Source: Anaerolineae bacterium (lineage in GTDB: Bacteria; Chloroflexota; Anaerolineae; Aggregatilineales; Phototrophicaceae). Taken from it: 64,000 nt of DNA. Each line of letters opens with the position of its first letter. The stretch's first letter is position 1. Below are positions 1 through 64,000 of this stretch, piece by piece. The position numbers were made by a program, and so were the translations under genes. A model generated the notes under the pieces. The model searched no databases. It was not told where the DNA came from and saw only the letters and a program-made list of their open reading frames with translations. The DNA is taken from positions 581,276-645,275 of the forward strand of contig JALHQT010000002.1 in NCBI GenBank assembly GCA_022841825.1, given 5' to 3'.

Positions 1-214
1 CCTGAGTAAACAGATTCTCTTCGTCGTGCGAGTAGACATCGCCAATGCCACCGCTCCCGCCGAACAGCGCAATGCAGCCATAGCCTGCGCCCGTCAGATC
101 GCGAAGCTGGCGCAGGCTGACCTGCATGATCCCTTGGCTTTGGAGTCGTTGGCGGCTCAACTGTGTCGCCAGTTCATAGAGCCAGGCAGTAGTGTCGGCA
201 GCGATGCGTGGCAT
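1..214 (-). CDS. GAF-like sensor protein, N-terminal part (cut by window edge)
   Basis: The minus strand is open from an ATG at 214 to the window edge, giving 71 residues. A GAGGA ribosome site lies about 5 bases upstream of the ATG. The segment around residues 36-52 (LRQLRDLTGAGYGCIALFGG) reads like the start of a GAF domain, the small-molecule or redox sensing fold found at the front of histidine kinases, diguanylate cyclases and phosphatases. The output domain lies outside the window, so the role cannot be named. The plus-strand reading of the same bases has no ribosome site and no recognisable domain. Confidence 0.5.
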   Translation of the reverse strand, partial: MPRIAADTTAWLYELATQLSRQRLQSQGIMQVSLRQLRDLTGAGYGCIALFGGSGGIGDVYSHDEENLFTQ

Positions 215-494
215 GAGTGTCCTCGTTGTTTACGTTCGCCTCGTGTCTCAACTCTCAGTATATGATGAAGATAAACATAATTCAATAAACCACACATTAA
301 ATATCTTTACTTTTTCTGAATTTTATGAGGGCTTCAGGGACGCCTCACGGAATTGGGTTTTGCTCAAGCAATCTGCCACCGAACAGCCCCATTTGGTCTC
401 GCTTTGCTGATATGAACACTAATGTGTGATGAGTCTTCGCGCCGCCTTGTCATCGTCCCTCGTATAATCGAACAATATTAAGCAGGAGTTGACC
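215..494. promoter_or_regulatory. AT-rich divergent intergenic region
   Basis: This gap separates the minus-strand GAF-like gene from the plus-strand SDR gene. It is clearly AT-richer than its neighbours between about 260 and 330, as expected for a divergent promoter region. I could not fix a single convincing -35/-10 pair. An AGGAG ribosome site at 484-488 belongs to the SDR gene. Confidence 0.35.
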
Positions 495-1364
495 ATGACA
501 GCGCACATGCGCGACAAAATCTGCCTCGTCACCGGGGCGACCAATGGCATCGGCAAAGTGACCGCGCGCGAGCTGGCGGCGATGGGCGCGACCGTCATCG
601 TCGTCGGGCGCAGCCGCGAAAAGACTGACGGCGTGGTCGCCGAGCTGCGCGCCGCCGCCGGGAACGACCGCGTTTACCCAATGCTCGCGGATCTCTCGCT
701 CATGTCCGGCAGCCTGGCGCTCGCCGACGAGTTCCGTTCACGCTTCGACCACCTGGATGTGCTGGTCAACAACGCGGGCGGCATTTTCAACCAGCGCCAG
801 ACGACCCGCGAAGGCGTCGAGATGACCTTCGCGCTCAACCACATGAGCTACTTCATCGTCACCACGCGGCTGCTCGACCTGCTCAAGGCGAGTCCGTCGG
901 CGCGTGTCGTCAGCGTGTCGTCGGGCGCGCACTTCGCCGGGCGCATGGAGTGGGACAATCTGCAAGGTGAGAAGCGCTACAGCGGCTTCGGCGCGTACGG
1001 GAATTCCAAGCTCGCCAATATCCTGTTCACCTATGCCCTGGCGCGTCGTCTCGAAGGCACAACGGTCACGGCGAACGTGCTGCATCCTGGCGCTGTATCA
1101 ACCGGTTTTGGGACGAACAATTCGGATATCATCAGCAAAGTGATCTTCAAAGGCTTCCAGCTATTCGCCATCCCGGTGGAAAAAGGCGCACGCACGTCGA
1201 TCTACCTGGCGTCGTCGCCGGACGTCGAAGGCGTGAGCGGCGCATACTACGCAGAGATGAAGCGCACGAAATCTTCCGCCGTTTCGTATGATGTGGAGAC
1301 GCAGGAAAAGCTCTGGTCGATCAGCGAGGCGCTGATCCCGGAAATGGCAGGAGCAGAGGCATAA
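495..1364 (+). CDS. Short-chain dehydrogenase/reductase (retinol-dehydrogenase-like)
   Basis: A classical NAD(P)-dependent oxidoreductase of about 289 residues. The cofactor motif TGATNGIG lies near residue 12, NNAG near 92, the catalytic Ser in VSVSSG near 143, and the YGNSK pair (Tyr and Lys) near 168-172. The overall pattern, including the LHPGAVSTGFG stretch, resembles the RDH11-14/protochlorophyllide-reductase-like SDR branch; the substrate cannot be read from sequence. An in-frame TTG lies at 489, but AGGAG at 484-488 is spaced 6 bases from the ATG at 495, so 495 is preferred. The stop is followed after 2 bases by the menaquinone methyltransferase start, so the two are probably co-transcribed. 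Confidence 0.9.
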   Translation: MTAHMRDKICLVTGATNGIGKVTARELAAMGATVIVVGRSREKTDGVVAELRAAAGNDRVYPMLADLSLMSGSLALADEFRSRFDHLDVLVNNAGGIFNQRQTTREGVEMTFALNHMSYFIVTTRLLDLLKASPSARVVSVSSGAHFAGRMEWDNLQGEKRYSGFGAYGNSKLANILFTYALARRLEGTTVTANVLHPGAVSTGFGTNNSDIISKVIFKGFQLFAIPVEKGARTSIYLASSPDVEGVSGAYYAEMKRTKSSAVSYDVETQEKLWSISEALIPEMAGAEA

Positions 1365-1366
1365 CC

Positions 1367-2074
1367 ATGGCGATGCTGCAAGGCAAAGCGCGCGCGGAAT
1401 ACGTCCAGGACATGTTCGACCGCATCGCGGCGCGCTACAACCTGATGAACCGTCTGATGACCTTCGGGCAGGATCTAAAGTGGCGGCGCTTCGCCATCGA
1501 AAAGGCGCGGCTGAAGGCGGGCGACCGGCTGCTCGACCTGGCGACCGGCACGGGTGATATCGCGTTTGAAGCGCTCCGGTCGGTGCCCGGCGTCGAGGCG
1601 GTCGGGGGCGATTTTTCGCTGGGGATGATGCAGGTGGGGCAGCATCTGCCCTACGGCGACCAGGTCTATTGGAATGGGGCGGATGCGCTCAACCTGCCGT
1701 ATGCCCCTGCGACCTTCGACGCCGTGACCGCTGGCTACCTGATCCGCAATGTCTACGACATCCCGCGCGCCTTCGCCGAGCAGATGCGTGTGCTGAAGCC
1801 GGGGGGGCGCGTCGTCATCCTGGATACGTCGCCGCCGCCGCATAACCTGCTGCGCCCGTTCATCCTCATCCACCTCCGGTACGTCATCCCGACGCTTGGC
1901 AAGCTGATCAGCGAGAACGCCGATGCGTATCAGTACCTGCCGGAGTCAACCCAGGCGTTCAAGACGCCTCAGGAATTGGTGAAGCTGATGCAGGATGCGG
2001 GCTTCGTCAACGTGCAGTACAAGACCTTCATGTTCGGCACGATGGCGGTGCATTGGGGGGAGAAACCAAAATAG
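1367..2074 (+). CDS. menG: Demethylmenaquinone methyltransferase (MenG/UbiE family)
   Basis: An S-adenosylmethionine-dependent C-methyltransferase that performs the last step of menaquinone synthesis. At 235 residues it has normal length. The family signature FDRIAARYNLMN lies at residues 18-29, SAM motif I (LDLATGTGD) near 55-64, and the post-motif segment LIRNVYDIPRAFAEQMRVLKPGG is well conserved. It starts 2 bases after the SDR stop, with GGAG and AGAGG-type sites in the SDR tail. No other quinone biosynthesis gene lies nearby. Menaquinone rather than ubiquinone is assumed from the presumed phylum. Confidence 0.9.
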   Translation: MAMLQGKARAEYVQDMFDRIAARYNLMNRLMTFGQDLKWRRFAIEKARLKAGDRLLDLATGTGDIAFEALRSVPGVEAVGGDFSLGMMQVGQHLPYGDQVYWNGADALNLPYAPATFDAVTAGYLIRNVYDIPRAFAEQMRVLKPGGRVVILDTSPPPHNLLRPFILIHLRYVIPTLGKLISENADAYQYLPESTQAFKTPQELVKLMQDAGFVNVQYKTFMFGTMAVHWGEKPK

Positions 2075-2075
2075 A

Positions 2076-2168
2076 GGTGATGAGGTGATGAGGGAAGAAA
2101 GGGACGACATTCTTGCCGTCTGCCGACCTTTTCCGGCTCATCACCTTTTGCCTCATCACCTCATCACC
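2076..2168. repeat. 18-bp perfect inverted repeat between convergent genes
   Basis: GGTGATGAGGTGATGAGG at 2076-2093 is the exact reverse complement of 2151-2168, with a 57-base loop. Each arm is itself a tandem of GGTGATGA. It lies between the ends of menG and dps and could act as a bidirectional transcription stop, but there is no T-run. A related imperfect copy lies at 23210-23277. Confidence 0.7.
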
Positions 2169-2173
2169 TTATA

Positions 2174-2689
2174 TTAGCCTTCCAGAAACGCCCGCAGCAT
2201 CCACGCCATCTTCTCGTGGGCTTCCATCAGCCCCGTCAGAAAGTCGCTGGTGCCCGCGTCATGCAGCTCGGCAGTGGTATCCACGTCCGCGCGCAGTTGG
2301 CGGATGACCGCTTCGTGGTCTGCCAGCAGGTTGGCGATCATGTCGTTTTCGCTGGGGATGACACCGGGGTGTTCCTTGAGCGCCGACAGCTTGAGCAATT
2401 CCGTCATCGTGCCCGCCGCCACGCCGCCGACCTGACGCACGCGCTCCGCGATCTCGTCAATCGCTTCTTCGAGCTGGTCATATTGGGTTTCGAAAAACTC
2501 ATGCAGCGGCTGGAAGCGCGGACCCATCACATTCCAGTGATAGTTACGGGTCTTCTGATAGAGCACGGTCGTATCCGCCAGCCGCGCGTTGAGCAGCGCT
2601 GCGACCGACTGTTGTGCCTTTTCCGTCAAGCCGATGTTCGGTTGCAGCCCGGCTGCGACCGCCGTCTTTTTGCCATTCTTCGTGGGCAT
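2174..2689 (-). CDS. dps: Dps-type DNA-protection ferritin
   Basis: A 171-residue ferritin-like protein that oxidises iron with peroxide and stores it, protecting DNA in stress or stationary phase. The intersubunit ferroxidase residues are visible: His51 in NYHWNV, His63, Asp78 and Glu82. Their spacing (12, 15 and 4) is that of typical Dps dodecamers. The Lys-rich N-terminus (KNGKKT) may aid DNA contact. AAGGAG sits 8 bases before the ATG. Transcription is convergent with menG across the inverted repeat. Confidence 0.93.
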   Translation of the reverse strand: MPTKNGKKTAVAAGLQPNIGLTEKAQQSVAALLNARLADTTVLYQKTRNYHWNVMGPRFQPLHEFFETQYDQLEEAIDEIAERVRQVGGVAAGTMTELLKLSALKEHPGVIPSENDMIANLLADHEAVIRQLRADVDTTAELHDAGTSDFLTGLMEAHEKMAWMLRAFLEG

Positions 2690-2889
2690 GAGGAGAACTC
2701 CTTCGCTGATTTGTGCTGATGTTTGATGAGTCGTGACTTGCGCTCGTCAAACACGCATGATGCTTATAGCATACTGCGCTCGCAGGCGATGGGGCGACAA
2801 GCTCATCACGCTCTAATAGCCGTGACCCATTACGGTGGGCTGATGTCGAGGATGCGGACACTCGGTCGCAGCTCACCGTGTCTCCGGTT

Positions 2890-4410
2890 TCAGTTCCCAA
2901 GTCGATAAATGGCAAGTGGTGGTCGGGCGATGGGCGCATTGATTTCGGTGACAAACGTACCTGGCACTTCCTGAGGGATATAGGGAATGCGTTCCAGAAT
3001 TAGGTAGACACCGGAAGTCTGGGTTTGCAGCATCACCAGCAGCGCGTCTCCTGTCGCAGGGTTGGGCGAGATCGGTGGGCAGACAACTGGCAAATCGCCC
3101 AGCGTCATATAGCGCAGCGCCTGGCAGTTCGCCATTGCGCCAATGATCGATACCATATCCCCACGCGCGACAATAGCAGCGGCGGATTCCCGCAGGTTGA
3201 AGCCGGACGCATCTGAAAGCATGTACTGTGCGGCATCAGGCTCCGGCAGTCGCAGCGCGGTTGGATCCATATACAAGGGCTGCGCGATTGCCCACCAAAC
3301 AGGCAGTGCAAGAAGGATAACGGTCAATACCCCCAAAGGTTGGTACCGCGACGGCAGCGCTTTCAATAGCTCCACGATGCCGATTGCTCCGCCTGTGACG
3401 AACAATGCCAGTGCACTGACGAGAAAGCGCGTTTCCTGTACTGTGCTGATCCAGATAGGAAGCAGCGGAGCGAATATGACGAGCGGCAGATAGAACTGGC
3501 GGCGTAACAGTAGTACCGCTACCCCGATGCTAAGGAACAAGAATATGCCGCTCCAATAGGGAGCGACAGCGCTCACCGTGAACATTACGTTGCCCACGAT
3601 ACGCTCCGGCGAAAGCAGTACACCCAGATCAGGAGTGCCGCGCGCGCTGATGGCGAGGCTCAGTGAGTTACTCATTACATCCATTCCGCGCCAGCGCACG
3701 ACGAATATGAAGGCGAATGTAAGCACCAGCGCAGTACCCAACGACGATGCCACCCAACGCAGCGTCAACGTCAACGGACGACCTCGTGGCGTAAGCGCAG
3801 CGGCTGCCGCAATGGGGATACCGAAGTAAGGTAGAGCGCTTACCTTGGCACCAAAGGCAATGAATAGCAATGCTCCAACGAGCAGCGCATCGCCGAGGTT
3901 TACTCGTGTTCGCAAGCGCATTGCAAACCAGGTCGCAAGGAGGATCGCACCGCCGGTGATGTTGTCCGCCAGCGCCAAACGCTCGAAGAAAAGATGATAA
4001 GCACTGAAGGTATAAAGCAGTATTGCCAGCAGCATTCCAGATCTGCCGCCAAAGCGCCGCCCAATGCTGCTCACTGCCGCCGCGCCTAGCAGCACGATCA
4101 GAAGCGTGGCAAAACGCGCAACGAAGGCGGGTGCAGCAAGCGGAGCGCCGAAAAGCGCATACCAGAGGATGGTGAACTGCCGACCCAACCAGACCTGGAA
4201 CAACGGACTTGAGTCGCGGAGCACCCCCTCCGCGGCAAAAAGGTGCGTCGCCTCATCCACGAAAAGTGGGAAGTTTGCCAATCCGGGTAGTCGCAGCGCA
4301 AAGAATAGCAACAGGAGAGAAGTAGCGAGCAAGAGGGACAATAGAGTCCGCTGAAGGTGATGAGGCGCTGAGACAGGCAAAATCTCGGAATTCGTCATCT
4401 GCTGCCACAT
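2890..4410 (-). CDS. ArnT/PMT-like membrane glycosyltransferase
   Basis: A 506-residue polytopic membrane protein with about ten hydrophobic segments and a short cytoplasmic N-terminus. The first external loop carries the Asp-Glu pair of the GT39/GT83 (GT-C fold) enzymes, in FVDEATHL at residues 51-57, followed by an ArnT-like pattern (YTFSAYHLFFERLALADN). Such enzymes move sugars from polyprenyl-phosphate donors to proteins or lipids on the outer face of the membrane. The acceptor is unknown. The gene starts 20 bases after the stop of the CorC-like gene, suggesting an operon. A second in-frame ATG at 4398 is possible. Base composition is somewhat AT-richer than in the neighbours. Confidence 0.75.
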   Translation of the reverse strand: MWQQMTNSEILPVSAPHHLQRTLLSLLLATSLLLLFFALRLPGLANFPLFVDEATHLFAAEGVLRDSSPLFQVWLGRQFTILWYALFGAPLAAPAFVARFATLLIVLLGAAAVSSIGRRFGGRSGMLLAILLYTFSAYHLFFERLALADNITGGAILLATWFAMRLRTRVNLGDALLVGALLFIAFGAKVSALPYFGIPIAAAAALTPRGRPLTLTLRWVASSLGTALVLTFAFIFVVRWRGMDVMSNSLSLAISARGTPDLGVLLSPERIVGNVMFTVSAVAPYWSGIFLFLSIGVAVLLLRRQFYLPLVIFAPLLPIWISTVQETRFLVSALALFVTGGAIGIVELLKALPSRYQPLGVLTVILLALPVWWAIAQPLYMDPTALRLPEPDAAQYMLSDASGFNLRESAAAIVARGDMVSIIGAMANCQALRYMTLGDLPVVCPPISPNPATGDALLVMLQTQTSGVYLILERIPYIPQEVPGTFVTEINAPIARPPLAIYRLGN

Positions 4411-4429
4411 CCCCTACATCCCCTCGCGG

Positions 4430-5887
4430 TTAGGCTTCGCTGGAGCGCGTTTCCAGGCGATGGGTGGGTTCAGCATTGTCCGGTGGCGGCATCCCATTGG
4501 TGGACGCCACCGGTGCCGCGACGACGCGCTCGACATGGACCAGGCGAATACGCACGCCTTCGACCGACTCGACACGCATGCGCAACCCGTGCTCTTCCAG
4601 CGCCGCGCCGACCTCTGGCACTTTTCCGAACTGCTGATAGAGGTACCCGCCCAGCGAATCGCTCTCGTCGGTGGGCAGTTCGAGATCGAACAGGCGGTTG
4701 AAGTCGTAGAGATTGATCGCGGCATCGACCGCATACTCGTTGTCGCCCAGTTGCACGCACTCGACCGCTTCGGTCGTGTCGTACTCGTCGCGGATGTCGC
4801 CGACGATCTCCTCGACAATATCTTCAATCGAGATCACACCCGCCGTGCTCCCAAACTCATCCACGACGATGGCAAGCTGCGTGTTCGAGGTCTGAAACTC
4901 ACGGAACAAGTCTTCGGCGCGTTTGGTTTCCGGCACGAAATCGACCGAGCGCATCAGTTCCGTCAGGGTTTTGCGTTCCAGCTCGCCGGTGTACAGCGCC
5001 TTGAGCAGATCTTTGGCGTACAGCAGTCCCTTGATGTCGTCGATCTCATCCTGGTACGCCGGGATGCGCGAATGCCCGCTCTCGATAATCAGGCGGACGG
5101 CTTCGCGCGGCGACTCGTTGATGTCCACCGCCGTGATGTCGACGCGCGGCACCATGATCTCGCGCACCATCGTCTCGTCAAATTCCAGCACCGACTTGAT
5201 CATGTCGCGCTCATCGTCTTCGAGCGCGCCTTCGCGGTCGCTCGCTTCGACCAGGTCGATGATCTCGTCTTCGATGATCGCCTTGGAAAGTTCGTCCCCA
5301 CCACTCCAACCAGCAATCAGGCGATCCATGCGCATGAACAACCAGACCAGGGGCATGAACAGCGTAACAAACACCCGCATGACGAATGCCAGCGTCATCG
5401 CCAGGCGGTCGGCGTAGGCACGCGCCAGCGTTGCAGGCAGCAGATCCGCGAACACATAGCCGAACAATCCGAGCAGGACAAGTGCCCCGACCAGCGAGAC
5501 AGGCAGATTCATCTGCTCGTTCAGGCTCATGAAGGCGGGAACGATGTACGCCGCACAGATGCCCGCGATCAGGAACTTGATCAGCGTCAGCGAAAAGTGG
5601 GTGGTGATGGCGAGTCTGGCAGGGGTATCGATCAGGCTGAGGGCACGCACAGCGCGTCTATTGCCCCCCTCGGCGCGATCACGCAGCAGTGACTGGCGCG
5701 CGTGGGTAAGGGCATTTGCCGCCAGCGCGATCAGCGCGTGAAGGGCGAGCAGCCCGAAAAGGGCGAGGACACTGTTGTAACTACTATCGTCCAAGTGGTT
5801 GTCTGTTGAGTCTCGTTGTGATACAAGCGAGCGAATTTTATCATGAGGGGAGCGTACGTGGCAAGTGACCAGACAGCCTGTTCGCAC
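4430..5887 (-). CDS. HlyC/CorC-family membrane protein (DUF21, CBS pair, CorC_HlyC)
   Basis: The protein has an N-terminal DUF21/CNNM membrane domain (hydrophobic segments about residues 38-190) and a CBS pair at about 235-365 with the typical VREIMVPRVDI and VVDEFGSTAGVISIEDIVEEIVGDI motifs. It ends in a CorC_HlyC domain (about 375-455). Family members are linked to Mg/Co efflux or membrane ion homeostasis; true substrates are often unknown. The start is uncertain: the longest frame opens with GTG at 5887 and no clear ribosome site, and the first about 35 residues do not look like the family. A start nearer the first membrane segment is likely. Confidence 0.85.
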   Translation of the reverse strand: MRTGCLVTCHVRSPHDKIRSLVSQRDSTDNHLDDSSYNSVLALFGLLALHALIALAANALTHARQSLLRDRAEGGNRRAVRALSLIDTPARLAITTHFSLTLIKFLIAGICAAYIVPAFMSLNEQMNLPVSLVGALVLLGLFGYVFADLLPATLARAYADRLAMTLAFVMRVFVTLFMPLVWLFMRMDRLIAGWSGGDELSKAIIEDEIIDLVEASDREGALEDDERDMIKSVLEFDETMVREIMVPRVDITAVDINESPREAVRLIIESGHSRIPAYQDEIDDIKGLLYAKDLLKALYTGELERKTLTELMRSVDFVPETKRAEDLFREFQTSNTQLAIVVDEFGSTAGVISIEDIVEEIVGDIRDEYDTTEAVECVQLGDNEYAVDAAINLYDFNRLFDLELPTDESDSLGGYLYQQFGKVPEVGAALEEHGLRMRVESVEGVRIRLVHVERVVAAPVASTNGMPPPDNAEPTHRLETRSSEA

Positions 5888-5904
5888 CCAGTACCAATTT
5901 CATG

Positions 5905-5934
5905 TTGCATAAAGACGTGAGAATTCTTTATAAT
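5905..5934 (+). promoter_or_regulatory. Sigma-70-type promoter
   Basis: TTGCAT at 5905-5910 and TATAAT at 5929-5934 are separated by 18 bases. The predicted transcript start is near 5941. That would make the in-frame ATG at 5942 leaderless, so the next ATG at 5984 is the more likely start of the downstream gene. Confidence 0.6.
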
Positions 5935-5983
5935 CTTATCAATGGTATGTCGATTATTTTTCCGAGTAGGATGGAACAACCTC

Positions 5984-6826
5984 ATGAAACACCACTCGCG
6001 GATACTCCTGGTCTTCCTCACCTTCGTCATCATGGCGGCGGCGTTGGTCGCGCCCATCGCGGCACAAACGGAGCAGAATCCCGAAGACCTGATTGTGGTG
6101 ACCGGCACTGTCGATCTCACCCAGGGCAGCCTTATCGTCGCGGGGTACGCGCTGCTGCCAGGGGGTGAACCCCTGCCCCTGCTGCGCCAGGGCGATTACG
6201 TCATCGTCATCGGTTATCTCCAGGAAGACGGATTGACTATCGTCATCGACTCCCTTGAGGTGGTGGAAGACCCGGACGCCACTCCTGAACCGACGCCGGA
6301 GGTTACGCCAGAAGTGACCCCCGAACCGACTCCGGAAGTCACGCCGGAGCTGACGCCCGAAGTCACGGAAGAACCGACGGACTGCACCCGCGAAGGGCAC
6401 CCCGTCGCCACGCGCTATGCCGATGCTTTCGAAGTCACTTACGAAGAGATCATCGCGTGGCACTGTCAGGGCTTCGGCTTCGGCGAAATCGCGCGCGCCT
6501 ACCTGCTGGCGGAAGCCACCGGGGAAGACGTGATGACCTACTTTGATGCGCGTATGGGCGGGCAGGGATGGGGACAGATCATGCGCGAGAGCGATGTCCA
6601 TCCGTCCGATCTCGCGCCGGGGCGTGTCGGTCGCGGCGGCGATGAAGAAGGTGAGGAGGACGAAGCACTCACCGACAGCACCGAAGCGCGTGGCAACGGG
6701 AATGGCAACGGCAATGGCAATGGTAACGGTGGAAATGGCAATGGCAACGGGAATGGCAATGGTCGCGGGAATGGGAATGGCAATGGACGCGGCAACGGCA
6801 ATGGTCGCGGAGGTGGCGGCGGTTAA
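5984..6826 (+). CDS. Secreted protein with DUF5666-like domain, TPE linker and Gly-Asn repeat tail
   Basis: About 280 residues. A signal peptide (KHHSRILLVFLTFVIMAAALVAPIAAQ) is followed by a small beta-rich segment (VVTGTVDLTQGSLIVAGYAL to DSLEVVE) resembling DUF5666. Next come about ten TPEVTPEP-type units, then a region with YEEIIAWHCQGFGFGEIARAYLLA that recurs in Chloroflexota exported proteins. The acidic C-terminus ends in about 45 residues of alternating Gly-Asn with some Arg. The tail is encoded by GGNAAY hexamers at about 6694-6822. The function is unknown; cell-surface location is inferred. An upstream in-frame ATG at 5942 sits at the predicted transcript start and is less likely. 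Confidence 0.75.
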   Translation: MKHHSRILLVFLTFVIMAAALVAPIAAQTEQNPEDLIVVTGTVDLTQGSLIVAGYALLPGGEPLPLLRQGDYVIVIGYLQEDGLTIVIDSLEVVEDPDATPEPTPEVTPEVTPEPTPEVTPELTPEVTEEPTDCTREGHPVATRYADAFEVTYEEIIAWHCQGFGFGEIARAYLLAEATGEDVMTYFDARMGGQGWGQIMRESDVHPSDLAPGRVGRGGDEEGEEDEALTDSTEARGNGNGNGNGNGNGGNGNGNGNGNGRGNGNGNGRGNGNGRGGGGG

Positions 6827-6880
6827 CCTGCTTTGCGATGCGGCGCAATAATCGCCGCTCCATAACCGATGCAGCATGAA

Positions 6881-6909
6881 TGGGGGGCAGATTCAGCATC
6901 TGCCCCCCA
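6881..6909. terminator. GC-rich hairpin, bidirectional terminator candidate
   Basis: A 12-bp perfect stem (GGGGGGCAGAT with its complement, plus a closing T-A pair) encloses a 5-base loop at 6893-6897. It lies between the 3' ends of the Gly-Asn protein gene and the SnoaL-like gene on the opposite strand. No long T-run follows. The downstream paralog has an equivalent hairpin. Confidence 0.6.
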
Positions 6910-6979
6910 GCGTTTCTGAGACGACTGTACGTCCTACCTGCTGATCTTCATCAGCCTACCCGTTCAGAGCCAACCCGTC

Positions 6980-8014
6980 TCAGAATTGCCAAGCCTCGGC
7001 AAGCAGCCCGTTCTCGACGCGGAAGATGGCGACACCGTCTGCATTGCTGAACGGCGCATGATAGAGCAGGGCTGTCAGCCCACCCTCAGAGACCATTGTG
7101 AAACCTTGCTCAGGCACGAGCGGCGTCCACAGCGGAACCACCTGCTCGACCAGCGCGTTTTCGTAAGTAGCGACAAACGACGTGGCATCCAGCGTCCCGA
7201 CACCCGTCGCACATGGGCAGGTGTGGAACGTAAATTCTGGCAGCATCAACTCCTGGTTGATCCGCCCCTGGTTGTAGCTCTCTAGCCAATTCAGGACAAC
7301 CGCTTCATCGTTCTGACTGACCCCAGGAACCATATCGACCAGCATAGGAATTCCCGTGTCTGCGACCACAGGACTCATTGGCGTATCCGCTTCAAGTCCC
7401 GGGAAATCAGCCAGGGACGGAATCCCGGTCGTCTCTACCATCGAGACAGCAGGCAGCGCATCCGACAGCATCGGGATACCCGTCATCTCGACTGACGAAG
7501 CTACAGAACGCACCAAATTGCTCTGTCCCCGGTAATCCTCTTCACTGCCGAGGATCGAGAAGTCATGCCACTCCGTATGACGCCAGATTTCCGCGATCTT
7601 GCCGTTTTCGATGCGGAAGAACTCGACAGCATTGCCCGATACGGGCGTTAGAGAACCGTACGGGTTGTCAGCGATCGTCGTGGCATCCCACATGTAAGGT
7701 ACGACCACCATATTGCCCTCGCTGATCGCCGTGTAGGGTATCATGGTCAAATTCCCGACACGCCAGTGAAGATCAGTCAAGTTCTCCACCAGTCCAGTGA
7801 TCCCGTACGTCTCCGCGACCGGATCGTGGATGACGGCATCGCTGGTAAGCAGTGGGATGGCAGCACTGACTGCCCCTTGACTGTAGACGAGGTTCAGATA
7901 GTTCATGACGACCGTCTCATTGGAAGGCAGCACGTCTTGTGCGGTGATGGGCAGCGGGAACGTGATGATCCACATGACGATCACGAAGAACATGAACCTA
8001 CTCAGGCGCTTCAT
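6980..8014 (-). CDS. Secreted double SnoaL/NTF2-like protein, paralog 1
   Basis: 344 residues with a signal peptide (MKRLSRFMFFVIVMWIITFPLPITAQ). Two SnoaL-like (NTF2-fold) domains follow, at about residues 32-155 (VIHDP, VEFFRIENGKIAEIW) and about 235-344 (VVLNWLESYNQG, IFRVENGLLAEAW). They are joined by a linker repeating an ETTGIPSL/GIPML unit about four times. SnoaL folds include cyclases and ligand-binding proteins; no catalytic assignment is possible. The longer frame starts upstream, but AAGGAG lies 8 bases before the ATG at 8014. A closely similar paralog lies just upstream in the same orientation with duplicated flanks. Confidence 0.75.
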   Translation of the reverse strand: MKRLSRFMFFVIVMWIITFPLPITAQDVLPSNETVVMNYLNLVYSQGAVSAAIPLLTSDAVIHDPVAETYGITGLVENLTDLHWRVGNLTMIPYTAISEGNMVVVPYMWDATTIADNPYGSLTPVSGNAVEFFRIENGKIAEIWRHTEWHDFSILGSEEDYRGQSNLVRSVASSVEMTGIPMLSDALPAVSMVETTGIPSLADFPGLEADTPMSPVVADTGIPMLVDMVPGVSQNDEAVVLNWLESYNQGRINQELMLPEFTFHTCPCATGVGTLDATSFVATYENALVEQVVPLWTPLVPEQGFTMVSEGGLTALLYHAPFSNADGVAIFRVENGLLAEAWQF

Positions 8015-8190
8015 AATGAGACTCCTTCGATTCGATAGGAAAGTTGTGAATCGCCAACGGGAGTGTGAGGGGATTGGTTGCGACGGGCCATGCGTGTACG
8101 ACACATTCCCCGATACAATTTCATTGTACGACGATCAATGACACCTCGGAGGGGTGTCATTTGACACGTATTCAGTTTGAGGAACGAGGC
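8015..8190 (-). promoter_or_regulatory. Duplicated control region with two palindromes (copy 1)
   Basis: This is the upstream region of the first SnoaL-like gene. It carries TACAAT-TTC-ATTGTA at 8114-8128 and AATGACACC-N7-GGTGTCATT at 8137-8161. Both are conserved in sequence and spacing in the copy at 9533-9676. They look like operators for a dimeric repressor or activator. The exact promoter hexamers are unclear, and no regulator gene is adjacent. Confidence 0.55.
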
Positions 8191-8460
8191 GATTGTGGGA
8201 ATAGTTGTTGGAATGTCGCCCATGGAGTTTGTTGTTCCTGATAGCGCACCCTCGCAAAAGGATAGCAAACGTAGGTCTAGCTGTGCATCAGAAATCCATC
8301 ATCCGTCGCGCGCAAGCGCATAACGCCCTTCCCTCACCCACGAACTCCTGGTAACAAGCAAGCGGGGCAGATGATGAGTCTGCCCCGCTGCATTCATGAG
8401 ATGCGTGCTGGCGTTCTACCTCTGACTTGCGTCAGACCACCCGTCTAGCGCCAGCGCGTC
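8191..8460. other. Gene-free spacer between the two SnoaL-like paralogs
   Basis: No supported gene is present. The stretch holds the hairpin at 8361-8389 and, after it, a sequence that resembles the 3' flank of paralog 1 (ending CGTCTCAGAA in both). So the duplication covers gene plus 3' and 5' flanks. Nothing else is recognised. Confidence 0.5.
8361..8389 (-). terminator. GC-rich hairpin after SnoaL paralog 2
   Basis: AGCGGGGCAGA pairs with TCTGCCCCGCT around a 7-base loop at 8372-8378. Position and stem core (GGGGCAGA) match the hairpin after paralog 1. It is followed by sequence without a strong T-run. Confidence 0.55.
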
Positions 8461-9528
8461 TCAGAACTGCCACGCCTCAGCCAGCAAGCCATTCTCGACA
8501 CGGAAGATGATGGCGTCTTCCGTGTGGCTGAACGGTGAGCCAAAGTGCTCGTCATAGACCAGCGCAGTCAGCCCACCCTCAGACGCCATCACGAATCCCT
8601 CGCCATGGACCAGCGGCGTCCACTCCGCGAAGCCTCGATCCGCGACTGCGGTTTGGTAGTTGTCGACGAACGCCGTCAGGTCCATCGTTCCAACGCCATC
8701 GTCGCAAGGGCAAGTATGGAACTTGAACTCCGGCAGCATCAACTGGCGGTTGATCTGCCCCTGATTGAAGCTGTCCAGCCAGCGCACCACAACGGTTTCA
8801 CTTGGGGTTGCCACCATCGAAGGCATGTTCTCGAGCATTTCCAGGGTAATTGGCGGAACCGTGAAACTTGGCGCCATATCGACCAGGCTCGGAATACCGG
8901 TTGTTTCCACCAAGCTGGGTGACTGCAGCATTTCCGTCAACATAGGAGTACCCGTCGTTTGCACCAGGCCATGTGAATGCAGCATTTCCGTCAACATAGG
9001 AATACCGCTCGTCTCAACCAGGGTGGGCGTGTAGGTCCATGTCCGGTAATCCTCTTCAGTACCCAGGATCGAGAAATCATGCCATTCCGAATGTCGCCAA
9101 ATTTCCGCGATCTTACCGTTTTCCAGTCGGAAGAACTCGACGCTATTGCCGGATACGAGCGTTGGAGTACCGTACGGGCTGTCAGCGATAGTCGTGGCAT
9201 CCCACACGTAAGGTACGACCACTATATTGCCCTCGCTGATCACCGTGTAGGGGGTCGTGGTCAGATTCCCGACACGCCAGTGAAGATCAGTCAGGTTTTC
9301 CACCAGTCCAGTGAGTCCGTACGTCTCCGCAACCGGATCGTGAATAACAGCATCGCTGGTCAGCAGGGGGATGGCAGCACTAACTGCCCCTTGACGGTAG
9401 ACGAGGTCCAGATAGTTCATGACGACCGTCTCGTGGGAAGGCAGCACGTCTTGTGCAGTGATGGGCAGCGGGAACGTGATGATCCACATGACGATCACGA
9501 AGAACATGAACCTACTCAGGCGCTTCAT
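8461..9528 (-). CDS. Secreted double SnoaL/NTF2-like protein, paralog 2
   Basis: 355 residues. The same signal peptide and two SnoaL-like domains are present as in the neighbouring paralog; the first domain is nearly identical and the second more divergent. The linker holds extra ETTGIPML/TEMLxS units, visible in DNA as near-exact tandem repeats at about 8918-9010. The ATG at 9528 is preceded by an AAGGAGGCTC-type ribosome site; the longer frame upstream is not supported. The role is unknown; tandem duplication with linker repeat expansion is what the sequence shows. Confidence 0.75.
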   Translation of the reverse strand: MKRLSRFMFFVIVMWIITFPLPITAQDVLPSHETVVMNYLDLVYRQGAVSAAIPLLTSDAVIHDPVAETYGLTGLVENLTDLHWRVGNLTTTPYTVISEGNIVVVPYVWDATTIADSPYGTPTLVSGNSVEFFRLENGKIAEIWRHSEWHDFSILGTEEDYRTWTYTPTLVETSGIPMLTEMLHSHGLVQTTGTPMLTEMLQSPSLVETTGIPSLVDMAPSFTVPPITLEMLENMPSMVATPSETVVVRWLDSFNQGQINRQLMLPEFKFHTCPCDDGVGTMDLTAFVDNYQTAVADRGFAEWTPLVHGEGFVMASEGGLTALVYDEHFGSPFSHTEDAIIFRVENGLLAEAWQF

Positions 9529-9532
9529 AATG

Positions 9533-9676
9533 AGCCTCCTTCGATAGGAAAGTTGTGAATCGCCAACGGGAGTGTGAGGGGACTGGTTGCGGTGGGACAT
9601 GCGTGTACGACACATTCCCCGATACAATTTCATTGTACGACGATCAATGACACCTCGGAGGGGTGTCATTTGGCAT
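9533..9676 (-). promoter_or_regulatory. Duplicated control region with two palindromes (copy 2)
   Basis: TACAAT-TTC-ATTGTA at 9623-9637 and AATGACACC-N7-GGTGTCATT at 9646-9670 match the copy upstream of paralog 1 in sequence and spacing. The conservation suggests shared control of both SnoaL-like genes. Confidence 0.55.
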
Positions 9677-9702
9677 GTCTTTTGTCTGGGGGAGGGGAGG
9701 GG

Positions 9703-9930
9703 TCAGTAGCCAACAAAGTCCGAATTAACGGCGTCGTAGCGTTCACGGCGAACATCACCCAGTACCTGCTCCAGCTCTTTGAGCAGCAGGGCTACCGGCT
9801 CGTTGTTCATTCTGGATTTGCGCAAGGTGACCAGCAGGTTGAGCACCTGGGTCTCCAACTCGCTCAACTGTTTCTGAGACAGCGCTTGTGCGCTTGTTCT
9901 GATGTCGCTCATAGTGGGTGATTGTTCCAT
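9703..9930 (-). CDS. Small coiled-coil-like hypothetical protein
   Basis: 75 residues, rich in Leu, Glu, Gln and Arg, with heptad-like spacing over LSQKQLSELETQVLNLLVTLRKSR. No family is recognised. There is no clear ribosome site at the ATG at 9930; MSDIRT at 9912 is an alternative start. It lies between the SnoaL control region and the divergent YbaK-like gene. Amino-acid usage looks protein-like, but the call is tentative. Confidence 0.45.
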   Translation of the reverse strand: MEQSPTMSDIRTSAQALSQKQLSELETQVLNLLVTLRKSRMNNEPVALLLKELEQVLGDVRRERYDAVNSDFVGY

Positions 9931-10084
9931 ATTTCCGTAACCATACCACCTTTCCTCAAGAATGTACAGCTATCGGAGGGCAGGGAGCAGGCGAACGGTG
10001 ACGCGCTGCTTCGCACATTGCCACTGAGCCGCGCGCAATCGTGGCTATAATGACGTGAGTCGGTCGCAGCGAAAAGGGCGTGTC

Positions 10085-10579
10085 ATGTCGGAAAAACTTA
10101 ACACCATGCGCATTCTCGAACAAAACAAGATCCCGTATGAGGCACTGACCTATCCCGACGACTTGCGCGATGCCGAAGCCATCGCCGATGTGCTGGGGCT
10201 GCCCTATTTTCTCGTCTACAAAACGCTGGTCGTCCAGCCGGATACCGGCGATAAGCCGTTCCTGGTCATGATCGCCAGCGACCGCGAACTCGACCTGAAG
10301 AAGCTGGCGGCGGTCAGCGGGCAGAAGAAGGTGCGCATGGCGGCGCACAAAGACGCGGAAGCGCTGACCGGATTGAAGGTCGGCGGCATCAGCGCGCTGG
10401 CGCTGACGCAAAAAAACTGGACGGTCTTTCTCGACCAGCCCGCCACCGAGCATGAGCATATCCTGATCAGTGCGGGGCAGCGCGGGACGCAGCTCCGGGT
10501 GCCGACGATGGCGCTCATGCGCCTGGTGCGCGCCCGGATGGCGGATGTCAGCCGCGAAAAAAGCACAGAAGGAGGCTAA
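10085..10579 (+). CDS. YbaK/EbsC-type aminoacyl-tRNA deacylase
   Basis: A 164-residue protein of the YbaK/Cys-tRNA(Pro) deacylase branch, which hydrolyses mischarged Cys-tRNA(Pro) or related substrates. Family hallmarks are NTMRILEQNKIPYEALTYP at the start, KTLVV (active-site Lys region near residue 46), ELDLKKLAAVSGQKKVRM, and the C-terminal LISAGQRGTQLRV motif. The frame extends upstream to 10055, but the family normally begins at MSEKLN and an AAAAGGG site precedes 10085. It stands alone, with its own upstream region. Confidence 0.85.
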   Translation: MSEKLNTMRILEQNKIPYEALTYPDDLRDAEAIADVLGLPYFLVYKTLVVQPDTGDKPFLVMIASDRELDLKKLAAVSGQKKVRMAAHKDAEALTGLKVGGISALALTQKNWTVFLDQPATEHEHILISAGQRGTQLRVPTMALMRLVRARMADVSREKSTEGG

Positions 10580-10590
10580 AGTCGCCACGT

Positions 10591-10655
10591 TTAACAGAAG
10601 CGCAGGTTCACCTTAACATTAAAGTCCTTAACAAAAATGCGATATTCCTTAAAAT
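10591..10655 (+). promoter_or_regulatory. Promoter with TTAACA repeats upstream of the CHAD gene
   Basis: A sigma-70-like pair TTAACA (10628-10633) and TAAAAT (10650-10655) is spaced by 16 bases. Two further TTAACA copies lie at 10591 and 10613, the second within CCTTAACA, which recurs at 10626. TTAACA-type direct repeats resemble PhoP boxes of Bacillus, but the spacings here (22 and 15) are not the regular 11-bp period. Confidence 0.5.
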
Positions 10656-10705
10656 AAGCCGTCATAACGTTTTGCGTTATATATACCCGACGGTGGAAAT
10701 GCCCC

Positions 10706-11653
10706 ATGACTGATCACAGCGAACGAACCGCGCAGCTCCAAGCCTTCATTCAGCCTATCGACCCGCAGGATACGATGGCGGAGGCAGGGCGCAAAGCGCT
10801 GCTCCACGATTTCATCCGAATGTTGGAACACGAAGCCGGCAGCCGCAGCGGCGGGGACATCGAGGACGTGCACGACATGCGCGTGGCGACGCGGCGAATG
10901 CGCAGCGCCCTGCGTATGTTCGCGCCCTACTTTAAGGGCAAAGCCGTCCGCGCCTTCCGCACCAGCCTCAGCAAAGTCGCCGACGCGCTGGGCGCGGTGC
11001 GCGACCTGGATGTCCTGATTGATGACCTGAATAGCTATGAAAAGAAGCATAGTGTGTCGCTTCAGAGCGCGGTCGCACTGCTGGATGCCCAGCGGCAGGA
11101 TGCCCGCGAAGCGCTGCACAAAGCGCTCGACCGCCGCGACTACGGTCGTTTTGTCGTCCACTTTGGCGAATTCCTGATGACGCCTGGCGCGCGGGCGCGC
11201 TCGGTCGATCTGGAAGTGCCGACGCCGAACCGCGTCCGCCACATCCTGCCGACGCTCGTCTATGAGCATCTCGGTGCGGTGCGCGCCTACGAGGGGGTCA
11301 TCGAAGAGGGTGAGCCGGAGGCGCTGCACGCGCTGCGCATCGAGTTCAAGCGCCTGCGCTATCTGACAAACTTCTTTGAGGAAGTCCTGGGCGAAACGAC
11401 CGCCGCGTTTCTCAAAGATCTCAAGGCGATCCAGGATCACCTGGGGCGGATGCAGGACATCCAGGTCGCCAGCGACCGCCTGGAAGACCTCTTGAGCGAT
11501 CTGGACGACGAAGGCGCGGCAGCCTTGACGGCTTATCTCGACAGCATCAACGCCGATGGCGACGACCTGCGCGGGAAATTCCCGGAGATCTGGAAGAAGT
11601 TCAACTCGGCGACCACGCAAAAGAAGCTGGCGAACGCGCTGATCACGCTGTAA
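10706..11653 (+). CDS. CHAD-domain protein
   Basis: 315 residues forming one CHAD domain, a helical, positively charged fold that binds inorganic polyphosphate. The conserved His-rich halves are visible: VHDMRVATRRMRSALRMF at about 54-71 with LGAVRDLDVLIDDL after it, and LHALRIEFKRLRYLTNFF at about 210-227 with LGRMQDIQVASDRL. No CYTH/triphosphatase domain is fused. A GGTGGAAA-type site precedes the ATG. The TTAACA-rich promoter region makes a phosphate-linked role possible but unproven. Confidence 0.88.
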   Translation: MTDHSERTAQLQAFIQPIDPQDTMAEAGRKALLHDFIRMLEHEAGSRSGGDIEDVHDMRVATRRMRSALRMFAPYFKGKAVRAFRTSLSKVADALGAVRDLDVLIDDLNSYEKKHSVSLQSAVALLDAQRQDAREALHKALDRRDYGRFVVHFGEFLMTPGARARSVDLEVPTPNRVRHILPTLVYEHLGAVRAYEGVIEEGEPEALHALRIEFKRLRYLTNFFEEVLGETTAAFLKDLKAIQDHLGRMQDIQVASDRLEDLLSDLDDEGAAALTAYLDSINADGDDLRGKFPEIWKKFNSATTQKKLANALITL

Positions 11654-11663
11654 CCAGGAACGG

Positions 11664-11703
11664 GTGCTGCGCGATTGGGAATCGTCGCGCAGCACTATCG
11701 TTT
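11664..11703 (+). terminator. Hairpin terminator after the CHAD gene
   Basis: GTGCTGCGCGA (11664-11674) pairs perfectly with 11685-11695 around a 10-base loop and is followed by TATCGTTT. It lies 10 bases after the CHAD stop and before the next secreted-protein gene. Confidence 0.6.
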
Positions 11704-11741
11704 ACAATGGTCTCCGTCCGCACATTCACGGAGACCGCCCA

Positions 11742-12665
11742 ATGCCTGCGCTTCTGTATCGCTTGACACTTTTTCTGCTGCTGCCCCTTCTATTTGCCGC
11801 CTTCCCCCTCCACGCGCAGGACGAACCGCAGTCCGCCATCACCGCCGCGCTGGCGGATTTTGCCGCGCTCGACAGCTACCGCTTCGTCGGCGAAACACGC
11901 CTCAATCAGGAAAATACCTTCGCCGTCGCCAGTGGGCGGATTGAGACGATCCAGCAATTGAGCGGCGTCGTGACAGGCAGTTCCGTCGAGGCGCTCTTCA
12001 CCGTTTCGCAGACCATCAGCGGCGAGGGCGAGCCGATTGCCTGGGGTGTCACGGTGGATCGGGTTGCGATGGACGAGACGATTTACCTGCGCTTCCGCGA
12101 TCTGCTGCTGCCGCCGACCCTGGCGAGCGAGGCGTTCCCCCTCCCACAGGATTGGTTCATCCCGGAACCGCTTCCCACCGACCTCGGCAGCCTGAGCGCG
12201 GCACAGCTCGGACTGGCGAGCTTCATCGATGGTTATCGCGCTGCGCCCGTCATCCCGCCGATCCTGGGTTATCCGCTCGACGATCAGACGGTGCGCAGCA
12301 TCGAGCAGCTCCCCGACGAGGATCTGGATGGGCGGGCGGTGCGCGTTTACGAAGTCGGTTTCAATGCTTTTGGTCTCTACATCGCCCACACCCGCGACGA
12401 GTGGAACGCCACCTTTCTCAGGTTCGAGACTTCTGGCATCGACATCGCGCGCTTTTTCGTCGAAGGCGGGGTACAAGTGCGCGGTCGCTACTGGATCGAC
12501 GCGGACGGTGCGCTGGCACAGGTCGAGCAGCAAATCCGCCTGGAAGTCCGCCCCGGCACACTGCCGGATCAGGCGGACTACGGCTTCAGCAATGACACGC
12601 GCCTGCGGATGTCATTCAGCGATTTCAACGTTCCTGTCGAAATCGCCGCGCCCGTGCTGGAGTGA
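11742..12665 (+). CDS. Secreted LppX/LprG-like protein
   Basis: 307 residues with a signal peptide ending LHAQD (residues 1-25) and no lipobox. The mature part is a single beta-rich domain with the flow of Chloroflexota LppX/LprAFG-like proteins: a repeated strand pattern (YRFVGETRLNQ, GRIETIQQLSGVV), then DGRAVRVYEVGF, and a long C-terminal strand region. These folds usually bind lipids, but no ligand can be named here. The start at 11742 is chosen because GGAG is spaced 9 bases upstream and the signal peptide begins there. Its stop directly abuts the stop of the convergent Thr/Pro lipoprotein gene. Confidence 0.7.
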   Translation: MPALLYRLTLFLLLPLLFAAFPLHAQDEPQSAITAALADFAALDSYRFVGETRLNQENTFAVASGRIETIQQLSGVVTGSSVEALFTVSQTISGEGEPIAWGVTVDRVAMDETIYLRFRDLLLPPTLASEAFPLPQDWFIPEPLPTDLGSLSAAQLGLASFIDGYRAAPVIPPILGYPLDDQTVRSIEQLPDEDLDGRAVRVYEVGFNAFGLYIAHTRDEWNATFLRFETSGIDIARFFVEGGVQVRGRYWIDADGALAQVEQQIRLEVRPGTLPDQADYGFSNDTRLRMSFSDFNVPVEIAAPVLE

Positions 12666-13781
12666 TCAGCGGATACGCTGCCAGGTGCCGCTGTCGCCGC
12701 CGGAGAAGCGGAAGACCCCGCCGCCCGGCACGTCAATGTAGAAGCGTGGGCTGCTCGCCTCGAACTGGATTGTGCGTGCGCTCGTGTCGATATTGCCCGT
12801 CGCCCAGCCGACCTGCGGAGTCCACGCGCCGATGGGCGCGTTGGTATTGTAGTACGCCCAGTTGAACATCTGCTGCGGGATGAACAGGTTGGGTGGCGGA
12901 GGGGTGTTGTTGAGCGTCGTGCCATCCCAGGCGTTGGCATAGGCGATGTAGCGACTGCCATCGTTCTGCAAGCCGTAGATGCGGTTCAGACCGTTCGCCG
13001 TCACGTAGATCATCTGCCCGCGCTCGAACGACTGATAGGCACCCGCCGCCGCTGCCCCTAACGCCTGTGGGCAGCCCGCATCCGCAGGCGCGCTCTGATC
13101 GCCAAAGAACCAGGGCAGCGCGCACGAGATGCTGACCGAGATCGTCTGTGAAATCTCGACTCCGGCATTGCTCGCCACCAGGCGATAAACGCTCACCCGT
13201 CCGGTCAGCGTTTGCGCCAGCAAGGGCAGCGAACCGGTGAGCGCTCCCGGGAAGCTCTGGATGACCGCGCCCTGTGGGTTGAGCTGATCAATGCGCACGG
13301 CATCGGCGTTCTGCACCGCGTAGAAGATCTGGAAGGTCGTCCCCGCCTGGACATTCGCCGCGCTCGATTGGAACTGCTGGATGATCGGCAGATTGGGCGT
13401 CGCCGTCAGTGTCGCGGTCGCCGTCGCGGTGGCGGTGGCGGTTGGACGCCGCGTCGGGGTGCGGGTCGCCGTCGGCGTTCGTGAAGGCGTCAGGCTGGCG
13501 GTCGCGCTTGGCGTGACGGACGGGGTGACGGTTGAAGTTGCGGTTGACGTTGGCGTCCGCGACGATGTGACGGACGGCGTGACGGTCGCGCTCGCCGTCT
13601 GCGTCGGAGACGGAGTCGCGCTCGGTGTGATCGTCACGGTCGCGCTCGGCGTCAGCGTGGGCAGGACGATCAGCGTCGGCAGTTGCCCAGCTTCCTGCGG
13701 TTCCTGGGCGAGCTGGCAGCCCGCCATAATCCCTACGGCTAGCACGATGAGTGCGCTACACTTGCGGAGTTTGCTGCACAT
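12666..13781 (-). CDS. Lipoprotein with Thr/Pro/Ser-rich linker and Ig-like region
   Basis: About 371 residues. A lipoprotein signal ending in GIMAGC (Cys near residue 22) is followed by about 100 residues of TPSxT/TATAT linker typical of Chloroflexota surface proteins. A PIIQQFQSSAANVQAGTTFQIFYAVQNADAVRID segment reads as an Ig-like fold, and the C-terminal region holds ERGQMIYV and FIPQQMFNWAYYN. The function is unknown; outer-surface display is inferred from anchor plus linker. Two adjacent ATGs exist; GGAGG sits 6 bases before the second (13781), so that is chosen. The 3' end abuts the convergent gene with no spacer. Confidence 0.7.
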   Translation of the reverse strand: MCSKLRKCSALIVLAVGIMAGCQLAQEPQEAGQLPTLIVLPTLTPSATVTITPSATPSPTQTASATVTPSVTSSRTPTSTATSTVTPSVTPSATASLTPSRTPTATRTPTRRPTATATATATATLTATPNLPIIQQFQSSAANVQAGTTFQIFYAVQNADAVRIDQLNPQGAVIQSFPGALTGSLPLLAQTLTGRVSVYRLVASNAGVEISQTISVSISCALPWFFGDQSAPADAGCPQALGAAAAGAYQSFERGQMIYVTANGLNRIYGLQNDGSRYIAYANAWDGTTLNNTPPPPNLFIPQQMFNWAYYNTNAPIGAWTPQVGWATGNIDTSARTIQFEASSPRFYIDVPGGGVFRFSGGDSGTWQRIR

Positions 13782-13814
13782 CATTCACCTCCAGTGACGT
13801 GGGGAAGACATCGA

Positions 13815-14885
13815 TTGCGACTGCGCGGATTGTTTACAGCCTTCATAATCATACTGAGTTGTGTCGTCGCATGCCAACCCAGCTTACCCAACGTTCTGCC
13901 AACGCTTGCGCCCACGCTCGCCAGCTTTGCGCCGACGGCACCGCCGACTCAACTTCGCGTCGCCGCCACGCCGCTCCGCCCAACCGATACCCCGCTGTCC
14001 CCAACACCCCCGCCGCAGCCCAGCGTCGCGCCCAGCGCCAACCCGTTCGTCATCGCCCTCACGCCGCCAGAGCAGCCCCCGCCCGCGACGATTGATGTCT
14101 CCATGCTGACCCAGGTCGCCGTGCCCACCGCGCAACTGCTGCCCGCGCACACCCGCCTGATCGGGCGCTCCGTCGGCGGGCGCGCGCTGCTGGCGCGGCG
14201 CATCGAGGGCGCGGATGCGGCGGGCGATAGCGCACGGGTCATGCTGCTGGTCGGCGGGATGCATGGCGGTTGGGAGGCGAACACCGTCACGCTTATCAAC
14301 GAGCTGATCGCCCATTTCGCGGCGAATCCCGGCGACATTCCTCCGGGCATCGCGCTCGTGCTCGTGCCCGTCGCCAACCCGGATGGGCTGCCCTACGGGC
14401 GCGAGGCGGCGGGGCGCTTTAACGCCAACGGCGTCGATCTCAATCGAAACTGGGGCTGCGGCTGGCAGGACGAGGCATACTGGCGCGATCTGCGTGTGAA
14501 CGCAGGCGATTACGCCTTCTCAGAGCCGGAGACCAGCGCGCTCGCCGATGCCATCCAGGCGCTGCGTCCGCGTGTCGCGCTATTCTTCCACAGCGCGGCG
14601 GGCGGCGTCTTCGCAGGGTCGTGCGAGGGATCGATCTATGGCGCGCAGGGGCGAGACGCGAGCAATGCCATGTCTGCCGTTTATGGCGCGGCGGCGGAGT
14701 ATCGCTTTGGCGAGGCGTTCGATGCTTATCCGGTGACGGGCACCGCAGCGGGCTGGGCGGCGGGGCTTGGAATCGCGGCGGCGGATGTCGAGCTGCAAAC
14801 ATGGACGCAGTCGGAGTTTGAGCGTAATCTGCGCGCGATCCAGGCGGTCATGGCGTGGATGGCTGCGCAGGACGATGCGCCGTAA
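13815..14885 (+). CDS. Lipid-anchored M14 zinc carboxypeptidase
   Basis: A metallopeptidase of the M14 family facing outside the membrane. A signal with lipobox SCVVAC is followed by a Pro/Thr linker to about residue 95. The catalytic domain then shows HGGWE (zinc His and Glu, about 150), the NPDG and GRFNANGVDLNRNW substrate-binding block, FHSAAGG (third zinc ligand His) and ELQTWTQSEF (catalytic Glu). All key residues are present. The longest frame starts with GTG at 13794 without a ribosome site and only 12 bases from the divergent gene. The TTG at 13815 has GGGGAAG 8 bases upstream and begins directly at the signal peptide, so it is preferred. Peptidoglycan or peptide substrates are possible. 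Confidence 0.82.
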   Translation: MRLRGLFTAFIIILSCVVACQPSLPNVLPTLAPTLASFAPTAPPTQLRVAATPLRPTDTPLSPTPPPQPSVAPSANPFVIALTPPEQPPPATIDVSMLTQVAVPTAQLLPAHTRLIGRSVGGRALLARRIEGADAAGDSARVMLLVGGMHGGWEANTVTLINELIAHFAANPGDIPPGIALVLVPVANPDGLPYGREAAGRFNANGVDLNRNWGCGWQDEAYWRDLRVNAGDYAFSEPETSALADAIQALRPRVALFFHSAAGGVFAGSCEGSIYGAQGRDASNAMSAVYGAAAEYRFGEAFDAYPVTGTAAGWAAGLGIAAADVELQTWTQSEFERNLRAIQAVMAWMAAQDDAP

Positions 14886-14977
14886 ATGGTGACAGCTTGA
14901 CTGAGATGGCAATTACCCCTACACTCAAATAGAACATATGTATTATTTCAAGCCGTGAATAGCGAAAGGCATCCGTG

Positions 14978-15529
14978 ATGCAGTTGTCCGCTGAAGCGCA
15001 TGAAACACTCCTGAGCACATTGAAGGCTCGCTTTGAGAAGAACATGAAGCGCCACTTCGGTCTTGAATGGGCTGGCGTGCAGGCAAAGCTGGAAGCCAAC
15101 GCTGGCAAGCTGTGGTCGCTGAATGAGATGGAACGCACCGGTGGAGAACCAGATGTCGTGAGTCTGGATAAGGCGACGGGCGAATACGTCTTTTATGACT
15201 GTTCCGCCGAAAGCCCGCCAGGGCGCAGAAGCCTGTGCTATGACCGCGCCGCGTGGGAGTCGCGAAAAGAAGCGCAGCCAGCCAGCAGCGCGCTTGAAAT
15301 GGCAGCCGCCATGGGGATCGAACTGCTCACGGAAGAAGAGTATCGCGCGCTGCAAAGACTTGGGGCTTACGATACCAAGACATCAAGTTGGGTGAAGACA
15401 CCCGCAGATATACGGGCACTCGGCGGCGCGCTTTTTGGCGACCGTCGCTACAACACCGTGTTTATCTATCACAACGGTGCGCCCTCGTACTACGCCGCAA
15501 GAGGCTTTCGCGGCTCGCTGCGGGTGTGA
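14978..15529 (+). CDS. DUF4256 protein
   Basis: 183 residues matching the DUF4256 family along its length: LKARFEKNMKRHFGLEWAGVQAKLE, LWSLNEMERTGGEPDV, YDCSAESPPGRRSLCYDR, TKTSSWVKTPADIRALGGALFGDRRYNTVF and YYAARGFRGSLRV. The family is strongly conserved across bacteria but has no established biochemical role. An in-frame GTG precedes at 14975; GAAAGG spaced 8 bases favours the ATG at 14978. Confidence 0.88.
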   Translation: MQLSAEAHETLLSTLKARFEKNMKRHFGLEWAGVQAKLEANAGKLWSLNEMERTGGEPDVVSLDKATGEYVFYDCSAESPPGRRSLCYDRAAWESRKEAQPASSALEMAAAMGIELLTEEEYRALQRLGAYDTKTSSWVKTPADIRALGGALFGDRRYNTVFIYHNGAPSYYAARGFRGSLRV

Positions 15530-15537
15530 GGCAGGTT

Positions 15538-15936
15538 TCAGACGCCCAGCCACTGTCTCAAGGCGGTCGTAGAAGCCGTCGTCAGTTGGAAGTTGTAGAC
15601 CACATGCCCGCTGGAATCCAGGATCAGCATGGGGCGCACCAGCATCGAGCCGTCCGTTTGCAGACCGAGCATGATTGACACCTGCCCATTGCCCACCTGT
15701 CGCGCTGCACCCAGACCATCGACGGGCGTCAGGTGCGAAATGATGCGGGCAAGCTCGGCATAGCGCAGACGCATGGCAATCTCGACGGGTCCGAAGCCAG
15801 CCGAGATGGCGACATTTTCGCCTTCGCGTCGAAGATTTAGACGCGGCATGAAGATCGACTTTTCACCACTGGTGAAGCTCAGGATGCCTGTGTCAGTATC
15901 GAGGAGGGTTTCGCCGAGCGGAAGATAGTCGCGCAT
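15538..15936 (-). CDS. Hypothetical protein
   Basis: 132 residues with no recognised family, signal or membrane segment. It is beta-rich and amphipathic, with a conserved-looking C-terminus (LVRPMLILDSSGHVVYNFQLTTASTTALRQWLGV). A weak ACAGG site precedes the ATG at 15936; the frame could extend to 15969. It is convergent with DUF4256, with 8 bases between stops. Confidence 0.6.
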   Translation of the reverse strand: MRDYLPLGETLLDTDTGILSFTSGEKSIFMPRLNLRREGENVAISAGFGPVEIAMRLRYAELARIISHLTPVDGLGAARQVGNGQVSIMLGLQTDGSMLVRPMLILDSSGHVVYNFQLTTASTTALRQWLGV

Positions 15937-16026
15937 GATGTTTACCTGTATTGTGCGCCTGATACGCACCTCAATGGGACTGAATTAATCATCATTATAG
16001 CGACGCGCCGCGCATTCTGCCCGCAT

Positions 16027-16056
16027 TTGACAGCCACAGTCACTAATTGTTATAAA
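16027..16056 (+). promoter_or_regulatory. Strong sigma-70-type promoter for the copper operon
   Basis: A perfect TTGACA at 16027-16032 and TATAAA at 16051-16056 are spaced by 18 bases. The predicted transcript start near 16063 makes the GTG/ATG at 16065/16068 nearly leaderless and favours the ATG at 16092 as the start of the PCuAC-like gene. Confidence 0.7.
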
Positions 16057-16091
16057 CTTCACAAGTGATGAAAAGAATCTGGGGTATCCTC

Positions 16092-17057
16092 ATGCGTGTA
16101 CGCACTGTCATTCGCCATTTCCTGCTGATCGCATTGCTTCTGGGCGCAGGCGCAGCGTTCGCGCACGACGAAAGCGACATCGTCATCACGGGCGTCTGGG
16201 CGCGACCGACGGTTGGCGCGGAGATGTCCGGCATGATGATGGGCAATCCGGCAGGTGGGGATGCCACGCCCATGACCGGGCAGGATGCGATGGCGGCGAC
16301 GCCCATGAGCGAACACAGGATGGGCAGCACCACGCCCAGCGCCGCCTACATGCAGATCGAGAATCGCGGCGATCATCCGGTTGTTCTGGTCGCTGTTATG
16401 ACGCCGGTCGCCATGACCGCCGAAATCCATCTGACGAGCATCGTCAACGATGTGGCGAGCATGGCAGAGGTCGAAGGCGGAATCGAAATCGCCCCCGGCG
16501 AATCGGTCAGCCTGCAACCGGGCAGCTTTCATATCATGCTGATGGAACTGACGCGCGACCTCGCGCCCGGCGATGCCATCGCGCTGGATTTGACATTCGA
16601 GCTGCGCGAAACAGACGCCGAGCCGATGACGGTCACGGTCGCCGCGGTCGTCACCGATATGCTGCCGATGGAGATGCCGCTGACGCTGACCGAGTCCGTC
16701 CTGTTTGCTGCCGACGGGGAGATGATCCCCAACGCACTCCAGGATGTCGTGCTGCCGGACGGAATGCTGATCTATGCGAAGCTGGAGAACCGGGGTGACG
16801 CAGACGCACCTTTTGCGTCATCCATGTTCATGGAGTCCGCCGTCCCGCTGTCCGTCCTGCTCGATGGTGCATTGTTTGAGATCGACGAGTATGATGTGGG
16901 CGTGGGCGAGACCGTCGAGATCGTGGTCGCGCTCGGCGACATCGCACCCGAAGACGTTCCGGGGGGCGCGCTTCCGTTCGCGCTCGTCATGAGCGACGAA
17001 ACGCTGCTGGCGCTGGCAGCAGCCATGCCTGGCGCTGGTATGCAAATTCACGAATAA
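16092..17057 (+). CDS. PCuAC-like copper chaperone with Met-rich insertion and C-terminal extension
   Basis: 321 residues with a signal peptide ending FAHD. The PCuAC (DUF461) domain spans about residues 20-190 and keeps the copper-ligand pattern His-X10-Met followed about 22 residues later by His-X-Met (EIHLTSIVNDVASM, FHIMLM). A Met/His-rich insertion (SGMMMGN, EHRMGS) lies inside the domain, and about 120 residues of unassigned beta-rich sequence follow. PCuAC proteins deliver Cu(I) to the CuA site of cytochrome oxidase in the periplasm or outside the membrane. The SCO-like gene starts 7 bases later, supporting that role. Confidence 0.8.
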   Translation: MRVRTVIRHFLLIALLLGAGAAFAHDESDIVITGVWARPTVGAEMSGMMMGNPAGGDATPMTGQDAMAATPMSEHRMGSTTPSAAYMQIENRGDHPVVLVAVMTPVAMTAEIHLTSIVNDVASMAEVEGGIEIAPGESVSLQPGSFHIMLMELTRDLAPGDAIALDLTFELRETDAEPMTVTVAAVVTDMLPMEMPLTLTESVLFAADGEMIPNALQDVVLPDGMLIYAKLENRGDADAPFASSMFMESAVPLSVLLDGALFEIDEYDVGVGETVEIVVALGDIAPEDVPGGALPFALVMSDETLLALAAAMPGAGMQIHE

Positions 17058-17064
17058 GGCAGTC

Positions 17065-17736
17065 ATGACCGACTTTCCACCTCAAACCCCACATCGCCCG
17101 CCGCACCGCACTTCGCTGTTCGTGCTCGCCACCGCGCTGGCGCTCGGCTTGGCGCTGCTGGGGCTGGCGTTGGGGTCATCGCTGCGCAGCAGTCTGCTGC
17201 CGCCGACGCCGACGCCGCAAATTCCTGGCATCACCGCGCTCATCCCGCCAGAAGCGCTGCCGGACTTCACGCTGACCAACAACCTGGGTGAACCGACCCG
17301 CCTGAGTGATTTTGCGGGGCAGTACGTCGTCATTTTTTTCGGCTTTACACACTGCCCGGATTTCTGCCCGCTGACGCTCGCCAATTACGCGCAGGTCAAG
17401 CGGCTGATGGGTGACGCAGGCGAACAGGTGGCGTTCGTCTTCATCAGCGTCGATGGGGAGCGCGACACGCCTGAAGTGCTCAACCGCTATGTGCCGCGCT
17501 TCGACCCATCATTCATCGGGTTGACAGGATCTGAGGAAACGGTGCGGGCGCTCGGCGTGCCCTATGGTTTGCAGTTCACGCTCAACAAGGAAGCGCCGGA
17601 CGACGCCGAGTACACCGTCGATCACTCCACGCTCGGCTATGTGGTCGATCCTCAGCGAAGACTCCATACGCTGATCTCGTACAACACCGATGCGCAGGTG
17701 ACGGCGGATTATCTGCGGATGCTGGTAGGCTCTTAA
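17065..17736 (+). CDS. SCO1/SenC family protein
   Basis: 223 residues with one N-terminal membrane anchor (about 18-38) and a thioredoxin-fold domain. The copper/redox motif is Cys97-Pro-Asp-Phe-Cys101, with the third ligand His187 in VDHSTLGYV. SCO proteins help assemble the CuA centre of cytochrome c oxidase on the outer face of the membrane. It is downstream of the PCuAC-like gene with a 7-base gap, forming the usual PCuAC-SCO pair, although no oxidase subunit gene is in the window. Its stop overlaps the convergent V4R gene by 4 bases. Confidence 0.92.
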   Translation: MTDFPPQTPHRPPHRTSLFVLATALALGLALLGLALGSSLRSSLLPPTPTPQIPGITALIPPEALPDFTLTNNLGEPTRLSDFAGQYVVIFFGFTHCPDFCPLTLANYAQVKRLMGDAGEQVAFVFISVDGERDTPEVLNRYVPRFDPSFIGLTGSEETVRALGVPYGLQFTLNKEAPDDAEYTVDHSTLGYVVDPQRRLHTLISYNTDAQVTADYLRMLVGS

Positions 17737-18365
17737 CCAATCGGCTCTTTGTAGATGATGAAGCGGCTCATTTCATCGCCTTTGGCGATGCAGGTTGTCA
17801 TATCCACCTTGAATTCACGACCACCGGAGACCCAGCGCAAGCCCTCTTGCAGCAAGCCCTGACCCATGTGACAGACCGGGACTTCGGATTTACGTCCCCA
17901 GCACAAGGAACAGCGTTCCATCGTGTAAACCGTCTTGTCCTGACCTTCATCGTAAACGTTCGAGATCTGGTCGGAGAACTGTGTAAAGATGTTTGCCATC
18001 GCCGGCAGACCGACGCGCAGCTTGGCATTGAGCGGCAGCACCTTGAATGCCAGGTCGCCCACGCCCGCCAGCGCGCCGAAGGAGCGCAAACCGCCCGCGA
18101 AGATCGCGCGCCCGGCACGCAATGCCAGCGCGCGCCCGCCACGCGGACCATAGGTGTCTTCCAGCGCGACGTTCAACGCCGTGAAATCGGTGAAGTCAAA
18201 CTGCTTCTCCAGGTTATCCGGCGGATAATTGTCAATGTAAGGCTTCAGCCCGGCGGCGTTGAGGATGGCATTCAAGCCATTGCGCCCCATGATCTCTTCC
18301 ATCGCTTCGATGGCGAGCCGCGCGAACTTGTTGGGATAATACAATCCGCTTTTCTCTGGTGGCAT
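17733..18365 (-). CDS. V4R (4-vinyl reductase-like) domain protein
   Basis: 210 residues, cytoplasmic. The C-terminal half carries the V4R pattern: a Cys-X2-Cys (CSLC) near 151-154, VCHMGQGLLQEGLRWVSGG and a late Cys (TTCIAKG) with GDEMSRFIIYK. V4R is a small-molecule binding or sensing fold found in BchJ-like proteins and in aromatic-compound sensors; the Cys set suggests metal or ligand binding. GGGAGGA is spaced 9 bases from the ATG. There is no neighbouring photosynthesis gene, so a BchJ role is not claimed. Confidence 0.72.
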   Translation of the reverse strand: MPPEKSGLYYPNKFARLAIEAMEEIMGRNGLNAILNAAGLKPYIDNYPPDNLEKQFDFTDFTALNVALEDTYGPRGGRALALRAGRAIFAGGLRSFGALAGVGDLAFKVLPLNAKLRVGLPAMANIFTQFSDQISNVYDEGQDKTVYTMERCSLCWGRKSEVPVCHMGQGLLQEGLRWVSGGREFKVDMTTCIAKGDEMSRFIIYKEPIG

Positions 18366-18513
18366 TGCGCCAGATCCTCCCGTTCGGTGGGTGTCAACTC
18401 AACCGAGTGATGATCAATCGTCACAAACAGCGGGTACTCTGCCCCGCTCTTCCTTACAGTATACGCTACACACGACGATCTCAAAAGCGCGTAAACTTAA
18501 GAAAGTCCGTGCG

Positions 18514-18933
18514 CTACGAAGTGATGCTCATGTCGAAGCTGCGTTCGACCTGCGCCCCATCTGCCAGCGTCACCGTCAGGGTGACGATCCAGTCGCCGCC
18601 CATCGACCACTCAAATGGGATGCGATAGACGCCATCGCTGTTTTGATTCGTCTCCCCGAAGACCGGCACCATGCCCGCGTGATTCATATCGCCGCGCGCT
18701 GCGATACTGGCATTGGTGATGGGCGCGCCATCCGGCGAATGCAGCGTCACGACAAGCACGGCATCGCCCGCCGTCGGTGGCGAGGGTTCGACCGCCATCT
18801 CAATCTCGACATCGGGGGACGGCGTGAAGTTCTCCGGCGTCGGCGTTGGCTGCGCCGATTCGCGGCAGGCGGCGAGGAGGAGGACGAGAACGAGCAGAAG
18901 AGAACGCAAGACAATACGCATTGATCCATCCAT
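18514..18933 (-). CDS. FixH/YtkA-like lipoprotein
   Basis: About 139 residues. The lipoprotein signal is LRSLLLVLVLLLAAC, followed by a short TPTP linker. A single YtkA/FixH-like beta domain follows (EPSPPTAGDAVLVVTLHSPDGAPITNASIAARGDMNHAGM and WSMGGDWIVTLTVTLADGA). Such domains occur in copper handling and oxidase assembly loci, which fits the PCuAC-SCO pair 0.8 kb away. The longer open frame (to 19299) is not credible as it runs through the next gene. Starts at 18933 and 18921 are both possible; neither has a strong ribosome site. Confidence 0.7.
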   Translation of the reverse strand: MDGSMRIVLRSLLLVLVLLLAACRESAQPTPTPENFTPSPDVEIEMAVEPSPPTAGDAVLVVTLHSPDGAPITNASIAARGDMNHAGMVPVFGETNQNSDGVYRIPFEWSMGGDWIVTLTVTLADGAQVERSFDMSITS

Positions 18934-19007
18934 GATCAGTGAGCTTGATTGTGAGGAGTGTAGCAAAGAGTCGGGACGGGCGAAAATGCAGGTTTTTGGG
19001 GGGTAGT

Positions 19008-19442
19008 TCAGGGCGTACCCGTCGCGCGCGCCATGCTTTCCATCGCGTACCACAAGCCGTTGTAGAAGCTGCACATGAACGTCGCAAGCAGCCCCATCAC
19101 CAGCAGCCAGAAACCCAGCAGCGCCGAATCGCGCCACATGCGCAGGCGTGCCCGCGCCTTCGCCGACTCGATCTCGGATGAGCGCAGGCGGTAGAGCGCT
19201 CCCGCCGCCGCCACGTTGCCCGGATTGATGCGCAGCGCGTTGTCCAGACACACCGCGCTCTGATCCAGCGAATCGACTGCCAGACTCATCCACAACCACG
19301 CATCCTCGAAGTCGGCGTTGTCGCGGATCAGGTCGCGCAGCAGCGCGCGCGCGTCCTCGCGCTTGTCCGCCTTGATCAGATCGATGGCGTCCATCAGGCG
19401 GTCGATGCGCGCGCCGCTGTCGTCGGCGGCAGGGTCGCTCAT
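19008..19442 (-). CDS. TPR-like protein with C-terminal membrane segment
   Basis: 144 residues. Residues about 12-95 form two to three tetratricopeptide-like helix pairs (AIDLIKADKREDARALLRDLIRDNADFEDAWLWMSLA, LDNALRINPGNVAAAGAL). A transmembrane helix follows (SALLGFWLLVMGLLATFMCSFYNGLW). It probably tethers a protein-interaction module to the membrane. The start ATG overlaps the stop of the PIG-L deacetylase gene (ATGA), so the two are translationally coupled. Confidence 0.72.
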   Translation of the reverse strand: MSDPAADDSGARIDRLMDAIDLIKADKREDARALLRDLIRDNADFEDAWLWMSLAVDSLDQSAVCLDNALRINPGNVAAAGALYRLRSSEIESAKARARLRMWRDSALLGFWLLVMGLLATFMCSFYNGLWYAMESMARATGTP

Positions 19443-20313
19443 GCGGTGACGCCCCGGCGCTCGTCCAGCGTCACCCCGGCGAAGATGTCGGTCTCGTAGC
19501 CGCGCGCACCATTGGGTGAGGGGTGGATGCGCGTCAAGCCCTGCCAGGGCGCGAGCTGGCGGCGCAGCCAGGTCGGGATGGTCTGGGAACGCGCGCCAAG
19601 CTGGCTGGCGTGGCAGGCGCTCGCCTCATCCCAGGCGTCGTACCACTGGCTCACGTCGATGCGTGTGTGGATTGGCTCGATGTGGTCGAGGATGGCGACC
19701 AGGTCGATGTCCTTGTTCGCCCCCAGCTTACGCGGATCGTTACCGCGCAGCCGCGTCATGAAGATGCCGACCTGCAAAATCGTCTTCGGCACGCTGCTGT
19801 AATAGAGCTTTTGCGGCGCATACGGCTGCTGCCCGTTGGTGAGGTAGGTGGCATCGCCTGCTTTGAGGTAGGCATCGGTCGTCGCCTTCTGGATGGCGAT
19901 GTGATCGGGATGCCCGTAGCCGCCGTATTTGTTGAAGGTGATGACGACCTGCGGCTGCACCTCGCGGATGACCTCGACCACCCGGCGCGTCACCTCTTCC
20001 TGCGGAGCCTGCCAGAGCGATGCCGGGTCGTTGCTCGTCTCCGACCCCATCATGCCGCTGTCGCGATAGCCGAGCAGGAAGACCTGTTTGAAGCCCAGCT
20101 TCTGCGATGCGCAGTCCAGCTCCGCCAGCCGCCGCTCGGCAATCGAGTTGTAGCCTTCCAGGAATTCCGGCTTCATCGTGCCGACATCGCCATTGGTCGC
20201 GCACAGGTAGTAGACATCGACGCCTTGCGCGACATACTTGCTGATGAGACCGCCGGAGCCGAAGGCTTCGTCGTCGGGATGTGCGTAGGAAAGCAGCAGG
20301 CGGGCATTCGGCA
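19439..20313 (-). CDS. PIG-L family N-acetylglucosamine deacetylase
   Basis: About 291 residues of the LmbE/PIG-L zinc deacetylase family, which removes acetyl groups from N-acetylglucosaminyl lipids or small glycosides such as thiol cofactor precursors. Zinc and catalytic motifs are AHPDDE at residues 11-16 and GHPDH at 134-138. The frame extends to 20434, but family members begin as MPNARLLLSYAHPDDE; a TGGAG site precedes the ATG at 20313. It is coupled to the TPR-like membrane protein by an ATGA overlap. Confidence 0.88.
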
Positions 20314-20358
20314 TGATGGGGACGCTCCAGAAGTAATTGAAACGACGCACAGTGGAGC

Positions 20359-20419
20359 GGACGGCAAAAATGCCGTCCCTACACTCGACTCCTGTAGGGA
20401 CGCCATTCTTGGCGTCCGC
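20359..20419. repeat. Paired-hairpin intergenic repeat, locus A
   Basis: The hairpin GGACGGCA-N4-TGCCGTCC is followed by CTAC. After 9 bases, GTAGGGACGCCA-N4-TGGCGTCC forms the mirror unit. The two hairpins face each other through CTAC/GTAG ends. The same architecture recurs at 28484, 31678, 38122 and, as a single unit, 41204. Confidence 0.65.
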
Positions 20420-20511
20420 AAGTTCACCATGCACCGATTAGATTCTCAATCCTCAGCACTGATCACTCAGTACTCACCCCAATATACTCCTGAGGGATGC
20501 TTCTGGCGAGG

Positions 20512-20937
20512 TCATGCCAACTGCTTTTTGAGGAAGAAGCGCGTATAGCCGGGGGTAAATTCTTCCAGACGCCCCCAGACGGTGTAACCCAGGCGGTTGT
20601 AAAAGCCGAGCGCCTGAAAGTCGAACGTATCGAGGTGGACATTCTTGCAGCCGCGCGCTCGCGCCTCTTCTTCCGCAAGCTGCATCAGGCGTGTGCCCGC
20701 GCCCTGCTTGCGGCAGTCATCGCGTACCCACAGGATGCGGACGTAGAGCCAGTTCCAGTACGTCCCACCGATCATACCGCCCACCACGTCACCCCGGTCA
20801 TCCCGCATGACGATATAGATTGGCTTGTAGTGATCAGCGCCGATGAAGCGCTCATTGTAGCTCTCCAAGCCGCGCTCAATCGCGTCGCGGTCATCGGCGG
20901 AAGCGTTGTCGGACAAGCTGTAGTTATAGTCAGGCAT
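20512..20937 (-). CDS. GNAT family N-acetyltransferase
   Basis: 141 residues with the GNAT fold. The acetyl-CoA motif A is VRILWVRDDCRKQGAGTRLMQLAEEEARARG at about 68-98, and the C-terminal strand motif is DFQALGFYNRLGYTVWGRLEEF. The substrate is unknown. The start at 20937 is set by AAGGAG 10 bases upstream and a family-like N-terminus; the open frame runs further upstream without support. Confidence 0.85.
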   Translation of the reverse strand: MPDYNYSLSDNASADDRDAIERGLESYNERFIGADHYKPIYIVMRDDRGDVVGGMIGGTYWNWLYVRILWVRDDCRKQGAGTRLMQLAEEEARARGCKNVHLDTFDFQALGFYNRLGYTVWGRLEEFTPGYTRFFLKKQLA

Positions 20938-21173
20938 GAGGTTACTCTCCTTAAGGAAAATAAATTTAGCCGCAAACCGAGGCATGGGATGGTTTTGTCC
21001 CATGTCTCGATTATACGGGAAGAGTCCCTCAATCAGCGCAAGCGCTGCGGTCGCAGTCTCGGCTGCCCAACCGTCACAAGACCTTTCTCCCCTGTCCGAT
21101 CCCACATCACGCGCTTATACTTGTCCCCTTGCCCGCCTCCGGGTGGCAATCGTTCATCTTGTTGAGGACACCT

Positions 21174-22589
21174 ATGCGTCGATACGCTTTTCCCCTCGCG
21201 CTGCTCTTCAGCCTCACCTTCACCGCCATCGCCCTGAGCGCCGCGCCACTCCTCCCGCCATCGCAGATCGATCTGACGCTGCCCGGCACGAACACGCCCA
21301 ACCGCGCCCAGCAGATCGAGATCGACTTCGCCACCAACACGCCGCCCGGACCCACCGCGACGGCGACATCCAGCCCAACGGCGACGGCGACCTTCACTGC
21401 CACCTTTACCGCCAGCCCGACGGCGACGGCAACCTTCACGCCGACGATGACCCCCAGCCCGACGCCCACACCCGTCGGTCCCTTCAGCTATCCGGAAGGT
21501 GTCAATTCGCTGACCGGGCTGCCTTACCCGAACGATGAGGCGATGAACCGCCGCAATCTGCTCGTCAAGATCTCCAACTTTCCGCCAGAGGTGCGCCCGC
21601 AGAGCGGTATGAACCAGGCGGATGTCGTCTGGGAGTACGAGGTCGAAGGCGGCGTCACCCGCTTCGCGGCGATCTTCCGCAGCAACACGCCCGATCATGT
21701 CGGTCCGGTGCGCAGCGGTCGCCTGATGGACCTAGAGCTGGTGCCGATGTACGAAGCGTTGTTCGCCTATTCCGGCGCGAGCGAGCCGGTGCAGCAGATG
21801 TTCATGCGCGCGCCCTGGGCATTCCAGATTCTCTCGCCCAGCGTCGGCGATAACTGCGAAGAGGCAGGTTTCTGCCGCTTCCCGCGCGGCGACCTGGCAT
21901 TCGAGCATACGCTCTATCTCGATACCGCGCAGGCGTGGGCGCGTGCCGAGCGGCGGCAGGTCAACCAGCCGTTCCGCGCGCGCGGCTTCGCCTTCAGCGA
22001 CATTCTGCCGGAAGGTGGCGTGCCCGCCAACGACATGTTTATCGATTGGTATGGGCGCATCAGCGCGCGCTGGCAGTACGACCCGGCGACCGCGCACTAC
22101 CTGCGCTTCACCGACGGCATCCCACACATGGACGCAGCGGATGGTCAGCAGTTGTGGGCGGATAACATCGTCGTGCTCGAAGTCGAGCATCGCGAGCGCC
22201 CCGACCTGTTCGAGTCGGAGAGTCGCAGCGCCTCGCAGGAAATCGACCTCTGGGATCAGGGGCGGGCGTATGTCTTCCGCGATGGTGTCTACTATTCGGG
22301 CTTCTGGCGGCGTCCGTGCGATTTGCAGCTCGAGGCGACCCCGACGCCCGTGGTCGGCGCAGCGCAGGATCGCTGCTACAGCAACCCCGGCACGGCACTT
22401 CAGCTCGTGTTTGGCAACAACGCGCCGATCATGCTCAAGCCGGGGCGGACGTATGTGCAGGTCGTGCGCTTCTTGGGCGATGCGGTCATCAGCGAGGAGC
22501 TTGCCGACATGAGCGCGACGGGCACGGCGATCTATCTGAGTGCCACGCCGACCGCGACCGAGGGACCCAGCGCCACGCCAGGGAGCTAG
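21174..22589 (+). CDS. Exported DUF3048 protein with Thr/Pro linker
   Basis: 471 residues. A signal peptide (RRYAFPLALLFSLTFTAIALSAAP) is followed by a linker of TATAT/TPTP units (about 60-100). The DUF3048 (YerB-like) region covers the rest, with NSLTGLPYPNDEAMNRRNLLVKISN, RPQSGMNQADVVWEYEVEGGVTRFAAIF and VGPVRSGRLMDLELVPMYEALFAYSGAS. The family is common in Firmicutes and Chloroflexota surface proteins; its biochemical role is unproven. GAGGA lies 7 bases before the ATG at 21174. A terminator hairpin follows the stop. Confidence 0.85.
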   Translation: MRRYAFPLALLFSLTFTAIALSAAPLLPPSQIDLTLPGTNTPNRAQQIEIDFATNTPPGPTATATSSPTATATFTATFTASPTATATFTPTMTPSPTPTPVGPFSYPEGVNSLTGLPYPNDEAMNRRNLLVKISNFPPEVRPQSGMNQADVVWEYEVEGGVTRFAAIFRSNTPDHVGPVRSGRLMDLELVPMYEALFAYSGASEPVQQMFMRAPWAFQILSPSVGDNCEEAGFCRFPRGDLAFEHTLYLDTAQAWARAERRQVNQPFRARGFAFSDILPEGGVPANDMFIDWYGRISARWQYDPATAHYLRFTDGIPHMDAADGQQLWADNIVVLEVEHRERPDLFESESRSASQEIDLWDQGRAYVFRDGVYYSGFWRRPCDLQLEATPTPVVGAAQDRCYSNPGTALQLVFGNNAPIMLKPGRTYVQVVRFLGDAVISEELADMSATGTAIYLSATPTATEGPSATPGS

Positions 22590-22594
22590 CTGCC

Positions 22595-22619
22595 CTCCGT
22601 CTTTTGACGGAGCTTTCTT
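22595..22619 (+). terminator. Intrinsic terminator after the DUF3048 gene
   Basis: CTCCGTC-TTTT-GACGGAG hairpin at 22595-22612 followed by CTTTCTT. This is a compact Rho-independent form just 6 bases after the stop codon. Confidence 0.7.
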
Positions 22620-22704
22620 CCGACTTTGTGATCTTCCTCCTGCCTGTTTCTGGCTCGATACTTGTGAGTGGTTTCACGATCTCGATCCACCGCAGGAGGA
22701 GTTC

Positions 22705-23160
22705 ATGTACACGGTCGAAGTTTCGCACATTATCGATGCGCCCGCCGCCGCCATCTACGCCACCCTTGCCGATTATCGCGTCAGCCATCCAGCGATCCTG
22801 CCGAAGGAATTCACGGGTCTGCAAGTCGAACAGGGCGGCACGGGCGCGGGCACCGTCTTCAACGCGCACATAAGCGTGATGGGCGCAAAGCGCAGCTTTC
22901 ACATGGTCGTCAGCGAGCCGCAGCCGGGTCGCGTACTGGCAGAGACGGATGAAGCGGCGGGCGTTTCGACAACCTTCACCGTCGAGCCGCTGGGCGCGGC
23001 GCAAAGTCGAGTCACCATCGCCTCGCTGTTCCGCGAAAGCGCGGGCATCAAAGGCTGGTTGGAGAAGCTGACGAATCCCGGCATCACCCGCCGGATGTAC
23101 CACGACGAGCTTGACAACATCGCAGCGTACATGAAGACGCACAGCAGCTTACGGGGATAA
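22705..23160 (+). CDS. SRPBCC (polyketide cyclase/dehydrase-like) protein
   Basis: 151 residues with the START/Bet v1-like fold: VEVSHIIDAPAAAIYATLADYRVSHPAILP at the start, a central beta-sheet (FHMVVSEPQPGRVLAETDEAAGVSTTFTVEPLG) and a long C-terminal helix with YHDELDNIAAYMK. These proteins bind hydrophobic ligands; no ligand is identifiable. AGGAGG sits 6 bases before the ATG at 22705. The longer frame overlaps the DUF3048 gene and is rejected. Confidence 0.8.
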   Translation: MYTVEVSHIIDAPAAAIYATLADYRVSHPAILPKEFTGLQVEQGGTGAGTVFNAHISVMGAKRSFHMVVSEPQPGRVLAETDEAAGVSTTFTVEPLGAAQSRVTIASLFRESAGIKGWLEKLTNPGITRRMYHDELDNIAAYMKTHSSLRG

Positions 23161-23209
23161 CTTCCAACTCGCCTCTAACACATCCGCGCTATCATCCCCG
23201 ACAGTAACG

Positions 23210-23277
23210 AGTGATGAGTGATGAGTGGTGCAGGTTACAACACCCGTGTCTTTGCTCATCACTCATTCCTCATCACT
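23210..23277. repeat. TGATGAG-type inverted repeat
   Basis: The arm AGTGATGAGTGATGAGTG at 23210-23227 is matched imperfectly by CTCATCACTCATTCCTCATCACT at 23255-23277. It belongs to the same TGATGAG family as 2076-2168. It sits between the SRPBCC gene and the ABC exporter. Confidence 0.5.
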
Positions 23278-23307
23278 TTCAACTTATGAGAAAGCTCTCA
23301 CCCCACC

Positions 23308-25122
23308 ATGATGCGTAACATGCGCCGCCGCCCTCGCCCCGACCGCAGCGATGATGACCGCGAAATCCCGTCGGGTCCCGTCGATTGGAAACGCCTGCTC
23401 GCCTACCTGCGCCCGTACTGGAAGCACATGCTGGTCGCCCTGCTCGCGACCGTCGGCAGCGGCGCGCTCTCGCTGGTCTTCCCCTGGGTCATCCAGAACG
23501 TGATCGACTCGGTGCTGACGCAGGCAAATTTCGAGTTGCTCAACCAGATCACGGTGAGCCTGATCTTCGTCTTCATCCTGCGCTCGCTGACCTCGCTGGT
23601 CGAAACGTATCTGCTCAACTACGTCGGCGAGCGGCTGGTGGTCGATGTGCGCACGCAGCTTTACCGCCACCTGCAAAGCCTGTCGCTCGGCTTCTTCGTC
23701 CAGCGCGGCGTCGGCGAGCTGGCATCGCGCATGAGCAACGATGTCGGTGCCATCCGCTCGACGCTGACCAACAACGTCAACATCTTCGTCCAGCAGATCG
23801 TCATCATGATCGGCTCAATCGTCGTCATGCTGGCGATCAACTGGCGGCTTTCGCTGTTCATCGTCGCGCTCGCGCCGATCATCATCGCCATAGCGGCGGC
23901 GTTCGGCTTCCGGATGCGCAGGATTAACACCGAAATCAGCGATGACCTCGCCGGGGCGCTCAATGTGGCGACCGAATCGCTCCAGAACGTGCGCGAGGTC
24001 AAGACCTTCGTCCGCGAGCCTTACGAGATCGAACGCCACGACAACGCCATCACCCGCGCGTTCAAAGCGTCGATGCGCCTGCTGCGGCTGCGCGCCGTCT
24101 TCGGTCCGCTGATCGCCTTCCTCGGCTTCGGGGGCTTGTCGCTCGTGCTGTGGTTCGGCGGGCGCGAGGTGATCGAAGGGCGGCTGACGGGCGGGCAGTT
24201 GATCTCGTTCCTGATCTACGGCATCTCGGTCGCGGGCAGCCTCGGTTCGATGGTCGGCTTGTACACTTCGCTGCAAGAGGCGCTCGGCGCGACCAAGCGC
24301 GTCTTCCAACTGCTCGATACGCCGCAGGATGTCCAGGACATACCCAACGCGCGCATCATCGACCGCGCGGAGGGGCGCATCACTTTCGACAACGTCAGCT
24401 TCAGCTACGACGAGCGGCAGGAAGTGCTGACCGGAATCAATCTGGAGATCGCACCGGGCGAGATCATCGCGCTCGTCGGTCCCAGCGGCGCGGGCAAAAG
24501 CACCGTCTTCAACCTGATCCCGCGCTTCTACGACCCGACCGAAGGCAGCGTCCGGCTCGACGGGCAGGATTTGCGCGATTTGACGCAGGCGAGTCTGCGC
24601 GGGCAGATCGGCATCGTGCCGCAGGAAGTTCTGTTGTTCAGCGGCACGATCTACGAAAATATCCGCTACGGGCGGCTGGATGCGACGCGCGAAGAGATTG
24701 TCGAGGCGGCGCGGGCGGCGAACGCCCACGACTTCATCATGACGCTGCCCGATCAATACGAGACGATTGTCGGCGAGCGCGGGGTGCGCCTGAGTGGAGG
24801 GCAGCGTCAGCGTGTTTCCATCGCCCGCGCCATCCTGAAGAACCCGCGCATCCTGCTGCTGGACGAAGCCACCAGCAGCCTGGACAGCGAAAGCGAGCAT
24901 CTCGTTCAGGAGGCGCTGGCGCGGCTGATGCAGGATCGCACGACAGTCATCATCGCGCATCGCCTGAGCACCACGCGCGTGGCGCACCGTGTGATCGTGC
25001 TGGAGGGCGGGCGCATCGCAGAGATCGGCTCGCATGATGCGTTGATGGCGCAGGATGGCTTGTATGCGCGCCTCTATGCCATGCAGTTCCGGGACGAGGT
25101 CACGAACGGGGTGATTCGATAA
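23308..25122 (+). CDS. ABC exporter (fused permease and ATPase, MsbA/LmrA type)
   Basis: 604 residues: an Arg/Asp-rich cytoplasmic N-terminus (1-25), six membrane helices (about 38-325), then the nucleotide-binding domain. Walker A GPSGAGKST is at 391-399, the signature LSGGQ at 495-499, Walker B ILLLDE at 515-520, and the H-loop His in IIAHRLS. It works as a homodimer that exports lipids, peptides or drugs; the substrate cannot be assigned. No partner gene is adjacent, and it is flanked by repeat elements on both sides. Confidence 0.92.
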   Translation: MMRNMRRRPRPDRSDDDREIPSGPVDWKRLLAYLRPYWKHMLVALLATVGSGALSLVFPWVIQNVIDSVLTQANFELLNQITVSLIFVFILRSLTSLVETYLLNYVGERLVVDVRTQLYRHLQSLSLGFFVQRGVGELASRMSNDVGAIRSTLTNNVNIFVQQIVIMIGSIVVMLAINWRLSLFIVALAPIIIAIAAAFGFRMRRINTEISDDLAGALNVATESLQNVREVKTFVREPYEIERHDNAITRAFKASMRLLRLRAVFGPLIAFLGFGGLSLVLWFGGREVIEGRLTGGQLISFLIYGISVAGSLGSMVGLYTSLQEALGATKRVFQLLDTPQDVQDIPNARIIDRAEGRITFDNVSFSYDERQEVLTGINLEIAPGEIIALVGPSGAGKSTVFNLIPRFYDPTEGSVRLDGQDLRDLTQASLRGQIGIVPQEVLLFSGTIYENIRYGRLDATREEIVEAARAANAHDFIMTLPDQYETIVGERGVRLSGGQRQRVSIARAILKNPRILLLDEATSSLDSESEHLVQEALARLMQDRTTVIIAHRLSTTRVAHRVIVLEGGRIAEIGSHDALMAQDGLYARLYAMQFRDEVTNGVIR

Positions 25123-25123
25123 G

Positions 25124-25325
25124 CCCTTACCCCTCAGCCCTCTCTCCCACACATCGCGCAGTGAGGATCGGAGAGAGACAAACTCCAGCGCGATGGGAGT
25201 GAGGGGGAGTTAGAACACCTCCCTCGTCTGACGAATCTGGAAGCCCCTCGCCCGCGATGCGTTTGCGAAAGTAACGCTGTGTAGAAGCTGCGCAGCATCG
25301 TGTGGGAGAGGGGATGGGGGTAAGA
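25124..25325. repeat. Large palindromic intergenic element, copy 1
   Basis: Outer arms: CTTACCCCTCAGCCCTCTCT (25126 onward, extending to CCCACAC at 25152) pairs imperfectly with GTGTGGGAGAGGGGATGGGG continuing to GTAAG (25300-25324). The inner part carries TCTGGAAGCCCCTC at 25236, shared with the copy at 35163-35284. No reading frame is credible. It is probably a MITE-like or REP-like element. Confidence 0.6.
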
Positions 25326-25376
25326 GCGCATTGCGCCTTAACACAACTTTCCGCTCCATCGTATAGCTGTGCGCAC

Positions 25377-27173
25377 CTACCGATCCGAGCGGGCAATACG
25401 AAAACCGAGATCAAGGTACATGTAGTCGATATTCCCGCTATGACGGTTCGCAGCGCGAGCGAGCCGAGATTCACCGTTCCACGATCCGCCCCGCATCACG
25501 CGACCATCCGAGCCTTCCGCTGTATCGTCAGCCTTGTTTTTATAGTCGTTGCGCCACTTTGTAAGACACCACTCCCACACATTACCGCTCATATCCAGAA
25601 GCTCGTAAGGAGATACCCCAGTTTGAAAGATGCCCACCGCACTTGTGCGACCGATCTTGCTCGCATTGGTATTCCCTTTGGCAGCGTCAAATGGACCAAC
25701 ATAAGGGTAAATTCGTTTATCGGTGCCGCGTGCCGCCTTCTCCCATTCTGCTTCAGTTGGCAAACGAATCGGCTCCCCGGTTCTTATGCTTAACCAACGG
25801 GTGAAGGCATACGCCTCAAACCACGTCACGACACTCACAGGATGATTAGATAGTTTAAGACTCGGTGTATCTCGATCAAATCCTATTTCATCGGCAAACT
25901 CTAGCCAATCCCAACCACTATCTGTCCAGAAATAACGCTCACGATAGCCGTCCTCATTGACAAAAATTTTGTATTGCGCATAGGTGACCGGATAGCGCGC
26001 GATGGAGAATGCTGCGACGTCTTCGCTATGCTGCGGCGTCTCATCATCATATGCCTGCGGGTCGGCGTTTTTGTCGCTGCCCATCGTGAAGGTGCCGCCC
26101 TCGACAAAACGCCATTCGATGTCCGGCAGTCCATCGGCGCGCAGCCCGACCCCGGGGCGCGGGTCGCCGATTGCCGCCAGTTCGCGCCCGGCGTCGGCGC
26201 GTTGTGCAGGTGTGGCTCGCTCGTCAAACATGCGGTCGAGCAGCGCCCGCTGCGCCGGGGTGATGCGCAGCACGGCGGGGGCTGCCGGGCGCAGCAGCCG
26301 AGTCACGACCTCGCGCAGGTCGTCCGGCATATAGCCGTCCTCAATGTGCCAGATGCGCTCGACTGCCGTCCGCACATCGTCGTCCGGGTCGCCCAGATAG
26401 TGATGGGCGCGCACGAATTCGTAGAGAAAGTCGGCGACCTCGCGGCGGCGGCGGCTTTCTTCGCGTTCGCGCAGCTTTTCCTGCAATGCCGCCTCGCGTT
26501 GGTCAAGTTTGAACGTCTCCGGGATCGTCTGCCCGGACGCGCGGAGCTGTGCGATCCACACCAGCGCCTGCGGCAGGTCATCCGCTTTAACGGCTTCGGC
26601 GATGCGCTTCAACACCTCCGGAATATTCAACGCGCCGGTCGCCGTTTGCGCTGCCGCAATCGTCGTCTGCGACTCCGGATTGGCGACCGTGCGCGCAGCA
26701 CCCCTCCGCGCCAGTTCGCTTTCGAAGCCCGTCATGATGCGCTCGATTCGGTCCATCAATGCACGCTCATCGCGGATGAACTCGGCATTCACTTTGGTGA
26801 TGGGGTGCAGGTCAGGCGGCAGATCGGCGGGAGAGGGCATCTCGCCACCCAGGTAGCAGATCGGCGCGACGAATTTGCCATGCTGGACGGCTTCTTCCAA
26901 CTCGATCAGCACATAATCCGGCTCGCCCTTCACCAGCTTTTCGCGCCGCAATTCCACCCAGCGCGGACCGATCATCATGGCGACGACATCGCACTCGCGC
27001 ACCGTCTGGCGGATGAACTGCTCGAATTCGGTGAAGGGCGGGATACTGTCAAAGTCCATGAACACGTTTTCGCGGTCATAGCGATACATGAAGTGCGTGC
27101 GCAGCGATTGAACGAAATACCTCTCGTCGGCGCGGCGATAGTTGACAAAGACTTTGAGCTGTTTGGGCGTCAT
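25377..27173 (-). CDS. TIR domain fused to a sulfatase-modifying-factor (SUMF1/FGE-like) domain
   Basis: 598 residues. A TIR domain occupies about 6-130 (VFVNYRRADERYFVQSL, VFMDFDSI, ECDVVAMMIGPRW). A helical, charged middle region (about 180-330) includes RERE-rich coiled coil. A C-terminal SUMF1/FGE fold spans about 350-598 (GGTFTMGSDKNADP, IARYPVTYAQYKIF, RLPTEAEWEKAARG, LLDMSGNVWEWC, RVMRGGSWNG, LGFRIA). True FGE enzymes bind copper through a C-terminal Cys pair; the positions here read RAANR and GFRIA, so formylglycine-generating activity is unlikely. The fold probably binds ligand or protein. The TIR may signal or cleave NAD. The DNA encoding the C-terminal domain is visibly AT-richer than the rest. 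Confidence 0.85.
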   Translation of the reverse strand: MTPKQLKVFVNYRRADERYFVQSLRTHFMYRYDRENVFMDFDSIPPFTEFEQFIRQTVRECDVVAMMIGPRWVELRREKLVKGEPDYVLIELEEAVQHGKFVAPICYLGGEMPSPADLPPDLHPITKVNAEFIRDERALMDRIERIMTGFESELARRGAARTVANPESQTTIAAAQTATGALNIPEVLKRIAEAVKADDLPQALVWIAQLRASGQTIPETFKLDQREAALQEKLREREESRRRREVADFLYEFVRAHHYLGDPDDDVRTAVERIWHIEDGYMPDDLREVVTRLLRPAAPAVLRITPAQRALLDRMFDERATPAQRADAGRELAAIGDPRPGVGLRADGLPDIEWRFVEGGTFTMGSDKNADPQAYDDETPQHSEDVAAFSIARYPVTYAQYKIFVNEDGYRERYFWTDSGWDWLEFADEIGFDRDTPSLKLSNHPVSVVTWFEAYAFTRWLSIRTGEPIRLPTEAEWEKAARGTDKRIYPYVGPFDAAKGNTNASKIGRTSAVGIFQTGVSPYELLDMSGNVWEWCLTKWRNDYKNKADDTAEGSDGRVMRGGSWNGESRLARAANRHSGNIDYMYLDLGFRIARSDR

Positions 27174-27509
27174 CAGCGCGGAATCCCTTAGGATTGAGTC
27201 GGGTCTGACGGTGGAATATTGTAACAGTAGACGATGATAAGGCGAGTCGCCCCAAGTGAGCGGGTAGTGCTGAATAACGAGGAGATGCTTCCATCCAGAA
27301 CCTCACCCCCGTCCCCTCTCCGCACGCGGAGAGGGGGGCGACTCTTGCGATTTTTGAGTCTATGCGGGGTGAGGTTCATGTCCACGAAATTCAGCACTCC
27401 CACCTGAGCGGGGAGTGTATCGTTTCCCTTGAAATGCTCTTCGGCTGACCTGCTGCGTGTTGGGTACCGACGGGCCGCACAAACCCGCCGCCCGCCGCGT
27501 GCAATGCGA
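27174..27509. other. Gene-free stretch holding a palindromic element
   Basis: No gene is supported between the TIR-SUMF gene and the PfkB gene, both on the minus strand. Most of the interval is taken up by the palindromic element at 27265-27404; the remainder shows nothing recognisable. Confidence 0.6.
27265..27404. mobile_element. MITE-like palindromic element with possible target duplication
   Basis: Three nested inverted repeats are present: AGTGCTGAAT (27266) with ATTCAGCACT (27389), AACCTCACCCC (27299) with GGGGTGAGGTT (27366), and the perfect hairpin CCCCTCTCCGC-AC-GCGGAGAGGGG (27313-27336). TGAGCGGG occurs on both sides (27257-27264 and 27405-27412) and could be an 8-bp target duplication. 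The right end is not flush: six bases separate the arm from the direct repeat. No transposase is encoded. Confidence 0.5.
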
Positions 27510-28481
27510 TCAGGTTTCGCCCATCTCTGCCAGGATGCGCGCCAGCCCCGGCATGGTCTTCGAGCCGCCGACGCCGGTCACGCTGAAGCCTGCGGTGATC
27601 GCGGCGAAGCGTGCGCACTTCGCCATGTCCCAGCCCTGAAGCAGCCCATAAATGCAGCCCGCGTCGAAGGCATCCCCCGCGCCGATGCTGTCCACGAACG
27701 TCCCCAGCATGACCGCTGGTTGGGCGCGGACTGCGCCATCGCCGGTGAAGATCAGCGCGCCCTGGTCGCCGCGCTTGATGATGACCGTCTCCGCGCCCGC
27801 GACGAGCAGCCGCGCCCCGCAGTCTTCCAGATGTTCCGCGCCTGTGATGCCGCGCGCTTCGTGCTCGTCACACAAAAAGAGCTGCACATGCGGCAGCAGG
27901 TCGTCCAGCGCAGGCATCCAGGGTGTGGGCATGGGGGAGAGCGGAAACTGCGGGTCAAGCGTCGTCATCAGCCCGCGCGCCCGCGCCTCCCGATACAGAT
28001 CGACCAGCGCGCCATGCCACGCCTCGCGGTAGTGCAGATAGCCACCGCAGTGCAGCGCACGCGCGTCGAGCAGCCGCGCGCGTTCCTCCGCCGTGAACGC
28101 GAGCTGCCACTGGTCGTGCGTCGGCATCCGGTACGCGAGCGGGCGCTTGCGCGAGCCGAACAGCAGCATGTAAACGCCAATCGCGATCTGCGTGTCGGGG
28201 ATCATGCGCACGAGCGACGTATCGACACCCGTCGCGACCAGCGTATCGACGACGAACTTGCCCAGCGGATCATCGGACAGGCATGAGCTGACGGTGACCG
28301 ATGCCCCCAGGCTCGCCAGGTTTTGCACCGTATAGCCAATCGACCCGGCAGCCGTCATTTCCATCGCGGCGGGTCCATCCCAGGTTGGGATGGAGTTCCA
28401 GTCCGGGGGACCTTCGCCGGACATGATCAGGTCGATATTGAGCGGTCCGACGACCGAAACATCGAATGTCATAATGCACAT
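27510..28481 (-). CDS. PfkB-family carbohydrate kinase
   Basis: 323 residues of the ribokinase fold. N-terminal VVGPLNIDLIM, the Gly-rich GSIGYTVQNLASLGASV, and the C-terminal PfkB motif with catalytic Asp (DSIGAGDAFDAGCIYGLLQG, near residue 265) are all present. It phosphorylates a sugar or 2-keto-3-deoxy sugar acid. Neighbours (SIS protein, SDR, epimerase-like, ABC importer, RraA aldolase, dehydratase) suggest a sugar-acid pathway kinase. Two ATGs (28481 and 28472) are possible; a paired-hairpin repeat lies immediately upstream and leaves no clear ribosome site. Confidence 0.85.
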   Translation of the reverse strand: MCIMTFDVSVVGPLNIDLIMSGEGPPDWNSIPTWDGPAAMEMTAAGSIGYTVQNLASLGASVTVSSCLSDDPLGKFVVDTLVATGVDTSLVRMIPDTQIAIGVYMLLFGSRKRPLAYRMPTHDQWQLAFTAEERARLLDARALHCGGYLHYREAWHGALVDLYREARARGLMTTLDPQFPLSPMPTPWMPALDDLLPHVQLFLCDEHEARGITGAEHLEDCGARLLVAGAETVIIKRGDQGALIFTGDGAVRAQPAVMLGTFVDSIGAGDAFDAGCIYGLLQGWDMAKCARFAAITAGFSVTGVGGSKTMPGLARILAEMGET

Positions 28482-28483
28482 GC

Positions 28484-28548
28484 GGACGAGGCATGCCTCG
28501 TCCCTACGTACAAAGGGGCTGTGTGTAGGGACAAGGCGTGCCTTGTCC
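28484..28548. repeat. Paired-hairpin intergenic repeat, locus B
   Basis: GGACGAGGCATGCCTCGTCC followed by CTAC (28484-28507), then GTAGGGACAAGGCGTGCCTTGTCC-type unit at 28525-28548. It lies between the SIS-domain gene and the PfkB gene, which are otherwise operon-like, so it could act as a transcript processing or attenuation point. Confidence 0.65.
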
Positions 28549-28568
28549 GAATCGATGCCGCCATGATC

Positions 28569-29813
28569 CTAATGTGTATCCTTGGGGAAGAGCCAGTTCC
28601 AGACTTTGGCGTGGCGCGGGATGTTGGCGCGCTGCGTGTCGGGATTGATGCTGCCGTTGGCAATCGCGCCCCAATATGGCATGAGCTGCCCTGGCAAAAT
28701 CGCCAGGACGCTGTAGATCAGCGGGTCGGTCTCCGGCAGGCGGAAGACATCATCGACCTGTTCCGCGACCGCCTCGTCATCCTCGCTGATGAGCGCGACC
28801 GACGGCGATTTGAGCATGTACGTCACCTGGGCGATGTCGCGCAGCGCCTTATATGCCGGGTCGTCCTGCGGCGCGACGATGATCGTCAGGATGTCCGGTT
28901 GCGTCAAGCCGAGCGCGCCGTGAATGTGGCGACCGGGGTTCATGCCTTTGGTCGGGATGTGGCTCATCTCGTCGAACTTGAGCGCGATCTCTTCGGCGGT
29001 GCCTTCGTTCGCCCCCGCGCCGACGACCAGGATGCTGCGCAGGTTCTTGTAGCGATGCATGATGTGGCGGGCGCGTTCGCTCACCCAATCGAACATCGCA
29101 TCCATCTTGTCGCCCGTCGCAAACAGGCGCGCCCGCAGGTCATCCCAGGGGTAGGCGTTCGGGCGGGTGATCGCGCCGATCTCCAGCGCCAGCCAGAGTG
29201 TGCAGGCGAGGCGGGTCGTGTAGTGGAAGGTGTCTGAGCCGCCTGTATCGAAGCCGCCCGCGCAGACAATCGCCTCATCGCACTTCTGCGTGATGGGGCT
29301 GCCCGCGACGCTGGTGAAGGCGACCTGGTACGCGCCGAGTTCCTTCGCTTGCAGGGCGGCGCGGTTGCTATCGACCGTGCTGCCGCTGCCAGAATACGAG
29401 AAGAAGACAGTGCGCTTGAAGTCGATGGGGTGCTTGACGGTGACGTATTCGAGCGAGTCCAGGTCATTGGCGTCCCAGCCCGCCCACTGCCAGAAGGCAC
29501 CCGCGCCCGTCTGCGCGACGAACTGCGATGTGCCTAAGCCGTGCCCCGCCATCGCCGTGAAGCCGCGTTCGACCAGCCGACGCGCAATCGCCGGGACGAT
29601 CTCGCGGTTGAGCGCGAAGGTGTCGCGCAGCGCCTTGCCCTGGCTGCGGATGTCGCCGAACAGGTTGTAAGGATGCCCGGTCTGTGGTGGGGTGCCCAGC
29701 GCGCGATACATGATCGAGTGTTCGGCGGTCGCTTCGATGTGGCGTTTGATGTCGCCTTCGACACCCCACTGCTTAATTCGTTTGCCCGCCTCGCGCGGCG
29801 TCTGATCAGACAT
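28569..29813 (-). CDS. SIS-domain (phosphosugar-binding) protein
   Basis: 414 residues. Two SIS-like halves are visible: one with AMAGHGLGTSQFVAQTG and FFSYSGSGSTVDSNRAALQAKELGAYQVAFTS (about 90-160), and one with ILVVGAGANEGTAEEIALKFDEMSHIP (about 265-295). SIS folds isomerise or sense phosphosugars (AgaS, GlmS-like, FrlB-like deglycases). With the adjacent PfkB kinase it could handle a phosphorylated amino or keto sugar. CAGGAG is spaced 9 bases from the ATG at 29813; the longer frame is unsupported. Confidence 0.8.
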   Translation of the reverse strand: MSDQTPREAGKRIKQWGVEGDIKRHIEATAEHSIMYRALGTPPQTGHPYNLFGDIRSQGKALRDTFALNREIVPAIARRLVERGFTAMAGHGLGTSQFVAQTGAGAFWQWAGWDANDLDSLEYVTVKHPIDFKRTVFFSYSGSGSTVDSNRAALQAKELGAYQVAFTSVAGSPITQKCDEAIVCAGGFDTGGSDTFHYTTRLACTLWLALEIGAITRPNAYPWDDLRARLFATGDKMDAMFDWVSERARHIMHRYKNLRSILVVGAGANEGTAEEIALKFDEMSHIPTKGMNPGRHIHGALGLTQPDILTIIVAPQDDPAYKALRDIAQVTYMLKSPSVALISEDDEAVAEQVDDVFRLPETDPLIYSVLAILPGQLMPYWGAIANGSINPDTQRANIPRHAKVWNWLFPKDTH

Positions 29814-29962
29814 GAATCCATCTCCTGAAAAAATAATCCGGCTCACACAACAACAGCATTTCGTCCATTGGGCACTTTGAGCATACCGCATTCAGCAGGC
29901 ATCTTGCATCTTTCGCCTCCTGTGTCCTATCCTAATGAGGATCGTCGCTGGAAGGAAATCTC

Positions 29963-30736
29963 ATGTCGCTCAAAGACCAGGTCGTCATCATCACAGGCGC
30001 AGGGCAGGGCATCGGCTTGGGCATCGCCCAGGCGTTCGCGCGCGCGGGCAGCGCCGTCGTCATCAACGATGTCAACGCCGAGACCGCCCAGGCAGCCGCG
30101 CAAAGCATCGTCGCGGCGGGTGGGCGCGCGGTCGCTGCCCCAGCGGACATCAGCGACCGCGCGCAGGTGACCGCCATGTGCGACGCGGCGGTGGCGGCGT
30201 TCGGCAAATTGACGACGCTGGTCAACAACGCGGGTTGGTTCGCCTTCACGCCTTTCCTCGAACAGACGCCGGACGCCTGGCAGCGCACCCTCGATGTGGA
30301 CCTGAGCGGCATCTTCCACTGCACCCAGGTCGCCGTGCCACATATGATCGCGGCGGGCGGCGGCAGCGTCGTCAATATCACCAGCGTCCATGCGACGGCG
30401 ACCATCCCCGGCACGGTTGCCTACGCCGCCGCCAAGACGGGCGTGGTCGGCATGACGCGCACGCTGGCGCTCGAACTCGGTAAACACAACATCCGCGTCA
30501 ACTGCGTCTCTCCCGGCGCGATCAGCACCGACGCGCTGAAAAAATACTTCGACTCGCTCCCGCCAGACCGGCGCGAACAGGAACAGACGCACATGCTCGG
30601 CTTTCAGGCGCTGCCCTTCTTCGGGACGCCGGAGGATGTGGCGGAGCTGGTGCTGTTCGTTTGCAGCGACCGCGCGCGCTATATGACGGGCACGGAACTG
30701 GTGATCGACGGCGGCGTTCTGGCGCGGCTGTTTTAG
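29963..30736 (+). CDS. Short-chain dehydrogenase/reductase
   Basis: 257 residues, classical SDR. TGAGQGIG is at about 11-18, the acidic ND after the second strand suggests NAD preference, NNAG is near 88, catalytic Ser is in NITSVHA, Tyr and Lys in YAAAK near 154-158, and the C-terminus reads MTGTELVIDGG. It probably oxidises a sugar or polyol to feed the surrounding pathway. GGAAGGAA precedes the ATG. It is divergent from the SIS gene, and its stop overlaps the convergent epimerase-like gene by 4 bases. Confidence 0.9.
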   Translation: MSLKDQVVIITGAGQGIGLGIAQAFARAGSAVVINDVNAETAQAAAQSIVAAGGRAVAAPADISDRAQVTAMCDAAVAAFGKLTTLVNNAGWFAFTPFLEQTPDAWQRTLDVDLSGIFHCTQVAVPHMIAAGGGSVVNITSVHATATIPGTVAYAAAKTGVVGMTRTLALELGKHNIRVNCVSPGAISTDALKKYFDSLPPDRREQEQTHMLGFQALPFFGTPEDVAELVLFVCSDRARYMTGTELVIDGGVLARLF

Positions 30737-31653
30737 GCATCGCCGCAGCGCGCTTCCACCCACCACGTCATAACACTCCCCGCCGGCAGGGTCGCTGCAC
30801 GGTGGTTTGCCATCGCCAGCGTGAGCGAGTCGTAGTAGCCAGAGGCAGGCTCCAGCGCGACGGTTGTCTTGCGCGAATACATCCCCTCGTCTACCCACAC
30901 CCCCAGATAGGGCGCAAAGACGTCGTGCCAACTCATCTCAAGTCGACGACCGATGTCCTCCTGAACCAGCGCGGCGGATGCCACGGGCTGCTCCGGCGGG
31001 ATGTAGTACTTGCGGTAATCCTTGCGCGCTGCATCGCCCACACGGTCGAGGCGCTGCGCGATGCCCGGCATCAGCGGGTAATCGAGGATGCGATCTGGCG
31101 CGCCCCACAGCGGATGATCAGCGACATTCACGACCTGCGTCAATGGGGCGGGAAGTTCGATGCGCGTATGCTGGTCGGCGTTGAAAAGCGGATGCGCCGC
31201 CCACAGAAAGGGGATCGGCGTGTCCGACAGGCTCTTAAGGTGGTATTCGAGGCGCAGCACGGCACCGTCCAGTGCCGCCTTCCGCGTCAGCACGTACGAA
31301 AGCACACGTCCGCCAACGCGCAGCGTCATCATCGCCCCGTGTCCGTCCAGCAGGTGCCAGGGCATCGCCCACACCTCGCCGTGATCCGGCAGATGTTTGG
31401 CGGGGTCGTGCGGCGACGGGCAGGCGTTAATCGTCGGGAACATCTCGTCCCAGCCCGCCATATCGTGATCGATGAAGGTGTCGCCATACTCTCGCGCGCG
31501 CACCGGGTGGGTCGGCGGGGCGAGCCATTCATGCCCGGATGCTTTATCGACCAGCGAGGCGATCTTCGCGCCCAGTTCCGGCACGATTACCACGCGAAGA
31601 TGCTCGTTTTCGAGAGCATAACCTGCAAAGCCGTGCCATTCGATGCTATTCAT
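30733..31653 (-). CDS. Aldose 1-epimerase-like protein (galactose mutarotase fold)
   Basis: 306 residues with a beta-rich mutarotase-like layout: NEHLRVVIVPELGAKIASLVDKASGHEWL at the start, GWDEMFPTINACP with a candidate catalytic acid, FLWAAHPLFNADQ (His-containing) in the middle, and ALEPASGYYDSLTLA near the end. It may interconvert sugar anomers or only bind sugar. GGAGG is 6 bases before the ATG. It shares orientation with the downstream PfkB side and the upstream ABC importer and DUF5107 genes. Confidence 0.78.
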   Translation of the reverse strand: MNSIEWHGFAGYALENEHLRVVIVPELGAKIASLVDKASGHEWLAPPTHPVRAREYGDTFIDHDMAGWDEMFPTINACPSPHDPAKHLPDHGEVWAMPWHLLDGHGAMMTLRVGGRVLSYVLTRKAALDGAVLRLEYHLKSLSDTPIPFLWAAHPLFNADQHTRIELPAPLTQVVNVADHPLWGAPDRILDYPLMPGIAQRLDRVGDAARKDYRKYYIPPEQPVASAALVQEDIGRRLEMSWHDVFAPYLGVWVDEGMYSRKTTVALEPASGYYDSLTLAMANHRAATLPAGSVMTWWVEARCGDA

Positions 31654-31677
31654 GGTGCCTCCGTACTAGCGTCGCCA

Positions 31678-31797
31678 GGGCATGAAATGCCCCGGCTACA
31701 TGGACAACGCCCCCTGCGGGGGCTGACTCCCATTGACTAGCCTCAGCCTGCGCAGCAGGCGTTCGCCTTGTAGCCCGCCCATTTCATGGGTGGGCGG
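31678..31797. repeat. Paired-hairpin intergenic repeat, variant locus
   Basis: GGGCATGAAATGCCC followed by CGGCTAC (31678-31699) faces GTAGCC followed by a CGCCCATTTCATGGGTGGGCGG hairpin (31770-31797, written as CGCCCA-TTTCA-TGGGTGGGCG). The CTAC/GTAG mirror arrangement matches the other loci, but the stems differ and the spacer is longer (about 70 bases). Confidence 0.5.
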
Positions 31798-31812
31798 ACG
31801 CGATGCGACCAA

Positions 31813-34800
31813 TCAAATTCGTCTATTCGCCGCTGCTCCTATATGACACGGCTCCAGCGCCAGCACCTGGGCAAAGTGTGCGTCCGCGTTGTCGCGCTGC
31901 CCCAACCCCTGATAACCGAGCGCCATCATATAGTGGCAGTGGATGCGGTTGCGCAGCGACAGGTCGTCGTCAAAGATCAAAAAGTTGGGCAGCGAGACGG
32001 CGAAGTAATCCATCTTCACGTCGTCATCGACATGATCGCGTCCATAGGCGACCAGCCGCTCGAAGATGGCGCGTGCTGCGTCCGCCTGCCCCAGCTTCGC
32101 GCGCGCTACGCCCTGATAAAAGATCATGTCCGGTGGCTGGTCGTTGTAGTACATCTGGGACGACAGCTCGCTGATGCCATGGGACGCCGCCTCGAAATGC
32201 GTACGCGCCTGCGTATGGTCGCCCAGCGACTCGTAGACGAGACCGAGAGTATAGTGAATATGGTTCTCCTGCGCCCCTGCCAGCTTGCCCTCGTTCAGGT
32301 TCGGTGGGTAGTCGCGCGCGCGGAGCAGCAGCGCAGCCGCCTCGTCCGCGTTGCCGTCGCGCAGCGCCTGCCGCGCCAACTGCAACAGGCTGATGACGTA
32401 CTGCTCGGCGACCTTGCCCTCGCCGCCTTCCCAGGGGTGAAACGTCCGCGCCAGCAGCGCATCGAGCGCTTCCTGGTGCCGCCCGACGAGGTTGAGCAGC
32501 GTGATGCGTTCGAGCGTCATATCGTCGCGCTGGGCGACCAGGACGGGGTATTCGTCCAGGCGCGCCAGGCGTTCCGCCGCGCCCGCGCCGAGCTTCTTCT
32601 CCAACTGATCCAGCTCGAACAGCACGCGCGCATCGGAGGGGTCGCAGGCAAACGCCTTCGCGTACATGGCACGCGCCTTCGCGCCGTCGCCGCGCTTGTT
32701 CATGTAGGCGATGCCGAGGTTGCGGAAGGGCGTGGCGAATGCCGCGTTGCGCGCCGCTGCTAGCTCCCACATCGCGATGGCGTCGTCGTACTGGCGATGC
32801 GCGTACCAGAAGTTCCCGAGCGCATACGGCGCGTTGGCATCCTGTGGATTCTTCTCGATGGCGAGCTGAAGCGCGGGCACGGCTTCGACTTCGTTGGGGA
32901 ACCATGTGTCAAAAGGCATTTTCGCTACCCACGCAAGCGTTTCTTTGCTAAACCGCTCATACGCCCATTTTTCATTCCCGTTTTGGTTCATAACCCATGC
33001 TAAGTAATACTCGATCATCACGTCATTAGTAGTTGAATCTTGGAGAACAGATATGGCATCATCCAAAAGCCCGATGTGGAAATAGTCGAGTGCAATTTCG
33101 ATAAGGTTGTGTGCTATTGCTGGATAGTTCATCAGCAATGTGTACTCTGCTTCGTATTCGCTTACGAAGAGACCTTGCTCATATTGCGCACCAAAATTGT
33201 ATACATCAAGCTTGGTGGCGATTGTTGCTTCTGAAAGAACCCCGCTTTCGTCGCCCAACATTCGCAGGCACACAATCCGCAGATGACGCGCCTGGTGATG
33301 ATCGGCGTTCAGGCGCAGCGTCGTGTCGAGCAGGGCGAGCGCGTCGCGGTAGCGCCCCCGTCGGCAGTCGATGCGCGCCAGCTCGAACGATGCCGCCGCG
33401 CGCCACGCGATGTTCCAGGTCGCCTTGTAGAAAGCGTCATAAGCCTCGTCGTAGCGCGCCTGCATCCTGAGCGATAAGCCCAGGTTGTAATGCGGCTCGC
33501 CGTCGTAGGGGTTGGGGTTGCGCATCGTCAGGCGGGCGATGGCACGGCTGAAGTACGGCTCTGCCTCCGCGAACTTGCCGCGTCGCAGGAGCAGCAGCCC
33601 CAGCGCGTTGTTGCAGCGCGCATCGCCGGGGTCGCGGCGCAGCGCCTCTTCGTAGTACGGCTCCGGCGCATAGGTGGCGTGGCGGTACTGCTCCAGATGC
33701 AGCCCATGCAGATACAGCTCGTCGTTCGACGCCACTTCGCTCGGCGGCGGGGCGGGCTTGGCAGGCTGCGGGATCGGCGGCGGCTCGCCCGTCAGCGGCG
33801 TGTAGCGGATCAGCTCCGCGCCTTTCTCATCCGTCACCAGCAGCATCAGCGCGCCTGCCTCGCCCGAATAGGGAATCTCATCCGTCAAGGCAGCTTCAGG
33901 CGACAACGCGATTTCGCATCGATACAGGCTTGGCGTGCCGTGCTCGCCTTCCTGATGGAGAAGGTCAACATTCACCGTGCGCGGGCGGCTGACGTAGACG
34001 CCGAAGCGCGCCACGCCATCCGCCACGTCGAGATTGACGATGCATTCGCGCGTGGCGTTCTTCGCCCCGCCGATTTCCTTGTAGGGCATGAAGACCTGCG
34101 TGAAACGCTTCTCCTCGCCCGGCATCAGCCAGGAAAAATCCGGCTGATTGTCGGTGAACGCGCCGCACATCAATTCGATGTACGGTCCATCCTCGTCCGT
34201 CAACTGGCGATCCCACGCCTTGCCGAACTCGCCATTGCCCCATGTCCACTGTTTCTTGCCGGGGACGACGTGATGATTGGCGACATGCATCATGCCCGCG
34301 CGTACCCCGTGGTCGTAGCAGCCGACGAAATCGAAATCGCTGTGATACGCCATGTAGGAGGTCGGCACGGGGATGTTCTTGTAGCGCGAAATATCGGTGC
34401 CGGGCGCGTAATCGACCTTGTAGTACGTCCCGGTCGCAATCGGGAAGTCGGAGACCGCGCGCTTGCCGTGATCCATGACGGCGTGCACGTCAGGCGGGAA
34501 GATTGACTGGTAGTCGTCGTTGACGTGCACCGCCGGGTTCGCCCACCACAGGAAGGTTTGCGGCAGGGCGGTGCGGTTATACAACTGGACGTTCAACTCC
34601 AGGAAGGCGGCATCCGGATAGAGCGTGAAGCCGATCATGCTCTTCATGCGGAACATGCGCTCGATCTCGCTGCACCAGCAGACGACGCTGCCGTCCTTGC
34701 GCTCCTCGATGTGGTACTCGACGGGCATGTAGGTGGTCGGGCGATGGTGCTGGGGCCAGTTGAACTCGATGCCGCCGGAGATCCAGGGACCCGCCAGCCC

Positions 34801-35127
34801 GACGAGCGCGGGTTTGATGACGCGGTTGTAGTAGACGAAGTGGTAATCGTTGGTCTTGTCGAGCGCCATCTGCACGCGCCCGCCCAGCTCCGGCAGCAGC
34901 ATGATGCGCAGGTAGCGGTTCTCCAGGAAGACGGCGCGGTATTCCTTGGGCTGCGGCGTGTCTTCTACCTTGTCGATGACCGGGTAGGGGTAGACGATGC
35001 CGCTGCTGCCCTGGTAGACGCGGCGCTCCAGGAACATCGGATTTTTGTCCGGCTGCCCGACGCCATAGGTGGGGATGACGACCGTCTCTTCCCAGGCGCG
35101 GGCGATGTTGTCGAAGGATTGGGGCAT
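31813..35127 (-). CDS. DUF5107 protein with C-terminal TPR array
   Basis: 1104 residues. Residues about 1-460 form a DUF5107 region with a mutarotase-like beta-sandwich (FLENRYLRIMLLPELGGRVQMALDKTN, GGIEFNWPQHHRPTTYMPVEY, WWANPAVHVNDDYQ, DFDFVGCYDHGVRAGMMHVANHH). A Pro linker (PIPQPAKPAPPPSE) leads to about 620 residues of tetratricopeptide repeats (ARCNNALGLLLLRRGKFAEAEPYFSRAI and many more). The start ATG at 35127 is preferred over an upstream TTG at 35148. The family is tied to carbohydrate loci; a sugar-binding or epimerase role with a protein-interaction tail is inferred. Bases 32890-33260 inside the TPR region are unusually AT-rich. Confidence 0.82.
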   Translation of the reverse strand: MPQSFDNIARAWEETVVIPTYGVGQPDKNPMFLERRVYQGSSGIVYPYPVIDKVEDTPQPKEYRAVFLENRYLRIMLLPELGGRVQMALDKTNDYHFVYYNRVIKPALVGLAGPWISGGIEFNWPQHHRPTTYMPVEYHIEERKDGSVVCWCSEIERMFRMKSMIGFTLYPDAAFLELNVQLYNRTALPQTFLWWANPAVHVNDDYQSIFPPDVHAVMDHGKRAVSDFPIATGTYYKVDYAPGTDISRYKNIPVPTSYMAYHSDFDFVGCYDHGVRAGMMHVANHHVVPGKKQWTWGNGEFGKAWDRQLTDEDGPYIELMCGAFTDNQPDFSWLMPGEEKRFTQVFMPYKEIGGAKNATRECIVNLDVADGVARFGVYVSRPRTVNVDLLHQEGEHGTPSLYRCEIALSPEAALTDEIPYSGEAGALMLLVTDEKGAELIRYTPLTGEPPPIPQPAKPAPPPSEVASNDELYLHGLHLEQYRHATYAPEPYYEEALRRDPGDARCNNALGLLLLRRGKFAEAEPYFSRAIARLTMRNPNPYDGEPHYNLGLSLRMQARYDEAYDAFYKATWNIAWRAAASFELARIDCRRGRYRDALALLDTTLRLNADHHQARHLRIVCLRMLGDESGVLSEATIATKLDVYNFGAQYEQGLFVSEYEAEYTLLMNYPAIAHNLIEIALDYFHIGLLDDAISVLQDSTTNDVMIEYYLAWVMNQNGNEKWAYERFSKETLAWVAKMPFDTWFPNEVEAVPALQLAIEKNPQDANAPYALGNFWYAHRQYDDAIAMWELAAARNAAFATPFRNLGIAYMNKRGDGAKARAMYAKAFACDPSDARVLFELDQLEKKLGAGAAERLARLDEYPVLVAQRDDMTLERITLLNLVGRHQEALDALLARTFHPWEGGEGKVAEQYVISLLQLARQALRDGNADEAAALLLRARDYPPNLNEGKLAGAQENHIHYTLGLVYESLGDHTQARTHFEAASHGISELSSQMYYNDQPPDMIFYQGVARAKLGQADAARAIFERLVAYGRDHVDDDVKMDYFAVSLPNFLIFDDDLSLRNRIHCHYMMALGYQGLGQRDNADAHFAQVLALEPCHIGAAANRRI

Positions 35128-35162
35128 GGTGGGGTTGTCTCTTGCCAAATAGTTCTTGCCTG

Positions 35163-35284
35163 TTTACCCCTCCCCCAACCCCTCCCCACTCCGCAGGCTC
35201 CGTAGAGAGGGGAGCCAGAAGACTCGTCTGGAAGTCCCTCTCCACGCAGCTTGCGGAGTGGGGAGGGATTTAGGGAGGGGTAAA
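35163..35284. repeat. Large palindromic intergenic element, copy 3
   Basis: TTTACCCCTCCC (35163-35174) pairs exactly with 35273-35284, and CCCTCCCCACTCCGCA (35180-35195) pairs exactly with 35252-35267. The loop holds TCTGGAAGTCCCTC at about 35227, shared with the element at 25124. It lies between the ABC permease gene and the DUF5107 gene in the same transcription direction. Confidence 0.65.
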
Positions 35285-35326
35285 TGTGAGCGGTGACCGT
35301 CCTTGATTTCGTCAACCGCAAAACGC

Positions 35327-36460
35327 TTACTTCGCGCGCGCCTTCGCTTCGCGCGACTGGCGCCACTGCGAGATGGCGACCGCGCCGATCAGCAGCAAGC
35401 CGAGCGCCACACGCTGGACGAAGGTGTTAAAGCCGAGCAGGTTCATGCCGTTGTTCAGCACGCCGACGATGATGACCGCCAGGAAGGTGCCGACGATGGT
35501 GCCTTTGCCGCCCGCCGTCGCCGCGCCACCCAGGAAGACCGCCGTGATCGCTTGCAGCTCAAAGCCGACGCCGTTGATCGGGTTGCCCGACGTGGTACGC
35601 GCCGAAAGCAGCACCCCCGCCAAGCCTGCCACCCCGCCCGACAGCACATACATCATGATGCGCACGCGGTTGAGGTTGATGCCCGCCAGCCGGGCGGCGT
35701 TCTCGTTGCCGCCGATGGCATAGATCGAGCGCCCGAAGGTGGTGTATGCCATCAGGATATGGAAGATGATGGCGACGAAGATCAGGATGATTGTCAGGAA
35801 CGGCACGCCCGTCCACGCCACGCCGCCGAGCGGGGGAATGGGCGCATCCTGGAACAAGCGCCCCTGCGCTAGCCAGGTAAACTCCGGCTGCGTGACGACG
35901 CCGATCGGTTTGCCATCCGGCGCGAGCAGGAAGGCGATGCCCGCGAAGGCAGCCAGCGTGCCCAGGGTGGCGATGATCGGGTTGACGCGCAGCACGGTGA
36001 CGATCAAGCCGTTGATGACGCCCGCGACCATGCCCGCCAGGATGCCCGCGACGACCGCGAAGAAGACATTGTCGGTCGGAAAGAACATCAGCCCGCCGAC
36101 TGCGCCCGTACCCGCCAGCACCGACGCCGAGACGACCGAGCCGATCGACGCCACGCTGCCGACCGAAATATCCAGCGCGCCCGCCACGATGACGACCGTC
36201 TCGCCAATTGCCAGCAAGCCGACAATCACGATTGCCTGGGCAAGGCTGTTCATCAGGTTTTGCCAACTGAAGAATTTATCGCCGCCGTCCATCCCGAACC
36301 AACCGCTGACGACGGTGATCAGGAGGACGAGGATCGCCAGTGCGATGAGCAGCGAGAGGTTATCGCTGCCGATGGCATTGGCGATGCGTCGCCCCAACCC
36401 GACGCCGGGGCTTCTGGCGGGTGTGACTTTTGGAAGTGAATCTTGCGTAGTTGCGCTCAT
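35327..36460 (-). CDS. Sugar ABC transporter permease (RbsC/XylH/AraH-like)
   Basis: 377 residues of the BPD_transp_2 family with about ten hydrophobic helices. The conserved EAA-like cytoplasmic loop is GRSIYAIGGNENAARLAGINLNRVRIMMYVLSG, followed by TTSGNPINGVGFELQAITAVFLGGAATAGGKGTIVGT. It forms the membrane channel of a ribose/arabinose-type importer with the ATPase and binding protein encoded immediately upstream. Order on the minus strand is binding protein, ATPase, permease. Confidence 0.93.
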   Translation of the reverse strand: MSATTQDSLPKVTPARSPGVGLGRRIANAIGSDNLSLLIALAILVLLITVVSGWFGMDGGDKFFSWQNLMNSLAQAIVIVGLLAIGETVVIVAGALDISVGSVASIGSVVSASVLAGTGAVGGLMFFPTDNVFFAVVAGILAGMVAGVINGLIVTVLRVNPIIATLGTLAAFAGIAFLLAPDGKPIGVVTQPEFTWLAQGRLFQDAPIPPLGGVAWTGVPFLTIILIFVAIIFHILMAYTTFGRSIYAIGGNENAARLAGINLNRVRIMMYVLSGGVAGLAGVLLSARTTSGNPINGVGFELQAITAVFLGGAATAGGKGTIVGTFLAVIIVGVLNNGMNLLGFNTFVQRVALGLLLIGAVAISQWRQSREAKARAK

Positions 36461-36513
36461 AACGTTCTTGTCTCTTTTCAGCGGACGGCATCAAAGCCGT
36501 CCACGATCTCATC

Positions 36514-38082
36514 TCAGGATGTCGCGGCATCACCCGCGACGGATAAATTATCGACCATTGCCAGCGCCAGGACTTTTTCTTCCGTCGCTTCCTCGCGCGC
36601 CAGCTCGCCTGTGATTCTACCGTTTTGCATGACGTAAATGCGATCTGCCAAACCGAGGATTTCCGGCAGTTCGGAACTGATCATGATGATGGCGATGTCC
36701 TGCTTCGCAAGTTCTTCCAGCAGCGCGTAAATCTCCGCTTTCGCACCCACGTCGATGCCGCGCGTCGGCTCATCGAGGATCAGCACCTTCGGCTTTGCCG
36801 CCAGCCAGCGCGCCAGCACGACCTTTTGCTGGTTGCCGCCGGAGAGCTTGCCGACCGGCTGTTCGACCGACGGCGTGACGACGCGCAGCTTTTCGACATA
36901 GCTGGTCGCGACCTTGCGTTCCAGCGCGCCGCGCAGGAAACTCAGGCGGCTGAGTTGGCGCAGGATGGCGATGCTGGTGTTCTCCATCACGCTGCGGATC
37001 AGAATTAAGCCCTCGCGCTTGCGGTCTTCCGGCGCGAAGCCGATCCCCTTCATGATCGCCTCGCCAGGGGAGCGGATGTTCGTCTCTTTGCCTTCCAGGA
37101 TGACTTGCCCGCTCGTCCTTGGGAACGCGCCGAAGATCACCTTCGCCAGTTCGGTGCGCCCCGCGCCAACCAAGCCGGAGAAGCCGACGATCTCGCCCGC
37201 GTTGACATGGAAGCTGATGTCGCGGTGCCAATTGCTATGGAGGTTCTTGACCTCCAGCACCGTCCGAGTGGTGCGGCGCGAGTCGCCGCGAAAGACCTCG
37301 GAGATTTCGCGCCCCACCATCATGCGCACGATGTCGCTTTGCGTCAGCTCGCTCAACGGCTGTAGGGTGATCAGCTTGCCATCGCGCAGGATCGCGATGC
37401 GGTCGCACAGGCGGCGAATTTCGTTCAGGCGATGCGAGACGTAGATGATGGCGACGCCTTCGTCGCGCAGCTTGCGCACGAGCGTGAACAGCCGCGTGAC
37501 CTCTTCGTCGGTCAGCGATGAGGTGGGTTCGTCCAGCGCCAGCACGCTCACGCCCGATTTGAGCGCGCGCATGATTTCGACCAACTGCTTCTGCGCCGAC
37601 GAGAGCTGATTGCCCATCAGGTCGATGGGCAGGATGTTTTCAAAACCATACTCGGTGAGGCTTTCGCGCACCCGCTGATTGAGTTTGCCGCGATTGACGA
37701 AGCCGAGGTTGCGCGGCAGCTCGCCTACCCAGATGTTCTCCGGCACATCGACCCAGGGGATGATTTCGGGTTCCTGGTAGATGACGCGGATGCCCGCTTT
37801 GTGCGCGCTGTGTGGGTTGGGGAAGGTGACGGGCTGCCCGTCGATCAGGATGCTGCCGGAGTCCGGCTGATAATCGCCATTGAGGATTTTGAGCAGAGTC
37901 GATTTGCCCGCGCCGTTTTCGCCCATAAAGGCGAGGATTTCGCCTGGGCGGATGTCCAGCGAGACATCGTTGAGCGCCTGAATATTCGGGAATGCCTTGC
38001 TGATCTTCCTGATTTCGAGCGACTGAATGCGTTTTTTGCGCGATGTTTCTGCGCTCTTGGATGAAACCGTTGTGGCAACCAT
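36514..38082 (-). CDS. Sugar ABC transporter ATP-binding protein (RbsA/AraG-like)
   Basis: 522 residues with two fused ATPase domains. The first has Walker A GENGAGKST at 54-62, the signature-like LSSAQKQLVEIMRAL and Walker B VLALDEPTSSL. The second has a degenerate Walker A GLVGAGRTE, signature LSGGNQQKVVLARWL and VLILDEPTRGIDVGAK. This layout is typical of carbohydrate importers (CUT2). It powers the permease encoded 53 bases downstream. Confidence 0.94.
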   Translation of the reverse strand: MVATTVSSKSAETSRKKRIQSLEIRKISKAFPNIQALNDVSLDIRPGEILAFMGENGAGKSTLLKILNGDYQPDSGSILIDGQPVTFPNPHSAHKAGIRVIYQEPEIIPWVDVPENIWVGELPRNLGFVNRGKLNQRVRESLTEYGFENILPIDLMGNQLSSAQKQLVEIMRALKSGVSVLALDEPTSSLTDEEVTRLFTLVRKLRDEGVAIIYVSHRLNEIRRLCDRIAILRDGKLITLQPLSELTQSDIVRMMVGREISEVFRGDSRRTTRTVLEVKNLHSNWHRDISFHVNAGEIVGFSGLVGAGRTELAKVIFGAFPRTSGQVILEGKETNIRSPGEAIMKGIGFAPEDRKREGLILIRSVMENTSIAILRQLSRLSFLRGALERKVATSYVEKLRVVTPSVEQPVGKLSGGNQQKVVLARWLAAKPKVLILDEPTRGIDVGAKAEIYALLEELAKQDIAIIMISSELPEILGLADRIYVMQNGRITGELAREEATEEKVLALAMVDNLSVAGDAATS

Positions 38083-38121
38083 TTCTAAATGTCTCTTTAA
38101 CCGAACCTATTCAATTTCGGC

Positions 38122-38190
38122 GGGCGATGCCATGGCATCGCCCCTATAACAACCGATGCATCGTAGGGGCGCAATACATTGCGCCCCTAC
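38122..38190. repeat. Paired-hairpin intergenic repeat, locus D
   Basis: GGGCGATGCCATGGCATCGCC followed by CCTA (38122-38146; 21-base stem region written here in two arms GGGCGATGCC and GGCATCGCC) faces GTAGGGGCGCAAT-ACATTGCGCCCCTAC at 38163-38190. It is located between the binding-protein and ATPase genes of the importer and may protect the upstream transcript 3' end. Confidence 0.65.
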
Positions 38191-38205
38191 GACCCTAAAT
38201 CGTTA

Positions 38206-40140
38206 TCAGCCGCAGTTGGCGAGCGAAACCTCGTCCATCACATCGCGGAAGTTTTCCGCATTGACGATGGTGGTGGGTGCGTAGGTTTCGGCGGGCGGTT
38301 CGACGCCGTTGACGACCGCATCGTACAGCACTGTCGCTGCCGTGCGACCGACATCCAGACCGCTGATGAACAGCGCGCCGCGGAAGCCGCTGGGCTGTTC
38401 AGCCGCCCAGAACTTGCACGCCTCGTAAGCGCCCAAGCCGACGCCGATGACGTTGTCATTGCTGATGCCAGCTGTCGCCAGCGCGGTCAGCGTACCGAGG
38501 ACACCTTCGTCGTTGCAGGCGAAGACGACCCAGTGCGTGACATCCGGGTTGGCGGTGATGACGGGACCAGCGGCATCGAGCGCGGAATTGGTCTCGCCCG
38601 TGTACGGCACGGGGAAGATGTTCTCTTCCGGCACGCCGGCTGCCAGCATGGCGGCGGTCGAGGCGTTGGTGCGATCCATACAGACGGAGAGCGTCTCGAC
38701 CTGGGTCGAAAGCACGCCGACCTTGATGGCGCTGTCATCGAGCCAGCCGCTTTCGGTCAGCAGGCGGGCGGCTTCTTCGCCGACCTTGGTGCCCATGTCG
38801 GTGCCGTTGAAGCCGACGAAGGGAACCGGGTCGCCGTTTTCGTCCACGATGTTGTCATCGGTGGCGATCAGCACGATACCCGCTTCGCGGGCTGCCTGGG
38901 CAATGGCGGGACCAATCGTCTGGTCGGGGACGGTGATGGCGATGCCCGCCGCGCCCGCCGAGATGGCGTCATTGACGAGGCTGATGCCGAGGCTGGGGTC
39001 GAGCGCCGCGTTGAAGGTGCTCGCCGTCGCGCCGAGTTCTTCGGCGGCAGTGGCGAACGAAGTTTGCAGGTCAATGAAATACTGCTGGTCAGCGCTCTTG
39101 TTGATGGCGACCAGCAGCGGGGCTTCGCCTGCCATCGCGCTGACATCGACACCGCAGTTACCGAGCGAAACCTCGTCCATGACGTCCATGAAGTTTTCGG
39201 CGTTGACGATGGTGGTGGGTGCGTAGGTCTCGGCGGGGGGTTCGACGCCGTTGACGACCGCATCGTACAGCACTGTCGCTGCCGTGCGACCGACATCCAG
39301 ACCGCTGATGAACAGCGCGCCGCGGAACGAGGTCTCCTGACCTGCCGCCCAGAACTTGCACGCCTCGTAAGCGCCCAAGCCGACGCCGATGACGTTGTCA
39401 TTGCTGACGCCAGCCGTCGCCAGCGCGGTCAGCGTGCCGAGGACACCTTCGTCGTTGCAGGCGAAGACGACCCAGTGCGTGACATCCGGGTTGGCAGTAA
39501 CGACCGGACCAGCGGCATCGAGCGCGGAGTTGGTCTCGCCCGTGTACGGCACGGGGAAGATGTTCTCTTCCGGCACGCCGGCTGCCAGCATGGCGGCGGT
39601 CGAAGCGTTGGTGCGATCCATACAGACGGAGAGCGTCTCGACCTGGGTCGAAAGCACGCCGACCTTGATGGCGCTGTCGTCGAGCCAGCCGCTTTCGGTC
39701 AGCAGGCGGGCGGCTTCTTCGCCGACCTTGGTGCCCATGTCGGTGCCGTTGAAGCCGACGAAGGGAACCGGGTCGCCGTTTTCGTCCACGATGTTGTCAT
39801 CGGTGGCGATCAGCACGATACCCGCTTCGCGGGCTGCCTGGGCAATGGCGGGACCAATCGTCTGGTCGGGGACGGTGATGGCGATGCCCGCCGCGCCCGC
39901 CGAGATGGCGTCATTGACAAGGCTGATGCCGAGGCTGGGGTCGAGCGCCGCGTTGAAGGTGCTCGCCGTCGCGCCGAGTTCTTCGGCGGCAGTGGCGAAC
40001 GAAGTTTGCAGGTCAATGAAATACTGTTGATCGGCGCTCTTGTTGATGGCGACCAGCAGTGGTGCATCCTGAGCGAGAGTGGGTGTCACGATCAAGGTAG
40101 CGAGGAGGAGGAGAAGGAGGGGAAGCAGATACCTTTTCAT
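38206..40140 (-). CDS. AraF-like sugar-binding protein, tandem-duplicated in one chain
   Basis: 644 residues: a signal peptide (KRYLLPLLLLLLATLIVTPTLAQ) then two almost identical periplasmic-binding-protein domains of the Peripla_BP_4/AraF type. Each starts APLLVAINKSADQQYFIDLQ and ends NAENFxDVMDEVSLxNCG. The repeat unit is 942 bp, exactly 314 codons; for example GTTGATGGCG occurs at 39100 and 40042. The copies differ in only a few residues (FMDV/FRDV, VVTANP/VITANP, AGQETS/AEQPSG). The family captures sugars, probably an arabinose-like pentose or related sugar. An alternative TTG start at 40149 has GGAG closely upstream. It feeds the RbsA/RbsC-like proteins encoded downstream. Confidence 0.92.
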   Translation of the reverse strand: MKRYLLPLLLLLLATLIVTPTLAQDAPLLVAINKSADQQYFIDLQTSFATAAEELGATASTFNAALDPSLGISLVNDAISAGAAGIAITVPDQTIGPAIAQAAREAGIVLIATDDNIVDENGDPVPFVGFNGTDMGTKVGEEAARLLTESGWLDDSAIKVGVLSTQVETLSVCMDRTNASTAAMLAAGVPEENIFPVPYTGETNSALDAAGPVVTANPDVTHWVVFACNDEGVLGTLTALATAGVSNDNVIGVGLGAYEACKFWAAGQETSFRGALFISGLDVGRTAATVLYDAVVNGVEPPAETYAPTTIVNAENFMDVMDEVSLGNCGVDVSAMAGEAPLLVAINKSADQQYFIDLQTSFATAAEELGATASTFNAALDPSLGISLVNDAISAGAAGIAITVPDQTIGPAIAQAAREAGIVLIATDDNIVDENGDPVPFVGFNGTDMGTKVGEEAARLLTESGWLDDSAIKVGVLSTQVETLSVCMDRTNASTAAMLAAGVPEENIFPVPYTGETNSALDAAGPVITANPDVTHWVVFACNDEGVLGTLTALATAGISNDNVIGVGLGAYEACKFWAAEQPSGFRGALFISGLDVGRTAATVLYDAVVNGVEPPAETYAPTTIVNAENFRDVMDEVSLANCG

Positions 40141-40471
40141 GATTTTCAATGGACTCCAGACTCAATATTCAAGCAGACAATACCTCTTTCAATCGGGTGA
40201 CTGCGGCTCAAACCATCGACACCTCCACAGAGCACATGACACTGTTGGGTTGGGAAACGCACGGCAGACCGCACGCTATTTTCTCACTATAGAGTTCACA
40301 GTTGTGCAAAACAAGTGAATTGTTGCTCAGTTGGCAGGACTTCGGCAACCTTTTCAGCACGATTGCACGAATCGGTCTCCGCGTCAGGGTGGAAACCTGT
40401 CTTACATCTTTACATCTGCATGAGTATACGCTAGGCTCTGACATTTACAACTTTTTACGGAGTACTGGATC
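40141..40471. promoter_or_regulatory. Divergent control region of the sugar locus
   Basis: A gene-free region between the minus-strand importer operon and the plus-strand RraA-GntR-dehydratase group. It is AT-richer than its surroundings. For the importer, TTGTTT and TATAGT (minus strand, about 40285-40315) spaced by 17 bases is a weak promoter candidate. For the aldolase gene, GGAG lies about 11 bases before the ATG. The neighbouring GntR protein is the likely regulator, but I see no clear GntR palindrome. Confidence 0.45.
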
Positions 40472-41161
40472 ATGACACTGTGGCAGACCGATCAGGAGCT
40501 TTTTGAAATCGCGCGGGTCGAGTTATTCACCGCTGTCGTCGGCGATGTCATGGATCAGATCGGCTTGCAGCGCCAGTTTCTTCTGCCACAGATCCGACCG
40601 CTGCGCGAAGACATGATCCTGATCGGGCGCGCCATGCCCGTGCTGGAAGCCGACACCTTCGCCGAGCGTGACAGCCACGTCAACCCGATGCTGTCCAAGT
40701 CATTTGGGATGATGCTGGAAGCGCTGGATGACCTGAAGCCGCACGAAATCTATGTCTGCTCCGGCTCGTCGCCCAGTTACGCGCTGTGGGGAGAACTCAT
40801 GAGCACACGGGCGATGAAACTGGGCGCGGCGGGCGCGGTGCTCAACGGCTACTCGCGCGATACACGGGCGATTCTGCCGCTCGGTTTCCCGGTCTTTTCC
40901 TACGGGTCATATGCTCAGGATCAGGCACCGCGTGGCAAGGTGCTGGATTTCCGCGTGCCCATCCGCATTGGCGACGCGCTGATTCGTCCGGGCGATGTGC
41001 TCTTTGGCGATGTTGACGGTGTCTGCGTCATCCCGCACGAAGCGGTGGACGAGGTGTTTACGCGCGCGCTGGAAAAGGCGCGGGGCGAAAAAGTCGTGCG
41101 CACCGCCATCGAAAGCGGCATGAGCGCCGTCGAAGCGTTCACGAAATACAACATCATGTGA
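40472..41161 (+). CDS. RraA-family aldolase-like protein
   Basis: 229 residues. The RraA/HMG-aldolase core is visible: ELMSTRAMKLGAAGAVLNGYSRDTRAI with the conserved Gly-Ala and Arg-Asp, FPVFSYG, and DFRVPIRIGDALIRPGDVLFGDVDGVCVIP. Enzymatic members cleave 4-hydroxy-2-oxo acids; true RraA proteins regulate RNase E instead. Its place beside a dehydratase and a sugar importer favours the aldolase role: cleaving a 2-keto-3-deoxy type intermediate. It is probably co-transcribed with the GntR gene downstream. Confidence 0.85.
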   Translation: MTLWQTDQELFEIARVELFTAVVGDVMDQIGLQRQFLLPQIRPLREDMILIGRAMPVLEADTFAERDSHVNPMLSKSFGMMLEALDDLKPHEIYVCSGSSPSYALWGELMSTRAMKLGAAGAVLNGYSRDTRAILPLGFPVFSYGSYAQDQAPRGKVLDFRVPIRIGDALIRPGDVLFGDVDGVCVIPHEAVDEVFTRALEKARGEKVVRTAIESGMSAVEAFTKYNIM

Positions 41162-41203
41162 TTGAAGAGTGCATGGTGCGTCGTGCGAACAAACGCGATT
41201 CGT

Positions 41204-41227
41204 GTAGGGACGAGTCATGCCTCGTCC
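41204..41227. repeat. Single unit of the paired-hairpin repeat, locus C
   Basis: GTAGGGACGAGTCATGCCTC continuing GTCC at 41204-41227 forms the right-hand type unit. It is followed by degenerate ATGGCGTGTCCGA and ATGGCGCGTCCGA copies up to about 41258. It lies between the aldolase-like and GntR genes. Confidence 0.55.
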
Positions 41228-41275
41228 GATATGGCGTGTCCGACATGGCGCGTCCGAAGTGATGAGTAACGAGTG

Positions 41276-41968
41276 ATGATCCAGAAAGTCAAACGCGACA
41301 CCCTTTCCCAGCAGGTGACGCAGAGTCTGATCGCCCTGATCGACGCGCGCGACCTCGCGCCAGGCGATACACTGCCCTCCGAGGCGCAGTTGGCGCTCGA
41401 ATTCGGGGCGAGCCGCCCCGTCATCCGCGAGGCGCTCAAAGCGCTGCAAGGCGAAGGCATCATCGAGGTTGTGACGGGCAAGAATGCCGTCATCAAGCCC
41501 ATTTCGAGCACCATGCTGCGCAAATTCTTCGAACGCGCTATCGCCATGAAGTCCGCCTCGTTTCGCGATTTGATCGAAGTGCGTCAGGGATTGGAACTGC
41601 AAAGCGTCACACTGGCTGCGCAGCGCTGCGGAGATGCCGACATCGCGGCGTTGGAGGGGGTGATGGCGCAGATGCGCGACCACTTGCAGGATCATGTCCG
41701 TTTTGCCGAATATGATGTCGCATTTCATCTGCATATCGCGTCTGCCGCGCACAATCCCATGATCTACTACCTGCTGGAGTCGATCCGCGACGCGATGCGC
41801 GACAATGTTCTCCAGGGCATGCGCATCCGCTTCAGCGCGGAAGATTATGCACGGGTTGTGGCGCGCCATGAGGCGATTTTGCAGGCGCTGCGCGAACACA
41901 ACGTGGGAGCGGCTCAACAGGCGATGCAGGAACACTTTACAGAAGCGCTGCGTGCGCTGGACGAATAG
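41276..41968 (+). CDS. GntR-family regulator with FCD domain (FadR type)
   Basis: 230 residues. The N-terminal winged helix (about 8-75) shows LSQQVTQSLIALIDARDLAPGDTLPSEAQLALEFGASRPVIREALKALQGEGIIEVV. The FCD ligand domain follows (DLIEVRQGLELQSVTLAAQRCGDADI, FAEYDVAFHLHIASAAHNPMIYYLLESI, ARVVARHEAILQALREHN) with the metal-binding Asp/His residues. It is probably an effector-released repressor of the flanking sugar genes, responding to a sugar acid or intermediate. An in-frame GTG lies one codon upstream. No strong ribosome site is seen. Confidence 0.9.
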   Translation: MIQKVKRDTLSQQVTQSLIALIDARDLAPGDTLPSEAQLALEFGASRPVIREALKALQGEGIIEVVTGKNAVIKPISSTMLRKFFERAIAMKSASFRDLIEVRQGLELQSVTLAAQRCGDADIAALEGVMAQMRDHLQDHVRFAEYDVAFHLHIASAAHNPMIYYLLESIRDAMRDNVLQGMRIRFSAEDYARVVARHEAILQALREHNVGAAQQAMQEHFTEALRALDE

Positions 41969-41979
41969 GGAAATAGATC

Positions 41980-43134
41980 ATGCGTATTGAAACGGTCGAG
42001 GTCTGGCTGGTCGAAGGCATCAAGTACAACTGGACGCTGCTGCGCATCACTACCGACGATGGACTGACGGGGGTCGGTGAATCGACCAACTGGCCCGGCA
42101 GCCCGCTCGTCTATCACGCCACCCAGCACCTGGGGCAGCACATCATCGGGCAGGACCCGCGCCGCGTCGATTACCTGTGGACGAAGCTCTACCGCGATTT
42201 CAACTGGCAGGGACCGACGGGCACGATGATGTGCGCGATGTCCGGCATCGACATGGCGCTGCTGGACCTCAAGGCGAAGTGGCTGGGCGTGCCGATGTAT
42301 GAGCTGCTCGGCGGCGCGTTTCGCACCAATATCCAGCTTTATGCCAACTACTGGTTCACCAAAGGCGGGCATGACCCGGCGGATTATGCCCGTCAGGCAA
42401 AAGAGGTCGTCGCGGCAGGCTTCACCGGGCTGAAGTTCGACCCCTTCGCTCACACCAACTATCTGTTTGGCGATGACCTCAGCAGCAACCTGACGCTGAC
42501 CAGCGCGCAGGAGCAGCTCGCTTACGACCTGAGCGCGGCGGTGCGTGAGGCGATTGGTCCGTCGGTGCACATGATGATCGAGACGCACGCCTTTCTATCG
42601 ATGCCGACCGCGATCCGGATGGCGAAGCGCCTAGCACCCCTCAACATCACCTGGTATGAAGAGCCTGCGGGTCCCGAGTCGGCGGATACGCTGCGCTACC
42701 TGAGCGAAGAGATCGACATCCCGCTCTGCGTGGGCGAACGCCATTACAGCCGCTGGAACTACCGACCGCTGCTGGAGAAGCACGCCGTCGATTACATCAT
42801 GCCGGACATCACGCGCTGCGGCGGTCCCAGCGAGATGAAGCGCATCGCCACGCTGGCGGAAACGAGCAACATCCAGGTCGCGCCGCACAACCCGAACGGT
42901 CCACTCAGCACCATCGCCAGCGCGCATGTCTGCGCCAGCATCCCCAACTTCTTCCGCCAGGAGTATATGTTCAATGATGTGCCCTGGCGCGACGAAGTCA
43001 TCAGCCATCCCATCGACGTGCGCGACGGATATTTCATCCTATCTGAGCGTCCTGGGCTGGGGGTCGATCTCGTGCCGGAGGCGATGGCGGCGCACCCTGG
43101 CATCACGACACCGCGCGCCGGGTTCTACATCTGA
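41980..43134 (+). CDS. Enolase-superfamily sugar-acid dehydratase (mandelate racemase/galactonate dehydratase-like)
   Basis: 384 residues: an N-terminal capping domain (about 1-120), then the beta/alpha barrel. Catalytic landmarks are KFDPF (about 158-162), MIETHAF (metal-ligand Glu and a His), YEEP (second ligand), VGERHYSR (third ligand Glu) and the general-base His in APHNPNGP. This group dehydrates aldonic acids to 2-keto-3-deoxy acids. Together with the RraA-like aldolase or PfkB kinase it would form a nonphosphorylative or kinase-linked sugar-acid route. The gene starts 11 bases after the GntR stop and overlaps the convergent USP-GpgS gene by 10 bases. Confidence 0.88.
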   Translation: MRIETVEVWLVEGIKYNWTLLRITTDDGLTGVGESTNWPGSPLVYHATQHLGQHIIGQDPRRVDYLWTKLYRDFNWQGPTGTMMCAMSGIDMALLDLKAKWLGVPMYELLGGAFRTNIQLYANYWFTKGGHDPADYARQAKEVVAAGFTGLKFDPFAHTNYLFGDDLSSNLTLTSAQEQLAYDLSAAVREAIGPSVHMMIETHAFLSMPTAIRMAKRLAPLNITWYEEPAGPESADTLRYLSEEIDIPLCVGERHYSRWNYRPLLEKHAVDYIMPDITRCGGPSEMKRIATLAETSNIQVAPHNPNGPLSTIASAHVCASIPNFFRQEYMFNDVPWRDEVISHPIDVRDGYFILSERPGLGVDLVPEAMAAHPGITTPRAGFYI

Positions 43135-44897
43135 CGGATAACGGACTGCATGGGTGGGCGCTCGATTTCCTGGATCGTCTCGACATCGAGCGCAAAGCGT
43201 CCCGGTTCCTGAACGATCAACTTCATGCTGCGGTTCGCCGCTTCCACCAACTGCGCGCCCGTGCGGCTTTCCAGCCGCGCCATGAAGACCTGTAGGATGG
43301 CGAATGCCATCTTGCTCAAGCCAACCAGCGGCTGATTGTGATGCACGCGCACGTCGAGATCGACCTGTGCCAGCCCCTCCAGCCCGTAGAGTGCGAAAAA
43401 ATCGAGCAGCAGCCCGGTTTCGACGCCGTAGCCTGTGAAGAAGGGCACTTGCTGCAGCGCCTCACGCCGCCCGGCATACTCGCCCGAAAGCGGCTGGATG
43501 AAGCCGGAGAGTTCCGGGAAGAACAGGTTGAACATCGGGCGGGCGACCAGTTCGGTGACGCGCCCGCCGCCGTATGCCTGGAGTTTGTCGCCGACCTGGA
43601 TCGGGCGCTGGTAGAAGCCTTTCGAGAACTGCAAACGCGGATACTTGAGCAGCGGACCCACCAAGCCATAAACGAAGCGCGGGTGGATGTTGGTGATGTC
43701 GGTATCGACCCAGGCGATGATGTCGCCTTTGAGGACGGACAGGCTCTTCCAGAGTGCTTCACCCTTACCGCGCACAGTGCCGACTTCCGGCAGCAGGTCG
43801 GGATGCTTATAGACCGGGATGCCGCAGCCACGCGCCAGCGGCACGGTGTTATCCGTCGAATTGCTGTCGATCAGAACAATCTCATCCAGCAGCGGCAGGT
43901 CATCCATCAGCGCGCTCTTGAGCGTCCGGATGACATGCTCGACCGTCTTCTCTTCGTTGAGCGCGGGCAAGCCGAGGCTGATCGTCAGACCACGTTTCTC
44001 TTTGAGCGCGATTAGATTGGCGATGTCGGCGAACTCGTCGCTGTGAAAGCTGTTTTCGGCGAACCAGCGATCCACACGGGTCGAGACATCCGGCTCTGGT
44101 TGTGGGGCGGCGGGCGCGTGGAAAAAGATCGCCTCTGCCTGATGTGCCCGCACGACCGCAAGCGCGACGTTCGTCCGCTGGCTGACGGTCTCCAGCACCG
44201 AATAATGTTGCCAGCGCGTCCCTTCAGGCTGGCGCAGCCCCGCGCCCATCACGACCAGCTTGTGGTCGGCGGCTTCCGCCAGGATACCAGCGGCAATATC
44301 GCTGCGCGCGGTCACCGTGCGCGCGATCTTCGGTTCGGCGCGCATGACGACTTCGAGTTCTGGGATGTCCGGGCGTTTGTCCGCAGCGTGAAAGAGTGTG
44401 ACCGAGTCGCCGCCAGACAGCGCTTTGGCGGCGCGCACGCCCAGCGAAAGATTGGGTCCGCCGCGCAGCGACAGCAGCACATCGCCCGTGCCGCGCCAGC
44501 GCTCGCCCGACAGCAGCACGACATCGCAGGGCAGCCGATCCAGCAGGGCATCGGTCGTCATCCCACCCGTGAGCGCGCTGACACCCGCCCATTGGATCAG
44601 CGCGATGTCGAACCCCTCCCGCATGACTTCCTCGATCACCTGCTGCATCGGCTCCTGGGCGACGTAGATATGAACGTCGTCGTCGATTTCGGGCGCGGGT
44701 TTGGCGATAGGATCGATGGCGGTGCGGAATGCCTGCGCGTCGCTGGCAAACTCGCTGGGCGACAGCCCAGCAGGCACACTCACCAACCCGCGCACATGGA
44801 CGGTGCCGTCTTCACCCGCCAGCCGTGTGGCGGCGGCGAGCCAGTCATGAATGTGATCTAAGTCCGAAATGACCAGGATGAGGCGTGTCTGGTTCAA
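43125..44897 (-). CDS. Universal stress protein domains fused to a glucosyl-3-phosphoglycerate synthase-like GT
   Basis: 590 residues. Residues about 1-270 look like two UspA-type domains (LILVISDLDH; LLDRLPCDVVLLSG; LAEAADHKLVVMGAGLRQP; TNVALAVVRA). Residues about 285-590 match GpgS/GT81: RWFAENSFHSDEFADIANLIALKEKRGLTISLGLPALNEEKTV, the DxD metal motif in AWVDTDITNIHP, and LSGEYAGRREALQQVPFFTGYGVETGLL. GpgS transfers glucose to 3-phosphoglycerate, the first step of glucosylglycerate synthesis. The start is TTG at 44897, with GGAGGGAG 5 bases upstream and a 4-base overlap with the GT4 stop, so the two are coupled. The fusion may link osmotic or stress sensing to solute synthesis. Confidence 0.85.
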   Translation of the reverse strand: MNQTRLILVISDLDHIHDWLAAATRLAGEDGTVHVRGLVSVPAGLSPSEFASDAQAFRTAIDPIAKPAPEIDDDVHIYVAQEPMQQVIEEVMREGFDIALIQWAGVSALTGGMTTDALLDRLPCDVVLLSGERWRGTGDVLLSLRGGPNLSLGVRAAKALSGGDSVTLFHAADKRPDIPELEVVMRAEPKIARTVTARSDIAAGILAEAADHKLVVMGAGLRQPEGTRWQHYSVLETVSQRTNVALAVVRAHQAEAIFFHAPAAPQPEPDVSTRVDRWFAENSFHSDEFADIANLIALKEKRGLTISLGLPALNEEKTVEHVIRTLKSALMDDLPLLDEIVLIDSNSTDNTVPLARGCGIPVYKHPDLLPEVGTVRGKGEALWKSLSVLKGDIIAWVDTDITNIHPRFVYGLVGPLLKYPRLQFSKGFYQRPIQVGDKLQAYGGGRVTELVARPMFNLFFPELSGFIQPLSGEYAGRREALQQVPFFTGYGVETGLLLDFFALYGLEGLAQVDLDVRVHHNQPLVGLSKMAFAILQVFMARLESRTGAQLVEAANRSMKLIVQEPGRFALDVETIQEIERPPMQSVIRQM

Positions 44898-46156
44898 ACG
44901 TCTCCCTCCACAAGGGGTATCAGATCGTGCTCGATGATCGTGTCCCAGCGATAGCGCTGCCGAACACGACCGCGCAGGGCGAAGGTCGGGGAGGCATGAA
45001 GCAGCGCCCAGACCCGCTGGGCGATGGCGTCAGGCGGCTCAAGCGCCGGGTCGAAGTAGTGGGCGTGTTCGCCGGCGATCTCACGCAGCGGCGGGAGGTC
45101 GCTGCAAAAGATCGGCAGCCCCGCTAACCCCGCTTCCAGCATTGGGATGCCGAAGCCCTCCTGAGCGCTGGTGAAGAGCAGCGCATCCGCCAGATGATAC
45201 AGCGACGACACATCGTCATCGCCGAGCAGCAGCGGCGTGGTCGGGTCTTCCCCGGCGCGAAATAGAAAATGCGCGCTCGTCTCCAGCCCAAGATGACTGC
45301 GCCGTGCGAACAATGCGTCGAGGTAGGCGGCATTGGCGGGGTTGTGCGGTCCCGGCGGTCCGGTCACCAGGAGGCGTACATCGCGCGCGGTCTGGGTGCG
45401 CACTGCCGCCAGAATGTCGAGCGCCAATTCGACGTTCTTGCGGCGGGTCAGGCGAGTGGGGTAAAGCAGGAGCGCGTCGGCATCCACCAGCCGAAGATCG
45501 GTCGCCAGGCGCGCGACCGTCGGCGTCAGACGCAGGAAGCGCACAGGATCGACCCCGCCGGGGATGACCTGAATGCCATCGAGCGGCAGCCCATACAGCG
45601 TCGCCATATCGCTCTGTCGCGATGCCGAGATGGTCACATAGCGCGATTTTTCCCAGGGGGTACGCAGTAAATCCCAGGGATAGCCCGCGTGGAGTTCCGG
45701 GAGATACTGCGGGTTCGTCCAGGCGAGATCATGCGCCCAGTGGATGAGCGGAATGGCTTGTGCCTGCGTGATGTCGTGGAGCGCGGCGGTCAGGGCGAGA
45801 TTCTTGTGCAGGCTGGCGACGTTGTGCGCAATGCAGACGGCACAGCCCGCCAGCGCGGCGCGCAGGTGCTGTGCGATCTCGTGGCGCAGCGCCGCGAAAC
45901 GCGCGCTGACAAGACCAGCGTCCAGCTCTGCTTTGACGGCGAGGACTTCGGGATGGGTGGAGGAGAAAGTGGGATGGATGGCGACTTCTACGCGATCAGC
46001 GAAACGCGCCCCGCTGCCCGCGACGACGCGCACCGAGTAGCCCCGTGCCGTCAAGCCAAGCGCGTGATGACCGATGACGGCTTCGACGCCGCCCACGCCT
46101 GGTGGTCCCGCGAAGTGCAGGAGGGCGACCTGGGGTTTGGAGTCAAGCCGTGTCAT
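44894..46156 (-). CDS. GT4-family glycosyltransferase
   Basis: 420 residues of the GT-B fold. The N-terminal domain begins QVALLHFAGPPGVGGVEAVIGHHALGLTARGYSVRVV. The C-terminal domain shows YPTRLTRRKNVELALDILAAVR, LLVTGPPGPHN, and the donor-binding block SSLYHLADALLFTSAQEGFGIPMLEAGLAGLPIFCSDLPPLREI with the conserved EGFGIPMLEA Glu residues. The acceptor is unknown. Its coupling to the USP-GpgS gene suggests work on the same glycoside. The longer frame to 46267 is not family-like; ATG 46156 is chosen. Confidence 0.87.
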   Translation of the reverse strand: MTRLDSKPQVALLHFAGPPGVGGVEAVIGHHALGLTARGYSVRVVAGSGARFADRVEVAIHPTFSSTHPEVLAVKAELDAGLVSARFAALRHEIAQHLRAALAGCAVCIAHNVASLHKNLALTAALHDITQAQAIPLIHWAHDLAWTNPQYLPELHAGYPWDLLRTPWEKSRYVTISASRQSDMATLYGLPLDGIQVIPGGVDPVRFLRLTPTVARLATDLRLVDADALLLYPTRLTRRKNVELALDILAAVRTQTARDVRLLVTGPPGPHNPANAAYLDALFARRSHLGLETSAHFLFRAGEDPTTPLLLGDDDVSSLYHLADALLFTSAQEGFGIPMLEAGLAGLPIFCSDLPPLREIAGEHAHYFDPALEPPDAIAQRVWALLHASPTFALRGRVRQRYRWDTIIEHDLIPLVEGDV

Positions 46157-46288
46157 GCGCGAGACGAAGGACTCTGTCCAGCGATGGTGTGCGCGCCATA
46201 GAACTCCTGAAAAACTTTGGATACCCCCACCGAGATAATACCATGTTCTCCGGCACGCCTCACCCACGCACCGCGAGTCATCGCGCCA

Positions 46289-46337
46289 GGAAAACTTCCC
46301 GCCGCCTTTAGGGATCAGCCCTCATGACAGCGGGAAA
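46289..46337 (+). promoter_or_regulatory. 49-nt conserved cis element, copy 1
   Basis: The blocks GGAAAACTTCCCG, CCTTTAGGG and TGACAGCGGGAAA are identical in sequence and spacing to the element at 47459-47507 (about 41 of 49 bases equal). It lies 60 bases before the DUF4397-fasciclin start. The first block contains a GGAA-AAC-TTCC palindrome. It may be a response-regulator or ECF-sigma binding site or a promoter. Confidence 0.65.
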
Positions 46338-46397
46338 GACCCTTCGCTACAGTGTGCAACAGCACACCTGTACTTACCTGAGCGAAGGGAATACGCG

Positions 46398-47441
46398 ATG
46401 CCTAAGAAGATTATTCTCCTGATCCTATCGTTGTTGTGGGTCACAAGCGCGCGCGGGCAGGATGAGTCACTGGCGCACCTGCGCGTCATGCAGCTTTCCT
46501 ACGTCCCCGAATCGAGCGCGGTGATCGATATTCAGATCGATGACGCGGTTGTTTTTGAACAGATCAGCTATCCGTTCACCACCGATTACCACGAGGTTGC
46601 CCCAGGCGACTATACGCTGACGACGCGCATCAGCGACCAGCCGGACGCAAGTGCATCCAGCGTGCTCACCTTAGAAGCCGGGCGCAGCTACAGCGTCGTC
46701 GTCGAGGGCGAATACACCGGAGACGTGACGTTTGTCGTCGTGGATGAAACCGAACGGTTGGCGACGGACGGCAGCAGCGCGATCATCGTCAATCTGACCG
46801 ACCAGGCGATCTCGAATGTCACCGTCGATGATGCGCCGGTCTTGCCGGAAATTCCCGCTGGCGATCATGGCTTTCTCGCGCTGCCGCTGACGGAAGCCAC
46901 GATTGGGGGTATGGTCGGCGACCTGGCGTATTCGGAAACGTTCACGCCACATGCCAATACCGACTTTCTGATCGCGGTGCGGCTGACGCCGACGAACGAA
47001 CCGCAGGTCATCTACCATCGCTCCAGCCGACTGACGATTAGCGAGTATCTGTGCTCGATCCACGAGGGCGCGCAATTCGCGCGGGTCGCGGAGCTGCTGG
47101 CGCAAACGGATGTGCTCGCCACGCTCTCGGCAGATGAGGATTACACGCTGTTCCTGCCCGTCAACGGCGTGGTTGACGAACTGATTGCCGGGAATCTCAT
47201 CCCGGATGCCGCGCAGTTGGGCGATCTCTTCGCCACACACGTCACCGCGCAAAACCTGCCGCCGTATACGCTCCCGCAAAACGAAACCCTGACGACGCTC
47301 GCCGGAAATACGGTGTCTCTCAACTTCGGCACGACCGACAGCGGCTACTGGGAGATCGGCGGTGCGCCGATCCTGTGGGATGTTCGGCTCGCCAACGGCG
47401 TGATTTACGGAATCGAGGGTGTGATCAATCCGGCTCCATGA
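46398..47441 (+). CDS. Secreted DUF4397 plus fasciclin (FAS1) protein
   Basis: 347 residues with a signal peptide (PKKIILLILSLLWVTSARG). A DUF4397 region (about 25-205) shows the usual LRVMQLSYVPESSAVIDIQIDDAVVFEQISYPFTTDYHEVAPGDYTL and a second similar strand set. A FAS1 domain occupies about 215-345 (FARVAELLAQTDVLATLSADEDYTLFLPVNGVVDEL, ANGVIYGIEGVINPAP). Both are surface adhesion-type folds. AAGGGAA is 7 bases before the ATG. It shares the 49-nt upstream element with the next gene. Confidence 0.85.
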   Translation: MPKKIILLILSLLWVTSARGQDESLAHLRVMQLSYVPESSAVIDIQIDDAVVFEQISYPFTTDYHEVAPGDYTLTTRISDQPDASASSVLTLEAGRSYSVVVEGEYTGDVTFVVVDETERLATDGSSAIIVNLTDQAISNVTVDDAPVLPEIPAGDHGFLALPLTEATIGGMVGDLAYSETFTPHANTDFLIAVRLTPTNEPQVIYHRSSRLTISEYLCSIHEGAQFARVAELLAQTDVLATLSADEDYTLFLPVNGVVDELIAGNLIPDAAQLGDLFATHVTAQNLPPYTLPQNETLTTLAGNTVSLNFGTTDSGYWEIGGAPILWDVRLANGVIYGIEGVINPAP

Positions 47442-47458
47442 TGAACAGGAGGTGGTCG

Positions 47459-47507
47459 GGAAAACTTCCCGACCCCTTTAGGGGTATGTCCCCGTGACAG
47501 CGGGAAA
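47459..47507 (+). promoter_or_regulatory. 49-nt conserved cis element, copy 2
   Basis: Same three identical blocks and spacing as 46289-46337, located 64 bases before the cupredoxin-like gene start. Conservation only in these blocks, between otherwise unrelated intergenic regions, argues for a functional site rather than recent duplication. Confidence 0.65.
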
Positions 47508-47570
47508 ACACCGCCTGTAGAGTGAAAAATAGGCGATCCACACGCTTCTAAACCTACTAGGGAGAAAACC

Positions 47571-48251
47571 ATGTTAAAGCAGCTTGTTCGTATGATGCTA
47601 CTGCTCGCTCTGCTGTTGTGCGCTGGTGGAGTGTTCGCGCAGTCGGCAGTCTCCAATGCCACCATTAGCCTCTCAGCCGAGGGCTTGGTCACACCGGAAA
47701 CGATTCCGGCGGGCTGGGTCGAAATCACCTTTGAGAATAGCGCCGAAGCGCCGCTGTTTGGGATCATGGCGCGGCTTGACGAGGATGTGACCATGGATGA
47801 CTTCATGGGTGCGTTGATGGGCATGATGGGTGGTGATGCTGGCATCGTCCCGCCTGCGACCTTTACCGGCGCTCCGGCAGCCATGCCCGGCACGACGCGC
47901 TCGGTGACGTATAACCTGGCAGCGGGCAGTTATGTTCTGCTCAACGTCGCGGGGGAAGAACCGCAGATCGCCATGTTTATGGTCGAAGGCGAAGCAGCCA
48001 CGGGCGATCCTGAACCCGAAGCAGACCTAAACGTGGCGCTCGTGGATTTTGCCTTCGGCATTCCGACGGAACTCCCCGCCGGTGAGCAGACATGGCTGAT
48101 TGAGAATAACGGCGAACAATTGCACGAACTGATCGTTATCCCCGTGCCGGATGGTACGACGCTTGAAGACGCGATGGCGCTGCTGATGGCGAGTGAAGGC
48201 GAATCTGAAGAGGGGGTGCGCCTGAATTCGCGGCGGTATGGTCGCCCATGA
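47571..48251 (+). CDS. Secreted cupredoxin-like protein, N-terminal part (frameshifted gene)
   Basis: 226 residues in this frame. A signal peptide (LKQLVRMMLLLALLLCAGGVFAQ) is followed by two beta-rich, plastocyanin-like segments (ISLSAEGLVTPETIPAGWVEITFENSAEAPLFGIMARL and VDFAFGIPTELPAGEQTWLIENNGEQLHELIVIPV). The frame ends shortly after residue 217. Reading minus one base at the run of five G at 48212-48216 continues smoothly as GAPEFAAVWSPMSAGERAWVQ, which completes the second domain. So this and the next entry are probably one gene of about 457 codons, split by an indel or sequencing error. AGGGAG lies 6 bases before the ATG. Confidence 0.75.
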   Translation: MLKQLVRMMLLLALLLCAGGVFAQSAVSNATISLSAEGLVTPETIPAGWVEITFENSAEAPLFGIMARLDEDVTMDDFMGALMGMMGGDAGIVPPATFTGAPAAMPGTTRSVTYNLAAGSYVLLNVAGEEPQIAMFMVEGEAATGDPEPEADLNVALVDFAFGIPTELPAGEQTWLIENNGEQLHELIVIPVPDGTTLEDAMALLMASEGESEEGVRLNSRRYGRP

Positions 48252-48943
48252 GCGCTGGAGAACGGGCATGGGTTCAGTTTGACCTTGCGCCTGGCACGTA
48301 TCTGGTAAGCTGTTTCATCCCGGATGTCAATTCGGATGAACACGCCAGCCACGCCGCATTGGGCATGATCCAGGTGGTCACGGTGACAGATGCCGTCACT
48401 TACACCGACCCCGCCGGGATGTTTACGCTCGATTACCCGGCGGCATTGGCGGCGGTGCGTCCTGATTTCGCACGAACCTTTGGTTTCCCGTTCCCCAGCG
48501 TGGCGCTTGCTGACAGCGATGCGACGATTGATCTTTCCGTTGCCGCGCAGCCTGTGCCGGAGGGCGGTTGGGGAATCGCCACGATGTTCATCCCGGCGGC
48601 GTTCTTCGCGCAGATGGGGCTGCCTGCCGATGCCTCGTTGAGCGATCTGGCGATGGTGTTCGCGCCGCAGCCGGACAATGCCGAAGGTGCGGAAGTCGTG
48701 AGTGTGAGCGAGATCGCGCTCAGTGATGGCACCCCAGCGTTTCAGCGGGTAAACGCGGGTGTCACGGAAGACAATTTCACCCTTTTCTATGAAGTCGCCG
48801 ATGGTGTGTACGTATTGGCGGCGCTGCTGTCGTCCCCCGGCGGACGCACCGATACGATGGTTGAGGCGTTCATGATGAGCGTCAACAGCATCGCGTTCAC
48901 CGGGACAGTCGAAGACATCATGGCGGGTATGGGCGCCAGTTGA
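48248..48943 (+). CDS. Continuation of the cupredoxin-like protein (second frame)
   Basis: 231 residues if started at the ATG at 48248, which overlaps the previous stop as ATGA. The first residues (AWVQFDLAPGTYLVSCFIPDVNSDEHASHAALGMIQVV) are the closing strands of the cupredoxin-like domain started in the previous frame. This argues against an independent gene. The remainder (about 45-231) is a separate alpha/beta domain with no recognised family (YTDPAGMFTLDYPAALAAVR, DNFTLFYEVADGVYVLAALLSS). Translational coupling of two real genes is the alternative. Confidence 0.65.
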   Translation: MSAGERAWVQFDLAPGTYLVSCFIPDVNSDEHASHAALGMIQVVTVTDAVTYTDPAGMFTLDYPAALAAVRPDFARTFGFPFPSVALADSDATIDLSVAAQPVPEGGWGIATMFIPAAFFAQMGLPADASLSDLAMVFAPQPDNAEGAEVVSVSEIALSDGTPAFQRVNAGVTEDNFTLFYEVADGVYVLAALLSSPGGRTDTMVEAFMMSVNSIAFTGTVEDIMAGMGAS

Positions 48944-49030
48944 GAAGTTCCGCATAGAATGAAGAGATTGGAGAGGCGGCAGTACTGTCATCTCTCCAAT
49001 AGTAAGTTTGTATCCGTGGGAAGCTCCACC

Positions 49031-51214
49031 ATGAATGATGCAACCTCGGTATCCCCATTTCCATTAGCTCGTCATTCCCTGATGTCAGGACGACTCATCT
49101 ATATTGTGCTGTTAGTACTGTGCATCGGCGTTTTTTTCCTCGCCAATTACGGTCAGGCGACGCAATGGGCGTTCGGTGACTGCGACGCGATCTACTTCCT
49201 GCCCGAATATCGCCCGAATTGTATGCTCTGGCGCGAGGCTATCTCGAATGCCGGGTTGACTCCGGCAGCATTCACGGGCTATTTCATCGTGCTGCGTGTG
49301 GCAGCCGTCCTCCCCTTCCTCTTTCTGAGCGTTACGCTGATGCGGCGGCGCGGCGGCGATCTGCGCGTCCTCCTGCTTGCGATCTTTTTGCTGCTCATCG
49401 GCACGGCAGGACCGATCTATAACCCGTTCTGGCAGTGGTCAACAGCATGGTTCACGTTGGAAAACCAACTGCCACTCTTGCCCCTGTTGAACCGTCTGCT
49501 GACGTTCCTGCTGTCTTTTGGCGCAGCCTTATTTGTCTTTCTCTTTCCAGACGGAAGGTTTGTCCCAACCTGGGCGCGCTGGATCGCGCTCGTCTGGCTG
49601 ATCATGCAGTTCGGTGATGTATTTTTCCCCGAAACACCCCTATCCCTCTACGCCCTGTCGTACCCGCTGGCGATCATCCTGCACACGACCTTTACTCTGT
49701 GCGCGGTTGGCGCGCTGATCTGGCGCTATCGCGTTCACGCGAATGCGGTGCAGCGCCAGCAGATCAAGTGGATCACCGCCGGGGCGCTGCTCCTGGCGTT
49801 GAACTACGCGCTCGATTACTCGGTTTTTGAAATCTACCCGGCTGTGACGAATGTGTATCTGGTCGCCACCCGCGAACAGGGTGTCGTGTGGGAACTGATC
49901 CAGGACACCCTGTGGTATGTCAGCCAGATCGCCTTTGCGGTCTGTGTGGGGCTGGCGGTGTTTCGCCACCGGTTGTGGGACATCGACGCCATCCTGAGCC
50001 GGACGCTGGTCTACGGCACGCTGACCGCGTTGATCATCGCGCTGTATGTGCTGATTGTGGGCGGCGTCGGCGCGATTCTGCATAGTCAGACCACTGCTGT
50101 GAATGGGTTGGTTGCGACGGGGATCATCGCCGTGCTGTTCCAACCCTTGCGCGACCGATTGCAGCGCGGTGTGAATCGTCTCCTCTATGGCGACCGCGAT
50201 GATCCGTCGGCAGTGTTCACACGACTGGCGCACCAGCTTCAAACGACCGATACCCGCGCCGCCATACTGCCAAGTCTCGCGCACACCGTCGCGCAGACGC
50301 TCAAGATTCCCTATGTCGCCATCCAACTGCCCGCCGCCAGCCCGGAAGCCCAACCCGCAGCAGCCTGGGGAGAACGTCGTGATCCTACGCAGCATATCCC
50401 CTTGATCTACCGCAACGAAACGGTGGGCGATCTGCTGGTCGCACAGCGCAGCCCACACGAGCAGTTCAACCAGCACGATCAGACGTTGTTAAGCGCCATC
50501 GCGGCACTGACCGCGACTACCGTGCGCGCCGTGCAGATGTGGGACGAATTGCAGCATTCGCGCCAGCGCATCGTCACGACGCGGGAAGAAGAACGCCGCC
50601 GCCTGCGCCGTGATCTGCACGATGGCTTGGGTCCCGCGCTCGCCAGCCTGCCGCTCAAAGTGGATGCGGCGGTCGATCTTATGGAGAATGACCATGCGAC
50701 GTCCGTCAGGCTGCTGGGTGAGGTCAAGCGACAGGCGCAGCAGCTTGTCGGCGAGGTTCGCCGTGTCGTGAACGACCTTCGCCCACCATCGCTGGACGAG
50801 TTGGGCTTGGTAGAAGCGGTGCGCGGTGCCATCAAGCATCTGCATTCGCATGGGTCCGCGCCGCAGATCCGGCTGGATGCCGACGGCGTGCCGCGCAGCC
50901 TGCCGGCGGCGGTGGAAGCGGCAGGCTATCGCATTATCATGGAAGCGGTGACGAATGTCGTCAAGCACGCCCATGCGCATCAGTGCCAGATCGCGCTGCG
51001 TCTTTCCGAAAGTCCGCCCCGTCTCCAGGTTACGATTGAGGATGACGGTGTTGGCTTGCCTGAGAAGGTGCGGGCGAATGTCGGGCTGCGCTCGATGCGC
51101 GAACGCGCCGAGGAGTTGGGCGGCACCTTTGAAATCCAGTCGCGCGCGACGGGCGGCACCGGTGTGACGGTTGCGCTGCCACTTACGGAAGGGAGGACGA
51201 ACCATGACGGATAA
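49031..51214 (+). CDS. Membrane sensor histidine kinase (NarL-type, HisKA_3)
   Basis: About 727 residues. Eight or so membrane helices span residues 15-375, including one long extracytoplasmic loop with several Cys (GDCDAIYFLPEYRPNCMLW). A GAF-like region follows (about 395-505), then the HisKA_3 dimerisation helix with phospho-acceptor His at about 530 (RRDLHDGLGPALASL). The ATPase domain has the N box EAVTNVVKHAHA and G motifs DDGVGLPE and VGLRSMRERAEELGG. It signals to the response regulator whose start overlaps by 11 bases. A start at 48959 is possible; the ATG at 49031 has a GGAAG site. Confidence 0.9.
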   Translation: MNDATSVSPFPLARHSLMSGRLIYIVLLVLCIGVFFLANYGQATQWAFGDCDAIYFLPEYRPNCMLWREAISNAGLTPAAFTGYFIVLRVAAVLPFLFLSVTLMRRRGGDLRVLLLAIFLLLIGTAGPIYNPFWQWSTAWFTLENQLPLLPLLNRLLTFLLSFGAALFVFLFPDGRFVPTWARWIALVWLIMQFGDVFFPETPLSLYALSYPLAIILHTTFTLCAVGALIWRYRVHANAVQRQQIKWITAGALLLALNYALDYSVFEIYPAVTNVYLVATREQGVVWELIQDTLWYVSQIAFAVCVGLAVFRHRLWDIDAILSRTLVYGTLTALIIALYVLIVGGVGAILHSQTTAVNGLVATGIIAVLFQPLRDRLQRGVNRLLYGDRDDPSAVFTRLAHQLQTTDTRAAILPSLAHTVAQTLKIPYVAIQLPAASPEAQPAAAWGERRDPTQHIPLIYRNETVGDLLVAQRSPHEQFNQHDQTLLSAIAALTATTVRAVQMWDELQHSRQRIVTTREEERRRLRRDLHDGLGPALASLPLKVDAAVDLMENDHATSVRLLGEVKRQAQQLVGEVRRVVNDLRPPSLDELGLVEAVRGAIKHLHSHGSAPQIRLDADGVPRSLPAAVEAAGYRIIMEAVTNVVKHAHAHQCQIALRLSESPPRLQVTIEDDGVGLPEKVRANVGLRSMRERAEELGGTFEIQSRATGGTGVTVALPLTEGRTNHDG

Positions 51215-51872
51215 CGTCATCCGGCTGCTGATTGTGGACGATCATACGTTGTTTCGTGAGGGGCTTCATGCCATCTTTCTCGCCGTCGACGACATCGAGG
51301 TCGTTGGCGAGGCTGCCAGTGCGGAAGAAGCCGTCCAGCAGGCGGGAGTGCTGAAGCCGGATGTCATTCTCATGGACATCCAGATGGGCGAAATGAACGG
51401 GATCGAAGCCAGCGAACGCATCCTCCGGCTGCTGCCGCAAACCCGGATCATCATGCTGACGATGATGGATGACAGCGATTCGCTGTTCGCGGCGATGGTG
51501 GTGGGCGCGCGCAGCTATGTCCTGAAAGGCGCGGACAAGTCCGAAGTGCTCAGGACAATCCGCGCCGTCGCCGCTGGCGAAGTGCTGTTCGGCGCGGCTG
51601 TCGCCAACCGCGTCACCGATTATTTTCGCAGGTTGGGCAGCGCGCCCGCCGCCCCGGCTGCCCCTTTCCCAGAGCTTTCCGAACGAGAACTCGAAATCCT
51701 CGAACGCATCGCGCGCGGGCTGAACAATCATGAGATCGCTGCTGAACTGTCGATCACGGTCAAAACCGTGAGCAACCATATCTCGAACATCTTCAGCAAG
51801 TTACAGGTCGCGGACCGCGCCCAGGCAATCGTCAAAGCACGCGACGCGGGGCTGGGCAAAGGCAGCCGCTGA
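51204..51872 (+). CDS. LuxR/NarL-type response regulator
   Basis: 222 residues. The receiver domain (1-125) has acidic residues at the start (VDDH), phospho-acceptor Asp58 (VILMDIQM), the conserved Thr (MLTMMDD) and Lys (VLKGA). The LuxR helix-turn-helix spans about 155-215 (LSERELEILERIARGLNNHEIAAELSITVKTVSNHISNIFSKLQVADRAQAIV). It overlaps the kinase gene by 11 bases; GGGAGG is 7 bases before the ATG at 51204. Candidate targets are the two secreted-protein genes upstream that share the 49-nt element. Confidence 0.93.
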   Translation: MTDNVIRLLIVDDHTLFREGLHAIFLAVDDIEVVGEAASAEEAVQQAGVLKPDVILMDIQMGEMNGIEASERILRLLPQTRIIMLTMMDDSDSLFAAMVVGARSYVLKGADKSEVLRTIRAVAAGEVLFGAAVANRVTDYFRRLGSAPAAPAAPFPELSERELEILERIARGLNNHEIAAELSITVKTVSNHISNIFSKLQVADRAQAIVKARDAGLGKGSR

Positions 51873-51907
51873 TGAACAGCCAGTTGTTCTATCCACGGGG
51901 GAAGATG

Positions 51908-53167
51908 ATGAAGCTGACGCTGATCGCCATTGGATCGCGCGGGGATGTTCAGCCGATTGTCGCGCTGGGGCGCGGACTGCTGGAGGCTGGCTATGCCGTG
52001 CGCATGGTCACGCTGGAGAGCTTCGAGCCGATGGTGCGCGGGCAGGGGTTGGAATTCTTTCCAGTTCAGGGGGATGCCCAGGCGCTGACCCACGAGATGA
52101 TGCTTGCCGGGATGAACGGGAAGGGACTGAACCTCTTTTCGATGTATCGCGGCATCATGCGAACGTTCGGCGCGATTGCCCAGAGCTATGAAGAGTCGTT
52201 CGCTGGCAGCGCACTTCGTGACTCCGACGCGATATTGAGTCAACTGCCCGGTGGCTTCTATGGATACGACCTGGCGGAAGCCCTGCGCGTGCCGTATTTC
52301 GCGCTGTCGGTCATCCCGCAGGAAGTCACGGGGGCATATCCCTTGTCGCTGCTGCCAATGCAGTTTTCGCTGGGAAGAGGATACAACCGCCTGACCTACG
52401 CTTTGGGGCAGCAGTTGGCATGGCATCCCTTCCGCAGGTCGATCAACGCCTTTCGCCAGCGGCTTGGGCTGCCACCTGCGTCGTTCTGGTGGGGCAACAT
52501 CCGCCGGATGGCACAGGAGCGTATTCCCGTCATTCAAGGTTTCAGCGAGCATGTCATCCCGACACAGCCGGAATGGGGCGATCATATTCACACGACGGGT
52601 TACTGGATGCTCGATGAACCTGCCTTGCAGCCCTCAGACACGCTGCTGAAGTTCCTCGAAGCGGGCGATCCCCCGGTTTTTATCGGTTTTGGCAGTATGC
52701 CCGTTCCTGACCCAGCCGGAACGACGCGCCTGATCCTCGACGCGCTGGAACACTGTGGAAAGCGCGGCATCCTACACGCCGGATGGGCAAAGCTCGGCAC
52801 GCCCGCGCTGCCGGAGACGGTGTTCGCGCTCGATTACGCGCCCTATGGCTGGTTGTTTCCGCGTATGGCGGCGATCATCCATCATGGCGGATCGGGGACA
52901 ACCGGCTTTGCGCTGCGTTCCGGTGCGCCCTCGATGGTCGTCCCTTTCACGGCGGATCAGCCGTTCTGGGGACGGCGCACGCATGAGTTGGGGGTCGGGC
53001 ACGCGCCAATCCCGTTTGCAAAGCTGACGGTCGAAAACCTCGCCCGCGCCATCCAGACGATGCTGGCGGACGCAGCGATGCAGCGGCAGGCGCGCCAACT
53101 GCGCGACGCGATGGCAGCGGAACAGGGCGTGGAGCGCGCGGTGGAGCGCATTCAAGGCTGCCTTTGA
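51908..53167 (+). CDS. GT28/GT1-like glycosyltransferase (sterol-glucosyltransferase type)
   Basis: About 419 residues with the UGT80-like layout. LTLIAIGSRGDVQPIVALGRGLLEAGYAVRMVT opens the N-terminal domain; FIGFGSMPVPDP and the donor block YAPYGWLFPRMAAIIHHGGSGTTGFALRSGAPSMVVPFTADQPFWGRR fill the C-terminal half. It transfers a sugar to a lipid or small hydrophobic acceptor. The frame opens at 51872 overlapping the regulator's stop, but GGGGGA is spaced 5 bases from the ATG at 51908, which also gives the family N-terminus. It is probably in the same transcript as the two-component genes. Confidence 0.88.
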   Translation: MKLTLIAIGSRGDVQPIVALGRGLLEAGYAVRMVTLESFEPMVRGQGLEFFPVQGDAQALTHEMMLAGMNGKGLNLFSMYRGIMRTFGAIAQSYEESFAGSALRDSDAILSQLPGGFYGYDLAEALRVPYFALSVIPQEVTGAYPLSLLPMQFSLGRGYNRLTYALGQQLAWHPFRRSINAFRQRLGLPPASFWWGNIRRMAQERIPVIQGFSEHVIPTQPEWGDHIHTTGYWMLDEPALQPSDTLLKFLEAGDPPVFIGFGSMPVPDPAGTTRLILDALEHCGKRGILHAGWAKLGTPALPETVFALDYAPYGWLFPRMAAIIHHGGSGTTGFALRSGAPSMVVPFTADQPFWGRRTHELGVGHAPIPFAKLTVENLARAIQTMLADAAMQRQARQLRDAMAAEQGVERAVERIQGCL

Positions 53168-53214
53168 CGGTGATTCTGCTGCGCACGCAGGTAACCCTCA
53201 CCCCAAACCCCGAC

Positions 53215-53251
53215 TTGACAACGCGCGCGCTTTATCGTAAAAATACGATAT
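53215..53251 (+). promoter_or_regulatory. ArsR promoter with operator overlapping the start codon
   Basis: TTGACA at 53215-53220 is spaced 17 bases from TAAAAA (53238-53243). The palindrome TTATCGTA-AAAA-TACGATA(T) spans 53232-53251 and covers the -10 box and the first bases of the ATG at 53250. The predicted transcript start coincides with the ATG, so the mRNA may be leaderless. Confidence 0.65.
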
Positions 53252-53558
53252 GATCACAACGCACGACATCAAGACCTATCAACTTACCGCCGATGAAGAG
53301 CGCGTGACTCTGATGATGAAGGCGCTCGGTCATCCGGCACGCATGCAGATTTTCCGCTACCTGAGCGAAAATCCGCAGTGCATCACGGGCGACATTGTCG
53401 AGGTACTGCCGCTGGCACAGGCGACCGTGTCGCAGCATCTCAAGGTGCTGCGCGAGTCGGGTCTGATTTGCGGGACGATTGAAGGTCCGGCGACCTGTTA
53501 CTGTTTGTGCGATGAAGCGGTCACCTGGTTCAAAGAGCAGGTCGGCGCATTGATTTAG
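53250..53558 (+). CDS. ArsR/SmtB-family repressor
   Basis: 102 residues with a winged helix: VTLMMKALGHPARMQIFRYLSE, then the recognition region VLPLAQATVSQHLKVLRESGLICGTIEG. The C-terminus has a Cys pair (TCYCLC, about 90-95) that could bind a metal(loid), and a further Cys occurs in QCITGD. It probably represses itself and the FAD oxidoreductase gene through matching palindromes at 53232 and 53589. The inducer is not determined. Confidence 0.88.
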   Translation: MITTHDIKTYQLTADEERVTLMMKALGHPARMQIFRYLSENPQCITGDIVEVLPLAQATVSQHLKVLRESGLICGTIEGPATCYCLCDEAVTWFKEQVGALI

Positions 53559-53588
53559 GCGTCACCCTCGCTCTTTTTTTACCCTGCA

Positions 53589-53608
53589 TTATCGTATTTT
53601 TACGATAA
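53589..53608 (+). promoter_or_regulatory. Second ArsR-type operator
   Basis: A perfect 20-bp palindrome TTATCGTA-TTTT-TACGATAA directly upstream of the FAD oxidoreductase ribosome site (AAGGAA at 53608-53613). It is the same sequence as the operator at 53232-53251, allowing for strand and one base. Confidence 0.7.
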
Positions 53609-53619
53609 AGGAAGTCAGC

Positions 53620-54975
53620 ATGAATGCATCGTCACTTCTCCCTGTCGCCGTTATTGGGGCGGGTCCGGTTGGACTGGCTGCCGCCGCCCACTTGATCGAA
53701 CGCGGCGAAACCCCGGTGATCTTCGAAGCCGGCGCGGCGGTCGGCGCGAGCATGCTCGATTGGGCGCATGTCCGCATGTTTTCCCCGTGGGAGTTCACCG
53801 TTGACACCGCTTCACGGCGGCTGTTGGAGCGGCATGGCTGGCAGATGCCGCCGATAGATGGACTCCCCACTGGGCGCGATATGGTCGAACGCTACTTGCA
53901 GCCCTTGGCGATGCTGCCGGAAATTCTGCCACATCTGCATCTGAATGCGCGGGTGACGGCAGTCAGCCGCCGTCATATCGACAAGATGAAAGACGGAGGA
54001 CGCGATAGTGCGCCGTTCGTGCTGCATGTGGTCTACGCCAGCGGCGAGGAAGCGCTCATTGAGGCGCGGGCGGTGATTGATGCGTCGGGGACGTGGCAGC
54101 AGCCCAACCCGATGGGTGCCAACGGTTTGCCCGCCGTCGGTGAAAAGCGCTGTGCGGACAAAATCGCCTATGGCATCCCCGACATCCTCGGCAGCGCACA
54201 GGCGCGCTACGCCAACAAGCGCGTCATGGTCGTCGGCAGCGGTCACTCTGCGCTCAATGTGCTGCTCGAACTTGCGCAACTGGCGCAGTCCGCACGGGAT
54301 ACGACGATCCTGTGGGTGATGCGCAGGGATAATCTCCGAACGGTCTACGGCGGTGGCGAAGAGGATGCACTCCCGGCACGCGGGCAGCTTGGGACACGGA
54401 TGAAAGCGGCGGTCGAAGCGGGGATTGTGCGTATCATCGCGCCGTTCCGTGTGCGCGAAGTTGCGGCAGGCGAAAGCGGCTTGGCTGTGAGCGGCGAAGC
54501 GGGCGACGGCTTAGACACCGTCCAGGTCGATGAAATCATCGTCGCCACCGGAGCGCGCCCCGAACTGGACATGCTGCGCGAACTCCGTCTCGACCTCGAT
54601 CCGTCGCTGGAAAGCACGCGCCTGCTTGCGCCGATGATCGACCCGAACATTCATTCATGCGGCACGGTACGCCCTCACGGAGAAGCCGAACTGCGCCAGC
54701 CGGAGAAGGATTTCTACATCGTCGGGATGAAAAGTTACGGGCGCGCCCCGACCTTCCTGCTGGCGACCGGGTATGAGCAGGTGCGTTCGGTCGTCGCGGC
54801 GCTGGTCGGCGATTGGGAAGCCGCCCGCGATGTCCAGTTGAATCTGCCCGAAACGGGCGTGTGCAGCACCGATCTGGTTGATGGCGGAGCGTGCTGCGCG
54901 ACCCCCATCGCACAGCCTGCGCTGGTGTCGCTCGACAGTATCACGTTCAGTGGGGTCGTCTCGCTGCGAGACTGA
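53620..54975 (+). CDS. FAD-dependent oxidoreductase (flavin monooxygenase-like)
   Basis: 451 residues with two dinucleotide-binding folds. The FAD motif is VIGAGPVGLAAAAHLIERG at about 10-28; the NAD(P) motif is MVVGSGHSALNVLLELAQ at about 202-219. IIVATGARP lies near 306. The C-terminal part has Cys residues in VCSTD and ACCATP. It resembles flavoproteins found beside ArsR and MFS genes in metal(loid) loci (ArsO-like), but an arsenical substrate is only inferred. AAGGAA is 7 bases before the ATG, right after the ArsR-type operator. Confidence 0.8.
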   Translation: MNASSLLPVAVIGAGPVGLAAAAHLIERGETPVIFEAGAAVGASMLDWAHVRMFSPWEFTVDTASRRLLERHGWQMPPIDGLPTGRDMVERYLQPLAMLPEILPHLHLNARVTAVSRRHIDKMKDGGRDSAPFVLHVVYASGEEALIEARAVIDASGTWQQPNPMGANGLPAVGEKRCADKIAYGIPDILGSAQARYANKRVMVVGSGHSALNVLLELAQLAQSARDTTILWVMRRDNLRTVYGGGEEDALPARGQLGTRMKAAVEAGIVRIIAPFRVREVAAGESGLAVSGEAGDGLDTVQVDEIIVATGARPELDMLRELRLDLDPSLESTRLLAPMIDPNIHSCGTVRPHGEAELRQPEKDFYIVGMKSYGRAPTFLLATGYEQVRSVVAALVGDWEAARDVQLNLPETGVCSTDLVDGGACCATPIAQPALVSLDSITFSGVVSLRD

Positions 54976-54983
54976 TTTTCATC

Positions 54984-56213
54984 ATGAACAAGACCAAACC
55001 TTACTACGGCTGGTATCTCGCCATCACGCTTGCCGTGACCGAAACGATCTCGTGGGGGATCATCTACTACAGCTTTTCCGTGTTCCTGACGCCGATGGAG
55101 CATGATCTTGGCTGGTCACGCGCCGAGCTGACGGGCGGCTTTTCGCTCATGTGGCTGGTCGCGGGAATGATGGCATTTCCGGTCGGTGCGTGGATCGACC
55201 AACACGGCGCGCGGGCGCTGATGACCGCCGGATCGGTCGGCGCATCGCTGCTGGTGATCGGGTGGTCATTCGTGAACACACTCCCAGCCTTATACCTGAT
55301 CTGGGCGGGATTAGGCGTATGCGCCGCCGCTGTGCTCTATGAACCCGCTTTTGCGGTGATCGCGCACTGGTTTGATCGGCGGCGAAGCACGGCACTCGCC
55401 ATCATTACCTTCGCGGCGGGTCTGGCGAGTACGATCTTTCTGCCCTTATCCGATGCGCTGCTGCGCGGCTTCGGCTGGCGCACCGCCGTCCTGCTGCTGG
55501 GAATATTTCTCGCCTGTATGACGATCCCGCTGCATGTGCTGGTGCTGCGCCGCCGACCAGCGGATTTGGGCTTACACACCGACGGGAGGCTGCCCGCCGC
55601 CGATTCTCCGGTCACCGCCGCGACCGGTGTGTCCTTTCGCGCCGCGCTGAGTGGGCAGGCGTTCTGGCTGCTCACGTTGGCGTTCGGCTTGATTTCGCTG
55701 TCGTCCGCTGCTATTCGTGTGCATTTCATCCCGTTTCTGATCGAAACAGGGATGGAATCGAGTACCGCCGCCGCTGCCACCGGCGCGATTGGGATTATGC
55801 AGGTGATTGGGCGGCTGATCTTCGCGCCGTTGGATCAGCGGTTTTCGACCCAAGCCGTTGCCCTTGGCGTGTTCGCGCTGCATGGGCTGGCGTTCATCGC
55901 GCTCCTCTTCAGCCAGTCGCTCGGCGCGCTCATCGTCTTCATCGCGATCTTTGGCGCGGCACAAGGCGCGGTCACGCTGGCACGCCCATCCATCCTTGCC
56001 GAACGCTATGGGGTGTCGCACTACGGGCGCATCTCTAGCATCATGGCACTGTTCCTGACGCTGACCAGCACCGCCGCGCCGCTGGTCGCCAGTTTGCTCC
56101 ATGACGGGGCAGCCAGCTATCAGCCGGTCTTATGGATGGTCGCGTTTTTCGCGGTGATCGCCACCGGGGTGTTGCTGCTGGTGCGCCAGGAGCGCCCTAA
56201 ACGCGAACGGTGA
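54984..56213 (+). CDS. MFS transporter
   Basis: 409 residues with twelve hydrophobic helices. It starts NKTKPYYGWYLAITLAVTETISWGIIYYSFSVFLTPMEHDLGWSRAELTGGFS, the pattern of OFA/monocarboxylate-type MFS proteins, and carries the loop WIDQHGARALMTAGS (motif A-like). It starts 8 bases after the FAD oxidoreductase stop and is probably co-regulated by the ArsR protein; it may export the product or a metal(loid) compound. Its last 276 bp (55922-56197) are repeated at 63112-63387. The gene overlaps the convergent deacetylase by 17 bases. Confidence 0.85.
   Translation: MNKTKPYYGWYLAITLAVTETISWGIIYYSFSVFLTPMEHDLGWSRAELTGGFSLMWLVAGMMAFPVGAWIDQHGARALMTAGSVGASLLVIGWSFVNTLPALYLIWAGLGVCAAAVLYEPAFAVIAHWFDRRRSTALAIITFAAGLASTIFLPLSDALLRGFGWRTAVLLLGIFLACMTIPLHVLVLRRRPADLGLHTDGRLPAADSPVTAATGVSFRAALSGQAFWLLTLAFGLISLSSAAIRVHFIPFLIETGMESSTAAAATGAIGIMQVIGRLIFAPLDQRFSTQAVALGVFALHGLAFIALLFSQSLGALIVFIAIFGAAQGAVTLARPSILAERYGVSHYGRISSIMALFLTLTSTAAPLVASLLHDGAASYQPVLWMVAFFAVIATGVLLLVRQERPKRER
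55922..56197 (+). repeat. Direct repeat, left copy (MFS 3' end)
   Basis: This 276-bp stretch recurs at 63112-63387 in the same orientation with four mismatches. All four are silent third-position changes. The pair flanks the six-gene minus-strand operon. Confidence 0.9.
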
Positions 56214-57375
56214 GCTGCTGATCCACCCGCTCAATACAGGACCAGTCTTGCACGTCCGAGCCTGCCAGGTCATAGCGCCGCCGCCACCATCGCTCGACCT
56301 CACGCGGGACGGCGTGCCAGTAGTCACTGCGCTGCTGCATCGCGCGCAGGAACGACACATAGATATCCATGAGCGTGTCATTGAGCAGGTAATCGGGGTG
56401 TGCATTTAAGAGCGCCATGCCGTGATACTGCCGGATGAAGTCCACCTTCTCAAGCCACAAACGCGGCGTGGTCTCATGCATCAACATCCTGAGTGTATGA
56501 TCCTGGATGAGCGTGTACGGCATTTCGACAAACTTGCCCACAATAAACGGGAAGATGGTCATCACCCCGCCCGGCATGGGTTCGTGGGGATCGGTATCGA
56601 AAAAGGACTGGTCATATTCGATATTGAGGGCTTGCAGCCACTCCGGCTGCCGGTGCGTAAGCGGCGCGCAGAAGGTCACGGACTTCCACTCGGCAAACAC
56701 GTCGTTGGCCCTGGGAGCCCACTTCATGAACTGCGCCTTTGAGAAGAATTCCTTCCCATCATGCCGCAGCCCGTGGACGCCGACCTCATGACCACGCTCC
56801 TGAAGCTCGCCGATCAACATCCTATCGATCGGGTAACGCTCGGCGACAAAGTTGAAGACCGAACGAAATCCATGCGCTTCATCGATGCTGGCGAGCTCGC
56901 GCACCGCCCTGCATCCGGCCTCGGCTTCCACGTCATGGCGCAGCGCAAAGGCGAACTGCCCGCGCTCTGGCCAGAAGGCGGGGAAGCGGGCGGACATCAG
57001 GCCTTTGTTGGTGAGTACACACTCGGCGGTTTTCCACAAGAAGCGCAGATAGCGATCTTCTATGGGGAAGTGGATCAGGAACTGCGCGTCATGCTTCATA
57101 CCCCGGCTGCGCAGGGCGCGCACGAGCCCCTTGGGGATGTACGGCTTCAGTTCGTAGTACAGCCGCCGGCTGGGGCTGAGCTTCCAGCGCGACTCCCCAA
57201 ACTGCCCCTCACCCAGGATCGTCTCCATGAGCGCGGAGACCGACACAAAAGGCTGCGCGCGTTCCAGGATAGGGTAGGCGCTGCGGGCTGCTTCTTCCCA
57301 TTCATCTGGGCTCACTTGAAGATCTAATTTCCAAAAATCTGCCGGTGTATTCTTAATCCATAAGTTGTTCATCAT
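56197..57375 (-). CDS. Polysaccharide-deacetylase-like protein
   Basis: About 392 residues. An NodB-like core is visible: FALRHDVEAEAG with the conserved His-Asp near 180, FNFVAERYPIDRMLIGELQERGHEVGVHGLRHDGKEFF with the metal-ligand His-X3-His, and MALLNAHPDYLL toward the end. It would remove acetyl groups from a cell-surface glycan or glycolipid. About 150 N-terminal residues are unassigned. The ATG at 57375 follows a GAGGGACGG site. It is the last gene of the ACP-to-deacetylase operon and runs 17 bases into the MFS gene. Confidence 0.78.
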   Translation of the reverse strand: MMNNLWIKNTPADFWKLDLQVSPDEWEEAARSAYPILERAQPFVSVSALMETILGEGQFGESRWKLSPSRRLYYELKPYIPKGLVRALRSRGMKHDAQFLIHFPIEDRYLRFLWKTAECVLTNKGLMSARFPAFWPERGQFAFALRHDVEAEAGCRAVRELASIDEAHGFRSVFNFVAERYPIDRMLIGELQERGHEVGVHGLRHDGKEFFSKAQFMKWAPRANDVFAEWKSVTFCAPLTHRQPEWLQALNIEYDQSFFDTDPHEPMPGGVMTIFPFIVGKFVEMPYTLIQDHTLRMLMHETTPRLWLEKVDFIRQYHGMALLNAHPDYLLNDTLMDIYVSFLRAMQQRSDYWHAVPREVERWWRRRYDLAGSDVQDWSCIERVDQQLTVRV

Positions 57376-57391
57376 AGATCCGTCCCTCAAC

Positions 57392-57895
57392 TCATTTGTG
57401 CGGTCTTCTCCGAATGGGGCGCAGCCCCTGCATGAACTCGGCGTACTCGTGCTCTGCCGTGAGCGGGACCGATACCGTCGCCAAAGCGCCAGCCGAGTCC
57501 GACCCCCAGAAGGTGTGCGCGGGCACATTGCGCGTAACCACCGTGCCCGCCTTGACGACCGCTCCCTCACCGATGCGGACGTTCGGGAGGATGACACAGT
57601 GCGGCCCGATGAAGACATCTTTCTCGATGATCACCGGCCCGGCGTGGTCGCTGCTGCGTTGTGCGCCCCAGTAGAAATGTGTGAAGATCGATGTGCGCAG
57701 CCCGATCGTGCTGTTATCGCCGATGGAGACGACCTCTGGATGGAGCTCGTCGATGTAGACCTGCTGGCTGATCCACACGTTGCGGCCGATGGTGACGCCG
57801 CGCTGCTTGTGGAGCCACGGCCGCAGGCTGCTGCCGCCAGGGGCATCCTGAGCGATCTTGTGCAAAAGGCGCTGAATGACGTTGCGCAGATTCAT
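57392..57895 (-). CDS. Hexapeptide-repeat acetyltransferase (WcaF/CysE-like fold)
   Basis: 167 residues with left-handed beta-helix hexads: [84 protein letters not shown]. The catalytic His is likely in the FTHFYWG loop. It probably O- or N-acetylates a sugar, in functional opposition or sequence to the deacetylase encoded next. It starts 3 bases after the NadE-like stop. Confidence 0.85.
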
Positions 57896-57898
57896 ACC

Positions 57899-58891
57899 TC
57901 ATCCCCCTACGAGCGCAGCCCCGGCGAATTCCACCGGTGACATGCGCAGGAATTCGGTGGTGCGTTCCTTGCGCAGCAGATCATCCTGCGCGACCCGAAC
58001 CTGTTCTTCAGTCATCTCCAGAGCGGCTGCCACCTCCGCCGTGGAGATGCCGTGCTCCTGGGCGTACCACAGCAGATCCATGAGATGAAACGGCAGACGG
58101 AAGAAGAACTCCTCCTGAGTCTGCGCGGCGCTGTAGGTGTCCGAGGTCGGCGGGCGCTGGCGAATCTCATCCGGCACGCTCAGATATTCCGCGAGTTGGT
58201 AGATTTGCGATTTGTAGAGGTGGACGATGGGGCGAACATCCACCCCGCCATCGCCATGCTTGACGAAAAAGCCCTGCATATGTTCGTTCTTGTTGGCCGT
58301 GCCGATCACCGCGTAATTGCGCAGTTCGGCATGGTAGTAGAGCATCGCCATGCGTGTGCGCTGCTTGAAATTGGAGGCCGCGACGATCTGAAAATAATCT
58401 GCCAGCTTGAGGCGCTGGGTCTTGGCTTCTCCATCCGGCGTGATGATGGTGAGCGAGAAGAAGTTGAGCGTGCCCTGTTCGAGCATGTTGTTGGGCAGCA
58501 CGATCTTAGCGGTGTAGCCTTGGGCAGCATCATACTCTGAGAAGACGCGCTGGATCGCTTCGTCGCGGCGCTGGTAGCAGCCGAAGCCATCGAGCGCGCC
58601 GGTGATCGGCTCCAGAAACGGCTCAACCCCATAGACGGCGGCAGCTTTGCGCGCCAGGCTCTCGCTCTCCGACTCCGAGTCTTTTTCGGGCAGCAGCAGC
58701 GCGGTCACTTTGTCCGGGCCGAATGCCCGCGCGCACAACGCCAGCACCACCGACGAGTCCACGCCGCCGCTGATGCCGAGCACGCCGCCGCGCCGGCGCA
58801 TGGTCGTCTGGACGGTTTCGCGCAGCGCGCTGATGATGCGTTCCGCTTCAGCCTGCGGGTCGATTTTGATGATGTCTCGACTGAATGCCAT
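57899..58891 (-). CDS. NAD-synthase-like ATP pyrophosphatase
   Basis: 330 residues of the N-type ATP-pyrophosphatase fold. The P-loop GISGGVDSS is at 39-47; FVKHGDGGVDVRPIVHLYKSQIYQLAEYLSVP and VIGTANKNEHMQGFF match the NH3-dependent NadE family, which amidates an adenylated carboxylate. A C-terminal extension reads LEMTEEQVRVAQDDLLRKERTTEFLRMSP. In this operon, next to an asparagine synthase, an AMP-ligase and an ACP, it may amidate a pathway intermediate rather than make NAD. No fused glutaminase is present. Confidence 0.82.
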   Translation of the reverse strand: MAFSRDIIKIDPQAEAERIISALRETVQTTMRRRGGVLGISGGVDSSVVLALCARAFGPDKVTALLLPEKDSESESESLARKAAAVYGVEPFLEPITGALDGFGCYQRRDEAIQRVFSEYDAAQGYTAKIVLPNNMLEQGTLNFFSLTIITPDGEAKTQRLKLADYFQIVAASNFKQRTRMAMLYYHAELRNYAVIGTANKNEHMQGFFVKHGDGGVDVRPIVHLYKSQIYQLAEYLSVPDEIRQRPPTSDTYSAAQTQEEFFFRLPFHLMDLLWYAQEHGISTAEVAAALEMTEEQVRVAQDDLLRKERTTEFLRMSPVEFAGAALVGG

Positions 58892-58905
58892 GGTGTCAGC
58901 TTTCC

Positions 58906-60912
58906 TTAGTGCGATCGAATCGGTATACGGCGGATGACCTTGACATCGTCATCAGATGCCAGCGGGTTGGCCTTCTCAAAATGGCTGATGAACTGGTGAT
59001 GGATAAGCTGAGTCGAGAGGATGCCCACCAACGCCATATCGTCGGTCTCGCCCACCCGCATCCCCCGGTTGATCTTGGCGATGAGCTGCTCGACTGCCTC
59101 GGCTCGGAAGTAGCCGCTGCCGCGAATGTGCGCGGGCGACAACAGCTCCCGCACGTAGTCGGGTGTCTGCTCATGGAAGAAGCTGCGATGAATGGGCGCG
59201 CGATACGGGCGTTTGACGCGCTGCCAGATTTCATCCGGGATATAGTCGCGCGCAAAGCGTTTCAGCATGAATTTCTCGGTCAGGCCGAACAGCTTATAGC
59301 GCGTCGGCAGGCGGTTGCAGAAATCGATCACGCGTGTATCCAGAAACGGATACCGGCCTTCGACTGAGTTGCCCAGGACGACACGATCCGCCTGGGAACT
59401 CAGGAGATACTGCGAAAGAAAGATCTGTATCTCCAGGTACTGCGCCCGCTCAAGCGGATGCCAGTTGCGGAAGCCCGGCGGAAAGTGGACGCCCAACGTC
59501 TCTACGCTGGTCTCAAGCTGTGTCTCCCAACCGGAGGCCGCCTGGTACAGCGCTTCAGAGAAGAACCGGCGGCTGCGCGCGGTGTTGCGCCAGCGCAGCG
59601 CGTGCGAGTAATCCAGGCGCTCGGTTTGTTCGAGACCCTGCCGGAAGAAGGCCGTCAGGAACGAGTCATTGACCTTCTGTAGATCCGCGATGTCCGGGTA
59701 GAGCTTCTTGAGGAGCAGCGGGCGTATCTGCGAATCCGGCTGGCGCGCCCAGAAGCGGCGGATGCGATCTTCTTTGAAGATGTCGTATCCCGCCAGGAAT
59801 TCATCGGCTCCTTCGCCGGTCATCACCACCTTGAAACCGGTCTCGCGCACCAGACGCGAGAGCAGATACATCGGCGCTGGTGACGTACGCAGGATGGGCA
59901 CTTCCGTGTGCCAGATGACCTCCGGGAAGATGGCACCAATGCTCTCATGCGTTGCATGGACGATGTGATGATTCGTGCCCAGGAAGTCCGCCATGGTCTG
60001 CTGATACACGCTCTCATCGAATGCCGGATCGCTGAAGGTGATCGAGAAGGTATCCAGGCGGTTGTCTGTGTAGTTGCGGATGATGGCGGAGGTCGTCGAG
60101 GAGTCCAGGCCGCCGCTCAGGTAGGCGCCAACTGGAACATCGGCACGCAGACGAATACGCGTGGCATCGATCAGGAGCGCGCGGAATTCCGCCAGGTAAT
60201 CTTCGAGCGGGCGCTCCGCAGCGGGGGACGCCTGGCCAAAATCAAGCTGCCAATACGGCTCGATCTTGATGTCGCCGTCCTGGGCGATCAGGACATGTCC
60301 TGGCGGAAGTTGGAAGATGTCCTTGAAGATGGTGTGCGGCGACAGCGGACTCCAGAAACTGAAGACCTCATGCATGACAACCGGGTTGATTTCGGCTGAC
60401 ACGCCCTCGTGAGCGAGGATGGCTTTGATCTCCGACGCGAAGATGAGCCTGCCATTGACCACGGTATAGAACAGCGGGCAAATCCCCAGGCGGTCGCGGG
60501 CGATAAACAGCGAGCGCGCCCCTTCATCCCAGATGGCGAAGGCGAATTGTCCGTTGAAGTGCTGCGCACAGGCACGACCGTAGGCTTCGAAGGCATGGAC
60601 GATCACCTCGGTATCTGACTGTGTCGCCATGCGGTGGCCGGATGCGATCAGGTCTTCGCGCAGTTCCAGGTAGTTGAAGATTTCGCCGTTGAAGACGACC
60701 CATTTCGTCTCATCTTCATTCGTGATCGGCTGCTGCCCTGTGCTCAAATCGATGATGCTCAGACGCGCGCTGCCCAAACCCACATCGCCGTTCAGATACA
60801 CACCAAACTGATCCGGTCCGCGATGACGAAGCATCGCCAGCATCTGTCGCAGATCCATCTCCAACACAGGGCGTGTTGTCTGCATGTTGAGTACGCCAGC
60901 GATCCCGCACAT
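58906..60912 (-). CDS. Glutamine-hydrolysing asparagine synthase (AsnB family)
   Basis: 668 residues. The N-terminal class II glutaminase has nucleophile Cys2 (CGIAGVLN), LRHRGPDQFGVYLNGDVGLGSARLSIID and NGEIFNYLEL. The synthetase domain has the P-loop GAYLSGGLDSSTTSAII (about 255-271) and GEGADEFLAGYD. In surface-polysaccharide loci AsnB homologs often act as amidotransferases on sugars or lipids rather than making asparagine. It lies 14 bases upstream of the NadE-like gene and 51 bases downstream of the AMP-ligase gene. Confidence 0.92.
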   Translation of the reverse strand: MCGIAGVLNMQTTRPVLEMDLRQMLAMLRHRGPDQFGVYLNGDVGLGSARLSIIDLSTGQQPITNEDETKWVVFNGEIFNYLELREDLIASGHRMATQSDTEVIVHAFEAYGRACAQHFNGQFAFAIWDEGARSLFIARDRLGICPLFYTVVNGRLIFASEIKAILAHEGVSAEINPVVMHEVFSFWSPLSPHTIFKDIFQLPPGHVLIAQDGDIKIEPYWQLDFGQASPAAERPLEDYLAEFRALLIDATRIRLRADVPVGAYLSGGLDSSTTSAIIRNYTDNRLDTFSITFSDPAFDESVYQQTMADFLGTNHHIVHATHESIGAIFPEVIWHTEVPILRTSPAPMYLLSRLVRETGFKVVMTGEGADEFLAGYDIFKEDRIRRFWARQPDSQIRPLLLKKLYPDIADLQKVNDSFLTAFFRQGLEQTERLDYSHALRWRNTARSRRFFSEALYQAASGWETQLETSVETLGVHFPPGFRNWHPLERAQYLEIQIFLSQYLLSSQADRVVLGNSVEGRYPFLDTRVIDFCNRLPTRYKLFGLTEKFMLKRFARDYIPDEIWQRVKRPYRAPIHRSFFHEQTPDYVRELLSPAHIRGSGYFRAEAVEQLIAKINRGMRVGETDDMALVGILSTQLIHHQFISHFEKANPLASDDDVKVIRRIPIRSH

Positions 60913-60963
60913 GATTGCTCCCCGGAGACTAGCTGCGGCTGGCAGCAGCCGAGCTGCGATGCC

Positions 60964-62493
60964 TCACAAGTCCGTCTTTCTGATCTTGCCCGACGATGTT
61001 TTCGGCAGCTCGCTGCGGAATTCGACGTACTTGGGCACGAGAAAATCTTCCAACTGGGCGCGACAGTGCGCGATGACGGCTTTTTCTGTGATGTGCTCAT
61101 CGTCGCACACCACATAGGCTTTGATGGCGCTGCCGAGGACTGCATCCGGGACGCCGACAACAGCCGCCTCTCGCACACCTTCGAGACGATACAGCACCAT
61201 CTCGATCTCTTTCGGGGCGACCTTCTCGCCGCGCGATTTGATGATGTCATCTTTGCGACCGACGAAATAGCAGTAGCCCTCGGAATCCATGCGAAACAGA
61301 TCGCCTGTGTAGCACAAACGTTCCCCAGGGAGCAGTCCAGGCCGGAAGCGTTCTCGTGTGGCTTCTTCGTTGGCCCAGTACCCGCGCATTACATGGCGAC
61401 CACGCACGACCAGTTCGCCGACTTCGTCGGGTTCGCAGCGCCGGCCATCTTCATCTTCGACCCAGACTTCCGTCCCCGGTATGGCGATACCGACCGAGCC
61501 GGGACGCTTCCTGAGCTGATCGGGCGGTAGATACAGGGTGCGTTTGGTCTCTGTCAGCCCGTACATCGAAAACAGGGTGACGCCGGGGAACTTCTCCTGG
61601 AGCTCCAGGATGTGGTTTGGGGGCAGCGCCGCCGCCGTATTGGACATGTAGCGCAGCGAGGACAGATCATAGGGGCTGATATCGTGCTGCACCAGCACCG
61701 CGAAGACCGTAGGCACTCCGGGCATCCCGGTCACGCGTTCGGTTTCGATGCGCTTGAGCAGTTCGGCGGGGAAGACAAAGCCGCGCTCCAGGATGAGCGT
61801 CCCGCCGAATTTGAACACCATCAACAGTTGATAAAGACCGTAGTCAAACGAGAGCGGCAGGACATTGATGACGATGTCATCTTCGACGTTTTCCAGGTAG
61901 GAGATGATCGAGGACGCGGCAAAGACCATATTGCTGTGATCGCTCATCACCCCCTTGGGATCGCCGGTGCTGCCCGATGTATAGATCAGGCAGGCCAGGT
62001 CGAGGTCTATACCTGGGTTTGCGGGGCGAGCTTCCGTCCCTTCGCGTTGAATCGCGGCGAATGACCGTGCACCTCGGATCAGATCCGCTGCTTCACCGGC
62101 TTCGCCACCACAGAAGATCTGCTGTTCCAAACACGGCACGTGCATGGCCAGTTGGCTGGCAAGCGCCAACTGACGAGCGGGCATCAACAGCGCCTTGGCC
62201 TGGCAGTTATTCAGGATGTAGACGAGCTTGTCCTCTTTTGTCGTGTGGTTGATGACGACAAAGACACCGCCGGCTTTGAGCACGGCGAAGATGCCGATGA
62301 CCGCTTCGACGGAATTGACGAGGAATATTCCCACACGGTCGCCGCGCCGCAGTCCGCCTTTCACAAGTGCGTGGGCGAGCCTGTTTGCCATCTGATCGAT
62401 CTGCGCATATGTCAGTCGTTGATCATCGCAGACCAGCGCCACTTTATACGGAAGCCGGGCGGCGCTGGATTCGAGAAACGACTGTACCAACAT
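60964..62493 (-). CDS. AMP-forming acyl/amino-acid ligase
   Basis: About 509 residues of the ANL superfamily. A3 phosphate loop YTSGSTGDPKG is near residue 172, A5 MYGLTETKRTL near 325, A7 YTGDLFRMDSEGYCYFVGRKDDIIKSRGEKVAPKEIE near 405, and the catalytic Lys in LPKTSSGKIRKTDL at the end. It activates a carboxylic acid with ATP, probably loading it onto the ACP encoded 41 bases upstream. The ATG at 62493 gives the normal N-terminus (LVQSFLESSAARLPYKVALV). Confidence 0.9.
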   Translation of the reverse strand: MLVQSFLESSAARLPYKVALVCDDQRLTYAQIDQMANRLAHALVKGGLRRGDRVGIFLVNSVEAVIGIFAVLKAGGVFVVINHTTKEDKLVYILNNCQAKALLMPARQLALASQLAMHVPCLEQQIFCGGEAGEAADLIRGARSFAAIQREGTEARPANPGIDLDLACLIYTSGSTGDPKGVMSDHSNMVFAASSIISYLENVEDDIVINVLPLSFDYGLYQLLMVFKFGGTLILERGFVFPAELLKRIETERVTGMPGVPTVFAVLVQHDISPYDLSSLRYMSNTAAALPPNHILELQEKFPGVTLFSMYGLTETKRTLYLPPDQLRKRPGSVGIAIPGTEVWVEDEDGRRCEPDEVGELVVRGRHVMRGYWANEEATRERFRPGLLPGERLCYTGDLFRMDSEGYCYFVGRKDDIIKSRGEKVAPKEIEMVLYRLEGVREAAVVGVPDAVLGSAIKAYVVCDDEHITEKAVIAHCRAQLEDFLVPKYVEFRSELPKTSSGKIRKTDL

Positions 62494-62534
62494 ATGACAC
62501 CACTTCATCTCCACAGCGTCACCTGTGGATTGTT

Positions 62535-62786
62535 TCAGTTCAGCAAAGACCGGGTCTCGATGTACCTTACCAGGCTGGCGACCGAGTCGAAGTTTTCCCG
62601 CGTGACATCGCTGTCGGGAACCTGGAGATTGAATCGCTCCTCGACAAACAGCACCAGATCCATCACGCCAACGGAGTCGATGATGCCTTCATTGAGAAAG
62701 GACGTGTGGTCATCAACTGTGACATCGCCCTGAGCAAACAGCAGATTCTCGGCAATATACTTCTGAATTTCCTCGCGGGCATCCAT
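62535..62786 (-). CDS. Acyl carrier protein
   Basis: 83 residues with the four-helix ACP pattern and phosphopantetheine site Ser38 in GIIDSVGVMDLVLFVEERF. It is acidic and stand-alone. AGGGGAAA precedes the ATG at 62786. It opens the operon and is followed by the AMP-ligase, so it is the likely carrier of the activated acyl or aminoacyl group. It is unlike the housekeeping fatty-acid ACP context. Confidence 0.9.
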   Translation of the reverse strand: MDAREEIQKYIAENLLFAQGDVTVDDHTSFLNEGIIDSVGVMDLVLFVEERFNLQVPDSDVTRENFDSVASLVRYIETRSLLN

Positions 62787-62953
62787 GGTTTCCCCTACTC
62801 TACTGGCTTTTTTCAAAGGATTGCCTTCGATGCAGATATTCATTTGAGAAAGTTCGATAATAATTAAGTGAACAGCATCTTAAAGGTACTTCAGGTTGGG
62901 CCGATGCGCAAGTATCTTTAGCTGAAGGGTGCATTCGGAAATGGGGGTAGAAA
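62787..62953. other. Upstream region of the ACP operon
   Basis: Gene-free and AT-richer than its surroundings around 62840-62890, so it probably contains the operon promoter on the minus strand. No hexamer pair stands out enough to call. Beyond it begins the transposase remnant. Confidence 0.4.
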
Positions 62954-63111
62954 TCAGGCGGCGTGCCAGCGACTCTGAAAAGAGCGGTCCATGACCGCCG
63001 AGCGCAGGACCAACATACGCTCGGCACCGGAACGAGACCAGCGCATGCCGGATGGCGTGAAGGATGCCAACGATTGGTTGGTGCAGGGCGCAGCGGTCGA
63101 GGAAGTGCAGG
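62954..63111 (-). pseudogene. Transposase C-terminal remnant
   Basis: The minus-strand frame ending at 62954 reads SLASFTPSGMRWSRSGAERMLVLR and ends RWHAA. The GMRWSRxGAxxMLxLR motif is typical of the C-terminus of ISKra4/UPF0236-like transposases. Upstream of about 63111 the same frame runs into the antisense of the MFS fragment, so only the tail of the transposase is left. No inverted repeats were located. Confidence 0.5.
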
Positions 63112-63430
63112 CGGCGCGCTCATCGTCTTCATCGCGATCTTTGGCGCGGCACAAGGCGCGGTCACGCTGGCACGCCCATCCATCCTTGCCGAACGCTATG
63201 GGGTGTCGCACTACGGGCGCATCTCCAGCATCATGGCGCTGTTCCTGACGCTGACCAGCACCGCCGCGCCGCTGGTCGCCAGTTTGCTCCACGACGGGGC
63301 AGCCAGCTATCAGCCCGTCTTATGGATGGTCGCGTTTTTCGCGGTGATCGCCACCGGGGTGTTGCTGCTGGTGCGCCAGGAGCGCCCGCCTGCACTGGCG
63401 CATCCTGCTGGCGTTCAGCCCGGTGTGTGA
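63112..63430 (+). pseudogene. Truncated MFS transporter copy (right direct repeat)
   Basis: Bases 63112-63387 repeat the MFS gene 3' end at 55922-56197 with four silent changes and encode the same roughly 91 residues (LIVFIAIFGAAQGAVTLA to LLLVRQERP). The frame then continues to a different C-terminus (PALAHPAGVQPGV) and stops at 63430. There is no start or N-terminal half, so it is not functional. It abuts the transposase remnant. Confidence 0.8.
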
Positions 63431-63453
63431 AAACACCTGTCAATTGATCATGC

Positions 63454-64000
63454 TCAGGAGTCTGGCACACGATCACGATTGACGTGTACCTGCGCCGCCA
63501 GCGCGGCATAGTAGCCGCACATGCCATGCACACCACCGCCCGGTGGCGTGGATGACGAGCAGAGGAACAGGTTGTCCAGTGGGGTCGAATAAGGAATGAT
63601 GCGTGGTGCCGGGCGGGTGAAGAGCTGCGCCAGGTCTTGCACGCCCCCATTGATGTCGCCGCCCACATAGTTGGGGTTGTACTGCTCCATCGCGTGGGCG
63701 GTATGCGTGCGCCGGGCAAGGACGCACTCCCGGAAGCCCGGCGCAAAACGCTCGATCTGCTGCTCGATGACCGTCGTCATATCCACAGTGGAATCGTGAG
63801 GTACGTGGCAGTACGCCCAAGCGATGTGTTTGCCTGCCGGGGCGCGGCTTGGATCAAACAAGGTGGGCTGTACCAGCAGCGTGTAGGGATGCGGGCTGTG
63901 TTCGCCCTGCCACATCGCTCGTTCACTGCGGGCGATCTCTTCTAATGTGCCGCCGAGGTGAACGGTAGCCGCCCGCTGGATGGCGGGGTTCCGCCAGGGG
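63454..64000 (-). CDS. Phytoene-dehydrogenase-like FAD oxidoreductase, C-terminal part (cut by window edge)
   Basis: The open frame runs from the stop at 63454 through the window edge. The visible 181 residues (from PWRNPAIQRAATVHLGGTLEEIARSE) match the C-terminal half of COG1233-type proteins: LLVQPTLFDPSRAPAGKHIAWAYCHVPH, FAPGFRECVLARR, NPNYVGGDINGGVQDL, LFLCSSSTPPGGGVHGMCGYYAA. The last segment is the FAD-binding C-terminal motif. Members desaturate carotenoids or act on unknown lipids; with the N-terminus missing, the substrate is open. An internal ATG at 63915 is not the start. Confidence 0.85.
   Translation of the reverse strand, partial: PWRNPAIQRAATVHLGGTLEEIARSERAMWQGEHSPHPYTLLVQPTLFDPSRAPAGKHIAWAYCHVPHDSTVDMTTVIEQQIERFAPGFRECVLARRTHTAHAMEQYNPNYVGGDINGGVQDLAQLFTRPAPRIIPYSTPLDNLFLCSSSTPPGGGVHGMCGYYAALAAQVHVNRDRVPDS

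Follow-up and report, generated by a model that had tools for sequence, protein, structure and literature searches.

A six-gene operon between two copies of an MFS gene end in an Anaerolineae draft genome: a possible scar of insertion-duplication

In a 64,000-nucleotide stretch of an Anaerolineae draft genome (the window), six minus-strand genes, running from an acyl carrier protein to a polysaccharide deacetylase, are bracketed by two direct copies of the 3′ end of an MFS transporter gene. In the reading that we favor, and to which we give about an even chance, the operon entered by insertion-duplication: either a 7,190-bp circle integrated through a single crossover, or the event was illegitimate on one side, and the incoming DNA carried a diverged MFS end. 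The features of the locus are as follows.

53250-53558, plus strand: ArsR-type regulator (Pfam HTH_5, E 2e-12)
53620-54975, plus strand: FAD-dependent oxidoreductase (Pfam Pyr_redox_3)
54984-56213, plus strand: MFS transporter, full gene (Pfam MFS_1, E 6e-37)
55922-56197, plus strand: left copy of the repeat, MFS 3′ end
56197-57375, minus strand: NodB-like polysaccharide deacetylase (Polysacc_deac_1, E 0.006, under its cut-off)
57392-57895, minus strand: hexapeptide (LbH) acyltransferase (Pfam Hexapep; 71% to G139)
57899-58891, minus strand: NAD-synthase-family enzyme (NCBIfam NF002048, 459 bits, cut-off 313; 74% to G045)
58906-60912, minus strand: AsnB-type glutamine-dependent amidotransferase (TIGR01536, 504 bits, above cut-off; 65% to G045)
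60964-62514, minus strand: AMP-forming acyl ligase (Pfam AMP-binding; TIGR03098, 480 bits, cut-off 592)
62535-62843, minus strand: acyl carrier protein (ACP; Pfam PP-binding)
62925-63051, minus strand: right end of an ISKra4-like IS, with terminal repeat and last transposase codons (inner edge approximate)
63038-63117, plus strand: CHC2/Toprim primase-like gene fragment (85% over 80 bp to the gene of a relative, L076)
63112-63387, plus strand: right copy of the repeat, 5′-truncated MFS 3′ end (frame continues to a stop at 63430)
63454-64000, minus strand: phytoene-dehydrogenase-like (PDH-like) gene, 3′ part (62-71% to seven relatives)

The two repeat copies, 276 bp each and 7,190 bp apart from start to start, are identical at 272 of 276 bases (1.4% different), the right copy corresponding to residues 325-416 of the MFS protein in the 420-residue reading used for the comparison. 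The differences between left and right copy, at 56036 (T/C), 56048 (A/G), 56102 (T/C) and 56126 (G/C), all fall at third codon positions and are silent (Ser, Ala, His and Pro, respectively). This confirms, in coordinates and codons alike, the repeat described by an earlier sequence-only reading of this DNA, which had also correctly placed a six-gene operon, here seen on the minus strand, between the copies. Under unselected change, the chance that all four differences would be silent is 0.005 unweighted, or 0.015 when transitions and GC-to-AT changes are favored, which is suggestive, though not overwhelming. The repeat has the form expected of a single crossover, i.e., a gene end repeated around an insert, with one copy complete and the other truncated. 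In 890 kb of the contig, three repeat pairs reach 100 bp and 97% identity, and the MFS pair is the most widely spaced of them; no third copy was found in the 5.9-Mb genome, where 40 of 90 first-look candidates were scored.

The neighboring genes point to the arrangement into which the operon would have been inserted. Before insertion, the resident order was probably ArsR, FAD oxidoreductase and MFS, facing the PDH-like gene; in G022, matches to the first three genes lie adjacent to one another. The oxidoreductase scores 55 of 425 bits against the ArsO family, far under the cut-off, and the MFS protein, whose start was placed at the first ATG downstream of the oxidoreductase stop, scores 143 bits against ArsK (cut-off 400). 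The left copy ends at 56197, which is also the final base of the deacetylase stop codon, so the MFS gene (ending at 56213) and the deacetylase gene (ending at 56197) overlap tail to tail. On the other side, the PDH-like gene extends beyond the window and carries a nonsense codon (TGA) at the equivalent of 64177, a site at which the frames of seven relatives are open (472-516 aa). To the right of the locus, at a distance of 3-12 kb, is a further tandem duplication, with 88.7% identity over 3 kb.

The flanks and codons of the two copies bear on which of them came in. The right copy runs unbroken into the flank leading to the PDH-like gene, while the left copy ends unbroken into the operon. At the two of four sites that orthologs can orient, the ancestral-looking codons (TCC and GCG) belong to the right copy, and the left copy therefore seems the derived one at these positions. 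The remaining two sites are not orientable in this way; at 56126, for instance, the left copy has the base of G022, the nearest full-length ortholog, and the right copy that of G007, the next nearest. Together, these features suggest that what remains of the resident gene end is the right copy, and that the left 3′ end arrived with the operon. Silent-only change had been taken as the mark of a diverged functional allele, which does fit better than the decay of a fragment, although the events number only four.

The junction at the right copy is a mosaic of fragments. A transposase tail had been thought to abut the right copy, which is wrong: the primase-like fragment adjoins it, and the IS end lies beyond. 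The IS end shows 74-76% identity over 125-126 bp to IS ends in two other loci (L073 and L075), and the fragment scores 26 bits against NF033572 (cut-off 205). The 52-residue "tail" used as a query was mixed, its first residues being antisense of the primase piece, and its tally of 28 of 121 genomes was set aside for that reason; a plasmid search with this mixed query gave no match. The primase fragment spans 60-80 bp; its left edge overlaps the IS match and its right edge the MFS fragment, and it is nearer to the gene of G067 (85%) than to the resident primase copies with a DNA match (~70%; L100 and the overlapping L101/L102), a further resident copy (L099) giving no DNA match to it. Primase and MFS sequence share CGGCGC at their junction (63112-63117). 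Pairs of positions picked at random in the window match at six bases in 81 of 200,000 cases, and in a GC-rich genome, with the parental primase sequence only approximated by G067, CGGCGC is weak junction evidence. According to their ORF coordinates, the MFS fragment is read in a different frame from the primase piece, and a selected fusion gene at the right copy was therefore rejected. An exact 54-base pattern of the junction had no match in viral_contigs. The plasmid search gave 130 distant matches, of which the five listed cover 31-32% of the query, and no plasmid record matches the greater part of it. An 11-bp inverted repeat (AGTGCAGGCGG) lies at the edges of the right copy (63104-63114 and 63386-63396); a repeat of this length is shared by two randomly chosen 30-bp stretches in 71 of 200,000 trials, a figure uncorrected for the fact that the repeat was noticed post hoc. 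Insertion-duplication leaves this inverted repeat without explanation.

The operon itself looks, from its distribution, to be accessory. Its deacetylase, which shows 46-53% identity to proteins of eight genomes of the order and scores 20 bits against TIGR03006 (cut-off 276), was found in none of 97 other genomes of the family (one of 98 when the own genome is counted), and a scan of genome_contigs returned two loci, one of which (L082) is the same match as that in G122 (L153) and was counted once. The complete six-gene order was found in one genome of another family (G139). Judging by the gene types and the neighbors in relatives, the operon resembles a cassette for acyl/amide modification of a surface glycan or lipid; to our knowledge, no product has been assigned to this recurring gene set, and our literature searches on it and on XrtA loci returned no paper. 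Among the six insert genes, all of them metabolic, none is of the integrase, replication or transfer kind found in ICEs or phages; the primase-like piece is a short fragment, and the other listed ORFs overlap the six genes. Nor does the insert have the terminal inverted repeats and short target duplication expected of transposon insertion: no inverted repeat of at least 25 bp was found in 50000-64000, the repeat that bounds it consists of 276 bp of coding sequence, and one IS end lies inside the insert. The genome encodes a ComEC-type protein, as do 10 of 14 control genomes.

The sequence-only reading had presented the locus as an island acquired or moved by homologous recombination. Part of this holds, since the operon looks accessory and the repeat fits integration through MFS homology, but neither the empty site nor the difference in codon use that it led one to expect was found. 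The codon-use bias of the operon (B 0.130) lies close to the median (0.126; 5-95% range, 0.096-0.174) for comparison sets of like size, 300 of which were assembled at random from 41 long, mutually non-overlapping ORFs in the window. These ORFs were called mechanically, and some may be false. GC3 is likewise within the host range, so there is no compositional sign of recent foreign origin. As for the empty site, none was found among the MFS and PDH loci examined, with flanks of ~1.5 kb, some cut by contig ends: the PDH-like gene was in none of 19 MFS-search loci and the MFS gene in none of 14 PDH loci. The MFS side comprised the 19 non-own loci L004-L022 (of which L020-L022 have no MFS protein match) and four longer stretches of those genomes (L048-L051), drawn from DNA matches in 20 of 61 genomes, own included, with six first-look candidates scored per genome, so that misses are possible. 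The PDH side comprised the best 14 non-own loci (L085-L098) of the 89 other genomes with a match; PDH-like protein matches, many of them weak, occur in 90 of 101 genomes when the own genome is counted. No donor arrangement was found either, and no second strain of the species was met in the searches.

Under insertion-duplication, the incoming DNA would derive from a related strain in which an MFS 3′ end, 1.4% different and with silent changes only, was linked to the operon together with the IS end and the primase fragment. Its simplest carrier would be a circle of 7,190 bp, closed by an illegitimate join of primase to MFS sequence at CGGCGC. A single homologous crossover inside the 276 bp would then place the entire circle beside the MFS gene, and the product would be a complete MFS gene with operon-borne last codons, followed by the operon and by the truncated MFS end on its old neighbor. 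The same product could result from a linear molecule that recombined homologously at one end and illegitimately at the other.

The best-surviving alternative, which we nevertheless consider unlikely, is replicative template switching within one cell. Here, a fork would have copied the MFS gene to 56197, switched to a template of operon and scrap, and returned 276 bp upstream at CGGCGC, leaving copies identical at birth that acquired silent changes later. This yields the same product, with the same common bases at the return junction, and makes a second MFS allele unnecessary; selection would keep changes in the intact MFS gene silent, and two of the four are indeed oriented to it. However, an unselected fragment is expected to change faster, and the pattern has a probability of 0.03-0.06 if at least three of the four changes fell in the selected copy, or 0.002-0.005 if all four did, with two sites oriented.

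Slightly less likely still is a mixed-strain assembly, in which a strain with MFS followed by the operon was joined to one with MFS followed by the PDH-like gene, and the four silent differences are population variation. A 1.4% silent-only difference would resemble population alleles of a selected gene, and the genome, a draft in 21 contigs, has an estimated contamination of 2.36%. Yet the primase/MFS junction at 63112 would still have to exist somewhere, the site is well within a 907-kb contig, and four differences per 276 bp would help an assembler to separate the copies.

The version put forward in the sequence-only reading, with the right copy coming from a diverged functional allele and the left MFS gene purely resident, accounts for differences that are silent only, but we judge it improbable given the continuity of each copy with its flank and the codons at the two orientable sites, which suggest the left 3′ end as the incoming one. 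Finally, that the MFS fragment is unrelated scrap, one of several gene pieces gathered after the operon had settled, seems very improbable despite the adjoining IS and primase pieces, the nonsense codon in the PDH-like gene and the tandem duplication to the right, since the end of the fragment would match the exact boundary between left copy and operon by coincidence.

If insertion-duplication is right, the locus is a readable record of an accessory operon entering a chromosome with neither an integrase nor an intact transposon, by homology on one side and a few common bases on the other, and its silent-only differences preserve the record of which allele is resident. A broader proposal, which we regard as speculative and doubtful, is that the ACP-ligase-AsnB-NadE core, with or without LbH and deacetylase genes, is a widely transferred cassette that makes an undescribed acyl-amide change to a surface molecule and spreads between Anaerolineae families as small non-replicating circles, by single crossover in a carried gene end.

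Among known gene clusters, XrtA/PEP-CTERM exopolysaccharide loci are similar in that the AsnB-type amidotransferase, AMP ligase and deacetylase score against TIGR03108, TIGR03098 and TIGR03006, but all three remain under the curated cut-offs here (441/817, 480/592 and 20/276 bits, respectively). The gene set, whole in one genome of another family, is partially present on rhizobial plasmids of Mesorhizobium AR07 (L159) and S. kummerowiae (L158), where NadE, AsnB, AMP ligase and ACP gene types are adjacent, in an order unlike that of the operon. In S. kummerowiae, three of the four genes show 47-54% identity and the ACP 35%, with no deacetylase or LbH gene match; in Mesorhizobium AR07, IS481 and IS66 transposase genes lie ~5 and ~6 kb from the cluster.

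As for the mode of entry, homology-facilitated illegitimate recombination (HFIR) likewise combines one homologous and one illegitimate end. In one report (PMC3240628), three of four laboratory HFIR junctions were without any common base, so common bases at a junction are not required; the HFIR product described there generally deletes resident DNA of about insert length, whereas here resident sequence is duplicated. The same report describes an E. coli lacZ 3′-end experiment in which 14 sequenced clones had 109-950 bp duplicated, which its authors read as a single crossover with a circle lacking part of the homology (PMC3240628). This Campbell-type insertion-duplication, as described there, resembles the present locus in that a partial duplication of a gene 3′ end, 276 bp here, flanks the insert. 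The lacZ case involved a selected laboratory plasmid, whereas here it is a chromosomal operon in an Anaerolineae draft genome, with diverged copies; the scar is of an already known kind.

Six minus-strand genes, encoding an ACP, an AMP ligase, an AsnB-type amidotransferase, an NAD-synthase-family enzyme, a hexapeptide acyltransferase and a NodB-like deacetylase (assigned from matches below curated cut-offs), are bracketed by a direct repeat. As the sequence-only reading had stated, the 3' end of a complete MFS gene (55922-56197) recurs in the same orientation as a truncated fragment at 63112-63387, with 272/276 bases identical and a start-to-start distance of 7,190 bp; codon comparison of the copies also bears out that all four mismatches are silent and at third positions. 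A search of the genome (5.9 Mb, 21 contigs), in which 40 of 90 first-look candidates were scored, found the repeat in these two places only, with no third copy. Comparing 890 kb of the same contig with itself gave 67 matches (≥100 bp, ≥85% identity), of which 36 fall within 20 kb. Since only three reach 97%, and the MFS-end pair has the widest gap among these (6.9 kb, against 11 bp and 3.9 kb), it is unusual in this contig. Two further duplications were seen: adjacent 908-bp direct repeats at window 38210-40059 (C2 619485-621334), 96.1% identical and 35 bp apart, and, several kb beyond the locus on its right, a large tandem duplication (C2 647800-656406; L043 from 12800 into L044) of what we read as long regulator-like ORFs, 88.7% identical over 3 kb, along with a 412-bp pair that is 97.1% identical.

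Silent changes make up 27% of all possible single changes in the 276 bp, or 35% under a bias toward transitions and GC-to-AT changes, and the probability that four of four are silent is 0.005 or 0.015, respectively. Were one copy selected and the other free, 21-26% of changes would be expected in the selected copy, with probabilities of 0.03-0.06 for at least three of four falling there and 0.002-0.005 for all four. With few events (n = 4), the numbers favour divergence between two alleles that were each still functional, as originally proposed; the accompanying view that the right copy was the incoming one is not supported.

Set against ortholog codons (18 rows reaching the sites, 16 distinct loci, G022 and G007 each appearing twice), the left copy appears to be the derived one at two of the four sites. 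At 56036, its TCT occurs in none of the 16 loci, which have TCC (seven), TCG (three), or AGC/AGT or alanine (six). For the alanine at 56048, four of six loci have the right-copy GCG, one the left-copy GCA and one GCC. Neither remaining site gives a direction: the proline at 56126 is CCG (left copy) in 4/8 loci, including the nearest full ortholog, G022, CCC (right copy) in 3/8, including the next, G007, and CCA in 1/8, and the histidine at 56102 is shared by a single ortholog (CAC, matching the right copy). Moreover, the right-copy frame continues to a stop at 63430, toward a phytoene-dehydrogenase-like gene, and the final codons of the left copy pass into the operon, the last repeat base doubling as the third position of the stop codon of the deacetylase gene. 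Because of the derived sites and this flank continuity, we infer that the right copy is resident and the left 3' end incoming.

The empty site suggested for comparison, MFS followed directly by the phytoene-dehydrogenase-like gene, was found in none of the relatives examined, so the locus had this order only presumably before the insertion. An in-frame TGA interrupts the phytoene-dehydrogenase-like gene at codon 239/479, just beyond the window (equivalent to 64177; L043 10452), whereas the frames there in seven relatives are open and 472-516 aa long; the gene is probably a pseudogene, or else contains a sequencing error.

The stretch that separates the ACP gene from the right copy, at the right-hand border of the insert, is a mosaic of fragments:

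62925-63051, end of an ISKra4-like insertion sequence, 74-76% identical to IS ends of relatives (L073, L075), terminal repeat included
63038-63117, + strand, fragment of a CHC2/Toprim primase-like gene, 85% identical over 80 bp to relative G067

The edge between the two is ambiguous by several bases. The transposase tail thought to abut the right copy stops about 60 bases short of it, with the primase-like fragment between, whose match overlaps the left edge of the MFS fragment by six bases (CGGCGC). Primase-like genes occur at three other places in this genome, one of them broken (C3 639692-642162, in two pieces, with a TAG within the first); as DNA, the fragment matches two of these places, at only ~70%. 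An 11-bp perfect inverted repeat, AGTGCAGGCGG, lies at both edges of the right copy (63104-63114 and 63386-63396). Noticed after the fact and outside the proposed model, it may be chance; 71 of 200,000 randomly drawn pairs of 30-bp segments share an inverted repeat of this length.

The deacetylase is confined to this genome among 98 of the family, several others being incomplete drafts, and occurs in 10 of 154 of the order, counting this genome and one weak match. Among eight strong matches, one locus (L154, genome G139) carries the complete six-gene set with its order conserved (36-71% identity); for the remaining seven (stretches of 14-20 kb, some near contig ends), no other operon gene matched beside the deacetylase. 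In a search of 61 genomes, G139 not among them, AsnB is 65% identical to that of G045 and 60% to that of G047; the next best by score has 39%, and shorter partial matches reach 48%. The NadE-AsnB-AMP ligase-ACP set recurs in order relatives (L046, L154), including G045, and on rhizobial plasmids (L159, L158), and lies near transposases in Mesorhizobium AR07. By our reading, Gfo/Idh-type and DegT-type genes come after the operon in G139, and the deacetylase of L082 (counted as one record with G122, an Anaerolineae MAG) sits amid glycosyltransferase-like and sugar-transferase-like genes. Gene types and neighbours make a role in surface glycan or lipid modification likely. The expected codon-use contrast did not emerge: neither codon use nor GC3 separates the operon from its host, and because of this match the operon is old in such genomes or derived from a similar one.

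From left to right, the locus consists of the complete MFS gene, the insert and the truncated copy of the gene's end. This anatomy would result from a single crossover with a molecule bearing part of the MFS gene end, for which the model predicts a circle of 7,190 bp. The repeat could possibly also stem from template switching or a mixed assembly, and the MFS fragment from scrap accumulating beside the operon. The single crossover has a laboratory counterpart. One study (PMC3240628) reports a duplication PCR product in 56 of 60 Lac- clones, with 109-950 bp duplicated in the 14 sequenced, and ascribes these duplications to crossover with a re-circularised plasmid from which some of the homologous sequence had been lost. 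Homology-facilitated illegitimate recombination with deletion accounted for the four remaining clones, with no shared bases at the join in three and 1 nt in one. The laboratory duplications are the same kind of product as the MFS-end repeat.
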